From positions 1 to 36,143 of IMG/VR virus record IMGVR_UViG_3300047559_000122: 36,143 bases of DNA. One strand, written 5' to 3'. This DNA comes from a virus. Shown here one piece after another: positions 1-36,143 of this stretch. The notes beneath the pieces were generated by a model. That model was not told where the DNA came from. It saw only the letters and a list, made by a program, of their open reading frames with translations, and did no database searches. The first letter of the stretch is position 1; every line of letters starts with the position of its first letter. The translations under genes were made by a program, and so were the position numbers.

Positions 1-903
1 TACTATTACAATACAGGAGTATTTCCTAAATTAAAATTAGACTACTCAAATAAATTTACAGTCAATACATTTTCAAGATCACATGACGAATACTATTTGG
101 AGAATGGTAGATTAATCTCTAAAAAGAATGGTACATCACCAGTATTTGTGCATGACAATGGTTGGAATCACGGCAGTCCCAAATTTTTAAATCATTTCGA
201 ATTAAAGAGATTTTTCGTGGATTCCTACCCGAGATTAAAAGAAATCTCAAAGGACAGACCAATTCATCATTCCCACCAAGATTATTTAATCAGATTAAGA
301 GATGAATTCGGGTTCGATCCTTCAGTCATTTATGATGTGGGTGCGTGTGTCGGTCAATGGACAACGATCGCCAAAGAAGTGTGGCCAAACGCCCAATTCT
401 ATCTATTCGAAGGTATGGAAGAGTCTGAAGACATTTTCATGGAAACAAATCACCAATATGAGATTGGGGTTTTCAGTGACATGGATGATAAAGAAGTAAC
501 ATTCTACAAAAATGTAACATTCCCCGGTGGTAATTCATATTATAGAGAAAACCCTGAACACAGTAGTATGGCCGAGGTATTATTTAATAATCCCTCAAAT
601 CAATTTTCGGTGAAGACCAAAACATTGGACACAACTATAAAAAGAAGACATTTCCCATTACCTGATTTATTAAAAATTGATGTTCAGGGATGTGAAATCG
701 ATATTTTAAGAGGTTCAAGTGAAATTTTAAAACATGTGAAACACCTAATTGTGGAGTTACAACATGTTGAATATAACATCGGTGCACAGAAATCGGACGA
801 AACAATTCCCATTATTGAATCTATGGGATTTGAATTGGTTACCCCGAAGTTTTCACCATCAAGTCCCGCAGATGCGGATTATCATTTTAAAAGAAAAGAA
901 TAA
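1..903 (+). CDS. PLOD-like glycosyltransferase end fused to FkbM-type methyltransferase (5' partial)
   Basis: The frame is open from base 1, so the start lies outside the window; the TTG at 97 is not a convincing start. The first ~60 residues (NTGVFPKLKL, then PVFVHDNGWNHGSPKFLNHF) resemble the end of the PLOD/GT25-like glycosyltransferase domain, where a VxxHGNG-type motif precedes an L-N segment. From about residue 100 a class I SAM methyltransferase of the FkbM (Methyltransf_21) family follows: VIYDVGACVGQW is the SAM-binding loop, FYLFEG the end of strand 2, and LLKIDVQGCEIDIL the family signature. FkbM enzymes O-methylate sugars, so a two-step sugar transfer and methylation is a reasonable inference. 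The stop abuts the ATG of the carbamoyltransferase, implying one operon. The FkbM call is firm, the glycosyltransferase half less so. Confidence 0.85.
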   Translation, partial: YYYNTGVFPKLKLDYSNKFTVNTFSRSHDEYYLENGRLISKKNGTSPVFVHDNGWNHGSPKFLNHFELKRFFVDSYPRLKEISKDRPIHHSHQDYLIRLRDEFGFDPSVIYDVGACVGQWTTIAKEVWPNAQFYLFEGMEESEDIFMETNHQYEIGVFSDMDDKEVTFYKNVTFPGGNSYYRENPEHSSMAEVLFNNPSNQFSVKTKTLDTTIKRRHFPLPDLLKIDVQGCEIDILRGSSEILKHVKHLIVELQHVEYNIGAQKSDETIPIIESMGFELVTPKFSPSSPADADYHFKRKE

Positions 904-2463
904 ATGGGTTTACCAAATATAGCATTACATAGTCACCATAACGCATCGGTTGCGGTCGAGTTAGGTGGGGATATCATTACCGTAATTGAATTAGAGAGAT
1001 TTGTTAATTTAAAAAATGCGAGTCATTGTTTTTTTCAACCAATTCACGTACACGATGTGATCCTTGGTGAAATTTATGAGTACTTAAAACTTACCTATGG
1101 TTTTACCCATTACGATAAGTTCGTGATTGGTCAGGGTTACAAAGAGGTACCTCAAGAGTGGAGGAATGTAATCCCTGCGAATGAGTACATTGTTAATGAG
1201 GATCACCACCCATCCCACGCATCATCAAGTTTTTACCAATCACCCCACAACGAAGCATTAATCATATCATTTGATGGTGGTGCGAACGATGGGTTTTTTA
1301 GATTCTTTCACGGGATCAAAGGACAAGACTTGGTAGATGTTAAATCATTCGCAATCGATTTGGGTAGTCACTATCACTTAATTGGATTATTCTGTGAGGA
1401 CATCAAACACTATGATCAATTAACTGCGGCAGGTAAGGTATTAGGATTACAATCCTATGGTAATGTTAGGGAGGAGTGGTTACAACCACTTATCGACTTT
1501 TTCAGATCACCAATACCCTACTTTAGTAATTTAGAACAAAAGAAAGTGACACTATCTGAAAGGATCGGAATTCCATTTTCTGAACATAATAAATTAACAG
1601 GTCAAGATGAATATGACTTTGCCAGAACTGCACAGGAGGCGTTTGAAATCATCTTCTTTGAGTGTGCCGATCCTGTAATAAGACAGTACAACCTACCTGT
1701 AATATTGACGGGTGGTTGTGCATTGAACATCACACTAAACACGAGGGTTAAAGAAAGATACCCTGATTTAGATGTGTTTGTTGCACCAAACTCAAGTGAT
1801 TGCGGAATTACTGTGGGACTTTTGTGTTCATTAGTAAAACCAACAAAAATCATTGATGTAACTTATAAAGGTGTTGGTGTTTTAGATAGAAGTTTACTCA
1901 TGGAATACGTTAACACCTACAATGCAAGGAAGGCAACCATTGATGGGATAGTGCAGGATCTTATGAATCAGAGAATATTAGGGTTAATCCAAGGAGGATC
2001 TGAACACGGTCCAAGGGCCTTAGGTAATAGAAGTATTATTTGTTCACCTATCCCCTTAGATATGAAGGATACTTTAAACCATAAGGTAAAACATAGAGAG
2101 TGGTTTAGACCATTTGCACCAATTGTTAGGTTGGAGGATGTTTCCGAATATTTTGAATGGGAGGGTGAAAGTAGATGGATGAATTTCTGTCCTAAAGTTA
2201 AGGATGAGTGGAGAGATAGATTACCCGCTATTACCCATATTGATGGGACAGGTAGGGTCCAGACAGTTACTAAAGAACAGAATCCTTTGATTTACGATAT
2301 ACTAACTAAGTTTAAAGAAAAGACGGGTGTAGGGGTTTTAGTTAATACATCATTTAATGTTGATAGGAAACCGATCTTATCCTCATATAAAGATGCACTA
2401 AAGGTTTTCCACGAAACACAATTAGATCGTCTTTATTTGGACGGTTATTACTTTGTTAAATAA
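904..2463 (+). CDS. NodU/CmcH-family carbamoyltransferase
   Basis: This 519-residue protein has the two-domain carbamoyltransferase layout. The N-terminal ASKHA-like half contains SHHNASVAV near residue 12, DHHPSHASSSFY near 100, ISFDGGANDG near 120 and LTGGCALN near 265. The C-terminal half contains QGGSEHGPRALGNRSI near 360, HREWFRPFAPIV near 395, and VLVNTSFN near 480. The family uses carbamoyl phosphate and ATP to carbamoylate a hydroxyl on a sugar or related acceptor. The length fits the family. It follows the FkbM gene without a gap, so the pair probably decorates a glycan. The target could be a virion glycan, host envelope sugar or modified nucleotide; the sequence does not tell which. 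A terminator hairpin follows the stop. Confidence 0.9.
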   Translation: MGLPNIALHSHHNASVAVELGGDIITVIELERFVNLKNASHCFFQPIHVHDVILGEIYEYLKLTYGFTHYDKFVIGQGYKEVPQEWRNVIPANEYIVNEDHHPSHASSSFYQSPHNEALIISFDGGANDGFFRFFHGIKGQDLVDVKSFAIDLGSHYHLIGLFCEDIKHYDQLTAAGKVLGLQSYGNVREEWLQPLIDFFRSPIPYFSNLEQKKVTLSERIGIPFSEHNKLTGQDEYDFARTAQEAFEIIFFECADPVIRQYNLPVILTGGCALNITLNTRVKERYPDLDVFVAPNSSDCGITVGLLCSLVKPTKIIDVTYKGVGVLDRSLLMEYVNTYNARKATIDGIVQDLMNQRILGLIQGGSEHGPRALGNRSIICSPIPLDMKDTLNHKVKHREWFRPFAPIVRLEDVSEYFEWEGESRWMNFCPKVKDEWRDRLPAITHIDGTGRVQTVTKEQNPLIYDILTKFKEKTGVGVLVNTSFNVDRKPILSSYKDALKVFHETQLDRLYLDGYYFVK

Positions 2464-2465
2464 AA

Positions 2466-2496
2466 AAACCCTCTTATTTAGAGGGTTTCTTTTTCT
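2466..2496 (+). terminator. Intrinsic terminator, end of glycan operon
   Basis: AAACCCTCT (2466-2474) pairs with AGAGGGTTT (2480-2488) across a 5-nt loop and is followed by a T-rich run. It sits 3 nt after the carbamoyltransferase stop. An A-run on the other side lets it also work leftward, where it overlaps the end of the small minus-strand gene at 2474. Confidence 0.85.
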
Positions 2497-2614
2497 CAGG
2501 TACCTGTAGACCCTTATTGAGGGTTTCCTTTTTAACGTAGTGGTTCTTAGTTGCATCCTTATGTTTTTCAAGGATACGTTTTTTCTCACTATCTGACATT
2601 CCAAAAACTGACAT
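2474..2614 (-). CDS. Small basic protein, 46 aa
   Basis: A short minus-strand frame encodes MSVFGMSDSEKKRILEKHKD and continues basic, ending KKKPSK. The alternative start at the internal Met (MSDSEKK) lies at 2599. I do not recognise a named family. The segment SEKKRILEKHK resembles the short amphipathic N-termini of other proteins in this window (serine/glutamate, then R-I-L-E), which I interpret elsewhere as possible head-targeting peptides. Its 3' end overlaps the terminator hairpin of the convergent operon. It is probably real, given the clean frame and position directly downstream of two other leftward genes, but the function is unknown. Confidence 0.55.
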   Translation of the reverse strand: MSVFGMSDSEKKRILEKHKDATKNHYVKKETLNKGLQVPEKKKPSK

Positions 2615-2617
2615 AAC

Positions 2618-2902
2618 TTAAGTGTTTAAAATATTTATTGCTTCTTCCTTTTTACTTTTTAGTAAGGAACATTTTTCATACTCCTCCCTCTCTTCATAAA
2701 CACTGATAAGAGAATTAACGATTTCAATGTACAATTCCAAATCAGAGGAATACGAAAATATGGTATTAGAACTATAATAATAATTTAAAATGACATTGTC
2801 AACGGTTGAAATAAAGTTGTAGATCATCCTTAACTCATCTTCATTATAATTACCGACATTTAAAACTCTTGTTGCTTGTAAGAGAAAGTTAATCTTGAAC
2901 AC
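2618..2902 (-). CDS. Small helical hypothetical protein, 94 aa
   Basis: This leftward protein of 94 residues is predicted by eye to be mostly helical, with an acidic YEEREEYEKC segment followed by SLLKSKKEEAINIL at the C-terminus. The latter resembles UvrB/UvrC-like (UVR) helical hairpins of the EYEKAAxLRDE type, but the match is short. Its start lies within the end of the upstream gene (14-nt overlap), indicating translational coupling. No enzyme motif is visible and the function is unknown. Confidence 0.6.
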   Translation of the reverse strand: MFKINFLLQATRVLNVGNYNEDELRMIYNFISTVDNVILNYYYSSNTIFSYSSDLELYIEIVNSLISVYEEREEYEKCSLLKSKKEEAINILNT

Positions 2903-3233
2903 TATTATTTGTTTCTAAAGCCATTTGATTATTAAGGACTCTGAAACACTCCATAAAACCATCAAGTTCGATTTCTTCTCGATTGTTTCTCGATGACTGT
3001 GAGGGGCATAGAACTGATCCATCACCTAAGGTGATTGTGTATAACCATTGATTTGGTCCGAATCTCTCTATCATTAGAAACACCTTCTCTTTATCGAAGA
3101 AATAATATAACTTCTTCGGGTCAAACAAATACAATGTCGATAACCCAATCACACCCACATAAGGGAACATTACCTCAACAAACCTTTTGTAGGCGTGAGG
3201 ATAAATAATTCTTATTTTCTTCCAGTTCATCAT
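2889..3233 (-). CDS. Hypothetical protein, 114 aa
   Basis: This is the first gene of a leftward group of three. It starts MMNWKK (either Met possible). It has a tryptophan/aromatic-rich fold with the hydrophobic stretch VMFPYVGVIGLSTLYLF near residues 22-38 and a C-terminal half containing CPSQSSRNNREEIELDGFM. I see no catalytic motif or convincing signal peptide. It shares a 43-nt divergent promoter region with the peptidase gene at 3277. Confidence 0.6.
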   Translation of the reverse strand: MMNWKKIRIIYPHAYKRFVEVMFPYVGVIGLSTLYLFDPKKLYYFFDKEKVFLMIERFGPNQWLYTITLGDGSVLCPSQSSRNNREEIELDGFMECFRVLNNQMALETNNSVQD

Positions 3234-3265
3234 ATTTTAATATACACATTTTATCTCTAAGAGTA

Positions 3266-3273
3266 TATTTATT
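3266..3273 (+). promoter_or_regulatory. TATTTATT promoter-like octamer (gene 3277)
   Basis: TATTTATT is separated from the ATG at 3277 by only AAT. It is one of about 18 copies of the same octamer found before transcription-unit heads in this window. In this copy the context TATATTTATT also resembles the Bacteroidetes -7 box TAnnTTTG with A in place of G. No -33 TTG is seen at the usual distance. If it is a promoter, the start of transcription would fall at or next to the ATG. Confidence 0.6.
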
Positions 3274-3276
3274 AAT

Positions 3277-3942
3277 ATGAAAATTAAACTGACAGAGTCT
3301 CAAATTATAAATATCCTCAAAGAGTCAGATAGTGAAGATGTAAAGAAAATTGCCGATAAAATCGGTGATTCTAATAAGTTCACTGACGCTATGGATGCCC
3401 TGTCGTTTTTTATGAGTAAATCCGACGATGTAAATCGAGGTGATGGGTCCATAATCGCTAAATGGGCGGGTATTGATATTAACCCAAAATTTAATGCTGA
3501 CGGCGCTGCCCCTGAAGATTTTAAAACTATTGACATTTGGCCGGTTAATGATGCAACACTAACTAGTGGTTTTGGTCCAAGAAATATTGGAAAGGGTGCT
3601 TCGAAAAATCACATGGGTGTGGACTTAGGAGTACCCGTTGGGACTCCAATCTTTTCACCTGCGGACGGTGTGGTTGAGGCCGCGAGAGACACTACTCCAG
3701 ATGCGTGTGGTGGGTTCGTAAAAATTAAACATGATAGATATTCAACCAAATACTGTCATTTAAGTAATTTTAATGTAGTTAAGAAAGGTGATCAAGTCAA
3801 GAAGGGTCAATTAATAGGTTATACTGGTGGGGCGGAAGGTGCTAAATATAGTGGTAATTCACAAGGACCTCACCTACATTATGAGGTGTTAGTGGGAGAA
3901 CGTCACGTAGACCCACAACAAGTCCACACTAGACTTTCTTAA
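3277..3942 (+). CDS. M23 (LytM) peptidase with putative capsid-targeting N-terminus
   Basis: Residues ~88-215 form an M23/LytM zinc endopeptidase domain. The ligand motif HMGVD (H112, D116) and HLH (H199, H201) are present with an added H161 in YCHLS, and GFGPR and GPHLHYEV match the family. These enzymes cut peptide cross-links of peptidoglycan. There is no signal peptide. Instead the protein starts MKIKLTESQIINILKESD: an amphipathic helix ending in I-L-K-E, which fits the (L/I)-x-E cleavage site of T4-type prohead proteases. I infer it may be packaged in the head and delivered during infection; a tail-tip role is the alternative. The start is fixed by the TATTTATT motif 3 nt upstream. Confidence 0.88.
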   Translation: MKIKLTESQIINILKESDSEDVKKIADKIGDSNKFTDAMDALSFFMSKSDDVNRGDGSIIAKWAGIDINPKFNADGAAPEDFKTIDIWPVNDATLTSGFGPRNIGKGASKNHMGVDLGVPVGTPIFSPADGVVEAARDTTPDACGGFVKIKHDRYSTKYCHLSNFNVVKKGDQVKKGQLIGYTGGAEGAKYSGNSQGPHLHYEVLVGERHVDPQQVHTRLS

Positions 3943-3952
3943 GGATCATAAT

Positions 3953-3977
3953 AATTATAGTTGTTTACACTATAATT
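3953..3977. other. Inverted repeat between genes 3277 and 3980
   Basis: AATTATAG (3953-3960) and CTATAATT (3970-3977) form an AT-rich 8-bp hairpin with a 9-nt loop, ending 2 nt before the next ATG. It could be a weak terminator, an RNA stabiliser or a structure controlling the next start. Its low GC makes it a poor terminator. Confidence 0.4.
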
Positions 3978-3979
3978 TT

Positions 3980-4216
3980 ATGGAAATAATCGATTATTAT
4001 TATGACGAAAACGAACAACTATTAGACGTTCGTTTCACAACCGACCCCGACAGTGATTTCTATAGGGTTATAATCTTGACATTAGAGGATATATTTTATT
4101 ACACACCCACAATTATTGGTGAGGAAGATTTATTGGATATTGATGAAGATTTTATTGTGGAATTATTGGTAGAGTATTTTAGGGATCATGATCTACCTGA
4201 AGAAGAGTTGTTTTAA
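3980..4216 (+). CDS. Small acidic hypothetical protein, 78 aa
   Basis: A 78-residue, strongly acidic protein begins MEIIDYYYDENEQLLDVRF and ends DHDLPEEELF. The alternating hydrophobic residues in the first 35 positions (LDVRFTT, YRVIILTLEDI) suggest a small beta-sheet domain. No known motif is seen. It lies between the M23 peptidase and a second peptidase gene, all rightward, so they are probably expressed together. Confidence 0.65.
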   Translation: MEIIDYYYDENEQLLDVRFTTDPDSDFYRVIILTLEDIFYYTPTIIGEEDLLDIDEDFIVELLVEYFRDHDLPEEELF

Positions 4217-4241
4217 TTTTTCCATTTAATCTTTCTAAGTA

Positions 4242-4249
4242 TATTTATT
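4242..4249 (+). promoter_or_regulatory. TATTTATT promoter-like octamer (gene 4253)
   Basis: The octamer lies 3 nt before the ATG, in the same geometry as at 3266. The context TCTAAGTATATTTATTGTT closely matches the 3266 copy (TCTAAGAGTATATTTATTAAT), so the similarity extends upstream of the octamer. Confidence 0.6.
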
Positions 4250-4252
4250 GTT

Positions 4253-4624
4253 ATGAGTTTCTTAGATAAGAAAAGACAAGATAAGATTGTTGAGTTTGTG
4301 AAGTTTGTTAAAGACGAACTTGGTTTAAAGAAATGCCCATCCATTAAATTATTAAATGGTAGGGGTGACTTGAAAACCACTGCACACTACAATTACTCTA
4401 ATCCTGAGAAAGTCATAAAGGTGAATGCCAAGAACAGACATATTGTTGACATTATGAGAAGTATCGCTCACGAAATGGTTCACCACAAACAATTTGAGGA
4501 GGGTAAATTAGACGGACCAAAACCACCCGATATTGGAGGGGAGATTGAGGATGAGGCAAACGCTAAAGCGGGTCAGTTCATCAAGATGTTCTCAAAACAA
4601 GACAACACCATTTATGATGAGTGA
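4253..4624 (+). CDS. HExxH zinc metalloprotease-like protein
   Basis: This 123-residue protein carries HEMVHH near residue 79, a classical HExxH zinc motif. EIEDEANAKAG follows ~20 residues later and could supply the third, glutamate ligand of a gluzincin. It has no signal peptide and is much smaller than secreted proteases, so it resembles the compact SprT/M78-like domains common in large phages. The substrate is unknown: protein processing and peptidoglycan are both possible. The stop codon directly abuts the stop of the convergent DnaA-like gene (4624/4625). Confidence 0.75.
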   Translation: MSFLDKKRQDKIVEFVKFVKDELGLKKCPSIKLLNGRGDLKTTAHYNYSNPEKVIKVNAKNRHIVDIMRSIAHEMVHHKQFEEGKLDGPKPPDIGGEIEDEANAKAGQFIKMFSKQDNTIYDE

Positions 4625-5002
4625 TTAAGACCACCTCTTAATTTCACTATCAACTCTTTCAAAAACCCTTTCAGCAATTTCATAATAAGTTCTATCGAAT
4701 TGGAACTTGTCTATGTGTGCATTTACACCATGAATTGCGGTTGAGTGGTCTCTATCTAAAAATCCACCAATGGTACTATACGTCATACCAAAACGATCCC
4801 TCATTATAAAACAAAACAGTTGTCTCGAATCTGCCAAATGTCTATGACGTTTTCTTGAGATTAAATCACTTATGGTCGCTTCCGATTCATCCGCAATGAT
4901 TTTAAGGATATCCCACGGAGTGATGTTGAATCTTTGTTTTGTTTTAAACTTACTTCTTACTTTGGGGTCGATACCGGGATATGAATAAGGACTCATTTTC
5001 AT
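4625..5002 (-). CDS. Stand-alone DnaA domain IV-like DNA-binding protein
   Basis: Residues ~28-118 resemble the C-terminal DNA-binding domain IV of the replication initiator DnaA. It has an N-terminal helix (TPWDILKIIADES), then RHLADSRQLFCFIMRDRFGMTYSTIG and the signature-like FLDRDHSTAIHGV at about 81-93; DnaA has a basic DHTTVxHA-type motif at this point. The AAA+ ATPase domain and domains I-II are absent: the whole protein is only 125 residues. It could bind DnaA boxes on host or phage DNA, compete with host initiation, or act as a regulator. It is the last of four leftward genes. Confidence 0.85.
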   Translation of the reverse strand: MKMSPYSYPGIDPKVRSKFKTKQRFNITPWDILKIIADESEATISDLISRKRHRHLADSRQLFCFIMRDRFGMTYSTIGGFLDRDHSTAIHGVNAHIDKFQFDRTYYEIAERVFERVDSEIKRWS

Positions 5003-5003
5003 T

Positions 5004-5657
5004 TTAAAAACGATGAAGGGTTATTTCCAAGTGTGATTCGATCGCCTTGTCGTACTGATTACCACCAATAAGGATATTAGTGTAAAATACTTGAGACGTT
5101 AATTTAAGGACGTTTGATGGCATTGCCCCATAGGTATCAATACTAAACGTATAACGTGTCTTAGAACCTCTGTAATCGGTCTCTATGATGGTAGATTCAG
5201 TACAATAGGTACATGGGAACCAAACATTCATTGTTTCATCGGATATATCGTCAGACACTCTTAAACTGTTATAATCAAATTCCCATTGGGTTGTTGATTC
5301 ATCAAATCTCTTATTTATAATCGTATTTTCAAAATCTTGTGATAATAATAGTTCATTATTTTCAGTTACACCTGTTACAAAGAAGTTAGAGACAGCGGCC
5401 CTGTCATCATCTAACACGATAACTTCACTATTGTAATTAACCTTATCAATAACAACGTCGACTTCGACCACATCCCATCTACCATTGAGATTTAGTTGGG
5501 GATTACTCTCCATCTCAAACTTCTCACAACCTGTTAAGAAGAATAAAATCGCAATAACGACAATGATAACATAGAGTATTTTTACAACCCCATAAGTAAA
5601 CTCTCTTTCTGGTTCTGTACGGTGTTTAGAATCCCACCATTTTCCTGTGTATTTCAT
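5004..5657 (-). CDS. Lipocalin-like lipoprotein, 217 aa
   Basis: The N-terminus has an unusually long charged region (residues 1-24), then a hydrophobic segment VVKILYVIIVVIAILFF and the lipobox LTGC with C44 as the lipidated residue. The rest looks beta-rich, with LNLNGRWDVVEV just after the lipobox, as in many small Bacteroidetes lipocalin-type lipoproteins, plus a CTYC pair. A phage-encoded lipoprotein would sit in the host envelope and could act in superinfection exclusion or envelope protection; this is inference. A later start would give a more normal signal peptide, but no good Met is available before the hydrophobic core. Confidence 0.75.
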   Translation of the reverse strand: MKYTGKWWDSKHRTEPEREFTYGVVKILYVIIVVIAILFFLTGCEKFEMESNPQLNLNGRWDVVEVDVVIDKVNYNSEVIVLDDDRAAVSNFFVTGVTENNELLLSQDFENTIINKRFDESTTQWEFDYNSLRVSDDISDETMNVWFPCTYCTESTIIETDYRGSKTRYTFSIDTYGAMPSNVLKLTSQVFYTNILIGGNQYDKAIESHLEITLHRF

Positions 5658-5665
5658 ATTTTCTA

Positions 5666-5806
5666 TTATTTAAATGTTTGATGACATATAAAATCGTTCA
5701 TCTTTAACATTTGGTTTCTTTTGTGTAGTTTCTTTCTACAGTTCACCCCACACGTCTTTTTGTTGGAGTAACCTTCCATCTCTTTACCACAAATCACACA
5801 TTTCAT
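5666..5806 (-). CDS. Zinc-ribbon miniprotein, 46 aa
   Basis: ATG at 5806 overlaps the stop of the upstream lipoprotein gene (ATGA), so it is translationally coupled. The protein starts MKCVICGKEMEGYSNKKTCG and carries CVIC plus TCGVNC, two CxxC/CxxxC pairs that would bind one zinc, followed by a basic helix (RKKLHKRNQMLK). It resembles the small zinc-ribbon proteins often found in phages and may bind nucleic acid. The function is otherwise unknown. Confidence 0.7.
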   Translation of the reverse strand: MKCVICGKEMEGYSNKKTCGVNCRKKLHKRNQMLKMNDFICHQTFK

Positions 5807-6027
5807 CTCCTCTTTTTTCTTTTTTGTTTTTTCTTCTTTTTGGGTTCACCATAGTATGGGTTATTAGGTCCATACTTATTCGCCTTCATATTTCTATAGA
5901 AAGGGACTTGAATGGAGGTGGGAACACCAACCCTATTTTTATAAACTCTTGGGCAGTGGTAACACGCACATGATGTGAAAGAAAACATCATTAGGACCAC
6001 TAAAAGAAAGTATAATATCCTTTTCAT
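5803..6027 (-). CDS. Small lipoprotein with basic tail, 74 aa
   Basis: The N-terminus MKRILYFLLVVLMMFSFTSC is a clear type II signal peptide with lipobox FTSC and C20 as lipid anchor. More cysteines follow (CACYHC). The C-terminus is a lysine/arginine run (EPKKKKKQKRKKRR). A membrane-anchored, highly basic peptide could bind peptidoglycan, LPS or DNA at the envelope; a spanin-like or exclusion role is possible but unproven. It is the first gene of the leftward group and has a good host-type promoter. Confidence 0.75.
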   Translation of the reverse strand: MKRILYFLLVVLMMFSFTSCACYHCPRVYKNRVGVPTSIQVPFYRNMKANKYGPNNPYYGEPKKKKKQKRKKRR

Positions 6028-6031
6028 AATA

Positions 6032-6061
6032 CAAATATAGGGATATTTTTTGATATCACAA
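6032..6061 (-). promoter_or_regulatory. Bacteroidetes-type promoter for the lipoprotein gene
   Basis: Read leftward, TTG (6059-6061) and TATATTTG (6032-6039) are separated by 19 nt, matching the Bacteroidetes housekeeping consensus (-33 TTG, -7 TAnnTTTG). The -7 box ends 4 nt before the ATG at 6027, so the message would be nearly leaderless. It is one of two good host-type promoters in the window. Confidence 0.7.
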
Positions 6062-6084
6062 CAATCCTCAAAAAAATTTTGGGA

Positions 6085-6092
6085 TATTTATA
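6085..6092 (+). promoter_or_regulatory. TATTTATA promoter-like octamer (gene 6097)
   Basis: The octamer is 4 nt before the ATG at 6097. This geometry, repeated across the window, argues that ATG 6097 is the true start and not the in-frame TTG at 6079, which lies upstream of the motif. Confidence 0.6.
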
Positions 6093-6096
6093 TATT

Positions 6097-6333
6097 ATGA
6101 AAATAATGATATCCGAAAAACAGTTACAGAATCTATTAGGTTCTGAGGTTGAGGTATCTGAACAGGACGCCACCGGAAGTGGGGATGCTCCCACAGATAC
6201 GGGAATACCAAAGTTTGCGGATAGAGTCGGGAGAGACGGTCCTGCGAATCAATTAGGTTTAACCAAATGGGAAACTGTGGTTGGTGCTAAGGTTTCCAGA
6301 GGACCGGGAAACCCACTGTGGAAAAAATCTTAG
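6097..6333 (+). CDS. Small glycine-rich protein with targeting-like N-terminus
   Basis: The protein of 78 residues starts MKIMISEKQLQNLLGSEVEV and continues with a Gly/Asp/Pro-rich, poorly ordered stretch and a short C-terminal W-containing segment. The N-terminus is similar in design to that of the M23 peptidase (MKIKLTESQIINILKE): Met-Lys-Ile, a Ser/Thr-Glu, then an amphipathic helix. It lacks a strict (L/I)-x-E site. It is the first gene of the 6097-10424 block and may be a minor virion protein. The start was chosen from the promoter octamer. Confidence 0.6.
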   Translation: MKIMISEKQLQNLLGSEVEVSEQDATGSGDAPTDTGIPKFADRVGRDGPANQLGLTKWETVVGAKVSRGPGNPLWKKS

Positions 6334-6342
6334 ATAGGTAAT

Positions 6343-7623
6343 ATGGTACAATATAGAAACGGAATCACACCAGGTAGAATGAATGACTTGATTGGTTATA
6401 ATTACCACTCATTACAGTCGGTGGGTGAGAGGAACTTCGTATTCGAATGTCATCTAACTGTGGATGAAAGATATTTCGTTTTACATGATGAGGTTTTCGA
6501 CATTCAAGAACAAACTAAATTGGGTAACATATGGGATTCAATTGATATTTTTAAAACAATCTTTAAAAACGTACAAATAGATAATCCCGAATATAGAAAT
6601 ATACAAGAAGGTTGGGAATCATTACCAATTTTGGAGGGTCAGAATAATCTACACGCATTAAGAGATTTTCTTTTAGAGTGGAGTTTTTTTGATAATACTT
6701 GGGTAGGAAGAAAATTAAAAGATGCCGGAACCGCAATAAAGGATACTGTGGTTGATTCATGGGAAGGTATCAAAAAATTTGGTATCGCGATTTCCAAGGG
6801 AGATTGGTCCGAAATTTTAAATTTAATGGGGAAGGGTGTCTTATTTGTTTTAAGAAAACTTAAATCGGCCGCGTACAGTACTATTGGTATTATTGTAGAT
6901 GCGATATTGGTTGCTACGGGTGTTGGTAAGGGATTTCAATTAGCTGCATGGGGTTTAATAACCGCATTAGATGTCTATCAATTGTCTACGGGAAATTATC
7001 CTGACGACGAAAAGGATAACCCAATGTGGTATAAAATTATGGAGTTGGGTTTTGATGTTTTAGGATTGGTAACCGCGGGCGTTGCCGCTAAAGGTGCGAG
7101 AGCGATTTTCAAACCATTGTCAAATCTTAAACTCCCTCAAATGGCGGCGAAAGTATCTAAGAGTCCCGCAATGAAAAGTTTTATTAAAAAAATACACACG
7201 GCCTCGAAAAGTGGGGTAAGTAAGTTAGGTGGTTTACAAAAAACGATCGCATCAAAATGGGGTGCTGGCGGTAGATTCATCGCAAGTATTTTAGGTAAAA
7301 TGGCGGATTTTATGAAGAAATTACAAAAATACTGTGGTGACATTCTTAAAAGGGCCAACCTTAAAAACGTTACCAAGAATAAATCAATACAACCAGGTAG
7401 AGGTTATGTACAAACTGTGAAATCGGGAAGTGAGTTTGCGAAACGTGCAGCACTACCCGCGACACTTGCTGGTGGTATCTCATACGGTATTGACACCTAT
7501 ATGGGGGGTGATGGTGAACAACCGAATAATAATACGGGTAGAGAATTCACAGATGATGATTTTAACCTAAACGGGGGTCCAGTGATGGGTGTTGAGTTAG
7601 ATCAAGACGCTTTGGATCTATAA
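6343..7623 (+). CDS. Putative virion protein with hydrophobic segments, 426 aa
   Basis: No named family is recognised. The N-terminal ~120 residues are globular. The middle contains two long hydrophobic stretches: STIGIIVDAILVATGVG with GLITALDVYQLS (about 180-215), and ELGFDVLGLVTAGVAAKGA (about 230-250). These are followed by a basic, alanine/lysine-rich amphipathic region (about 255-365) and an acidic tail ending DQDALDL. Such hydrophobic/amphipathic architecture without a signal peptide is seen in phage pore-forming or ejection proteins and in colicin-like pore formers. It sits between two genes with apparent capsid-targeting N-termini, suggesting a head-internal protein; that is inference. 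Confidence 0.65.
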   Translation: MVQYRNGITPGRMNDLIGYNYHSLQSVGERNFVFECHLTVDERYFVLHDEVFDIQEQTKLGNIWDSIDIFKTIFKNVQIDNPEYRNIQEGWESLPILEGQNNLHALRDFLLEWSFFDNTWVGRKLKDAGTAIKDTVVDSWEGIKKFGIAISKGDWSEILNLMGKGVLFVLRKLKSAAYSTIGIIVDAILVATGVGKGFQLAAWGLITALDVYQLSTGNYPDDEKDNPMWYKIMELGFDVLGLVTAGVAAKGARAIFKPLSNLKLPQMAAKVSKSPAMKSFIKKIHTASKSGVSKLGGLQKTIASKWGAGGRFIASILGKMADFMKKLQKYCGDILKRANLKNVTKNKSIQPGRGYVQTVKSGSEFAKRAALPATLAGGISYGIDTYMGGDGEQPNNNTGREFTDDDFNLNGGPVMGVELDQDALDL

Positions 7624-7625
7624 TA

Positions 7626-7633
7626 TATTTATA
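7626..7633 (+). promoter_or_regulatory. TATTTATA promoter-like octamer (gene 7645)
   Basis: The octamer starts 3 nt after the preceding stop and lies 11 nt before the ATG at 7645, so a short 5' leader of a few nucleotides is possible here. Confidence 0.5.
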
Positions 7634-7644
7634 AATAAAAAACG

Positions 7645-9768
7645 ATGAAATTAATTGACATTATATTTGAATCAAAGGAACATGAGGTTGGAGAACAACT
7701 TAATGCTATTTTAAAACTTGGTAAGAATACGACGACCGCGGTAAAAGGTGCCATCGATGATGTATTGAAATACACCCTTAAGGATGGGAAGGTATTACAA
7801 ACCGCCAGTAAAACCCCATTGACAACTGTAGATGATGTTGTTAAAGCCATGAAGGCGGGTACTCTTGGTTCTGAGAGTGCATCACAATTAGCGTCAGGAC
7901 TTTTAAAAACAAATAAGTGTCCAAGAAATGTACAAATCGAATTAGTTACGGAAATAGCTGCGGGACCAAAATTTAAACAAATTGTTGGTTCTGTTAAAAG
8001 TGAAACCGCACTTATCAAAAGACTAAAAACAAAGGGTTATACTGATGAAACAATTGAACTGTTTATCGGTCGAGCAAAAGAACAAAAAATAGGGCCCTAT
8101 GCAAATGTTGCTAAGGTCGGATCGACAGGTAAAACAGGTGCGACAGGTGGTAAAACAGGTGCAACAGGTGGTAAAACAGGTGCCGGCGCAGGTAAAGGAG
8201 GAACTTCAACAACACAAGTACTTGCCGATCCAAAGGGTTGGTTATCTCGTGTAGCAGAAAGACTTGGAAAAACTAAAGTAGGTAAGTTTACAGGGTCTAT
8301 ATTTAAAACCATTCGTCCGGTGGCGAGAACGTGGGGTATGATTAAATTTTTAACATACTGTGCAATCTTTGGTATTGGTGGTGTCATCTTATATGACTTA
8401 TGGAAAAAACTTGTGGGTGGATGGGACACAGTCCCAACTGATGATGAAATCAATGAAATGGGGGACTTCGTTAATTGTATTGTTAAACCTTTAAAAGACG
8501 ATGAAGGTGCTGAGATTATGGAGGATGGTGATAATGTTGCCCTTAAGTATAAAGTTGATGAGTTAGGGGGTAAACAAACGGGAGGTTATGTGATATTCTA
8601 CTCGAATTATGTTGTTAAAACCGCAAAAGGGGAGACAGGTAAATGGTCTTGTAACAAAACCGGATTGTTAAATGAACAATCATCGGGCGGAGAAATGACC
8701 TCTGCACAGATGAGTAGGTTAATTGATGAATTAGATGACCAATTAAGTGGGGATTTCTTTGAAGGGGATTCGACCGACATGATGGATGCACTAAATGTAT
8801 TAAAAGGTGCGGTTGGTATGACTTATAAAGGAAAAGATGCCATTAAAGTATTAGTTAGTAATTATCCGAAAATCGTGGGTGTATCGTTAGAGAACCATGT
8901 TGAAGAATTAACAAACCTCGACTTTGAAGCGATGGAGGCGAAAGATGAGTTTCTTTCAATCATTGGTTCTTCTAAAGCTGGTAAATCGCAAGGCGATTCC
9001 GATAGTTCAGACGCTGGTGAAGTTGATGGTGATGGAAACCCCAACACCGGTCTTTCACATTTAACGATTATATGGGACGACTCCAAAGATGACGGAGGAG
9101 GTGGTGGTGGAGGAACCGCTAAGTTCAGACCATGTAGTGATTTCCCATTCGAACTTGGGTGTATTAATGATAAAATTAAAGACTTACAAGGGTGTCTTAA
9201 TAAAAGAGGTTCTTTATTAAAGACCGATGGTTATTATGGACCAAAGACCCATAAAGATCTATTGGATCAGTCATTCTTTGCCGATGATGATCCCGACAAT
9301 CAAATCATTACACAAAAAATGTACGACACCTTTATGGCACTATGTAATAAAGAAGTGAAGAGAGATGTTGTAACACCCGTGGATGATTTGAAATCTAAAG
9401 GTTTAACTCCACTACCGATAACTAAATTGGATCCTCCTGGAATGATCGATCTTCACGGTCAACAGAAATTGTTGGATCAGGCAAAGAAGACTATCGATGG
9501 TCAGGTGATACAATCTATTATTGATAACGATATTGAATATCGTAGAGGTAGATATGTTTTGAAACAGTCTAAAGAACTCACAGTGGATCAACTAACCGCG
9601 ATCAATAGATACATGGCGGGTAAAGGGTTTACTTTAGACAAAAAGAGAGAGACTTTAGAAGATTCAAAATATGTGTGGGTTGCCGATGATAGAATGGCAA
9701 GAAGACAGGCGAGACTTGAAAAGAGAGGGAATAAAATCCAAGATAAAATAGATAACATTCAGAGATAA
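7645..9768 (+). CDS. Large putative ejection protein: TM segment and peptidoglycan-binding-like domain
   Basis: This 707-residue protein starts MKLIDIIFESKEH, where I-F-E is a candidate prohead-protease site after residue 9, as in T4 internal-protein leaders (MKTYQEFIAE). Features in order: helical region (10-150); a Gly/Thr/Lys repeat GKTGATGG (about 160-190); a single hydrophobic helix FLTYCAIFGIGGVILYDLW (about 234-252); an acidic middle; a run of seven glycines (about 480); a segment IKDLQGCLNKRG...TDGYYGPKTHKDL (about 510-545) resembling a PG_binding_1 domain; and a basic coiled-coil C-terminus. A membrane helix plus wall-binding domain behind a head-targeting peptide fits an ejected, envelope-penetrating protein. 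The family itself is unknown to me. Confidence 0.7.
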   Translation: MKLIDIIFESKEHEVGEQLNAILKLGKNTTTAVKGAIDDVLKYTLKDGKVLQTASKTPLTTVDDVVKAMKAGTLGSESASQLASGLLKTNKCPRNVQIELVTEIAAGPKFKQIVGSVKSETALIKRLKTKGYTDETIELFIGRAKEQKIGPYANVAKVGSTGKTGATGGKTGATGGKTGAGAGKGGTSTTQVLADPKGWLSRVAERLGKTKVGKFTGSIFKTIRPVARTWGMIKFLTYCAIFGIGGVILYDLWKKLVGGWDTVPTDDEINEMGDFVNCIVKPLKDDEGAEIMEDGDNVALKYKVDELGGKQTGGYVIFYSNYVVKTAKGETGKWSCNKTGLLNEQSSGGEMTSAQMSRLIDELDDQLSGDFFEGDSTDMMDALNVLKGAVGMTYKGKDAIKVLVSNYPKIVGVSLENHVEELTNLDFEAMEAKDEFLSIIGSSKAGKSQGDSDSSDAGEVDGDGNPNTGLSHLTIIWDDSKDDGGGGGGGTAKFRPCSDFPFELGCINDKIKDLQGCLNKRGSLLKTDGYYGPKTHKDLLDQSFFADDDPDNQIITQKMYDTFMALCNKEVKRDVVTPVDDLKSKGLTPLPITKLDPPGMIDLHGQQKLLDQAKKTIDGQVIQSIIDNDIEYRRGRYVLKQSKELTVDQLTAINRYMAGKGFTLDKKRETLEDSKYVWVADDRMARRQARLEKRGNKIQDKIDNIQR
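8125..8184 (+). repeat. In-frame 21-nt tandem repeat (GKTGATG)
   Basis: Three consecutive units of ACAGGTGGTAAAACAGGTGCA (the first lacks one GGT) encode a collagen-like TG(G)KTGA repeat inside the 7645 protein. The unit length is a multiple of three, so copy number can change without frameshift. It probably forms a flexible linker. Confidence 0.85.
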
Positions 9769-10424
9769 TGAGAAGTAATATCGAAAACATAGTAAGAAAT
9801 ACGTTGAATGAGAGATACGAAATCAACAGATCTCTTAGATTAATCATTGAAAATGAAGAAACCGATGACATCACAAAGTTAGATGGTGTATTAGATACTC
9901 TACAAGCAATGGTAGACGATGGTAAAAGTGAAGGTGAAATAGAATCGTCTTTAGATGAGGGAATTATTGATTGGGTTACTAGTAAATTCGGTTTAGGTAA
10001 TGACAAATCATCAGATCAAGGTGGGGATACATCAGTAAGTGGTGATAATCTTTTAGATAAAGGTTCATCAGGGATGTTCTCACAAATGAGAGAATGGTTT
10101 ATTAGAAAAGGTTTAGCTATTATTGGTTTTAGAGGACCCTTAGCCGACGCATTTGCCGCATCGTTCGCCGATTTAGATATTAGGGCAGTAATCGGATTAT
10201 TTAGGGGAGGTGAAAGTTGTCAAACATATGGTCCCCAAGTTGCGGATGCCTTAATTGAGGGTATGGCAACATATATGTTAGGTGGGGCCGAAGATAAATC
10301 TGTCGCACAAAACCTAATTAGAAATATGGTGATGGAATATGAGAAAGCATCAAATATTGGTGAAACCATTGCGGGTTACCTATGTAAAATGGATATTAGA
10401 AGTGCGTTGACAAAATACGCATAA
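9768..10424 (+). CDS. Putative head-internal protein with double cleavage-like N-terminus, 218 aa
   Basis: ATG overlaps the TAA of the preceding gene (TAATG), so translation is coupled. The N-terminus MRSNIENIVRNTLNERYEIN has L-N-E at 14-16 and I-I-E at 27-29, both matching (L/I)-x-E. Residues 30-105 are acidic and Ser/Gly-rich. The C-terminal ~110 residues look folded (MREWFIRKGLAIIGFRGPLADAF and a later CQTYGPQVADALIEGMATYM). I do not know the family. Coupling to the 7645 gene suggests they act in the same structure. Confidence 0.65.
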   Translation: MRSNIENIVRNTLNERYEINRSLRLIIENEETDDITKLDGVLDTLQAMVDDGKSEGEIESSLDEGIIDWVTSKFGLGNDKSSDQGGDTSVSGDNLLDKGSSGMFSQMREWFIRKGLAIIGFRGPLADAFAASFADLDIRAVIGLFRGGESCQTYGPQVADALIEGMATYMLGGAEDKSVAQNLIRNMVMEYEKASNIGETIAGYLCKMDIRSALTKYA

Positions 10425-10448
10425 AATGTTAAAAATTTATAGAAATTT

Positions 10449-10473
10449 AACCCTCTTCGGAGGGTTATTTTTT
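10449..10473 (+). terminator. Intrinsic terminator, end of 6097-10424 block
   Basis: AACCCTC (10449-10455) pairs with GAGGGTT (10460-10466) across a TTCG-containing loop, followed by ATTTTTTT. This is a canonical stable tetraloop hairpin with a T-run. Confidence 0.9.
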
Positions 10474-10483
10474 GCCTACATGA

Positions 10484-10491
10484 TATTTATT
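10484..10491 (+). promoter_or_regulatory. TATTTATT promoter-like octamer before a 10-codon ORF
   Basis: The same octamer lies directly after the terminator and 3 nt before an ATG (10495) that opens only a 10-codon frame, MRSVLWSVLD (10495-10527), containing a direct repeat of TCGGTACTT (10501-10509 and 10513-10521). It could drive a short leader peptide or a noncoding RNA running into the structured element at 10543. Confidence 0.45.
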
Positions 10492-10542
10492 AATATGAGA
10501 TCGGTACTTTGGTCGGTACTTGATTGATAAACGAAATAACGA

Positions 10543-10589
10543 AAAGGAGGTGTGTACTTATCTCGGCAAAGGGGTTTAACGACCTCTTT
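10543..10589. other. Structured element A (paired with 16002-16027)
   Basis: AAAGGAGGT (10543-10551) can pair with ACCTCTTT (10582-10589), extended by AACGA/TTCGTT outside. The loop contains CTCGGCAAAGGGG. The element at 16002-16027 has a shorter stem, AAAGGT/ACCTTT, around a loop with ATCGGCAAAGAG, and the same ACGAAAAGG lead-in. Stem-length differences are matched on both sides, which supports conserved RNA structure. The strand is uncertain. It overlaps the 3' end of the gene at 10576 (-). On the + strand AAAGGAGGTG is fully complementary to the usual bacterial 16S 3' end. Confidence 0.5.
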
Positions 10590-10860
10590 GTTCGTTAACG
10601 ACCTTCTGAAGTTCTTTAAGTAGTTTATCATTAGTATTTTCCCCCTTTTTGACGTTCGTCAATTTATACTTAGTACTATACTTTTCCTCAAAACTACTAC
10701 CCACACCAATATCTAATATTTCTGAATCTTTGGGAACTAGTGGTTTCCTTTTATTGGGGTCGATAATATCATCAACCAACACATCATGGAATATCTCCAA
10801 GTGTATAGTCTCTTTTTTTCTATAGATTGTTTTATATACTACAACAACAGGTGGTTTCAT
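10576..10860 (-). CDS. Hypothetical protein, 94 aa
   Basis: It starts MKPPVVVVYKTIYRKKETIH and is mixed alpha/beta by eye, ending with a helical KLLKELQKVVNEQRGR. I recognise no family. It lies just downstream of the tmRNA terminator in the same direction. Its last codons form part of structured element A, so the 3' end of its message would carry that hairpin. Confidence 0.6.
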   Translation of the reverse strand: MKPPVVVVYKTIYRKKETIHLEIFHDVLVDDIIDPNKRKPLVPKDSEILDIGVGSSFEEKYSTKYKLTNVKKGENTNDKLLKELQKVVNEQRGR

Positions 10861-10863
10861 ATT

Positions 10864-10895
10864 TTAAAATAAAAAAGGGATCCGAAGATCCCTTT
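10864..10895 (-). terminator. Intrinsic terminator of tmRNA
   Basis: Read leftward, AAAGGGATC (from 10895) pairs with GATCCCTTT across a 4-nt loop and is followed by TTTTTTATTTT. The hairpin begins at the last A of the tmRNA CCA end, so the 3' end is presumably trimmed from it. Confidence 0.9.
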
Positions 10896-11310
10896 GGTGG
10901 AGGTGGTGGGTTTCGAACCCACGTCTTGCTCGTCCCAACCATAAAGGACTACACGTTTAGGTTAAGGTTTTTCATACCTTCCAAAATAGTTGGTTCCTAT
11001 TTTTCCATCGTCACCAACAACTGTGGAGGGTTCACTCAAATCGGTAGAACCCCAAACGAGACCTCCATTCCTTTTTGGGTAGAAACCACACCTTAGGGAC
11101 TTCTGTTTCAAGGTTATATGTCCACCGACCCATTGTAGGAATAACCTTAGGCTACTGCTACTTTAGAATCAACAGATACAAGACCCATTAATTCCATTTG
11201 TGAATAAACGTTGCCGTCTAAAAATGTATCTCCGTAGATTTAAGTGATAGGAAACATCTCACTACGTGCCCCGTATGACTGACTACGCCAATCAATTCCA
11301 AGTCACCCCC
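10895..11310 (-). ncRNA. ssrA: tmRNA (transfer-messenger RNA)
   Basis: The leftward RNA begins GGGGGTGACTTGGAATTGAT and ends with T-arm GTGGGTTCGAAACCCAC and CACCTCCACCA. The acceptor ends pair over 7 bp with a G3-U70 wobble and discriminator A, the identity elements for alanine charging. CCA is encoded. A resume codon GGC is expected at 11215-11213, about nt 96 (E. coli: nt 90), preceded by TAGAC (E. coli TAGTC). The frame from there runs 22 codons, GNVYSQ...DSKVAVA, to TAA at 11149-11147. The tag is long and ends VAVA, not the usual ALAA. tmRNA rescues stalled ribosomes and tags the product for proteolysis. It starts 2 nt after the stop of the gene at 11313. Confidence 0.93.
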
Positions 11311-11312
11311 GT

Positions 11313-11579
11313 TTATTTAATGTTCTGTGGTTTCTTACCACCACCATTAGATGTGCCACCATTTTTTGGTTTTGGTCTGTAATATTTCTTTTTCTTTGGT
11401 TTCGGTGAATCACCTAAATCCTCAGACAACTCGATCTCCTTCTTAATTTCAACACTTTTAGGTGTTGGTCTTACGGTGGTTGGTTTTGATTTAGTTTGTG
11501 GTCTTGGTGGAGGAGTATGTTTTACTTCCACTTTTTTAAAACCAAACAAACCTTTTAAAAATGCAATAATTTTTTTCAT
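11313..11579 (-). CDS. Small basic proline/lysine-rich protein, 88 aa
   Basis: The protein starts with an amphipathic helix MKKIIAFLKGLFGFKK, followed by low-complexity Pro/Lys/Thr-rich sequence (TPPPRPQTKSKP, PKPKKKKYYRPKPKNGG) and a Gly/Asn-rich tail. It lacks a lipobox. The first helix resembles membrane-active peptides; the tail is disordered and cationic. The stop codon is immediately before tmRNA, so the two are almost certainly co-transcribed and separated by RNA processing. The function is unknown. Confidence 0.6.
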   Translation of the reverse strand: MKKIIAFLKGLFGFKKVEVKHTPPPRPQTKSKPTTVRPTPKSVEIKKEIELSEDLGDSPKPKKKKYYRPKPKNGGTSNGGGKKPQNIK

Positions 11580-11596
11580 AATAATATGTGTTTATA

Positions 11597-11604
11597 TATA
11601 AATA
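11597..11604 (-). promoter_or_regulatory. TATTTATA octamer upstream of 11579 gene and tmRNA
   Basis: Read leftward, TATTTATA lies 17 nt before the ATG at 11579. It is the only promoter-like element seen directly before the 11313 gene and tmRNA, so tmRNA may be made from this phage-type promoter. Confidence 0.5.
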
Positions 11605-11625
11605 TAGGAATTTTTATGGTAAAAG

Positions 11626-12291
11626 TCAAATGGTTACGGGTAGGTATTTCTCATAGAGTGCCTCAAAGAACAGTTTGTTCTTTAGCCACTTCTTGTCGGT
11701 CATACCAATTGACTTGTGAAATAGTTTAATTTTAGTTGTTACACCGACCTTTACTCCATCTAAATGATTCAGTAAACAGATCGGTAGGTCGTAGAAGTGA
11801 AACCCCCCAAACTGATCGTCAAATTGATGTTTTATTCTCTTCTTATGAATCATCATAAAGAGACCGTCAATGATTACAACTTCTTTAATTAAATCACCAA
11901 AAGACTCGGAATACTTAGATACATATCTTTTATTACCATTGATATGTCCGACTTGACCCTTCATTGAGTCCCTATCCTGCCACCATTGTCCCGATATGAG
12001 GTTATCAGTGCCGGCAAGACCAATAATCCCGTAATCAGGATTCCTGTCAAACATCTTTATAATTTTAGGGGTCAGATTCTTAGTCTCAAATTCGAGATCG
12101 TCATGAATAAATACGACAACGTCATTTGTAGAACTATTCAACCCCTCATTATAAACTTGAGTTAGTGATTTCTCACCATTATTCTCAATGAAAATGTATT
12201 CGTTTTTTGGGTGAGAAAAGAATTTTTTCACATGTTGAACATAGGTCTCATCAATACTTCGTGTTGAACAAACTACAGTTATTGTATTCAT
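11626..12291 (-). CDS. Glycosyltransferase family 2-like protein
   Basis: The protein of 221 residues has a GT-A-type N-terminus: ITVVCSTRSID, then YIFIENNGEKSLTQVYNEGL and DVVVFIHDDLEF, where HDD is the likely metal-binding DxD-like motif. IIGLAGTDNL and FGGFHFYDLPICL follow, typical of small GT2-like enzymes that act on sugars delivered as nucleotide sugars. It is the second sugar-modifying locus of the window. It may glycosylate virion protein, host surface glycan or DNA; the sequence does not discriminate. It is followed leftward by the tmRNA unit. Confidence 0.8.
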   Translation of the reverse strand: MNTITVVCSTRSIDETYVQHVKKFFSHPKNEYIFIENNGEKSLTQVYNEGLNSSTNDVVVFIHDDLEFETKNLTPKIIKMFDRNPDYGIIGLAGTDNLISGQWWQDRDSMKGQVGHINGNKRYVSKYSESFGDLIKEVVIIDGLFMMIHKKRIKHQFDDQFGGFHFYDLPICLLNHLDGVKVGVTTKIKLFHKSIGMTDKKWLKNKLFFEALYEKYLPVTI

Positions 12292-12302
12292 ATATTTCTA
12301 AT

Positions 12303-12332
12303 AAAAAAGGGTTAACGTAAAACGACAACCCT
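12303..12332 (-). terminator. Intrinsic terminator after 12359 gene
   Basis: Read leftward, AGGGTT and AACCCT enclose a 13-nt loop and are followed by TTTTTT. It lies between the stop at 12359 and the start of the glycosyltransferase at 12291. Confidence 0.7.
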
Positions 12333-12358
12333 CTCTTTAAATGATAAACAATATAAAT

Positions 12359-12556
12359 CTATTTGTCAAGTTCTTTTAGTAATTGTTTAAACGCGGACTC
12401 ATAAAGTGGTATTAATGTGGGAATAGATGGATGTTGGGGTTGTTCCATTTTAGAAACTAGCTCCCTCAATTCATCAACAATACCCATCTCGTGGGCTTGT
12501 ATCATAATCTCTTCGTATGCGTCACTGCTTGTCCACCCCATTGGTTGAATCGTCAA
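12359..12556 (-). CDS. Small acidic helical protein, 65 aa
   Basis: It starts MTIQPMGWTSSDAYEEIMIQ and is predicted to be helical (AHEMGIVDELRELVSKMEQP). The first 35 nt overlap the end of the upstream 45-aa gene in another frame, so they are translationally coupled. No family is recognised. Confidence 0.6.
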   Translation of the reverse strand: MTIQPMGWTSSDAYEEIMIQAHEMGIVDELRELVSKMEQPQHPSIPTLIPLYESAFKQLLKELDK

Positions 12557-12659
12557 TCTTTTGTTGTAATTTTTGTATTTGTTTTTTTACTTCTTGAGTT
12601 TGTTTACCAAACTTAAGTTTTAAAATCTTTTCAAATATCTTCTTTCTATCCAACGACAT
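12522..12659 (-). CDS. Small coiled-coil protein, 45 aa
   Basis: A short minus-strand frame encodes MSLDRKKIFEKILKLKFGKQ and then a Gln/Lys-rich helical stretch ending GVDKQ. A promoter-like TATTTATT (12663-12670) lies exactly 3 nt before the ATG, the same geometry as for large genes here, which supports expression. The heptad-like Ile/Leu spacing suggests a coiled coil. The function is unknown. Confidence 0.6.
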   Translation of the reverse strand: MSLDRKKIFEKILKLKFGKQTQEVKKQIQKLQQKIDDSTNGVDKQ

Positions 12660-12662
12660 AAT

Positions 12663-12670
12663 AATAAATA
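12663..12670 (-). promoter_or_regulatory. TATTTATT octamer (gene 12659)
   Basis: A minus-strand copy of the octamer with the 3-nt gap to ATG. It supports a strand-specific role for the motif. Confidence 0.55.
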
Positions 12671-12689
12671 TGTCAAAATAATGTAAGAA

Positions 12690-13142
12690 TTACCTACATT
12701 GATAATCCGCAGCACGAGTCGCAATTTGTTCATTTGGTTTAACATTAACCTTATAACCTAATGAGTTTGCCCACCCTTTTGTCATTGGGATTAGTTTATT
12801 AGAGAAGTATTTATCGTTGGCATTATAATCTAAATCTATTTGTATCTCTATCTTAATTTTTTCCGATATCCACTGTGCGATCTCGATAGAATACTCCGCC
12901 TCTTTTAACAATCGTGTAAACTTATCATTTATACGATCCACCATAAAGTTCTTATATATGTAGTGAACTCCTCGAGTCCCAAATCTATACGCAACAACAA
13001 CTGCGTACTTTGTATGTAATGCGGTATTCTGAGAATCGGTACCTACATGTATAACCGTGTTTGGAAAGTCTTCTAAAACGTCTAATGTGTGCTTAACAAT
13101 CTCAACTTTAGAACCGTCTATTTTCTGAAAGACCTTTACCAT
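12690..13142 (-). CDS. YkuK/DUF458-like RNase H-fold protein
   Basis: The 150-residue protein contains VIHVGTDSQN near residue 30, KYAVVVAYRFGTRGVHYIY near 45-62 and DLDYNANDKYFSN near 104. These fit the DUF458 (YkuK) family, which adopts an RNase H-like fold; the DSQ aspartate and DLDYN acidic residues are the likely active-site carboxylates. The C-terminus TRAADYQCR is also typical. The biochemical role of the family is poorly known. It is immediately upstream of the tRNA genes on the same strand, so a link to RNA metabolism is possible. Confidence 0.75.
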   Translation of the reverse strand: MVKVFQKIDGSKVEIVKHTLDVLEDFPNTVIHVGTDSQNTALHTKYAVVVAYRFGTRGVHYIYKNFMVDRINDKFTRLLKEAEYSIEIAQWISEKIKIEIQIDLDYNANDKYFSNKLIPMTKGWANSLGYKVNVKPNEQIATRAADYQCR

Positions 13143-13167
13143 TCATAGTTTATATTATTTAGTTTAT

Positions 13168-13244
13168 TGGTGGACCCAGAGGGACTTGAACCCCCGACCA
13201 ACTGATTATGAGTCAGCTGCTCTGACCAACTGAGCTATGGGTCC
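13168..13244 (-). tRNA. tRNA-Met(CAT)
   Basis: All four arms are present: acceptor GGACCC/GGGTCC, D-arm AGCTCAGTTGGTCAGAGC, anticodon loop CTCATAA, T-arm GGGTTCAAGTCCC. CCA is encoded. The G1-C72 pair rules out an initiator. A CAT anticodon could be elongator Met or, after lysidine modification, Ile. Confidence 0.92.
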
Positions 13245-13254
13245 CTTTATTTTG

Positions 13255-13326
13255 CTCCCCGAGATGGATTCGAACCATCGACCAATAGATTAACAGTCTA
13301 CTGCGCTACCGCTGCGCCATCGAGGA
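13255..13326 (-). tRNA. tRNA-Asn(GTT)
   Basis: Acceptor TCCTCGA pairs with TCGGGGA and the anticodon loop is CTGTTAA. The T-arm GATGGTTCGAATCCATC is intact. The discriminator is G and CCA is not fully encoded. Confidence 0.92.
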
Positions 13327-13332
13327 CTTTAG

Positions 13333-13405
13333 TAGGGAAGACAGGACTCGAACCTGCGACCCCTTGGTCCCAAACCAAGTACACTACCACCTGTGCTACT
13401 TCCCT
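13333..13405 (-). tRNA. tRNA-Pro(TGG)
   Basis: Acceptor AGGGAAG/CTTCCCT, anticodon stem CTTGG/CCAAG with loop TTTGGGA, and T-arm CAGGTTCGAGTCCTG are all present. CCA is not encoded. Confidence 0.92.
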
Positions 13406-13409
13406 ATTG

Positions 13410-13484
13410 GGGTTGAGGTGGGAATCGAACCCTGCGTCACGGTGAAGGGTTACTTCACTTGCTCTACCACTGAGCTACTCAACC
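13410..13484 (-). tRNA. Degenerate tRNA-like gene (anticodon AAC by position)
   Basis: The acceptor GGTTGAG/CTCAACC and D-arm GCTCAGTGGTAGAGC are good and GGGTTCGATTCCC marks the T-loop. Only three T-stem pairs form, because A50-A64 and C49-C65 are mismatched. The anticodon stem GTGAA/TTCAC closes loop GTAACCC, which would put AAC (Val) at 34-36 after a two-base position 26. The discriminator would be C. It may be a decaying tRNA or a divergent one; the amino acid is uncertain. Confidence 0.55.
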
Positions 13485-13488
13485 TATG

Positions 13489-13573
13489 CGGAGAGGGAGG
13501 GATTCGAACCCCCGGACCTGTTACAGTCAACGGTTTTCAAGACCGCCGCGATCGACCACTCTGCCACCTCTCC
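13489..13573 (-). tRNA. tRNA-Ser(TGA)
   Basis: A class II tRNA with long variable arm. Acceptor GGAGAGG/CCTCTCC, anticodon loop CTTGAAA, T-arm GGGGGTTCGAATCCCTC, discriminator G. Confidence 0.93.
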
Positions 13574-13576
13574 TGT

Positions 13577-13679
13577 AGTGGTAAGGAAGTGTTACGTCTA
13601 ACACTTCAATGTTTTCTACTAATTTTTTATGGGGTATGTACACTAACCATAAAATTGATTTTCGTCTTCTCTTACCACT
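13577..13679 (-). ncRNA. Candidate structured RNA between tRNA-Ser and tRNA-Asp
   Basis: The whole gap between two tRNAs can fold into a three-way structure. AGTGGTAAG (13577-13585) pairs perfectly with CTTACCACT (13671-13679). Inside, GAAGTGTTA (13586-13594) pairs with TAACACTTC (13599-13607) over a 4-nt loop, and TTTTATGG (13625-13632) pairs with CCATAAAA (13647-13654). Three perfect helices of 8-9 bp in 103 nt are unlikely by chance. It has no T-loop, so it is not a tRNA. The strand is taken from the flanking tRNAs. Confidence 0.6.
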
Positions 13680-13681
13680 TG

Positions 13682-13755
13682 CGGTATGGACGGGACTCGA
13701 ACCCGCGACCACTTGAGTGACAGTCAAGTATTCTAACCAACTGAACTACCACACC
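13682..13755 (-). tRNA. tRNA-Asp(GTC)
   Basis: Acceptor GGTGTGG/CCATACC, anticodon stem CTTGA/TCAAG with loop CTGTCAC, T-arm GCGGGTTCGAGTCCCGT, discriminator G. Confidence 0.93.
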
Positions 13756-13759
13756 TTAG

Positions 13760-13832
13760 TGACCCTGGAACGACTCGAACGTTCGACCGACTGCTTAGAA
13801 GGCAGTTGCTCTATCCACTGAGCTACAGGGCC
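13760..13832 (-). tRNA. tRNA-Arg(TCT)
   Basis: Acceptor GGCCCTG/CAGGGTC, anticodon stem CTGC/GCAG with loop CTTCTAA, T-arm GAACGTTCGAGTCGTTC. It reads AGA, the arginine codon most used by genes in this window. Confidence 0.92.
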
Positions 13833-13838
13833 ATAAAA

Positions 13839-13911
13839 AAGAGATCCGGGCCCAACTAGCCGCCCGTTGTGAAACGAAAAATAGACGGAAGGGCCCTTTT
13901 TAAGATCTCTT
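13839..13911 (-). ncRNA. Candidate structured RNA between tRNA-Leu and tRNA-Arg
   Basis: This 73-nt segment fills a tRNA-sized slot. Nested helices are visible: AAGAGATC/GATCTCTT at the ends, GGGCCC/GGGCCC next, CCGTC/GGCGG inside (one G-U), and CGTT/AACG at the tip. Read leftward it is followed by TTTTTT at the start of tRNA-Arg. It lacks anticodon and T-arm features. It may be a stable small RNA, a processing spacer or an elaborate attenuator. Confidence 0.55.
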
Positions 13912-13913
13912 AG

Positions 13914-13998
13914 TACCGAAGGCCGGATTCGAACCGGCACGGACATTACTGTCCAAGGGATTTTAAGTCCCTCATGGCTACCTTTTCATCACTTCGGC
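13914..13998 (-). tRNA. tRNA-Leu(TAA)
   Basis: A class II tRNA with long variable arm. Acceptor GCCGAAG/CTTCGGT, anticodon stem AGGGA/TCCCT with loop CTTAAAA, T-arm GCCGGTTCGAATCCGGC. It is first in the main leftward tRNA run, just behind a host-type promoter. Confidence 0.92.
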
Positions 13999-14013
13999 AA
14001 TTGTTAAACCTAC

Positions 14014-14025
14014 ATGTCAAAGAAC
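14014..14025 (-). promoter_or_regulatory. boxA-like element ahead of the tRNA run
   Basis: Read leftward the 12-mer is GTTCTTTGACAT, resembling the boxA antitermination signal (E. coli TGCTCTTTAACA) and the form common in flavobacterial rRNA leaders. It starts where transcription from the 14030 promoter should begin. An identical 12-mer occurs at 14527-14538. Confidence 0.5.
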
Positions 14026-14029
14026 ATAT

Positions 14030-14060
14030 CAAATATACGGGCAATAATCTTTAAAATCAA
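14030..14060 (-). promoter_or_regulatory. Bacteroidetes-type promoter of the tRNA run
   Basis: Leftward TTG (14058-14060), a 20-nt spacer and TATATTTG (14030-14037) match the Bacteroidetes housekeeping promoter. It faces tRNA-Leu and the following tRNA genes. Confidence 0.75.
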
Positions 14061-14073
14061 GATAGATAAAAAA

Positions 14074-14099
14074 AATCCCCCACATTTCTGAGGGGGATT
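14074..14099 (-). terminator. Intrinsic terminator after 14124 gene
   Basis: AATCCCCC and GGGGGATT form an 8-bp hairpin with a 10-nt loop; read leftward it is followed by a run of eight Ts. It ends the 14501-14124 gene and insulates the tRNA promoter. Confidence 0.88.
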
Positions 14100-14123
14100 C
14101 AACTATCGTTCCTTAACTAACTG

Positions 14124-14501
14124 TTAGTCAGTTAATACTTGTTTAGATTTTTTCACGGGTTCACACCCATCCTTATCAATTTTCATCAATCGATTCTCAA
14201 ACTTGTCAAACCTTGAGTCGATATACCGATAAATTTCATTCATGTTATGTTCACTGTTATTGTGTAAACTATCACAATACTCAATATTCTTATGATGTAG
14301 TTGATCTACTCTACTTATTTCACCATCTATTCGAAGGTGAATTTCTCTATGGTTATTTTCCATATCTCTGTATATTCCACCTATAGTCTCTTCGAAACCA
14401 TTGGAACGTTGTGTAACCTTAAACACACCCATCACAGCATACCCTAATCCGAGCAAACCGATCATTGAGAGCGCACCTAAAATAAATTCTAAATTTTCCA
14501 T
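14124..14501 (-). CDS. Membrane-anchored coiled-coil protein, 125 aa
   Basis: Residues ~5-28 (FILGALSMIGLLGLGYAVMGVF) form one transmembrane helix, with a short N-terminal tail. The remainder is charged, with heptad-like spacing and many His/Asn residues (DMENNHREIHLRIDGEIS, NEIYRYIDSRFDKFENRL), suggesting a coiled coil. No catalytic motif is seen. The topology resembles spanin-like or holin-accessory proteins, and the holin/endolysin pair lies nearby on the other strand, but this link is only positional. Confidence 0.65.
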   Translation of the reverse strand: MENLEFILGALSMIGLLGLGYAVMGVFKVTQRSNGFEETIGGIYRDMENNHREIHLRIDGEISRVDQLHHKNIEYCDSLHNNSEHNMNEIYRYIDSRFDKFENRLMKIDKDGCEPVKKSKQVLTD

Positions 14502-14526
14502 GTTTTTAAATTTTTAGATTTTGATT

Positions 14527-14538
14527 ATGTCAAAGAAC
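14527..14538 (-). promoter_or_regulatory. Second boxA-like 12-mer
   Basis: Leftward GTTCTTTGACAT is identical to 14014-14025. It lies 7 nt after the tRNA-Thr CCA end and 26 nt before the ATG at 14501. It may be boxA for read-through from tRNA-Thr, or a TTTG/TTGACA-type promoter element for the 14501 gene. Confidence 0.4.
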
Positions 14539-14544
14539 GATAGT

Positions 14545-14621
14545 TGGAGCCTCAGGAGGGATTCGAACCCCCGACAGGCTGATTACAAATCAGCTACTCT
14601 GGCCAACTGAGTTACTGAGGC
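14545..14621 (-). tRNA. tRNA-Thr(TGT)
   Basis: Acceptor GCCTCAG/CTGAGGC with encoded CCA, anticodon stem GCTGA/TCAGC with loop TTTGTAA, T-arm GGGGGTTCGAATCCCTC. It stands apart from the main tRNA run, upstream of the 14501 gene. Confidence 0.93.
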
Positions 14622-14726
14622 GTTTATATAAGTATATATCGAAAGAACTTTTTTGTCGGGTGACAATACAAATAATACAGAAAAAATATTAAAAAATCAA
14701 TCTTTAACAACAATGAATTAAAGATG

Positions 14727-14734
14727 TATTTATA
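14727..14734 (+). promoter_or_regulatory. TATTTATA octamer (lysis genes)
   Basis: The octamer lies 52 nt before the holin candidate ATG (14787). Unlike most copies it would give a leader of about 45 nt, A-rich near the start codon. Confidence 0.5.
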
Positions 14735-14786
14735 AGGGAGACCATTTATGATCTCATAAAAAGTAAAAGTAAAAAAAAATAAAAAG

Positions 14787-15029
14787 ATGGCAAAATGGGT
14801 TGAAATATTCAAAGACAAAAATGACTATAATGAGAAATCAATCGTAGGATTTGCATCATTCGCAGTAATGGTATTGTTCGCAATGGCGGATATAATGACA
14901 GGATTCTTCGGTAAGGATTTGGTGATACAAGAATTTATCTATAATTCTTTTGTAATCATCACATTGGGTTCTTTCGGTATCGCCGAGGCGGGTAAGGTCT
15001 TTGGTAAAAAGAATAATGAAGAAGAATAA
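14787..15029 (+). CDS. Putative holin, two transmembrane helices
   Basis: The 80-residue protein has a charged N-terminus, a first hydrophobic helix (about 19-40, SIVGFASFAVMVLFAMADIM), a second helix (about 50-68, FIYNSFVIITLGSFGIAEAG), and a charged C-terminus (KVFGKKNNEEE). Size, two helices and position 11 nt upstream of an endolysin gene fit a holin, which permeabilises the inner membrane to release or activate the lysin. The call rests on architecture and context, not on a sequence family. Confidence 0.75.
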   Translation: MAKWVEIFKDKNDYNEKSIVGFASFAVMVLFAMADIMTGFFGKDLVIQEFIYNSFVIITLGSFGIAEAGKVFGKKNNEEE

Positions 15030-15040
15030 TATAAAAAAAA

Positions 15041-15922
15041 ATGTTACTAAAAATTGGCTCTAAAGGAAGAGAAGTTAAAGAATTACAGGAATTCTTGGGT
15101 ATTGGTGCGGACGGCATCTTTGGTTCAGGAACTGAGGCATCAGTTAAAAAATGGCAATCCGATAATGGTCTTAAGTCTGACGGTATTGTGGGTCCTGCCA
15201 CTTGGGATGCTATGGGTTTGGCTACTACTGACAGTTCTGAAAAGACGTTCGTCACGTCAAATGGATTATTAATTAATCGTCACTTTTTACCTGTTGGTGA
15301 ATATAAGGAAGGACCTACCACTAAGGAGTATCTTTTCTTACACCACACCGCAGGTTGGCATAACCCATATAGTACAATAGATGCGTGGGGTAGAGATGAT
15401 AGGGGTGCTGTTGCCACTGAATTTGTATTGGGTGGTCCATCCGTAAAAGGTAATGACGATCAGTATGATGGTGAAATGGTACAGGCGTTCCCTGAAGGGG
15501 CGTATGGTTGGCACTTAGGAAAGAATGGATCTCAACACATGCACACACATTCAGTGGGAATTGAGGTTTGTAATTTTGGTTATGTGGTGAATGGTAAAAC
15601 ATATGCGGGGACTTCAGTCCATGAATCACAAATCGTAGAGTTATCCCAACCATTTAGAGGACATAAGTTATGGCACCGTTATTCAGACGCACAAATCGAA
15701 GCGTTACATAAGTGGATCCTTTGGATTGCGGAAAGAGACTCTATCGATGTTCGTAAAGGTCTACCCGAACTAATTAAAAAGATTGGAGTATCAGCATTTG
15801 AGTTTAATGATGATGCATACTACGGTAAGATTAAAGGTTTGTGGACCCATACAAATACAAGAAAAGATAAGGTCGATATGTTCCCTCAACAGGAACTAAT
15901 TGACATGTTGTTGAGTCTGTAA
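15041..15922 (+). CDS. Endolysin: peptidoglycan-binding domain plus amidase
   Basis: Residues 1-65 form a PG_binding_1 domain (GSKGREVKELQEFLG, GIFGSGTEASVKKWQ, GLKSDGIVGPATWDAMG). Residues ~85-240 match an N-acetylmuramoyl-L-alanine amidase (Amidase_2/PGRP fold): LFLHHTAGW supplies the first zinc histidine, EFVLGG and the HTHSVGIEVCNFG segment follow, and HKLWHRYSDAQIEAL lies towards the end. The enzyme cuts the bond between MurNAc and the stem peptide. No signal peptide is present, consistent with a holin-dependent lysin. A hairpin terminator follows. Confidence 0.92.
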   Translation: MLLKIGSKGREVKELQEFLGIGADGIFGSGTEASVKKWQSDNGLKSDGIVGPATWDAMGLATTDSSEKTFVTSNGLLINRHFLPVGEYKEGPTTKEYLFLHHTAGWHNPYSTIDAWGRDDRGAVATEFVLGGPSVKGNDDQYDGEMVQAFPEGAYGWHLGKNGSQHMHTHSVGIEVCNFGYVVNGKTYAGTSVHESQIVELSQPFRGHKLWHRYSDAQIEALHKWILWIAERDSIDVRKGLPELIKKIGVSAFEFNDDAYYGKIKGLWTHTNTRKDKVDMFPQQELIDMLLSL

Positions 15923-15928
15923 AAAAAT

Positions 15929-15955
15929 AAACCCCAACAAGGAATGCTGGGGTTT
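15929..15955. terminator. Bidirectional terminator between endolysin and element B
   Basis: AAACCCCA (15929-15936) pairs with TGGGGTTT (15948-15955). Rightward it has only four Ts. Leftward it has TTTATTTTTTTT, a stronger signal. The leftward strength matters, because the only leftward transcript that could end here is the putative small RNA starting near 16030. Confidence 0.8.
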
Positions 15956-16027
15956 TAGGTCTACATCGGTTTCAACACCAATGCTTTAACGAGAAAAACG
16001 AAAAGGTAATCGGCAAAGAGAACCTTT
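15929..16027 (-). ncRNA. Candidate small RNA containing structured element B
   Basis: Leftward, a TATTTATA octamer (16032-16039) is followed by AAAGGT/ACCTTT (16022-16027 and 16002-16007) around a loop with CTCTTTGCCGAT, then CTTTTCGTTTTTCTCGTT and finally the hairpin-plus-T-run at 15955-15929. This makes a complete ~100-nt transcription unit with no reading frame of note. The core motif recurs at 10543-10589. The rightward strand also folds, so the orientation is inferred from promoter and terminator. Confidence 0.5.
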
Positions 16028-16031
16028 GATG

Positions 16032-16039
16032 TATAAATA
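16032..16039 (-). promoter_or_regulatory. TATTTATA octamer facing element B
   Basis: Leftward copy of the phage octamer with no protein gene downstream. It is positioned to start the candidate small RNA near 16027. Confidence 0.45.
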
Positions 16040-16070
16040 TATATCTTTTTTAAAAAAGTTTAGATTTTAG

Positions 16071-17399
16071 TTAAATGAGGGGTAAATTTTTGGAAATTTC
16101 CATGTTCCCCTCATTTATTTTTAATAAAACTTCTTTATCCTGAACAATATTACCCATTAAAATCTCATCACTAATAAAGTCTTCGCACAGATTTTGGATG
16201 ATTCTTTTAATAGGTCTCGCACCATACTCCTCTTCAGAGTTTCGTTTAATAATTTCATCGATGACACTTTTATCAAAAGTAATTTTGTATGAGTTATCAA
16301 CCAATCTACTATAAAGTGAACTCATTTCGAGTTGTACAATTTTACGAAGAGATTTATCATCTAACTTATTGAATACAATAATATCGTCAATACGATTCAA
16401 GAATTCAGGAGTAAACTGTTGTTTCAAAGATTTTCTGATGATAGAATCTTTAACCCTCTCTTGATTTTCTGAGTCCGTAAAACCAACACCACCTCCAAAA
16501 TCCGAAACCTTCTTTGCACCAATGTTCGATGTCATGATGATTAGGGTATTGGTGAAATTTACTTTTCTACCAAACGAATCGGTTAAGTGTCCCTCATCCA
16601 ATATCTGAAGTAGGATGTTGAATACATCTTTATGTGCCTTCTCGATCTCGTCAAATAGGACTACCGAAAAAGGGTTGTTTTTAATCTTTTCAGTCAATTG
16701 ACCTCCTTCATCATAACCAACATAACCCGGAGGTGAACCTATCAATTTAGATACGTTATGTTTTTCCATGAATTCACTCATGTCAACTCTCACAATTTTT
16801 TCGGGATCACCAAAAAGAGTGTTTGCTAGTGTTTTCGCTAGATGAGTTTTACCGACACCCGTAGATCCTAAGAACATAAATGAACCGATCGGTTTGTTAC
16901 TACTCTTAACCCCAACTCGATTTCTTCGGATTGATTTTGAAATTTTAGTGACAGCATCATCCTGACCAATAACATTCTTAGATATTGTTTTTTCTAAATT
17001 TAATAGGTTTTTACTTTCCTTAGTATCCAACTTTGAAATTGGAACACCGGTCATATTGGTGATGAGGTCATATACGTCTTCTATGGTCACCTCCTTTTTA
17101 TTAATCTTTTGTTCGTCATTCCACTTTTTCTTTTCGGTTTCGAGTTTCTTAATGATTTTCTTTTCCTCGTCTCGAAGTTGTGCCGCTTGCTCGTAATCTT
17201 GAGACTTAACCACACTTAATTTTTTTGTTTTGATGGATTCTGCCTCTTTTTTTAACTTTTCGATAGAATCAGGAACTTTTACATTAATCTTCTTTTCCGA
17301 ACCCAACTCATCCAATACATCAATTGCCTTATCAGGAAACTGTTTATCTGTTATGTATCTCTTAGAAAGATTAACTATGGTTTCAATAACGTTTTCAAT
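16071..17399 (-). pseudogene. clpC: ClpC-type AAA+ unfoldase, C-terminal part (frameshifted)
   Basis: The frame resumes ClpC homology at ENVIETIVNLSKRYITDKQF. A UVR-like middle region follows (KSQDYEQAAQLRDEE), then the second AAA+ module: Walker A GSTGVGKTHLAKTL, Walker B SVVLFDEIEKAH, arginine-finger region FTPEFLNRID, and the small D2 domain. GGGVGFTDS carries the VGF tripeptide at the place of the ClpP-docking loop, which ClpB lacks. The homologous frame has no good start; MFSKNQQ at 17468 reads out-of-frame sequence of the upstream part. Compared with ClpC proteins, 6-7 residues are missing at the junction, so about 20 nt seem to be lost. Confidence 0.85.
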
Positions 17400-18066
17400 C
17401 CTCGTAAGAAGACTTAAGATTATAAAGAATGTCCACGGTTTCAGTAACTGTTGGTTCTTGGAGAACAATTTTTTGGAATCTTCTCACTAACGCACCGTCT
17501 TTTTCGATATTCTTTTTGAATTCGTCGAAGGTGGTCGCACCAATACATTGAATTTCACCACGTGCCAATGCGGGTTTTAGGATATTAGCTGCATCCATTG
17601 AACCTGACGCATTACCCGCACCCACCATAGTGTGAATTTCATCAATAAAAACAATTACGTTGGGGGCGTCCACTAATTCGTTAAGAATTGCCTTAATCCT
17701 CTCCTCAAACTGACCACGGTACTTAGTTCCCGCAACCAATGAGGTGAGATCCAAAGACATAATTCTTTTATCTATGAGATTTGTTGGACAGTTACCATTT
17801 GTGATTAATAATGCCAACTTCTCCACTAATGCGGATTTACCCACACCCGCATCACCAACGATTACAACATTGTTTTTCTTTTTCCGTGATAATATCTGAG
17901 CAATACGCATCACTTCTTTATCCCTTCCAATAATGGGGTCTATGAGTCCCTCAGACGCTAAACGTGTGAGATCTCTGGAGAAATTGTCAAGTACGGGCGT
18001 ATTCGATCCTCTTTTACCTTTTCTCTGTTGTTGGGGGGTTCCCCCTTCAAAAAAATCTACGGACAT
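17395..18066 (-). CDS. clpC: ClpC-type AAA+ unfoldase, N-terminal part (first ATPase module)
   Basis: This part has the D1 module of a Clp/Hsp100 unfoldase: TPVLDNFSRDLTRLA linker, GRDKEVMRIAQIL, Walker A GDAGVGKSALVEKL, Walker B VIVFIDEIHTMVG, and RRFQKIVLQEPTV. The usual Clp_N substrate domain is absent; the protein begins MSVDFFEGGTPQQQRK just ahead of the D1 linker. The frame ends YNLKSSYED-stop, at the point where ClpC proteins continue to the D1 small domain. Without D2 the product would be unlikely to hexamerise and translocate normally. It is divergent from hsp20. Confidence 0.88.
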   Translation of the reverse strand: MSVDFFEGGTPQQQRKGKRGSNTPVLDNFSRDLTRLASEGLIDPIIGRDKEVMRIAQILSRKKKNNVVIVGDAGVGKSALVEKLALLITNGNCPTNLIDKRIMSLDLTSLVAGTKYRGQFEERIKAILNELVDAPNVIVFIDEIHTMVGAGNASGSMDAANILKPALARGEIQCIGATTFDEFKKNIEKDGALVRRFQKIVLQEPTVTETVDILYNLKSSYED

Positions 18067-18145
18067 ATATTATCGTTTTAAACTTTTATAAAGATAACGA
18101 AAATCATGCTAAATGTCAAATGATGTCATAAAGTCATGTTATTTT

Positions 18146-18178
18146 TATGATATCTGTAAAAATGACAGTTATATCATA
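18146..18178. promoter_or_regulatory. Imperfect inverted repeat between clpC and hsp20
   Basis: TATGATATCTGT (18146-18157) and ACAG-TT-ATATCATA (18165-18178) form arms separated by 7 nt, with a 2-nt bulge. The intergenic region also holds repeated ATGTCA/TGATGTCAT half-sites. The position between two divergent chaperone genes suggests an operator for a heat-shock-type or phage regulator. It does not match the CIRCE element. Confidence 0.5.
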
Positions 18179-18250
18179 AATAATTCGTATTGGCACCTCA
18201 TTTGAAATATGGGTATGTAAATAATAAATAAAAAAAATTAAAAGAAAACT

Positions 18251-18628
18251 ATGATTACTTTATTTAAAAGAGACCCATTTTTCACTAACTTCTTAGATTC
18301 AGTTTTTGAGACTGAAACGACTGACCTTTGGAAAGGATTCGTTAACACCAACAAATCAGTGGATGGTGATGGTGTTACTTTGGAGTTTGTTGTACCAGGT
18401 TTATCTAAAGAAGATATCTCTGTTTACGTTGAGGACAATAAATTGAAGGTTAGTTACACCGCGGAAATTACAAAAAGTAAGTACGTAGAACCTTTTGAAA
18501 GAACGTATACTTTGGGAGAGGACTTAGATGATAAGAAGATTTCCGCTAAGGTTGAGAACGGTGTCCTAACACTCACAGTACCTAAGAGTAAGAAAAAAAA
18601 TTCACAACGAGAAATTTCGATATCTTAA
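18251..18628 (+). CDS. Hsp20 small heat-shock protein
   Basis: The 125-residue protein has an alpha-crystallin domain at about 33-118: VTLEFVVPGLSKEDISVYVE, LKVSYTAEITKSKYVEPFERTYTL, ISAKVENGVLTLTVPK. VENGVLTLTVP is the A-x-x-x-n-G-v-L conserved motif of the family. The ending REISIS provides an I-x-I oligomerisation motif. These ATP-independent holdases keep unfolded proteins soluble; relatives occur in several T4-like marine phages. The start is preceded by an A-rich stretch without Shine-Dalgarno. Divergence from clpC suggests shared control. Confidence 0.93.
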   Translation: MITLFKRDPFFTNFLDSVFETETTDLWKGFVNTNKSVDGDGVTLEFVVPGLSKEDISVYVEDNKLKVSYTAEITKSKYVEPFERTYTLGEDLDDKKISAKVENGVLTLTVPKSKKKNSQREISIS

Positions 18629-18633
18629 ATTAG

Positions 18634-18661
18634 AACCCCCGAAAGGGGGTTTATTTTTTTA
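18634..18661 (+). terminator. Intrinsic terminator of hsp20
   Basis: AACCCCC (18634-18640) and GGGGGTT (18645-18651) enclose GAAA and are followed by TATTTTTTT. Confidence 0.92.
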
Positions 18662-18666
18662 TTTGA

Positions 18667-18674
18667 TATTTATA
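18667..18674 (+). promoter_or_regulatory. TATTTATA octamer (KTSC/nucleotidyltransferase operon)
   Basis: The octamer follows the hsp20 terminator and lies 66 nt before the ATG at 18741, so a leader of about 55-60 nt is predicted. Confidence 0.5.
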
Positions 18675-18740
18675 AGATACATCGGACGAACTTGATTTTC
18701 TTCTGATTATTTGTTATATTATAGGTAAAAATAAAAAAGT

Positions 18741-18986
18741 ATGGCAATTCTATCTGAGAAAATCAACGGCAAGGAGATTCTTGTTGAAATTCAATCATCG
18801 AATTTAAAGTCCGCGTCTTACAATACGGAAGATGAGACACTACAAATCACATTTAACAGTGGTGGTGTTTATGAGTATTATAAAGTTCCGTGGGAGAAGT
18901 TCACAAAACTTAGACTTTCGGAATCCCAAGGTAGGTTTTTCAATTTAAACATTGCGAAGACCTATGAGTACAAGAAGTTGAAATGA
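18741..18986 (+). CDS. KTSC domain protein
   Basis: The small protein matches the KTSC domain: VEIQSSNLKSASYNTEDETLQITF, then GGVYEYYKVPWEKF and SQGRFFNLNI (GRFFN is a hallmark). The family occurs alone or at the ends of larger phage proteins and may bind nucleic acid or protein; its role is not established. ATG of the next gene overlaps its stop (ATGA). Confidence 0.88.
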   Translation: MAILSEKINGKEILVEIQSSNLKSASYNTEDETLQITFNSGGVYEYYKVPWEKFTKLRLSESQGRFFNLNIAKTYEYKKLK

Positions 18987-19777
18987 AAAACACTCAAATT
19001 GTTGATGAGTTAATAGAAGAGATTGGTAATAATCAAGAGATTGTAAAATCTTTTGAGGTGAGGGATTCACTATCTTCTGACATTTTTGAAAAGAAAGATG
19101 GTGAATTTTTTATGCATAAAGAGATCAGAGATAAACTCTTAGAGGTTGTGGAGAGTTTCATGGAATTCATTGATATCGAATTCTTCATACATGACATTAT
19201 CCTGACGGGATCTTTATCTAACTATAATTGGTCAAAATATTCCGATGTGGATTTACATATCATGGTTGATTTCGACGAATTAGATGGTTCAAATAAAACA
19301 GACTCTATCGCGATACACGATATAATGAAGAACTTCTTTGACACTAAAAGGAGTTTGTGGAATAAACAACATAAGATAACCATTAAAGGATATGATTGTG
19401 AAGTTTATGTACAGGATGTCGATGAGAAACACCTTGCCACAGGAATTTATTCTGTTTTAAATAATAAATGGATTATTACGCCCGAAAAAACCACACAATC
19501 AATTGACAAGGATTTAATTATTTCAAAAGCAGAAAGATTTCAAAATTTGATAGATAAAATCGATTCTAAATTTGAGGATGGTGACGACGTTGATTGGGAG
19601 ATAAAGTCAGTTAAACAATCATTAAAGAAGTTTAGACAATGTGGTTTGGATAAGGGTGGTGAATTTTCCTATGAGAATTTGGCATTCAAACTACTAAGGA
19701 GAAACGGGTATATCGAAAAGTTATTAGATATTCAGACCCGTAGTAAGGATAAGAAATTATCCATAACACAACAGTAA
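18983..19777 (+). CDS. Nucleotidyltransferase (MNT/pol-beta fold)
   Basis: The signature IILTGSLSNYNWSKYSDVDLHIMVDF (about 72-96) is the GS-x(9-11)-D-x-D active site of minimal nucleotidyltransferases; the third acidic residue may be the D/E in the YDCEVYVQD segment (about 136-144). The C-terminal ~100 residues are helical and charged. Such enzymes transfer NMP from NTP to proteins, RNA or antibiotics. No HEPN partner or antitoxin is adjacent, so I do not call a toxin-antitoxin system. Overlap with the KTSC gene suggests functional coupling. Confidence 0.82.
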   Translation: MKNTQIVDELIEEIGNNQEIVKSFEVRDSLSSDIFEKKDGEFFMHKEIRDKLLEVVESFMEFIDIEFFIHDIILTGSLSNYNWSKYSDVDLHIMVDFDELDGSNKTDSIAIHDIMKNFFDTKRSLWNKQHKITIKGYDCEVYVQDVDEKHLATGIYSVLNNKWIITPEKTTQSIDKDLIISKAERFQNLIDKIDSKFEDGDDVDWEIKSVKQSLKKFRQCGLDKGGEFSYENLAFKLLRRNGYIEKLLDIQTRSKDKKLSITQQ

Positions 19778-19803
19778 ACGAAATGTTTTTCTTGATATTG
19801 TTG

Positions 19804-19811
19804 TATTTATA
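19804..19811 (+). promoter_or_regulatory. TATTTATA octamer (19846 operon)
   Basis: The octamer lies 34 nt before the ATG at 19846, at the head of the 19846-23222 gene series. Confidence 0.5.
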
Positions 19812-19845
19812 GTATAAGAATAAGTCATTAACAAATAGAATTAAT

Positions 19846-20901
19846 ATGTCAGAGCTTAGACCATTAGGTAGTGAAAAACTACAAGGTGAAGATAAATTGA
19901 GGAGAATCATGGAGATTGCCAATTACGGCAGAACTCCCCAAAACACTATCACCGAGAATACTACCCCCACAAACGTTGAGTTTATTAAAGAGTCTTCTAA
20001 TGGTACCTATGGTATTGTTAGAGAAAAAGACGGATACTATGTAAAGAAAGGACTTAACGAAGGATCATTAGATTACATCGGTGGTATCTTCATGAAAAAT
20101 AAAAACAGATTCTCATCTTATGCTGATGCATTAAAAAGATTAGAATTAATCAGTGGACAAGAGAGTCTTAATGAGGCTAAGAAATATGTTCTAAAGAAAA
20201 GTTCTGCACCGAGTGAACCAATTGATGCTCCCGCACCCGCAGCGGCACCTGTTGAAGATGTTCCTGCCGAACCTGTCGCTGAACCCTCACCCGCACCTGT
20301 TGACGATGTTCCAGGACCTGTAGGGGATATACCATCTGACGATATGGGAGATGTTCCCGCAGAAGAACCAATGGATGGTGAGGAAAAAGATGGTAAGAGA
20401 TCTGACTATATGGAAGAAGTACAAAAATTCTCGGGCAAGTTAGGTCAGGCACTTAGGGACGTTAAGGAAAGAATGGAGAGTGACGATATTAAGTACGTCA
20501 TCAATATGGTTTTATCTGCCGTCGATTTAGATTCATTAGATGATGAAGACAAAGAAGATATCGCAAAAAAATTCGAACCTGAAGAAGAAGGTTTTTCAGA
20601 CCCTGAATTTGATGAAATAGGAACAGGTGATGAGGAAGGTTCAATGGAACCCGAACCTGATGAAGAGATTGATGAAATAATGACTAAACTTGAAAGTTTT
20701 GTTGACGCTCCTGTTGAAGAGTCTCATGATGAGGACCATGTCGAAGAAAAAGTTGATCTATCACAATTCAACGACTTAGGTGTTGAAGAAGAGGTTTCTG
20801 AAGAAGACGATGTAAATGATGAGTACGAAATTGACTTAGAGGAACTCAAAGGTGACATCAACAAACTTGTTGACGAGACCTTGAGTAAATACTTTAAGTA
20901 A
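19846..20901 (+). CDS. Acidic putative virion/assembly protein, 351 aa
   Basis: The N-terminus MSELRPLGSEKLQGEDKLRR (continuing IMEIANYG) is ordered and helical. Next come a small folded region (GIVREKDGYYVKKGLNEG, about 58-80), an Ala/Pro/Val-rich spacer (about 120-175) and a very acidic C-terminal half ending LDELVDETLSKYF-like. No family is recognised. Position upstream of terminase and portal, together with its acidity, fits a structural or head-assembly role. A few (L/I)-x-E sites occur. Confidence 0.6.
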   Translation: MSELRPLGSEKLQGEDKLRRIMEIANYGRTPQNTITENTTPTNVEFIKESSNGTYGIVREKDGYYVKKGLNEGSLDYIGGIFMKNKNRFSSYADALKRLELISGQESLNEAKKYVLKKSSAPSEPIDAPAPAAAPVEDVPAEPVAEPSPAPVDDVPGPVGDIPSDDMGDVPAEEPMDGEEKDGKRSDYMEEVQKFSGKLGQALRDVKERMESDDIKYVINMVLSAVDLDSLDDEDKEDIAKKFEPEEEGFSDPEFDEIGTGDEEGSMEPEPDEEIDEIMTKLESFVDAPVEESHDEDHVEEKVDLSQFNDLGVEEEVSEEDDVNDEYEIDLEELKGDINKLVDETLSKYFK

Positions 20902-20902
20902 A

Positions 20903-21307
20903 ATGAGACTTATCTATATCAACGAGATTGGATCCGACTATAAGGGTCAAAAACAATATGAGTTTATCTTTAGTGATCAAACTGAGTTCGATATAGAGGA
21001 ATGGTACCATATACCCGCATCAACTTATCCCGAATCTCTTTCCCCTGATTTAGAGTATATCACTTATGTGGGTATACTAAAAAACTCAGACTTAGAATTA
21101 GATTTAGTACAAAAATCAGATTACTTCGGTATCATAGATGCTGTCGATGGGGTAATATCATTAGGGTGGGAAAAATTTGATATGGAGAGTGAGTTCGAAA
21201 GACTCACATTTTCATTTGGTGAAAAATTAGAGAAGGTTGAATCAAAGATTAAATCTAGAGGTTATCACCTTATAAAAGAAGAATTAAATTTCAATACAGG
21301 TTTATGA
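20903..21307 (+). CDS. Hypothetical protein, 134 aa
   Basis: It starts MRLIYINEIGSDYKGQKQYE one base after the previous stop. The body is mixed beta/alpha with many aromatic residues (YEFIFSDQTEFDIEEWYHIP). I-N-E at residues 6-8 fits (L/I)-x-E, though the leader would be very short. The stop overlaps the next ATG. The function is unknown. Confidence 0.65.
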   Translation: MRLIYINEIGSDYKGQKQYEFIFSDQTEFDIEEWYHIPASTYPESLSPDLEYITYVGILKNSDLELDLVQKSDYFGIIDAVDGVISLGWEKFDMESEFERLTFSFGEKLEKVESKIKSRGYHLIKEELNFNTGL

Positions 21308-21924
21308 AACGATCTATAACAATAGATAAACTTATCAAAGAGGGTTTCTCTGAAAAATTCCTTTCCAAGTTATCTGATAAACATATTACAGAACTTTCTG
21401 AGAGAGTATTATCGGAAAATACACTCAACATCCCTAAGGATGATCAAGCAGCAATTGACCAAGCCAAAAACACCAAACAAACATTTGTTACGTATGAAGA
21501 GGAAGAGGTTGATGAGTCATCAGCACAACAAGCGGCAATTGCGATCAATATGAAAAAGAAGGGTAAAAAACCTAAGAATGAGGTTGATGAACAAGAGGAA
21601 ATTAATGAGTGGGTAGATGGTTTAGTTAAAACCCAATACCACCCAATGGTGACCACTAAAAAAGAGATTTATGAGATGATTGGGTCTCTTAGTGATAGTG
21701 CCGACAATTTAGCTGACGCAAAAAACATGTTTAGTGTTGACGAAAATCAACCTTCACCTTCTAAACCTGAGAGGGACACACCAGTAAGGGAAAAACCCGA
21801 TACAAAACCAAACAGACCTCAGAGAGAGGATCCTTTTAACCCCAGACCTAGCGTAAACCCTAAACCTAAGGCGAATTTACCTAAATCCCTTTCTTGGAGT
21901 TCATTAGGTATTGAATTATCGTAA
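21304..21924 (+). CDS. Low-complexity protein with targeting-like N-terminus, 206 aa
   Basis: ATGA overlap couples it to the previous gene. The N-terminus MKRSITIDKLIKEGFSEKFL has L-I-K-E at 10-13, a candidate prohead-protease site, with a second (V-L-S-E) near 39. Residues ~45-105 are acidic, ~105-140 helical, and ~140-190 Pro/Lys/Arg-rich (KPERDTPVREKPDTKPNRP). No family is recognised; a head-internal or scaffold-associated role is inferred from N-terminus and neighbourhood. Confidence 0.6.
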   Translation: MKRSITIDKLIKEGFSEKFLSKLSDKHITELSERVLSENTLNIPKDDQAAIDQAKNTKQTFVTYEEEEVDESSAQQAAIAINMKKKGKKPKNEVDEQEEINEWVDGLVKTQYHPMVTTKKEIYEMIGSLSDSADNLADAKNMFSVDENQPSPSKPERDTPVREKPDTKPNRPQREDPFNPRPSVNPKPKANLPKSLSWSSLGIELS

Positions 21925-21927
21925 GTC

Positions 21928-23222
21928 ATGATTAGTAAGAAAAAACTTTTAGAAACAATCAAAAACATCAAAGAGATGCCAATTGATTATGGCGATTCCC
22001 CTGAAAGAATCGAACCAGGTATTGAAGATAAATTAGCGAAGATGCACCCGAAGGTGTACCATCAAATTGGGAAGAACTTTTAGCGTCTAAGAGATTTAGA
22101 GATGTGATTGAGAAGGTTAAAAGGTATACGGGACAAGAGGGAAATGTCACAAATCAGAACACCTTAATGCAACTTATGGGTACCATGAGACAAATGATGA
22201 TGAGTGTTTTACAGTTTGAATCTCAGAACAAAGAATACTTAGAAAATTTGGCAGTCGAATTAGTTAAAAAAGAAATGGCAATACCTGAAGGTTCATTACA
22301 GTTCGATGCTAAACTAGTTGGTATTGGTCAAATTGATATGGAGGGTTTCCAACAACAAGGTGAGGATCCAAGTGAGGAGGAGATTGAACAAACTTTTGGT
22401 GTTCAACCAGAAGAGGCAGAAGATGATTTAGAGGATTTTATTGATGCATTTGAGAAGTTTGATCAGGAAACTGCGAAAAGAAGATTTATAAATGCACTTA
22501 TTCAAGGTGCATCTAAAAAGGGTCACTATATGTTTGAATTAGTGGCTGACGAGTTAACGGAGAGAAATCCAAACATTGTCAATCAATATGGTGTATTAAT
22601 GTCAGTTAATGATTTGATGTATTGGGTTTTACCTGAAGGTATGTTAGAAATGGGAATGCAAGGTGGTAGTATGGCTGGGAAGGAAGAGGTCGATACTGAA
22701 ACTGATCCACCTACCGTTAAGGCACGTGCCGTTTTCTTCCCCGCATTAATCCATGAAATTATTAAAGGTGCAATGGAGATCGTTGGATCGAGAGGTTTAC
22801 CATCTGACCCAAGAGCGGCCGAAATGGTTATGGGTAAAACTGACACACTTCCATCAGAGGTTTGGGATTTAAGATTAGGTCCAATCATATGGGAGAAGTT
22901 CAGAGAGTCATATCCCGGTAAATTACACGAGGATGATATGAGACATATACAGAACTATCTATTCTCTAGATTTTCGGCTTTAGATACCGAAGAATTCTTC
23001 AAAGTGGCAAAAGAAATAATGAAGGGTAGTGAATTAGGAAAAACTATAGTATCAAATATGGTTAATCAGATTATTAATGATCTGAAAAATGAAGACTATG
23101 AACAAGACGAATACGATAGAGAATGGGGTGATGACGAAGACAGAGATGGTTTTAGTGATTTCCTCGGATCGTTAGGGATTGGTTTATCACCTGATGACGA
23201 CGATGACGGACCAACCGTATAA
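21928..23222 (+). CDS. Putative head/neck structural protein, frame interrupted near 22035-22045
   Basis: The first frame encodes MISKKKLLETIKNIKEMPID and runs to a stop at 22083. The downstream frame from about 22040 (SEDAPEGVPSNWEEL, then ASKRFRDVIEKV) continues as a long protein ending DDDDDGPTV. Together they make one ~430-residue protein. A single-base difference in the AAA run near 22035-22037 would join them (GAT AAA ATT AGC GAA GAT), so either an indel, an assembly error or -1 frameshifting is involved. I-K-E at 14-16 fits a head-targeting peptide. No family is recognised. It lies directly upstream of terminase, where T4-like phages keep neck and head genes. Confidence 0.6.
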
Positions 23223-23227
23223 AGTTT

Positions 23228-23255
23228 AAAGTGGTCAAAAATGACCACTTTTTTT
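23228..23255 (+). terminator. Intrinsic terminator before terminase
   Basis: AAAGTGGTCA (23228-23237) pairs with TGACCACTTT (23242-23251) over a 4-nt loop, followed by more Ts. It separates the 19846-23222 series from the terminase unit. Confidence 0.92.
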
Positions 23256-23256
23256 G

Positions 23257-23264
23257 TATTTATA
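23257..23264 (+). promoter_or_regulatory. TATTTATA octamer (terminase)
   Basis: The octamer begins 1 nt after the terminator T-run and is 4 nt before the terminase ATG. The terminator-octamer-ATG arrangement in 15 nt leaves almost no room for a leader. Confidence 0.65.
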
Positions 23265-23268
23265 AGAT

Positions 23269-25047
23269 ATGGATAAGAATAAACTAATACAACTTAAGGA
23301 GTACGCAAAGATTCTAAAGGACACTCCTTATGCGTTGAAGACATATCTACAGACATACGATAATACTCAAAAAAAGTATGTACCATTAGAGTTATTTCCC
23401 GATCAAATCGAATTGATTAATGATTACGATAACTATAATGAAAATATTACCCGTAAGTATCGTCAGGCGGGGGTATCCACAGTAACTGCTGCGTGGTTAT
23501 CGAAGAAGATTCAAACCGCAAGTCCTGACAACCCTGAGAGGGTTCTAATCATTGCCAACAAGAGGGATACTGCGATCGAAATGGCGAATAAAATTCGTGG
23601 TTTTTTAGATCAATGGCCTGAGTGGATTAATGTTGGGTTCTCGCCCGATAAAAACTCGGAAAGTCGTTATAGAATGAATAATGGTTGTGAGGTGAAGGCG
23701 GTTGCGACATCAGCGGATGCACTTCGTGGTTATACACCAACAGTTCTTGTATTTGATGAGGCGGCATATATCGAAGCGGGAGAGGATTTTTGGGCTGCGT
23801 GTATGGCATCCTTATCAACGGGTGGTAAGGTAATTCTAATTTCCACACCAAACGGATATGATCCAATATACTACGGTGTTTATGATCAGGCGTTAAGAGG
23901 GATGAATGATTTTAAAATCACCGATTTAAGATGGTTTAAAGATCCTCGTTATGCGGGTGATTTAAAATGGTTAAAGGTTGATGATATCATCCATTATATG
24001 TTAAACAGAGAACAATATAACGATGATGAAATCATATTAGAAGAAGGGTGGGAGAGATACGTTGAATTATTAGAACAAGGTTATAAACCATATTCCAATT
24101 GGTTTGAGAATATGGCCAAAAAATTCAAATACGATAAGAGGAAGATTGCACAGGAATTGGAGTGTGACTTCTTAGGTTCAGGTGATGGAGTAATCCCAAA
24201 TGACATTCAAGAAAAAATTAGAAGAGACCATATCAAAGAACCTATTGAAAAATACATGCAGGGTAACTTTTGGTTATGGAAAGAACCTGTTGAGGGTCAT
24301 CGATACATTATGGGTGTTGATGTTTCAAGGGGTGATAGTGCAGACGCGTCTTCAATATCGGTAATTGACTTTGATGAAAGGGAACAAGTTGCCGAGTATA
24401 TTGGGAAGATTCCACCCGACGATTTAGCATCTGTTGTGTATAAATGGGCAACACTCTATAAATCATTTGTTGTAATCGATATTACGGGTGGTATGGGTAT
24501 TGCTACTTCTAGAAAACTCCAAGAAATGGGGTATAAGGATCTCTATATTGATGGGGTAAATTCCATGAATATATGGGAGTATAACAAAAAAGGTCAGGAT
24601 AAGATACCGGGTATTAATTTCAACAATAAAAGAACTCAGATAGTCGCAGCATTCGAAGAACAACTGAGACATGGGTTTGGTGTACGTTCAAGTCGTTTAT
24701 TAAATGAGTTGAACACGTTCGTTTATGTTAATGGTAGACCTGACCATATGAAGGGTGCACACGATGATGCCATCATGGCAATGGCTATTGCGATGTATGT
24801 TGGTGACATATCATTTGCACACTTAAAGAGAAATGATAATGCCAATAAGGCCATGCTTGATTCGTGGTTATTATCGGAAAGAACATATGAAACAAAAAAA
24901 TCCTTCTATTCACACGGGACTGCATTTGATGCAATAGGTTCAATGTCCATGGATGGTCCGAGACAACCCCAAATGGGTAACAATATGTCTAGGGAAGATT
25001 ATCAAGAATATTCATGGTTGTTTGGTAGAAAAGTCAAACAACTTTAA
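23269..25047 (+). CDS. Terminase large subunit (T4 gp17-like)
   Basis: The 592-residue protein has an N-terminal ATPase: an adenine-binding-like FPDQIELI near 43, a deviant Walker A YRQAGVSTVTAA near 64 (Lys of GKT replaced, an Arg upstream), Walker B TVLVFDEAAYIE near 160, and motif III LISTPNG near 195. The C-terminal RNase H-like nuclease follows: MGVDVSRGDSADASSISVIDF near 350, FVVIDITGGMG near 405, and GAHDDAIMAMAIAM near 500, supplying the acidic metal ligands. The motor packages DNA into proheads through the portal. Position two genes upstream of the protease fits the T4 order. Confidence 0.96.
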   Translation: MDKNKLIQLKEYAKILKDTPYALKTYLQTYDNTQKKYVPLELFPDQIELINDYDNYNENITRKYRQAGVSTVTAAWLSKKIQTASPDNPERVLIIANKRDTAIEMANKIRGFLDQWPEWINVGFSPDKNSESRYRMNNGCEVKAVATSADALRGYTPTVLVFDEAAYIEAGEDFWAACMASLSTGGKVILISTPNGYDPIYYGVYDQALRGMNDFKITDLRWFKDPRYAGDLKWLKVDDIIHYMLNREQYNDDEIILEEGWERYVELLEQGYKPYSNWFENMAKKFKYDKRKIAQELECDFLGSGDGVIPNDIQEKIRRDHIKEPIEKYMQGNFWLWKEPVEGHRYIMGVDVSRGDSADASSISVIDFDEREQVAEYIGKIPPDDLASVVYKWATLYKSFVVIDITGGMGIATSRKLQEMGYKDLYIDGVNSMNIWEYNKKGQDKIPGINFNNKRTQIVAAFEEQLRHGFGVRSSRLLNELNTFVYVNGRPDHMKGAHDDAIMAMAIAMYVGDISFAHLKRNDNANKAMLDSWLLSERTYETKKSFYSHGTAFDAIGSMSMDGPRQPQMGNNMSREDYQEYSWLFGRKVKQL

Positions 25048-25082
25048 AATGTCGAAAAAAAATCGTATATTATAAAGTTTAA

Positions 25083-25090
25083 TATTTATT
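25083..25090 (+). promoter_or_regulatory. TATTTATT octamer (portal)
   Basis: The octamer lies 3 nt before the portal ATG at 25094, with the same AAT spacer as the 3266 copy. Confidence 0.65.
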
Positions 25091-25093
25091 AAT

Positions 25094-26920
25094 ATGGCAA
25101 AACAAAACTTGACAGTTTATCAAAGACTTACAAAGGTATTCGGGTTCCAAACGGATAGACCGACTGCACCCCCACAATATCGTTTTGATAAGGATAAACT
25201 GTTAAAAACAGATAGTAGAGAGGATTACGAAAGAGAACTATTACAACAACAACAGTCACAGTATATTGCTGACAAGTGGACAAAGTTGGATCAATCTCTT
25301 TATAATCAATCGGTTTATTATGAACCGAATAGACTTGCCGCATATTACGATTATGAATCTATGGAGTTTACTCCGGAGATTTCCGCTGCGTTAGATATCT
25401 ATTCAGAAGAATCTACAACAATGTCCGAAAAAGGACAAATTTTAACTATCTACTCTGAATCTAAAAGAGTAAAAAATATTTTAGAAGATTTATTCTATAA
25501 TCAACTTGACATCAACACCAACCTACAAATGTGGTGTAGAGGTGTGTGTAAGTATGGGGACGATTTTGTGTATTTAAAAATCGATCCAAATAGAGGTGTT
25601 GTTGGATGTCAACAATTACCAAACATTGAGATTGAGAGACACGAAGGCGCCGCATCTCAAGTACACAAATCAGAACCTGCCGCGGGGGTCAAGATGCCAA
25701 GTAGAGAATTAAGATTTACATGGAAGAATAAGGACATGGAATTCCAAGCATGGGAAGTTGCTCACTTTAGAATTTTAGGTGATGACAGAAAACTTCCATA
25801 CGGAACTTCTATGTTGGATAAAGTAAGACGTATTTGGAAACAGTTACTTCTTGCGGAAGATGCGATGTTAATTTATAGAACCTCGAGAGCACCCGAAAGA
25901 AGGGTATTCAAAGTATTCGTAGGTAACATGGATGATAAAGACATCGAAGCGTACGTACAACGTGTTGCCAATAAATTCAAGAGAGATCAGATTGTAGATC
26001 AAAGAAACGGACAAGTAGATATGAGATACAACCAAATGGCGGTTGATCAAGATTATTTCATCCCTGTTCGTGATCCGTCACAATCATCACCTATCGAAAC
26101 TTTACCCGGAGCACAAAACTTGGGTGAAATTGCGGATATTGAGTACATCCAAAAGAAACTTCTCGCAGCACTTAGAATACCAAAAGCATTCTTAGGGTTT
26201 GAAGAGATCGTTGGTGAAGGTAAGAGTCTTGCATTGATGGATATTCGTTTCGCAAGAACAATCAATAGAATACAGAAGTCACTTATTCAAGAGTTGAATA
26301 AGATCGCATTAATACATCTTTATCTTTTGGGATTGGAAGATGAATTAAATAATTTCAGTTTATCGCTGACAAACCCGTCAGCACAGTCAGATTTACTTAG
26401 AATAGAACAGTGGAAAGAAAAGATCACACTCTATAAGGATGCGACCTCAGATCAATCACAAATTGGTATTCAACCTGTTTCACATACGTGGGCCAAAAAG
26501 AACATTCTTGGTATGAGTGATAACGATGTGATTCTTGACTTACAACAACAGAGACTTGAGAGAGCACTCGGTGCTGAATTGGGTATCACTCAAAACATCA
26601 TTAAGAGAACAGGTGTCTTTGATGAGGTTGATAAGAAGTACGGTATTCCTGAGGAGGAGAGACAAGCTGCCGAACAAGGTGCAGCACCTGATGCTGGTGG
26701 AGGTGCCGGCGGAATGGATATGGGTGGGGGCACACCACCACCACCTGCGGGTGATACCGGAGGAGGTGGGGATGAACCATTAGCTGAGGGAAAAAAAATA
26801 AAAATTCTAAGTGAGTTAGGGGATCAAGATGCAGATTTTGATGATCTTTTTGATGTTCAGAAGGCACAACAGAATATTTATGAGATAGAGAATAAAATTA
26901 AAGATATTATACAAGAGTAA
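25094..26920 (+). CDS. Portal protein (T4 gp20-like)
   Basis: The 608-residue protein has the conserved core of T4-type portals: YDYESMEFTPEISAALDIYSEE near 85-108, MWCRGVCKYGDDFVYL near 148, the HFRILGDDRKLPYGTSML stretch near 225, YRTSRAPERRVFKVFVGN near 260, and a crown/stem region ending FLGFEEIVGEGKSLALMDIRFARTI near 380. The C-terminus has a Gly/Pro-rich linker (GGGAGGMDMGGGTPPPPAG) followed by a short helical tail EGKKIKILSELG. The dodecameric portal nucleates the prohead and is the DNA channel. It lies next to the 26923 gene with a 2-nt gap. Confidence 0.95.
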   Translation: MAKQNLTVYQRLTKVFGFQTDRPTAPPQYRFDKDKLLKTDSREDYERELLQQQQSQYIADKWTKLDQSLYNQSVYYEPNRLAAYYDYESMEFTPEISAALDIYSEESTTMSEKGQILTIYSESKRVKNILEDLFYNQLDINTNLQMWCRGVCKYGDDFVYLKIDPNRGVVGCQQLPNIEIERHEGAASQVHKSEPAAGVKMPSRELRFTWKNKDMEFQAWEVAHFRILGDDRKLPYGTSMLDKVRRIWKQLLLAEDAMLIYRTSRAPERRVFKVFVGNMDDKDIEAYVQRVANKFKRDQIVDQRNGQVDMRYNQMAVDQDYFIPVRDPSQSSPIETLPGAQNLGEIADIEYIQKKLLAALRIPKAFLGFEEIVGEGKSLALMDIRFARTINRIQKSLIQELNKIALIHLYLLGLEDELNNFSLSLTNPSAQSDLLRIEQWKEKITLYKDATSDQSQIGIQPVSHTWAKKNILGMSDNDVILDLQQQRLERALGAELGITQNIIKRTGVFDEVDKKYGIPEEERQAAEQGAAPDAGGGAGGMDMGGGTPPPPAGDTGGGGDEPLAEGKKIKILSELGDQDADFDDLFDVQKAQQNIYEIENKIKDIIQE

Positions 26921-26922
26921 CG

Positions 26923-27654
26923 ATGGCAACATTTGGACACGTAAAAAATAAGATATTGGTTAAACTGACTGAGTCTTACGGAAAGAAAGATTTTAAGGAT
27001 AACTTAAAAAAGTACTTCCAACCAATTATGAAAAACAACACCCTTAAAGAGATGTATTCCCTTTATGAGGATATTGAGACTATGAATTTTGATGATAAGG
27101 AAACCGCACAATTATATGTGGAGGAACTATCAAAGGTTTTAAAAGATAGATACAATGAGGTTAATACATCTTTATTTGATTTAAATGAGTCATTAAAGGA
27201 TGTGGTAAAAACAGATAACCCCATTTACGAATCTTTAGATGTATTATCATGTCCCGATAAATTGGGGAATATCTCATCAAAGGTTATCGCAAAGAAAACT
27301 TTAGTAGAACATTTAATAAAAACTAAGACTTCAGACGAATTGACTGTTGAACAGGGAGTAAACGAAAGTTTATTAAACTCTGTGTTGGTTAACAATTTCA
27401 ATGTAAGTTTTGATAAAACATTAAGTGAGGGTGAAAAGGAGAAATTAAAATCAATCCTTTCAATGACTCAAGAAGAGGTTAATACTAAAACAAAAGAACT
27501 ACAGGAAACCATTAATGGTAGATTGGTTGAATTAATTAACGAAGACGAAGGTTTTAGAACTAAGGCGGATCAAGTGAGAAAAGAAGTACTTGAGATGACA
27601 CCCAGTAAATATAATCTACATCGATTAGAGGATTTGGTGGAAGGTTTGTCTTAA
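26923..27654 (+). CDS. Putative prohead core protein, helical, 243 aa
   Basis: A highly charged, almost entirely helical protein begins MATFGHVKNKILVKLTESYG. It has no recognised family. It occupies the slot between portal and prohead protease where T4 encodes the small core proteins gp67 and gp68. Multiple L-x-E sites (KLTE, SLDE-like, LVEL) would allow degradation during maturation. It is probably co-transcribed with the portal gene and ends at a strong terminator. Confidence 0.65.
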   Translation: MATFGHVKNKILVKLTESYGKKDFKDNLKKYFQPIMKNNTLKEMYSLYEDIETMNFDDKETAQLYVEELSKVLKDRYNEVNTSLFDLNESLKDVVKTDNPIYESLDVLSCPDKLGNISSKVIAKKTLVEHLIKTKTSDELTVEQGVNESLLNSVLVNNFNVSFDKTLSEGEKEKLKSILSMTQEEVNTKTKELQETINGRLVELINEDEGFRTKADQVRKEVLEMTPSKYNLHRLEDLVEGLS

Positions 27655-27660
27655 ATATTG

Positions 27661-27686
27661 AAGGTCCCTTTCGGGACCTTTTTTAT
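27661..27686. terminator. Terminator between core protein and rpsU
   Basis: AAGGTCCC (27661-27668) and GGGACCTT (27673-27680) form an 8-bp hairpin followed by TTTTTT rightward. Leftward only a weak T-stretch is present. It serves the portal unit. Confidence 0.9.
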
Positions 27687-27874
27687 TTCTGTTCTTGATC
27701 TCGTAAAAATTGTATGTATTCTGCCTTTTGTTTCTGTAAACGTTTGGAAACTGAAGGTTTAGTAAATTGTTGTCGTTCACGTAACAATTGTACCTGTTTA
27801 GTATTTCTCACTTTAGACTTTAATTTCTTTAGTGCTTGTTCAATGTTCCCATTCTTTACGTTTACTATTAGCAT
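27683..27874 (-). CDS. rpsU: Ribosomal protein bS21 homologue
   Basis: From the ATG at 27874 the protein reads MLIVNVKNGNIEQALKKLKS, matching the bS21 N-terminus (V-x-V-x-x-G-x-I-E-x-A-L-r-x-l-K). RNTKQVQLLRERQQFTKPSVSKRLQKQK provides the basic, R/K-rich C-terminal half. An ATG at 27901 would add nine residues, but bS21 proteins begin near the MLIVNV point. bS21 binds near the 16S anti-Shine-Dalgarno end on the 30S platform. In Bacteroidota it helps hide that sequence. A phage copy could replace host bS21 and bias initiation. It lies opposite to the head module, with an octamer-like TATTTATG upstream. Confidence 0.9.
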   Translation of the reverse strand: MLIVNVKNGNIEQALKKLKSKVRNTKQVQLLRERQQFTKPSVSKRLQKQKAEYIQFLRDQEQK

Positions 27875-27898
27875 ATTTTTCTTTTTTTGTATTATATA

Positions 27899-27906
27899 CA
27901 TAAATA
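27899..27906 (-). promoter_or_regulatory. Octamer variant TATTTATG (rpsU)
   Basis: Leftward TATATTTATG lies 24 nt before the bS21 start at 27874. It differs from the consensus in the last base. The stretch between is an A-rich AAAAAAAGAAAAAT without Shine-Dalgarno. Confidence 0.45.
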
Positions 27907-27948
27907 TAACAAAAAAATTTGATTTAGAAAATATTTTTCCTTATCTTT

Positions 27949-27956
27949 TATTTATT
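27949..27956 (+). promoter_or_regulatory. TATTTATT octamer (gene 27987)
   Basis: The octamer lies 30 nt before the ATG at 27987 and 19 nt before an out-of-frame ATG at 27976, which opens a 15-codon frame. Confidence 0.45.
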
Positions 27957-27986
27957 CACCATAAAAAGAGTTAAGTATGAAATTAA

Positions 27987-28412
27987 ATGAAATTAGGTCG
28001 TTATATACCCTTAGGGGACTATAAAAACGTAAAAATCGGTTATGGCACGATAGACCATAAAAATTTAAAGACAATATATCTGTCATTCACTTCATGGTTA
28101 GAACCTAACGATGACGCTTACAACTTCGACACGATAGTAAGATCTTCCCGTAATAATATTAAAAAACTGATTTACAATTTAGGTATGGATATATTCCTAC
28201 CGGAATCAATTGTGGATTTGGACGTTAGGACTAACGGAATTAAGAAAGAAAAACGATCGTTTATGAATTTGGAGATTACACTATATGTGGGTAAACCAAT
28301 TAACATAAAGGATAAAGACTTGAAAAATGATATCAGTAATCTTATGAAAGTGGTTATTGATGACTGTTTAAACGACGATCGTATCTTTAATTTTAACAAA
28401 AAGAAAAAATAA
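27987..28412 (+). CDS. RusA-like/DUF-type small protein candidate, 141 aa
   Basis: It starts MKLGRYIPLGDYKNVKIGYG and has alternating strands and helices, with LSFTSWLEPNDD, LDVRTNGIKKEKRSFMNLEITLYV, and a C-terminal KNDISNLMKVVIDDCLNDDRIF. The segment DISNLMKVVIDDCLN followed by DDR resembles the 'D-x-x-N-L-x-K-x-x-x-D-x-L' core of RusA-family Holliday-junction resolvases, where these aspartates bind metal. The rest is too divergent to be sure. If correct it would resolve branched DNA before packaging, fitting its place beside the head genes. An upstream ATG at 27976 is in another frame. Confidence 0.55.
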   Translation: MKLGRYIPLGDYKNVKIGYGTIDHKNLKTIYLSFTSWLEPNDDAYNFDTIVRSSRNNIKKLIYNLGMDIFLPESIVDLDVRTNGIKKEKRSFMNLEITLYVGKPINIKDKDLKNDISNLMKVVIDDCLNDDRIFNFNKKKK

Positions 28413-28426
28413 CTTCGATTACGATG

Positions 28427-28434
28427 TATTTATA
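28427..28434 (+). promoter_or_regulatory. TATTTATA octamer (prohead protease)
   Basis: The octamer lies 19 nt before the ATG at 28454; ACTATAGG lies between. Confidence 0.5.
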
Positions 28435-28453
28435 GTAATAAAACTATAGGTAC

Positions 28454-29137
28454 ATGAAAGTATTAGGTCCTAAAGAAACAGGTAAGGGTATCCTCATCGA
28501 ATACGATGCGGGTTTTGTGTCACCTGAAGAAAATAAGAAAATCATTTCTGAAATGAAGAACGTTGACTTCTCTGAAGACATAGTTCTTTATGCTGTTTTA
28601 CAAAAGTTCGATACACCGAATAAAAACGGTAGAATATATCCTGAAACCATTCTTAAAAGAGAAATGGACAAATATCAGGGTGTCATCAATAAAGGTTCGG
28701 CACTAAACGAACTAAACCACCCATCATCTTCTCTTATTGATTTAGATAGAGTTTCTCACGTTATTACTGAAACGTGGTGGGAAGGTAAAATCCTTATGGG
28801 TAAACTAAAGTTACTTACATCCCCTGGTTGGAAAAAGATGGGTATTGTCTCAACTAAAGGTGATCAGGCGGCGATGTTACTTCAAAATGGGGTGACTTTA
28901 GGTATTTCTTCAAGAGGTGTTGGTTCACTTAAATCAGAAAAAGGACAAAATATCGTACAGGACGATTTTGAATTGGTTTGTTTTGATTTAGTGTCATCAC
29001 CATCAACCCCTGGCGCCTACGTATTCACAGACCCATCAGAAAGGGAGAAGTACGAGGAGTCTATTGAGGAGAAACCAATCGTAGATGATAGAATGAAAAA
29101 ATTAATGGGAAAAATGGATAGTTTTCTATCCCGATAA
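28454..29137 (+). CDS. Prohead core protease (T4 gp21-like)
   Basis: The 227-residue serine protease matches the T4 gp21 family. YAVLQKFDTPNKNGRIYP (about 46-63) is the conserved N-terminal block. ELNHPSS holds the likely catalytic H89 and GVTLGISSRGVGSL the likely nucleophile S152. FDLVSSPSTPGA near 178-190 is the conserved third block. The family cleaves after (L/I)-x-E to remove head-targeting peptides and scaffold and to mature capsid proteins. It lies directly upstream of scaffold and capsid genes, as in T4. Its presence makes the (L/I)-x-E pattern of other proteins meaningful. Confidence 0.95.
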   Translation: MKVLGPKETGKGILIEYDAGFVSPEENKKIISEMKNVDFSEDIVLYAVLQKFDTPNKNGRIYPETILKREMDKYQGVINKGSALNELNHPSSSLIDLDRVSHVITETWWEGKILMGKLKLLTSPGWKKMGIVSTKGDQAAMLLQNGVTLGISSRGVGSLKSEKGQNIVQDDFELVCFDLVSSPSTPGAYVFTDPSEREKYEESIEEKPIVDDRMKKLMGKMDSFLSR

Positions 29138-29191
29138 ATAATTTTTCTGTGATTAGTATATCATAAAACTTAATTTTTCTGAAACAACAGA

Positions 29192-29199
29192 TATTTATT
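29192..29199 (+). promoter_or_regulatory. TATTTATT octamer (scaffold)
   Basis: The octamer lies 20 nt before the scaffold ATG at 29220, followed by an A-rich stretch. Confidence 0.5.
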
Positions 29200-29219
29200 A
29201 ATAAAATCAAAATAAAAAG

Positions 29220-30446
29220 ATGAGCAAAAAATCCATTTTAGAACAAGCATTGCTTCAAGTACAAGATCTTGAGGAGGCGGTTAAAGCAAACGCAAAAGGT
29301 ATACTTGCTTCAACTATGAAGGAAGAACTAAACGAAGTGCTTAAAGAATCATTGGAAGAAGAGGACGTTGAAGGTCCTGAAGGAGTAGAAGAGGATATGC
29401 CAATCTCTGAACAACCATTTGGTGATGAAGAGGAAGGAAATGACGACGAAGCTTCAATAAACGACGAACCATCGGACGACGACATTGATCCTGATTTAGA
29501 AGGAGGTGACGAAGATATGGGTATGGATTCAGAAGAAGATTCTGAAGAAGACGATCTTGAGTTACCATCTATGGATGATGAAGGTGAAGATGACGAAGTA
29601 CTCGATATGACTGACGCTAGTGACGAAGAAGTTATGAAGGTTTTCAAATCAATGAAACCTGAAGACGGAATTGTTGTGAAGAAGGACGGAGGTAATATCG
29701 AATTAGAAGATGGTGACGACGAATACATTATCAAACTCGACGGAGATGAAGAAGAGGTCGCAGAAGGTGATTGGAACGAAGAAGAGGAGTGTCACGAATG
29801 TGGTGATTCCGCTATGGAGGAAGAAGTTACCGAAGATGAGACTGTCTACGAAATCGACTTAGGGGACGATGATGATGAAGAAATTTCCGAAGAATTATCT
29901 GAAGATGACGCTGAGATGGAAGTCGATGCAGATTCTGAGGGTTCCGAGGAAGGTGAAGTCGAATCTGATATAGACGAAGCATCAAGAACAATGGGTAATG
30001 ATGTTAGAGGTGAAGGACCACGTCAAGGTAAAAAATACAAGTCAGGACGTGCGGAGATCAACGAAGAAGTTGAGACTTTAAAGAAACAAAACGCAGAATA
30101 CAAGAAAGCGTTAGTGTTGTTTAAAGAGAAACTTAATGAGGTTGCTGTATTCAACGCCAATTTAGCATACGCTACGAGATTGTTCACTGAGCATTCGACT
30201 ACTCGTCAGGAAAAATTAGATATTCTTAAGAGATTTGACTCTGTCTCATCTTTAACAGAATCTAAATCAACCTATAAAACTATCGCGGGTGAGTTAGGTT
30301 CTAAAAAGAATATCGCTGAGGCGGTCGTTAATAAGATCGCATCAACCCCGACAACATCTTCATCTCAAGAAGTACTTTCAGAGGCCAAAGCATATGAGAG
30401 TCCTCAATTCAAGAGAATGAAGGATTTGATGTCAAAATTAAAATAA
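29220..30446 (+). CDS. Prohead scaffold/core protein (T4 gp22-like role)
   Basis: The 408-residue protein begins with the helix MSKKSILEQALLQVQDLEEA, is extremely rich in Asp/Glu from ~45 to 255, and ends in a coiled-coil region (EINEEVETLKKQNAEYKKAL, LFKEKLNEVAVFNANLAY, about 275-315) and a C-terminal helix KRMKDLMSKLK. The acidic middle and coiled-coil end, plus the slot between prohead protease and major capsid protein, fit the T4 gp22 scaffold. It contains several L-x-E sites for maturation cleavage. A CHECGDSAMEEE segment has two close cysteines. Sequence identity to gp22 cannot be claimed from reading alone. Confidence 0.85.
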   Translation: MSKKSILEQALLQVQDLEEAVKANAKGILASTMKEELNEVLKESLEEEDVEGPEGVEEDMPISEQPFGDEEEGNDDEASINDEPSDDDIDPDLEGGDEDMGMDSEEDSEEDDLELPSMDDEGEDDEVLDMTDASDEEVMKVFKSMKPEDGIVVKKDGGNIELEDGDDEYIIKLDGDEEEVAEGDWNEEEECHECGDSAMEEEVTEDETVYEIDLGDDDDEEISEELSEDDAEMEVDADSEGSEEGEVESDIDEASRTMGNDVRGEGPRQGKKYKSGRAEINEEVETLKKQNAEYKKALVLFKEKLNEVAVFNANLAYATRLFTEHSTTRQEKLDILKRFDSVSSLTESKSTYKTIAGELGSKKNIAEAVVNKIASTPTTSSSQEVLSEAKAYESPQFKRMKDLMSKLK

Positions 30447-30476
30447 TAAAATAAAAAAAATTAATACCAAATTAAA

Positions 30477-32171
30477 ATGGGAGCATTATTAGAAAGTGGT
30501 ATGGTTGGTAACATCGGTCTTAAGCACTTGAGAGTTATCAAAGAAGATACCATTAAAAAATGGGATGACTTAGGATTCCTTGAGGGATTAAACGGTCACC
30601 AAAAAGACAACATCGCACAATTGTATGAAAACCAAGCTTCATACTTGATTAACGAAGCAGCTGTATCTGATTCATCAGGTTCTTTTGAAACAGTTGTTTT
30701 CCCAATCATCAGAAGAGTTTTCTCTAAATTGTTAGCGAACGACATCGTATCAGTACAAGCAATGAACTTACCTATTGGTAAATTGTTCTACTTCGTACCT
30801 AAAATTCAGGAAAGATCAAACGGAGCTCACTTAGAGCCTTATGGAATGCCTGGTAACAATGCCGCTAACGGTGGTTACACAGGAAGAAATCTTTATGATA
30901 GATTCTATGAGGAGAGTGATGACGCATCAGAAGGTTTATTTGATTACTCAAAAGGTGATTTCACTACTGAGTCATTAACTGCCGGTGCATTCGTTACTTT
31001 CTCTAACGGTGCAGCAACTAACTCAACAACTGCATTAGGTGCTGACGCTGCTAGCGTTATCATCGTGGCTTCAGGTTTCACAAATGCAGGTTCAAGTAAG
31101 ATTGTAGGTCCTAACGGTAACGAGATGGACACTGAAGAATTCTTGGCTTCATTAGAGGTTACTTACGGTGGTGTTAAGAGAAACTTTAACGTAGTTACTC
31201 AAAAGTACGGTAAGGGTATCGTTGAATATGGTACTACAGGTGCTGGTGTAACAGGTTCTTATGACAAAATCGTTGACCAAGATGGTCTTCTTTATTTGAA
31301 TGTAGACTTACAGACTTATTCAGCATCTACAGGTTTTGCTGATGGTGGTAATGGTGCCGTTCCTGGTGACTTCACATTATCTTACAGACAATATGGATCT
31401 TTGGAATTCGAAGATGCGATTGGTGAAGTTTCTTTCGAATTAGAGTCAGTAACTGTTTCTGTAACTGAAAGAAAATTAAGAGCTAGCTGGTCTCCTGAAT
31501 TGGCTCAAGACGTATCTGCATTCCACAACATCGATGCTGAAGCTGAGTTAACTGCATTGTTATCTGAGCAAATCGCTGCTGAGGTTGATAGAGAAATCTT
31601 AAGAGACTTAAGAAAAGGTGCCGCTTGGAACTTGAAGTGGGATTACAATGAGTGGAAGTATGGTGGTTCTAACGGAGCTACTTTACAAGGTTACACTCAA
31701 AAGGATTGGAACCAAACGTTGATCACTAAGATTAACCAATTATCGGCTCAAATCCATAAAACTACACTAAGAGGTGGTGCTAACTGGATCGTTGTTTCTT
31801 CTGAAGTTTCAGCTGTATTCGATGACCTTGAGTACTTCCACGTATCTAACGCAGGTGCTGAGCAAGACCAATACAACATGGGTATTGAGAAAGTTGGTAC
31901 TTTAGCTGGTAGATATCAGGTGTATAGAGATCCTTACTTCCCTGCTGGTAAGATCTTAGTTGGTCACAAAGGTAAATCTTTATTGGACGCTGGTTACATC
32001 TACGCTCCATATGTACCTTTACAGTTGACTCCAACTATGTACAATCCATTTAACTTCACTCCGATCAAGGGTATCATGACCAGATACGCTAAGAAGATGG
32101 TTAACAACAGATACTTCGGTGTGATCAATGTTAGTGGTTTACAAACATTTAGCTTGGATACTTTAAGATAA
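30477..32171 (+). CDS. Major capsid protein (T4 gp23-like)
   Basis: The 564-residue protein matches the gp23 family: SFETVVFPIIRRVFSKLLAND (about 70-89) and VSVQAMNLPIGKLFYF (about 92-107) in the N-terminal arm, ERKLRASWSPELAQD near 338, and FTPIKGIMTRYAKKMVNNRYFG near the C-terminus. Residues 1-60 form the propeptide ending in YLINE; cleavage after E60 would match the gp23 maturation site (T4 after residue 65). The gene uses C-ending codons (AAC, TTC, TAC) more than its neighbours, typical of very highly expressed genes. No octamer precedes it, so it probably shares the scaffold transcript. A strong terminator follows. Confidence 0.97.
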   Translation: MGALLESGMVGNIGLKHLRVIKEDTIKKWDDLGFLEGLNGHQKDNIAQLYENQASYLINEAAVSDSSGSFETVVFPIIRRVFSKLLANDIVSVQAMNLPIGKLFYFVPKIQERSNGAHLEPYGMPGNNAANGGYTGRNLYDRFYEESDDASEGLFDYSKGDFTTESLTAGAFVTFSNGAATNSTTALGADAASVIIVASGFTNAGSSKIVGPNGNEMDTEEFLASLEVTYGGVKRNFNVVTQKYGKGIVEYGTTGAGVTGSYDKIVDQDGLLYLNVDLQTYSASTGFADGGNGAVPGDFTLSYRQYGSLEFEDAIGEVSFELESVTVSVTERKLRASWSPELAQDVSAFHNIDAEAELTALLSEQIAAEVDREILRDLRKGAAWNLKWDYNEWKYGGSNGATLQGYTQKDWNQTLITKINQLSAQIHKTTLRGGANWIVVSSEVSAVFDDLEYFHVSNAGAEQDQYNMGIEKVGTLAGRYQVYRDPYFPAGKILVGHKGKSLLDAGYIYAPYVPLQLTPTMYNPFNFTPIKGIMTRYAKKMVNNRYFGVINVSGLQTFSLDTLR

Positions 32172-32194
32172 TCTTAATTTCCTTGATAGATATG

Positions 32195-32222
32195 AAAGGG
32201 GGACATTGTCCCCCTTTTTTTA
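32195..32222 (+). terminator. Intrinsic terminator of capsid gene
   Basis: AAAGGGGGAC (32195-32204) pairs with GTCCCCCTTT (32208-32217) over a 3-nt loop, followed by TTTTTAT. It is the most GC-rich terminator of the window. Confidence 0.95.
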
Positions 32223-32249
32223 TACCATTATTTTTCGTATATTTTATAT

Positions 32250-32690
32250 ATGAATTGGACAGAGTATTTTATTAGTATCGCAGAACAAGTAAAGGAGAAG
32301 TCTAAAGACGTTAATACCAAAATAGGTGCGGTAATTGTTGGTAAGGATAAAGAAATAATTACAACAGGTTATAATTCGTTCCCTAGAGGTTTAAATGATA
32401 CGTTAATCGAAAGACAGGAACGACCCGAAAAATACTTTTGGTTTGAACACGCAGAGAGAAATGCGATTTATAATGCTGCACGTATAGGTGTTTCTCTAAA
32501 GGAATCTACCGCTTATATAACTTCAGGTTTACCATGTATGGATTGTGCACGTGGACTAATTCAAGCGGGGGTCAAAAAAGTGGTGTGTAAAGAACAATGT
32601 ACCACTAAGAATCATGATAAGTGGAAAGAACATCAGGAAAGAACACTTACCCTATTTTCTGAGTGTGGGGTAGAAGTCGAGTTTTATTGA
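32250..32690 (+). CDS. dCMP/CMP deaminase
   Basis: The 146-residue enzyme has the zinc-dependent cytidine/deoxycytidylate deaminase motifs HAERNAIYNAA (zinc His and catalytic Glu, about 70-80) and LPCMDCARGLIQAG (zinc cysteines, about 97-110). The N-terminus WTEYFISIAEQVKEKSKD and NTKIGAVIVGKDKEI match the dCMP deaminase subgroup. It converts dCMP to dUMP, the thymidylate precursor. The last 44 nt overlap the 3' end of the convergent gene at 32647. Confidence 0.93.
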   Translation: MNWTEYFISIAEQVKEKSKDVNTKIGAVIVGKDKEIITTGYNSFPRGLNDTLIERQERPEKYFWFEHAERNAIYNAARIGVSLKESTAYITSGLPCMDCARGLIQAGVKKVVCKEQCTTKNHDKWKEHQERTLTLFSECGVEVEFY

Positions 32691-32958
32691 GTTTTTTAAC
32701 TCTTACTTTTAAATCACCCGTTCCTTTAATAATTCTATGGTATTCACCTTCAGGTATAAATAAGGTTAAACCTTCATGTATGTTAATGGGTAATTGGTTA
32801 TCCATTTGGAATTTCCAATCACTATCATGTAAGAAGGTTACTTCTCTATCCTCATTATCAAAATGCCATTTAAGGTCTGTTTCCTTGGTATCAGATGGAA
32901 AGGTCCTAAGACTATGACCCGTATCTATAATTTCTCTAAAGGGAAGTTTTTCTGTCAT
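32647..32958 (-). CDS. Small cupin-like protein, 103 aa
   Basis: The protein reads as a compact beta-barrel: WHFDNEDREVTFLHDSDWKFQMDN, then LPINIHEGLTLFIPEGEYHRIIKG and LKVRVKKL. The pattern H-x-D/E...(G)-x-x-x-F-I-P-x-x-x-x-H-R is typical of small cupin/RmlC-like domains, with H30 and H78-type histidines possible metal ligands. The substrate is unknown. Its start overlaps the stop of the gene at 32955 (ATGA). Confidence 0.65.
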   Translation of the reverse strand: MTEKLPFREIIDTGHSLRTFPSDTKETDLKWHFDNEDREVTFLHDSDWKFQMDNQLPINIHEGLTLFIPEGEYHRIIKGTGDLKVRVKKLNKTRLLPHTQKIG

Positions 32959-33449
32959 CTCTTTTTACCTGATGATATGATATCAATGATAACTTTATAC
33001 CATTCGGGTTCAAACTGTTTGATCTGTCCCATGGTTTCTCTATTTAACACCAACATCCCTTTACCGTCTTCGTATTCCTCTAAAGATTTAGCAACATTAT
33101 CTTCTTGTAGACAAACTGTTGCCCATGTAAGATAACTATTGGTTGTTAATTCGGGGTCACTGTTTTCATATGATGTATCACCGTCCCAATCCTGATATCC
33201 ATAAAAATCAGATTCGTAGAAGTCATCACTAATATTGTCGGGATGTAAGATGTAACCCTTATTGGTGTTCTTATCCATCAAAACGACGATATCTGTTCCG
33301 CCCTTATTACCACCCTTCCATGGATCGTAACCCAAGAATGTGAAATGTGGTTTTATATCGTCTAAAGAACCATCCATAAAACCTGATCTATCAGGGTCGG
33401 GATATTCGGGGGGATCGTACCAACCTTCAACAATATCTAACAGTTTCAT
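32955..33449 (-). CDS. Hypothetical protein with targeting-like N-terminus, 164 aa
   Basis: It begins MKLLDIVEGWYDPPEYPDPD. The first eight residues end in I-V-E and resemble T4 internal-protein leaders and the MKLIDIIFE start of the 7645 protein. The rest is acidic and rich in Tyr/Trp/Gly, with VVLMDKNTNKGYILHP near 55-70. No family is recognised. If the leader is real, the protein would be packaged in the head. It is coupled to the next gene by a 4-nt overlap. Confidence 0.65.
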   Translation of the reverse strand: MKLLDIVEGWYDPPEYPDPDRSGFMDGSLDDIKPHFTFLGYDPWKGGNKGGTDIVVLMDKNTNKGYILHPDNISDDFYESDFYGYQDWDGDTSYENSDPELTTNSYLTWATVCLQEDNVAKSLEEYEDGKGMLVLNRETMGQIKQFEPEWYKVIIDIISSGKKR

Positions 33450-33450
33450 A

Positions 33451-34167
33451 TTACCACGGATTTGATGATTTAATACCTAACGCCTTTCTGTAACGAGAGA
33501 TGTTACAACTCCAATAACCTGGTGTTGTTCGATCTTTCTTGTCTTTACAGTTGTGTCTCGCCCTGAATGATTTAGCGGCCGATTTATTATTATTTCTAAC
33601 TCTTAGATTAGGATCACCGAAAGTCACTTTTTTAATTGTTCCTTTTGGTGTCTTAACATAAACAGCAAACTTTTTGGGTCCACCCGGTGTCCTAAATGGT
33701 TTATTTAGTTTCACGTTACGACCTCTATGTTTAGCCTCAACTAAATATTCTTCTTCACCTTCTACAAACGGGATGTCTAAATAAACTTCTTCTCCTTCAT
33801 ATATACCTGTCTTACCTAAATCAGTCCCAATTAGTTCTAAATCAATTCCGGTGACTTCTAAGACGTTTTCTTCATGTAGTTGACGTACTTCATTATAAAG
33901 ATTAAAAAACTCCTCAGAATAGATCCTATACACGTTCTCTACGATAGGTAATTTATTTGTAATATGATATTGTAACCCCTCACTTAAAATTGATTTGTTC
34001 TCATTTAAATTTTTAAGTGTTGGATATGTTAATTCTATTGATTTTGTTTCAATGTTGTTGAGGACTAATGAGATTAATCTATTCTCATCAAAACGAGTAA
34101 ATGTGGGAGTATTGCCCTTACCATGTTTAGGTTCTTTCTTTTCCGCCCTTCTTTTTTGATTTGTCAT
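33451..34167 (-). CDS. DUF5872-like phage protein, 238 aa
   Basis: The C-terminal ~70 residues contain KKFAVYVKTPKGTIKKVTFG, followed by SAAKSFRARHNCKDKKD and TPGYWSCNISRY. The G-D-P-N...F-R-A-R-H-N-C...Y-W-S-C pattern is the domain often called DUF5872, frequent in T4-like marine phages. The Cys/His arrangement may bind zinc. The N-terminal 150 residues contain an acidic region (EGEEEYLVEAKHRG) and an L-S-E-G site near 61. The basic N-terminus (MTNQKRRAEKKEPKHGKG) suggests nucleic-acid or scaffold contact. The role is unknown. Confidence 0.7.
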   Translation of the reverse strand: MTNQKRRAEKKEPKHGKGNTPTFTRFDENRLISLVLNNIETKSIELTYPTLKNLNENKSILSEGLQYHITNKLPIVENVYRIYSEEFFNLYNEVRQLHEENVLEVTGIDLELIGTDLGKTGIYEGEEVYLDIPFVEGEEEYLVEAKHRGRNVKLNKPFRTPGGPKKFAVYVKTPKGTIKKVTFGDPNLRVRNNNKSAAKSFRARHNCKDKKDRTTPGYWSCNISRYRKALGIKSSNPW

Positions 34168-34451
34168 AGATTTCTTTTCCTTTTTGCTGTTTCATTTAAG
34201 GGTTGTCCACCCTTCTCTTCATTCATGAGGAAATCAAAAACTTGGTCAACGTTTTCCTTTGCGGTTGTCATATGATCATCCGCCCAATCGTGACCATTCT
34301 GTAAAATAGATTCAATAAACTGAGGATCCATTTCTAAAAGGATTTCACATTGTCTTTTGATCTGTTCTATATTACTGAAAAACATATAGTTTTCAGTCCT
34401 TTCTTCTCTCAACTGTGTGAGGTGTTTTTTAATGATATCCTTAAGATCCAT
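34164..34451 (-). CDS. Small helical phage protein, 95 aa
   Basis: I place the start at MDLKDIIKKHLTQLREERTE (34451), because a TATTTATA octamer lies 3 nt upstream; the ATG at 34481 lies upstream of that motif and within the neighbour's coding region. The protein is helical, with QIKRQCEILLEMDPQFIESI and NGHDWADDHMTTAKENVDQV. NGHDWADDH could bind metal but matches no known enzyme. L-R-E at 15-17 fits the cleavage pattern. Function unknown. Confidence 0.7.
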   Translation of the reverse strand: MDLKDIIKKHLTQLREERTENYMFFSNIEQIKRQCEILLEMDPQFIESILQNGHDWADDHMTTAKENVDQVFDFLMNEEKGGQPLNETAKRKRNL

Positions 34452-34454
34452 TTT

Positions 34455-34462
34455 TATAAATA
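34455..34462 (-). promoter_or_regulatory. TATTTATA octamer deciding the 34451 start
   Basis: Leftward copy with 3-nt gap to the ATG at 34451. It sits at the 3' end of the 35835 gene, so the downstream genes 34451-32647 could be transcribed separately. Confidence 0.6.
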
Positions 34463-34464
34463 TT

Positions 34465-35835
34465 TTATTTTTCTGAGACAATCTCGAATTTTATCACATT
34501 AGGGTATGAATACTCCTCGTTGTGTCTTATTCCTTTTATTTCTAAGTAGTATTCTCTTGGAATAAGGATACCAGTGTCTAACATGAGACTATTTTCATTG
34601 GTCACGTCCATATACGTCCAATCAAATACGTTTACGTTGGTGTGACCCTCTTTAATGTATAATCTATAAAAAACCTCATCAAACAATACGTTCGTGGATT
34701 GACTCATCGTTCTAAATATTGCCGAGATTTTTCTTGTCTCTCCCGATTTAATTTTTTCGTTTTGTTTGATACCTGAGAACTGAACCACATAACTATTATT
34801 CTCTTTTTGGTTTTCACCGATTGAGAATTTTGTTGAGTATGGTTTTGGGACGAACTTCTGTGTGATATTGGGGAACGCATTATTCTCAACACTAATCCCT
34901 TTCCACACGTCATAGAAAAATTTCTTACCGTCACAAACTAAACCACTAATACCGAAGGTTACTCTATAGACACCCTTTCTAACTTTAACAACAGTAAGGT
35001 CTGTTAAACCTTGTATTGGAGTTTGAGTGGAATCTAAAATGTCCACAGTTGGTAATTCGTCCAAATCAAAAAAGTTAGTTTCCTTATTAACATAAAGGAA
35101 TAGATTCTGATTAGTCTTCTCAATGAAGTTTTCTCTATCGTCAAGAATTCTATCGTCAAAAATTGTCTCTAAGAAGGGTTCAAAGAATGTCTGCGTGTAT
35201 TTTGAGAAAAATGCAACGGATTGGTCAACTTCCGAACTTAAATCTTCGTAAAGAGGGTCAAATGCAACCCCGATTCCGTTGTCGGTTTCCCCTGAGAGAA
35301 TTGTATTAATATAGTCTGTAATATCGACTTCTAAATCTTCATTACCATTATCAAAAGTTTGTTCGGCAATGACTTCTGGATTATTTGAGTAGATACCCTC
35401 CGCAGTCCACGGATTTAAGGTAGTTCTCATGTACCAGTTAGATGGCCTTATATCAAATGTATTATTACCTGTTGTGTAGTCATAACCCGAATCTTCGTAA
35501 TCGAAACCAACACCTTCATCCCAATACTCAGGAATTTTAAAAACCACCAATTTAAATGACGTAGTTCTTTCTCTACCCGTACCTCTCTTTGCACCTAAGA
35601 ATGTCTCATCCCCAAAAATGGTGTTAGTCATATGAAGTACGTGTTTGGTGTTATTGTCAAGGACATAATCACCATTGTCGATCTTGGATTTTAATCCATC
35701 TAAATCGATTTTAAATATGAATTTAGAAAAACCTGAACCATAGAAAATTTCGGTAGAAGGGTTTTTTGAAGTATTCACCTTCATACCTTTTATGATGGTA
35801 TTGTTCTTCTCGAAATATGAACGATAATATGACAT
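34465..35835 (-). CDS. Putative virion structural protein, 456 aa
   Basis: A long, beta-rich protein without signal peptide begins MSYYRSYFEKNNTIIKGMKV. It contains YGSGFSKFIFKIDL near 33-45, TFDIRPSNWYMRTTLNPWT near 130, FIEKTNQNLFLYVNKETNFFDL near 235-258 and a C-terminal YYLEIKGIRHNEEYSYPNVIKFE. Aromatic, strand-rich composition and multiple repeats of F-x-I/V-x-F fit tail, neck or head-decoration proteins. I do not recognise a specific family. An octamer lies upstream (35853-35860). Confidence 0.65.
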   Translation of the reverse strand: MSYYRSYFEKNNTIIKGMKVNTSKNPSTEIFYGSGFSKFIFKIDLDGLKSKIDNGDYVLDNNTKHVLHMTNTIFGDETFLGAKRGTGRERTTSFKLVVFKIPEYWDEGVGFDYEDSGYDYTTGNNTFDIRPSNWYMRTTLNPWTAEGIYSNNPEVIAEQTFDNGNEDLEVDITDYINTILSGETDNGIGVAFDPLYEDLSSEVDQSVAFFSKYTQTFFEPFLETIFDDRILDDRENFIEKTNQNLFLYVNKETNFFDLDELPTVDILDSTQTPIQGLTDLTVVKVRKGVYRVTFGISGLVCDGKKFFYDVWKGISVENNAFPNITQKFVPKPYSTKFSIGENQKENNSYVVQFSGIKQNEKIKSGETRKISAIFRTMSQSTNVLFDEVFYRLYIKEGHTNVNVFDWTYMDVTNENSLMLDTGILIPREYYLEIKGIRHNEEYSYPNVIKFEIVSEK

Positions 35836-35852
35836 CTTAGAACTCTTTCTTT

Positions 35853-35860
35853 AATAAATA
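35853..35860 (-). promoter_or_regulatory. TATTTATT octamer (gene 35835)
   Basis: Leftward copy, 17 nt before the ATG at 35835. Confidence 0.5.
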
Positions 35861-35865
35861 TCTGA

Positions 35866-36143
35866 TTAGTTTATTCTAATCGATTTATTTAAGATATCGT
35901 TCTCTAAAGTCTTGAAAATCTCTTCTAATTCACGTCTGTGTGGAGTACCTTCAGGCATTGGTTTACCTGGATTGTGTGCGTGAACTAGTAGGACGTTATA
36001 AATAAGTCTCATTGCCTTAATGAGTAATTCCCCCCTAACAGTACTATAGGTGTTAGGTTCGATCATAGTGAGAAGTTCTTCTTGACTGTATTCGTATTTA
36101 CCCAACTTATCAAAAGGGATCTTTTTACCCGCGACATTGTTTG
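35866..36143 (-). CDS. C-terminal end of a larger leftward protein (5' partial)
   Basis: The minus-strand frame is open to the window edge (VAGKKIPFDKLGKYEYSQEE), so the TTG at 36105 is unlikely to be a start. The visible ~92 residues are helical, with NTYSTVRGELLIKAMRLIYN and HNPGKPMPEGTPHRRELEEI, and end KSIRIN. It lies upstream of the putative virion protein on the same strand and may also be structural. The family is not recognised. Confidence 0.65.
   Translation of the reverse strand, partial: NNVAGKKIPFDKLGKYEYSQEELLTMIEPNTYSTVRGELLIKAMRLIYNVLLVHAHNPGKPMPEGTPHRRELEEIFKTLENDILNKSIRIN

Follow-up and report, generated by a model that had tools for sequence, protein, structure and literature searches.

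Can a phage with a T4-type head carry into the host a set of its own proteins that act on the membrane and the cell wall? We asked this of a cassette of four genes, 6097, 6343, 7645 and 9768 (named by start position), in a 36,143-base IMG/VR virus record (IMGVR_UViG_3300047559_000122, positions 1 to 36,143), hereafter the window. A preliminary description of this DNA had proposed hydrophobic and wall-binding proteins behind head-targeting leaders, possibly an ejected envelope-penetration complex. The T4-type head module of the window comprises a large terminase (23269), a portal (25094), a prohead (head maturation) protease (28454 to 29137, plus strand; phrog_207, 1.2e-44) and a gp23-type major capsid protein (30477 to 32171, plus strand; phrog_138, 4.7e-68). 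The cassette is thus encoded in the same record as gp23 and the presumed processing enzyme. The conserved SYLINE/AAV site of gp23 (here and below, a slash marks a predicted cut) is the same in the major capsid proteins of contigs G002, G004, G005 and G012. Rhodothermus phage RM378 and Flavobacterium phage immuto are among the named records whose capsid protein is closest to that of the window, and from this likeness the host is likely a member of the Bacteroidota.

Is the cassette a unit? Scanning viral contigs with the 6343 family revealed 15 loci, and the gene order recurs in distant IMG/VR phage contigs. Apart from the window, seven distinct loci (L003, L004, L005, L022, L023, L029 and L030) keep the order 78-amino-acid (aa) leader protein (the product of 6097), 6343, 7645, 9768, so that the grouping is real and beyond chance. 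Some of the 15 loci are near-copies (L002 of L003; L025 to L027 of L024; L032 of L030), L024 and L028 are without a recognisable 9768 gene, and the frames of L031 are broken. In L024, the place of 7645 is taken by two genes, one for a 371-aa membrane protein and one, of 198 aa, for a peptidoglycan (PG)-binding domain; the latter gene (12287 to 12883) stands alone as if split off near the cut predicted for 7645. A tail sheath gene scores above the Pfam cut-off in G005 (310 kb, carrying L023) and G012 (251 kb, carrying L031), and at least these cassette relatives are therefore contractile. A collection of 50,697 phage records gave no megablast match to window positions 6000 to 12000. In the same records, tblastn gave no match for 7645 or the 78-aa protein, and neither 6343 (best E 0.9) nor 9768 (best E 6) had a relative. 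The 6343 family had no relative among 84,980 prokaryote genomes, and five T4-like records (immuto, RM378, LR756508, LR756511 and Mel-JY01) gave no match to the profiles of 6343, 7645 and 9768.

Other genes of the window recur in the related loci. A stand-alone DnaA domain IV protein is encoded at 4625 to 5002 on the minus strand (Pfam Bac_DnaA_C, 1.1e-14), and look-alikes adjoin the cassette in L003 (8732 to 9106), L004 (8344 to 8727) and L005 (1296 to 1661). Small metalloprotease-like proteins of HELVHH type are encoded directly upstream of the cassette in several relatives: L003 (8108), L005 (696), L023 (9247), L024 (9246) and L031 (8828); the candidate counterpart in the window is an open reading frame (ORF) at 4253 to 4624 that has no Pfam match. 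A ClpB/ClpC-like ATPase at 16071 to 18066 (minus strand) is split across two overlapping frames, both matching phrog_4871. Since this ATPase is intact in L005 (11196 to 13211, a single 671-aa frame), we take the window copy to be either frameshifted or misassembled.

Do the cassette proteins bear marks of processing by a prohead protease? As described in section 2.5 of PMC9026906, T4 gp21 cuts after L/I-X-E, and propeptides are 7 to 65 residues long. Glutamate sites are conserved in all four proteins. In the 78-aa protein (6097 to 6333, plus strand; 84 aa from a TTG at 6079), the predicted propeptide comprises residues 1 to 22, and E22 is conserved in 9 of 10 members, with L, I, V or M at P3 in nine and L or I in seven. 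The site takes the form [LIVM]xE/[QA], the exception being L023 with LEE/Q a few residues earlier. The mature part of this protein is rich in KW..RG.AN motifs; a KW....RG.AN motif seemingly occurs in it twice and is clearest in L024 (9658 to 9936). For 6343, the predicted propeptide covers residues 1 to 35 (6343 to 6447, plus strand), with a cut at E35/C36 and a second candidate at E56/Q57. Both glutamates are found in 11/11 members; P3 of E35 is L, I, V or M in all 11 and L or I in six, and P3 of E56 is I or L throughout. A cut at E17/Q18 would remove residues 1 to 17 of 7645 (7645 to 7695, plus strand). This glutamate is present in 10/10 members with L, I, V or M at P3 in seven, and it fits the T4 motif poorly because just one member has L or I at P3. 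The predicted cut in 9768, E64/G65, has its glutamate in eight of nine members (P3 L, I, V or M in eight, L or I in five). The leader at 6079/6097 sits on the separate small protein, and 6343 has a propeptide-like N-terminus of its own; a single gene made of 6079 and 6343 was ruled out, as the two frames are kept in relatives.

A further predicted site lies inside 7645, at E344/Q345 (8674 to 8679, plus strand). Both residues are invariant in 10/10 members, and P3 is L or I in 9/10. They are one of two adjacent invariant pairs in a linker (residues 337 to 355) whose other columns reach at most 5/10 identity. Because an invariant E-Q pair stands in so variable a linker, 7645 is probably cut here into a membrane part and a wall-binding part.

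Are motifs of this kind concentrated near N-termini more generally? We took 252 proteins, each 200 aa or longer, from four records and counted where [LIVM]xEQ occurs: within residues 6 to 45 in 20 proteins, within residues 46 to 85 in 13, and within the next three windows, up to residue 205, in 2, 3 and 3. The enrichment in residues 6 to 45 relative to the last three windows has a Fisher p of 2e-7, which is optimistic because related proteins were counted more than once; the control excludes residues 46 to 85, since propeptides may extend into them. The wider motif xE[QASG] showed a weak gradient over the windows (47, 49, 30, 29 and 22). In immuto, which is without the cassette, the strong leader seeds matched 1 of 194 ORFs, probably by chance. 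L028, L029, L030 and L032 have a different, unrelated leader on 7645. In G005, leaders of the form K.xITExQLKxxI...EQ are found on many unrelated proteins (L046 to L061; for example, at 267625, 270462, 277456 and 284448), like an exchangeable tag, and some leader-bearing proteins are encoded near tail genes. Since so many unrelated G005 proteins carry them, the leaders may not be head-specific. The protease-type sites are backed by conservation; the head targeting named in the preliminary description is something that we infer.

Where in the cell would the products act? The 707-aa product of 7645 (7645 to 9768, plus strand) has a single transmembrane helix at about residues 226 to 254 (8320 to 8406; hydropathy peak 1.79), flanked by charges of +7 before and -5 after. 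Charges of +5 to +7 before the helix and -1 to -6 after it occur in 10/10 members, which predicts an N-in/C-out topology; the hydropathy peak is only about 1.0 in L029, L030 and L032, and 1.2 in L022. In 7645, the six invariant cysteines are all C-terminal to the helix; 8 of the 10 members lack any further cysteine. The 218-aa product of 9768 (9768 to 10424, plus strand) is translationally coupled to 7645, its start codon lying inside the 7645 stop codon (TAATG), and all nine members of its family have two cysteines and no more, at invariant positions. These patterns fit an oxidising periplasmic destination with putative disulphide bonds. The single helix, a variable GKTGATG linker at about residues 160 to 185, a glycine run at 484 to 490, the PG-binding-like domain and the coupling of 9768 all bear out what had been read from the sequence before.

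The PG-binding-like domain of 7645 (residues 497 to 567; 9133 to 9345, plus strand) contains four invariant cysteines. Pfam PG_binding_1 (PF01471) scores 13.5 bits on 7645, below the cut-off of 23, and reaches E ≤ 0.1 in 2 of the 10 family members. The domain is supported by profile comparisons, by its fold and by endolysins encoded in the same genomes. A nine-member domain profile (A13) matched two of 177,635 distinct PDB sequences at E ≤ 1 (0.021 and 0.025), both of them PG-binding endolysin-type enzymes. Compared with the domain of the window's own endolysin (15041), which carries Pfam PG_binding_1, A13 gave a P of 4e-5 and a probability of 70%. Over 821 ORFs, A13 ranked its own four proteins first, the next three being endolysin 15041 and, in G001 and G002, ORFs of about its length. 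In the AlphaFold2 model of 7645 (mean pLDDT 61), this region has a pLDDT of 70 to 84, and residues 498 to 568 aligned with SleB-N (Z 7.7, rmsd 2.6, 69 residues), AP3 endolysin (Z 7.3, rmsd 2.7, 66 residues) and phiKZ gp144 (Z 6.9, rmsd 2.8, 69 residues), with CtpB also matched; the Z range was 7.7 to 6.7, and a Z under 8 is by itself middling. Residues 348 to 442 (8686 to 8970, plus strand) form a predicted helical domain arranged like one annexin repeat (VIA-align 2, Z up to 9.8, 72 to 80 residues in the best rows), a Z that helical domains easily reach by chance; no Pfam annexin match was found. Foldseek with the 7645 model gave no PDB or BFVD match at E ≤ 0.001, and the evidence for the domains therefore comes from VIA-align and the profiles. 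Searches of 6343, 7645 and 9768 against PHROGs and Pfam found no hydrolase domain, and the fold is one of binding only.

What, then, is 6343? This 426-aa protein (6343 to 7623, plus strand; the 11-member family A9) has the two hydrophobic segments noted previously, at residues 172 to 208 (6856 to 6966; Kyte-Doolittle peak 1.78) and 229 to 257 (7027 to 7113; peak 1.36), followed by the basic region, which is helical, at residues 261 to 345 (7123 to 7377; net charge +17). We claim no fold for it, because the AlphaFold2 model from 11 sequences was unusable (pLDDT 46, pTM 0.36) and a PDB search gave no match at E < 0.5. PDB matches of A9 and A11 to coronavirus spike, G-alpha and proteasome were judged to be chance similarity of helices.

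Family members compared with PHROGs matched tape-measure families, among them phrog_1283 in 4 of 11 (best 2e-4), the label carried by the gp29 gene of the Ursula record. Of ten cassette contigs searched as whole records, eight had a phrog_1283 match to the 6343 homologue, always within profile positions 267 to 370, and G003 and G012 had none; in G010 the homologue was hit weakly a second time. Our own gp29 profile, built from six phages, scored 6.4 to 16.8 bits for 10 of the 11 family members and 1.7 for L005, against at most 2.7 bits for 550 shuffles and -1.5 for reversed sequences. Over the 821 ORFs of five phages, 6343 homologues ranked 1, 2, 3 and 5 (E 3e-4 to 0.04). The match covers only about 90 of the 426 residues (134 to 224; 6742 to 7014, plus strand) at profile positions of about 269 to 366, in constant register, and the matched part of gp29 comes after, not on, its most hydrophobic stretch. 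Direct comparison of gp29 with the 6343 family by hhalign was weak (P 0.0024, probability 12%), and the reverse search, with the A9 profile against gp29s, was hardly above noise. T4 gp29 alone gave no alignment with A9 in the matching region, and the annotated tape measure of immuto gave no useful match to four cassette records. The gp29-like segment in 6343 is a new result of the present analysis; the likeness is weak but specific, and we take this one segment to be genuinely, though distantly, related to gp29. Passages in PMC9022992 present tape measure proteins as likely contributors to an inner-membrane conduit. The match could reflect a tape-measure-type membrane segment delivered from the head, or it could mean that these are tail proteins. 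A structural match to tail proteins had been named as evidence against ejection; what we found is a tail-protein match by sequence profile rather than by structure, and the objection applies in part.

A possible enzymatic partner is encoded nearby. An M23 endopeptidase with the leader MKIKLTESQIINILKES lies at 3277 to 3942 on the plus strand (Pfam Peptidase_M23, 3.6e-26), and G001, G002 and G004 have leader-bearing homologues about 2 to 5 kb upstream of their cassettes. M23 relatives were present in 3 of 14 searched records and in none of the other 11, some of which are short fragments. We regard the enzyme as accessory to the cassette.

One potential explanation unites these observations: the cassette would encode virion-carried proteins, processed by the prohead protease, that act on the inner membrane and wall at entry. 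We hold this reading tentatively, at somewhat less than an even chance. Packaging, cleavage, ejection, topology in vivo and the entry function are all deduced here from sequence. The proteins would most likely be packed in the head and processed there by the T4-type protease. Without its propeptide, 6343 would supply a tape-measure-like segment that inserts into the inner membrane. A cut at E17 of 7645 and another at E344 would yield fragments of about 327 and 363 residues. The first would anchor in the inner membrane with its basic N-terminus towards the cytoplasm, and the second, with the annexin-like and PG-binding-like domains and probably disulphide-bonded, would hold the cell wall. The 9768 and 78-aa proteins would be partners, and in the nearest relatives the leader-bearing M23 endopeptidase would open the wall. 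The envelope-penetration idea thus gains from the PG-binding fold, the helix with its predicted topology, the conserved protease-type sites, the neighbouring M23 gene and the contractile-tailed relatives, and it is complicated by the gp29 match. In its most specific form, that of a head-carried trans-envelope entry set under prohead protease control in T4-like contractile-tailed phages, probably of Bacteroidota, with a tape-measure-derived membrane protein and a two-part anchor and wall protein, we consider the proposal somewhat unlikely. If true, it would describe a T7-ejectosome-like device in a myovirus that evolved from tape-measure parts. The passage of T4-like phage DNA through the inner membrane is not settled, and the cassette would provide a directly testable candidate; a head-packaged, protease-released set would also join two entry strategies that are now kept apart. 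A literature search of partial coverage, and so no proof of absence, returned no title describing a head-carried PG-binding and membrane set.

Could the cassette instead encode tail proteins, with 6343 in the tail tube as a short tape measure or hub protein, or as part of one, 7645 and 9768 at the tail tip or in the tube lumen touching the wall, and the protease-type sites coincidental or meant for another protease? The tape-measure matches of the 6343 family, including the first rank among the 821 ORFs, favour this, as does the fact that no other tape measure was recognised in G005, where seven proteins were compared with PHROGs, the large pair that has hydrophobic stretches matched nothing, and the ORFs of the tail region were covered in part. 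We nevertheless think it unlikely: the match is confined to one segment of 6343, the G005 cassette (about 284 to 288 kb) is far from the sheath and tube genes (56 to 60 kb) and the baseplate wedge gene (86 kb), and section 2.5 of PMC9026906 does not name T4 gp29 among the prohead-protease substrates.

Two further readings send the proteins elsewhere. A lone internal helix whose flanking charges follow the positive-inside pattern can serve as a signal anchor. The helix of 7645 is of this type, and PG binding would suit a spanin-like or exclusion role, so the products might be host-envelope proteins made in the infected cell that block superinfection or assist lysis. The window has a separate lysis module (the amidase endolysin at 15041 and a small hydrophobic protein at 14787), and the conserved E-Q sites and swapped leaders would go unexplained; we judge this account unlikely as well. 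Alternatively, the products may resemble T4 IPI-III or Alt: proteins of the prohead core or head interior that are delivered to the cytoplasm to take over the host or counter its defences, their PG-binding-like and membrane features being incidental. Parts of PMC9026906 and PMC5694885 describe protease-processed, ejected proteins in T4 and phiKZ-type heads, section 2.5 of PMC9026906 reports T4 core proteins cut into several fragments, and single A10 members match scaffold families weakly (E 0.0037 and 0.021). The cysteines after the membrane helix, the supported PG-binding fold and the nearby leader-bearing M23 gene point to the envelope, however, and we find this the most improbable of the readings.

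How does an envelope-acting, head-carried set compare with known systems? With T4 gp29 (phrog_1283), 6343 shares about 90 residues, aligned to about positions 279 to 366 of the gp29 profile; the rest of 6343 is unmatched, its gene lies outside the tail cluster in G005 and its N-terminus is propeptide-like. The wall-binding domain of 7645 has the fold and the motif G.FG..T in common with PG_binding_1-type domains (SleB, AP3 endolysin and phiKZ gp144) but differs from them in scoring below the Pfam cut-off, in its four invariant cysteines and in having no joined enzyme. T4 IPI-III and Alt and the head ejection proteins of phiKZ and SPN3US are likewise processed proteins of myovirus heads with x-x-E propeptides, and none is described with both a PG-binding domain and a membrane anchor in the portions of PMC9026906, PMC5694885 and PMC10052503 that deal with them. 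The gp14, gp15 and gp16 proteins of T7 and their P22 counterparts, as outlined in sections of PMC8954989, are carried in the virion, have membrane segments and a domain acting on the wall, and aid DNA across the envelope. The window proteins had no PHROG match to T7 gp14, gp15 or gp16, and one A10 member weakly matched a family labelled 'pilot protein for DNA ejection' (E 0.032); the cassette may work in a similar way, and membership in these families is without sequence support. Compared with T7 gp16, the cassette has a PG-binding fold in place of a transglycosylase, with a hydrolase (M23) on a separate gene. Compared with T7 and P22, its relatives are contractile-tailed, and its proteins are predicted to mature through a prohead protease.

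Follow-up and report, generated by a model that had tools for sequence, protein, structure and literature searches.

Trans-translation in Phages and Bacteria

Genes for tmRNA (ssrA) have been reported in 402 of 18,146 phage genomes (PMC9004378), and the purpose they serve there is still largely a matter of speculation in the literature. The marine phage Melnitz carries one, for which tag-and-degrade recycling was proposed by its authors, although that tmRNA is a two-piece molecule accompanied by a riboswitch (PMC9004378). Large phages encoding both tmRNA and SmpB have been described in a study of huge phages, from whose text the words ClpP and ssrA are absent (PMC7162821), and virus-encoded ClpP has been documented in a survey of jumbo phages, which ties the enzyme to attack on host proteins and mentions neither tmRNA nor ClpC (PMC7824862). 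Mycobacteriophage tmRNAs (ET08, Bxz1 group) resemble the gene considered here in being phage-encoded amid tRNA genes and in having a long tag (25 aa in ET08, ATDTDATVTDAEIEAFFAEEAAALV), the sequence of which is nonetheless unrelated. In Mesoplasma florum, a longer ssrA tag is paired with a different protease, Lon (PMC9382460); this system is cellular and its tag ends in NYAFA, whereas the candidate reader in the phage is a viral ClpC-ClpP. Another close likeness is to the one-piece tmRNAs of Bacteroidota (Rfam RF00023), with which the phage gene shares the fold, the G3-U70 pair, the PK1 pseudoknot and a GGC resume codon after (U)A(A/G)AC, so that glycine comes first. The tags themselves differ, those of the hosts having 9-10 residues, mostly of the form G[EN]xx(Y/F)A[LM]AA, and those of the phages 20-22 residues ending in VAVA, VAA or VEVA.

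The phage gene was found in a viral stretch of 36,143 nucleotides (IMG/VR record IMGVR_UViG_3300047559_000122), referred to here as the window. Phage tmRNAs, huge-phage SmpB and jumbo-phage ClpP were already known separately (PMC9004378; PMC7162821; PMC7824862), and what is new is their combination with this tag; no report joining a tag, ClpC and ClpP in one phage was found in the open-licence literature.

The Phage and its Probable Host

The window is recognised as viral from its T4-like head genes, located on the plus strand at 23269..32171. These include the terminase large subunit (23269-25047) and the gp23 major capsid protein (30477-32171), both identified by sequence search, together with a probable portal (25094-26920) and a probable gp21-type prohead protease (28454-29137), assigned by position and appearance. 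The best full-length named match of the capsid protein is Rhodothermus phage RM378. On the minus strand, ARAGORN detects nine tRNA genes (Met, Asn, Pro, Val, Ser, Asp, Arg, Leu and Thr) at 13168..14621. The host of this T4-like phage is likely a member of the Bacteroidota, flavobacterial or other. The cellular relatives found for the ClpP of the clade, with search patterns that favour close relatives, are all Bacteroidota, and upstream of the tmRNA most of the related phages carry motifs of the TAnnTTTG type, which is typical of Bacteroidota promoters.

The tmRNA Gene

A complete one-piece tmRNA gene lies on the minus strand at 10895-11310. It had been proposed in a first-pass annotation made from the letters alone, and is borne out both by ARAGORN and by RF00023 (81.7 bits, E 2.2e-30, gathering score 47), the match covering the full model (positions 1-374); the score is lower than the 103-172 bits obtained by Bacteroidota host tmRNAs. 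In a BLAST comparison with named phages, matches were limited to the short tRNA-like ends. The acceptor stem, GGGGGUG paired with CACCUCC, includes the G3-U70 wobble of alanine identity, and the 3' CCA is encoded. Across the 24 tmRNA sequences compared, the G3-U pair is invariant, as is the long P2-type helix; compensatory changes occur in the acceptor and T stems (for instance G5-C to A5-U), and PK1 pairing is kept, with compensatory changes in two pairs of its first stem, where gene nt 48-52 pair with nt 64-68 (11243..11263, minus strand). Taken together, the compensatory changes in these three elements and the invariant P2-type helix fit a folded tmRNA and not a relic. Besides PK1, the gene has a conserved A 4 nt before the resume codon and an open, stop-ended tag frame. 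As part of the explanation considered best, the window tmRNA would be functional, and would be alanylated and bound by SmpB and add its tag in cells. Directly after the CCA end, an intrinsic terminator is found on the same strand at 10871..10894 (GGGATC-UUCG-GATCCC and a T run), and a hairpin with a T run occurs 3' of the tmRNA in nearly all relatives.

The tag frame occupies 11147..11215 on the minus strand and comprises 22 codons, GNVYSQMELMGLVSVDSKVAVA, closed by UAA at gene nt 162-164 (11147-11149). The resume codon GGC (11213-11215) starts at gene nt 96 (window position 11215) and is immediately preceded by UAGAC at nt 91-95 (11216..11220). A GGC resume codon near nt 96 after TAGAC, with a 22-codon frame ending in DSKVAVA, had also been claimed in the first-pass annotation, and this placement was upheld by a covariance-model search, in which the resume codon of the Rfam model (GCa) falls on this GGC and not elsewhere, by comparison with host tmRNAs and by 73 related contigs. 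In E. coli, A86, located 4 nt upstream of the resume codon, determines the frame (PMC2481249); its counterpart, the A at -4 within UAGAC, is invariant among the phage tmRNAs. The context also matches that of Bacteroidota tmRNAs, which resume at GGC after AAAC (UUUAAAC followed by GGC GAA). The tag reported by ARAGORN, VDSKVAVA (nt 138-164), is in the right frame and starts 14 codons late. The 22-codon frame is preferred over it because of the Rfam alignment, the host-like UAGAC before GGC, the family of 73 contigs and the third-position bias described below, and is well supported. Eight relatives were checked with ARAGORN, and for four of them it made no tmRNA call, so this class of tmRNA, misread or missed by the program, is under-annotated.

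The Tag Peptide

Of the 29 Bacteroidota tmRNAs read, 27 encode a tag of 9 residues and two a tag of 10; the tag ends in A[LM]AA, mostly ALAA, in 28 and in SMAA in one. The window tag is more than twice as long (22 against 9-10 residues) and ends in AVA, not in the (A)L/M-A-A of a canonical ssrA degron; close identity with the host tag was found in none of the 29. The range of 8-15 residues initially given as typical of bacteria holds for the host phylum, whereas viruses range more widely: in 65 other viral tmRNAs, as read by ARAGORN, tags have 9-31 residues with a median of 13, eight of them at least 20, and 44 end in LAA. The description of the tag as long and unusual is therefore sound in relation to the host, and the notion that its length is unprecedented was dropped given these viral tmRNAs (up to 31 residues) and ET08 (25). 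The 22-residue tag is long, with company among phages, and is far from that of the host. An apparent tag of 36 residues, GVNNADYESAGFTAEDFAQMDGESLYHGSERKPAAV, was observed in a frame read by hand in the tmRNA of LR756508.1, a 484-kb metagenomic phage (92434-92880, locus L372), where the ARAGORN tag call is GRRKPLSW.

When IMG/VR was searched with a degenerate pattern for the beginning of the tag, 79 contigs matched, and in 73 of them the match continues as a frame of 20-22 codons, a recurrence that is not due to chance. These frames encode one peptide family with the consensus G[ND]VYxxME..G...VA(V)A, exemplified by GNVYNNMEVAGLLATSKVAA, GNVYKNMEIAGILATSNVAVA and GNVYSQMEVLGLVSTPSTVEVA. The C-termini in the clade are VAA, which is found in many, AVA, EVA, SVA or VVA, and in one relative AVS. 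A stricter search with a 3'-end DNA pattern found nothing. The motif is absent from the tmRNAs of 395 Bacteroidota genomes, and the tag pattern from the huge-phage records LR745206, LR756502, LR756504 and LR756508. A cellular origin of the tag was considered and rejected, as the one pattern match in the 395 genomes belongs to an unrelated peptide with no tmRNA ends nearby.

Coding sequences with 20-22 codons, of which 46 distinct ones were compared, show a pattern of change that points to constraint at the level of the peptide. Substitutions at codon positions 1, 2 and 3 number 202, 45 and 563 in the 20-codon group and 517, 255 and 1070 in the 21-codon group, with a weaker third-position bias in the 22-codon group (83, 56 and 97). 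Nonsynonymous codon differences are far fewer than under random placement in the three groups (221 vs 561, 796 vs 1255 and 111 vs 161, respectively), and all differences in length amount to whole codons.

Phage-Encoded ClpC, ClpP and SmpB

Approximately 5 kb from the tmRNA, the window encodes a ClpC-type double-AAA+ unfoldase on the minus strand (16071..18066), identified from Pfam domains and motifs and a structure-database match. Its best solved-structure match is ClpC (440 bits, vs 374 for ClpB), and it combines two AAA+ modules and a UVR-type middle region with a VGF ClpP-docking loop and the pore loops GTKYRG and GYVG. No match to the adaptor-binding Clp_N domain was found in the window protein, which begins just before the D1 module; the open frames are mostly 668-712 aa long, with a few truncated, as against 810-818 aa in solved ClpC structures. 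In the window, the gene is split into two ORFs, 17395-18066 (223 aa) and 16071-17468 (465 aa), which overlap at 17395-17468. The frame break, near 17395-17410, is possibly an assembly or sequencing error, and the frame is single and intact, with about 672 aa, in relatives (for example L222 and L231). A docking loop of the form [VIL]GF is present at all 30 loci examined, and the D1 and D2 pore loops at nearly all, the exceptions being cut or interrupted frames. At one locus (L206, on the 162-kb contig 3300000439_000004), the frame is seemingly interrupted by an intein-like stretch, SEYEVLTDDGFVDIESLHE...

A ClpC-type gene is found in 42 of the 50 records searched, which comprise the window, phages with a tmRNA of this type and a small number of phages related by terminase, in whose contigs none is seen. 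These phages are related, and the counts of co-occurrence taken from them are not independent. By comparison, none of 27 unrelated tmRNA-bearing viral contigs (54-302 kb) has such a gene. Full-length ClpP is encoded in all five searched contigs of at least 200 kb and in two of 171-176 kb, with scores of 187-200 bits and an invariant S128/H153/D202 triad. One of these two (G009), whose terminase shares 87% identity with that of the window, ends before the expected tmRNA site. ClpP domain matches in 10 of the 27 control phages were discarded, as they reach 35-106 bits with partial domain coverage, vs 187-200 in the clade, and are probably head-maturation-type peptidases. SmpB, matched over its full domain, occurs in eight of 49 records, all six loci fetched having a DKR...KKRD tail, and in at least three phages it directly follows the tmRNA, 354-381 nt from the tag start. 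Neither ClpP nor SmpB was seen in the window, a 36-kb fragment. The larger relatives carry the tmRNA with its tag together with ClpC and ClpP, and in some of them (G048 and G051) SmpB completes the chain.

The association of this tmRNA with ClpC and ClpP is not obligatory. A 181-kb contig (G052) bears the tmRNA, with neither ClpC nor ClpP found, and LR745206 and LR756502 carry ClpC and ClpP with no tmRNA of this class detected, so the two proteins are also of use where the tag is lacking. The ClpP of these two phages (LR745206.1 and LR756502.1; 635-642 kb) shares 64% and 47% identity with a ClpP of the clade, and for their ClpC the identity with the window protein is 63% and 61%.

Proposed Role of the Tag

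The sequences contain the gene, its frame, a tag conserved across the clade and distinct from that of the host, and co-encoded ClpC, ClpP and SmpB; from these we infer that the tag would be recognised by ClpC-ClpP. It is thus proposed, with belief and doubt in equal measure, that the phage may own a branch of trans-translation whose tag would feed a phage ClpC-ClpP. Ribosomes stalled during infection would be entered by alanyl-tmRNA with SmpB, either that of the host or, in some relatives, the phage's own, and translation would resume at GGC, so that the stalled protein would gain (A)GNVYSQMELMGLVSVDSKVAVA in place of the host's (A)GExNYALAA, with a predicted C-terminus of AGNVYSQMELMGLVSVDSKVAVA. 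The long conserved tag would then act as a private C-degron, presumably engaged through the pore loops of the phage ClpC. As this unfoldase has no adaptor-binding domain, substrates would enter the pore directly, a route for which a long tail with hydrophobic parts would be well suited. Degradation would be carried out by ClpP, probably that of the phage in the larger relatives and that of the host otherwise, and the phage would in this way rescue ribosomes and recycle failed proteins itself without competing for the host's ClpX. The nearest precedent for such a pairing is the longer tag of Mesoplasma florum with Lon as its reader (PMC9382460). A broader reading is offered more tentatively, with doubt somewhat the stronger, namely that a lineage of large Bacteroidota phages may possess a self-contained pathway of rescue and disposal, running parallel to the host's ssrA-ClpXP route and not feeding it, and composed of tmRNA, SmpB in some, a private degron of 20-22 residues, the ClpC without its N-terminal domain and ClpP. 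With the tag, unfoldase and peptidase, and sometimes SmpB, forming a set distinct from that of the host, phage privatisation of trans-translation becomes directly testable, and if the proposal is true, the set would be an orthogonal degron-protease pair.

The suggestion in the first-pass annotation that rescued products may be redirected to another protease gains independent support from the ClpC of the clade, the ClpP of its larger contigs and the occasional SmpB; its appeal to the VAVA ending does not hold by itself. Engineered variants of the E. coli ssrA tag ending in LVA, AAV and SVA serve as degradation tags (PMC9382460) and many relatives end in VAA, so the VAVA end alone does not exclude ClpXP, and host ClpXP may still accept tags ending in VAA, which is near LAA. 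These variants, together with the small hydrophobic C-termini (VAA, AVA) of most relatives, speak for the main alternative, possible if rather doubtful, in which the tmRNA is an ordinary supplementary copy that boosts trans-translation, the tag is read by host ClpXP or other host proteases, and ClpC and ClpP serve takeover of the host or chaperoning with Hsp20. The many phages that have tmRNA without ClpC (none of the 27 controls encoding it), as well as LR745206 and LR756502 with the converse, also fit this alternative. It accounts poorly, however, for a 20-22-residue peptide of one family kept by selection when 9 residues suffice for the host, and for the equally kept N-terminal GNVYxxME, which is distant from the C-terminal residues contacted by ClpX.

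It is improbable that the tmRNA just frees ribosomes, for example those stalled by host defences that cleave mRNA or tRNA, with the tag leading to aggregation, sequestration or some other fate. The nine tRNA genes beside the tmRNA would fit an island for the protection of translation, and the hydrophobic MELMGL within the tag and the Hsp20 chaperone nearby would agree with such a fate, yet the clade is strongly linked to ClpC and ClpP, and the tag retains the small terminal residues that are usual in degradation tags. Finally, despite the ARAGORN output and a score below the host range, it is very hard to credit that the true tag is VDSKVAVA or that the gene is a decaying copy lacking a functional frame, given that UAGAC and GGC agree with both the hosts and the Rfam alignment, that conservation begins at GGC and extends over 20-22 codons, and that acceptor, T-arm and PK1 pairs are maintained through compensatory changes.

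Neighboring Genes

The Hsp20 small heat-shock chaperone adjoins clpC on the plus strand at 18251..18628 (Pfam PF00011, E 1.1e-18). On the minus strand, a lysine- and proline-rich ORF of 88 aa (11313..11579) ends 2 nt before the tmRNA, with which it is probably co-transcribed. Related ORFs occupy the same place in four relatives (L094-L096 and L098), and a small ORF of this kind has this position only within the subclade of the window. Elsewhere in the window, a glycosyltransferase (Pfam PF13712) is found at 11626-12291, and the genes at 904-2463 and 97-903 look by eye like a carbamoyltransferase of the NodU/TobZ type and an FkbM-type methyltransferase, which together suggest that the phage modifies glycans of a surface or of the virion.
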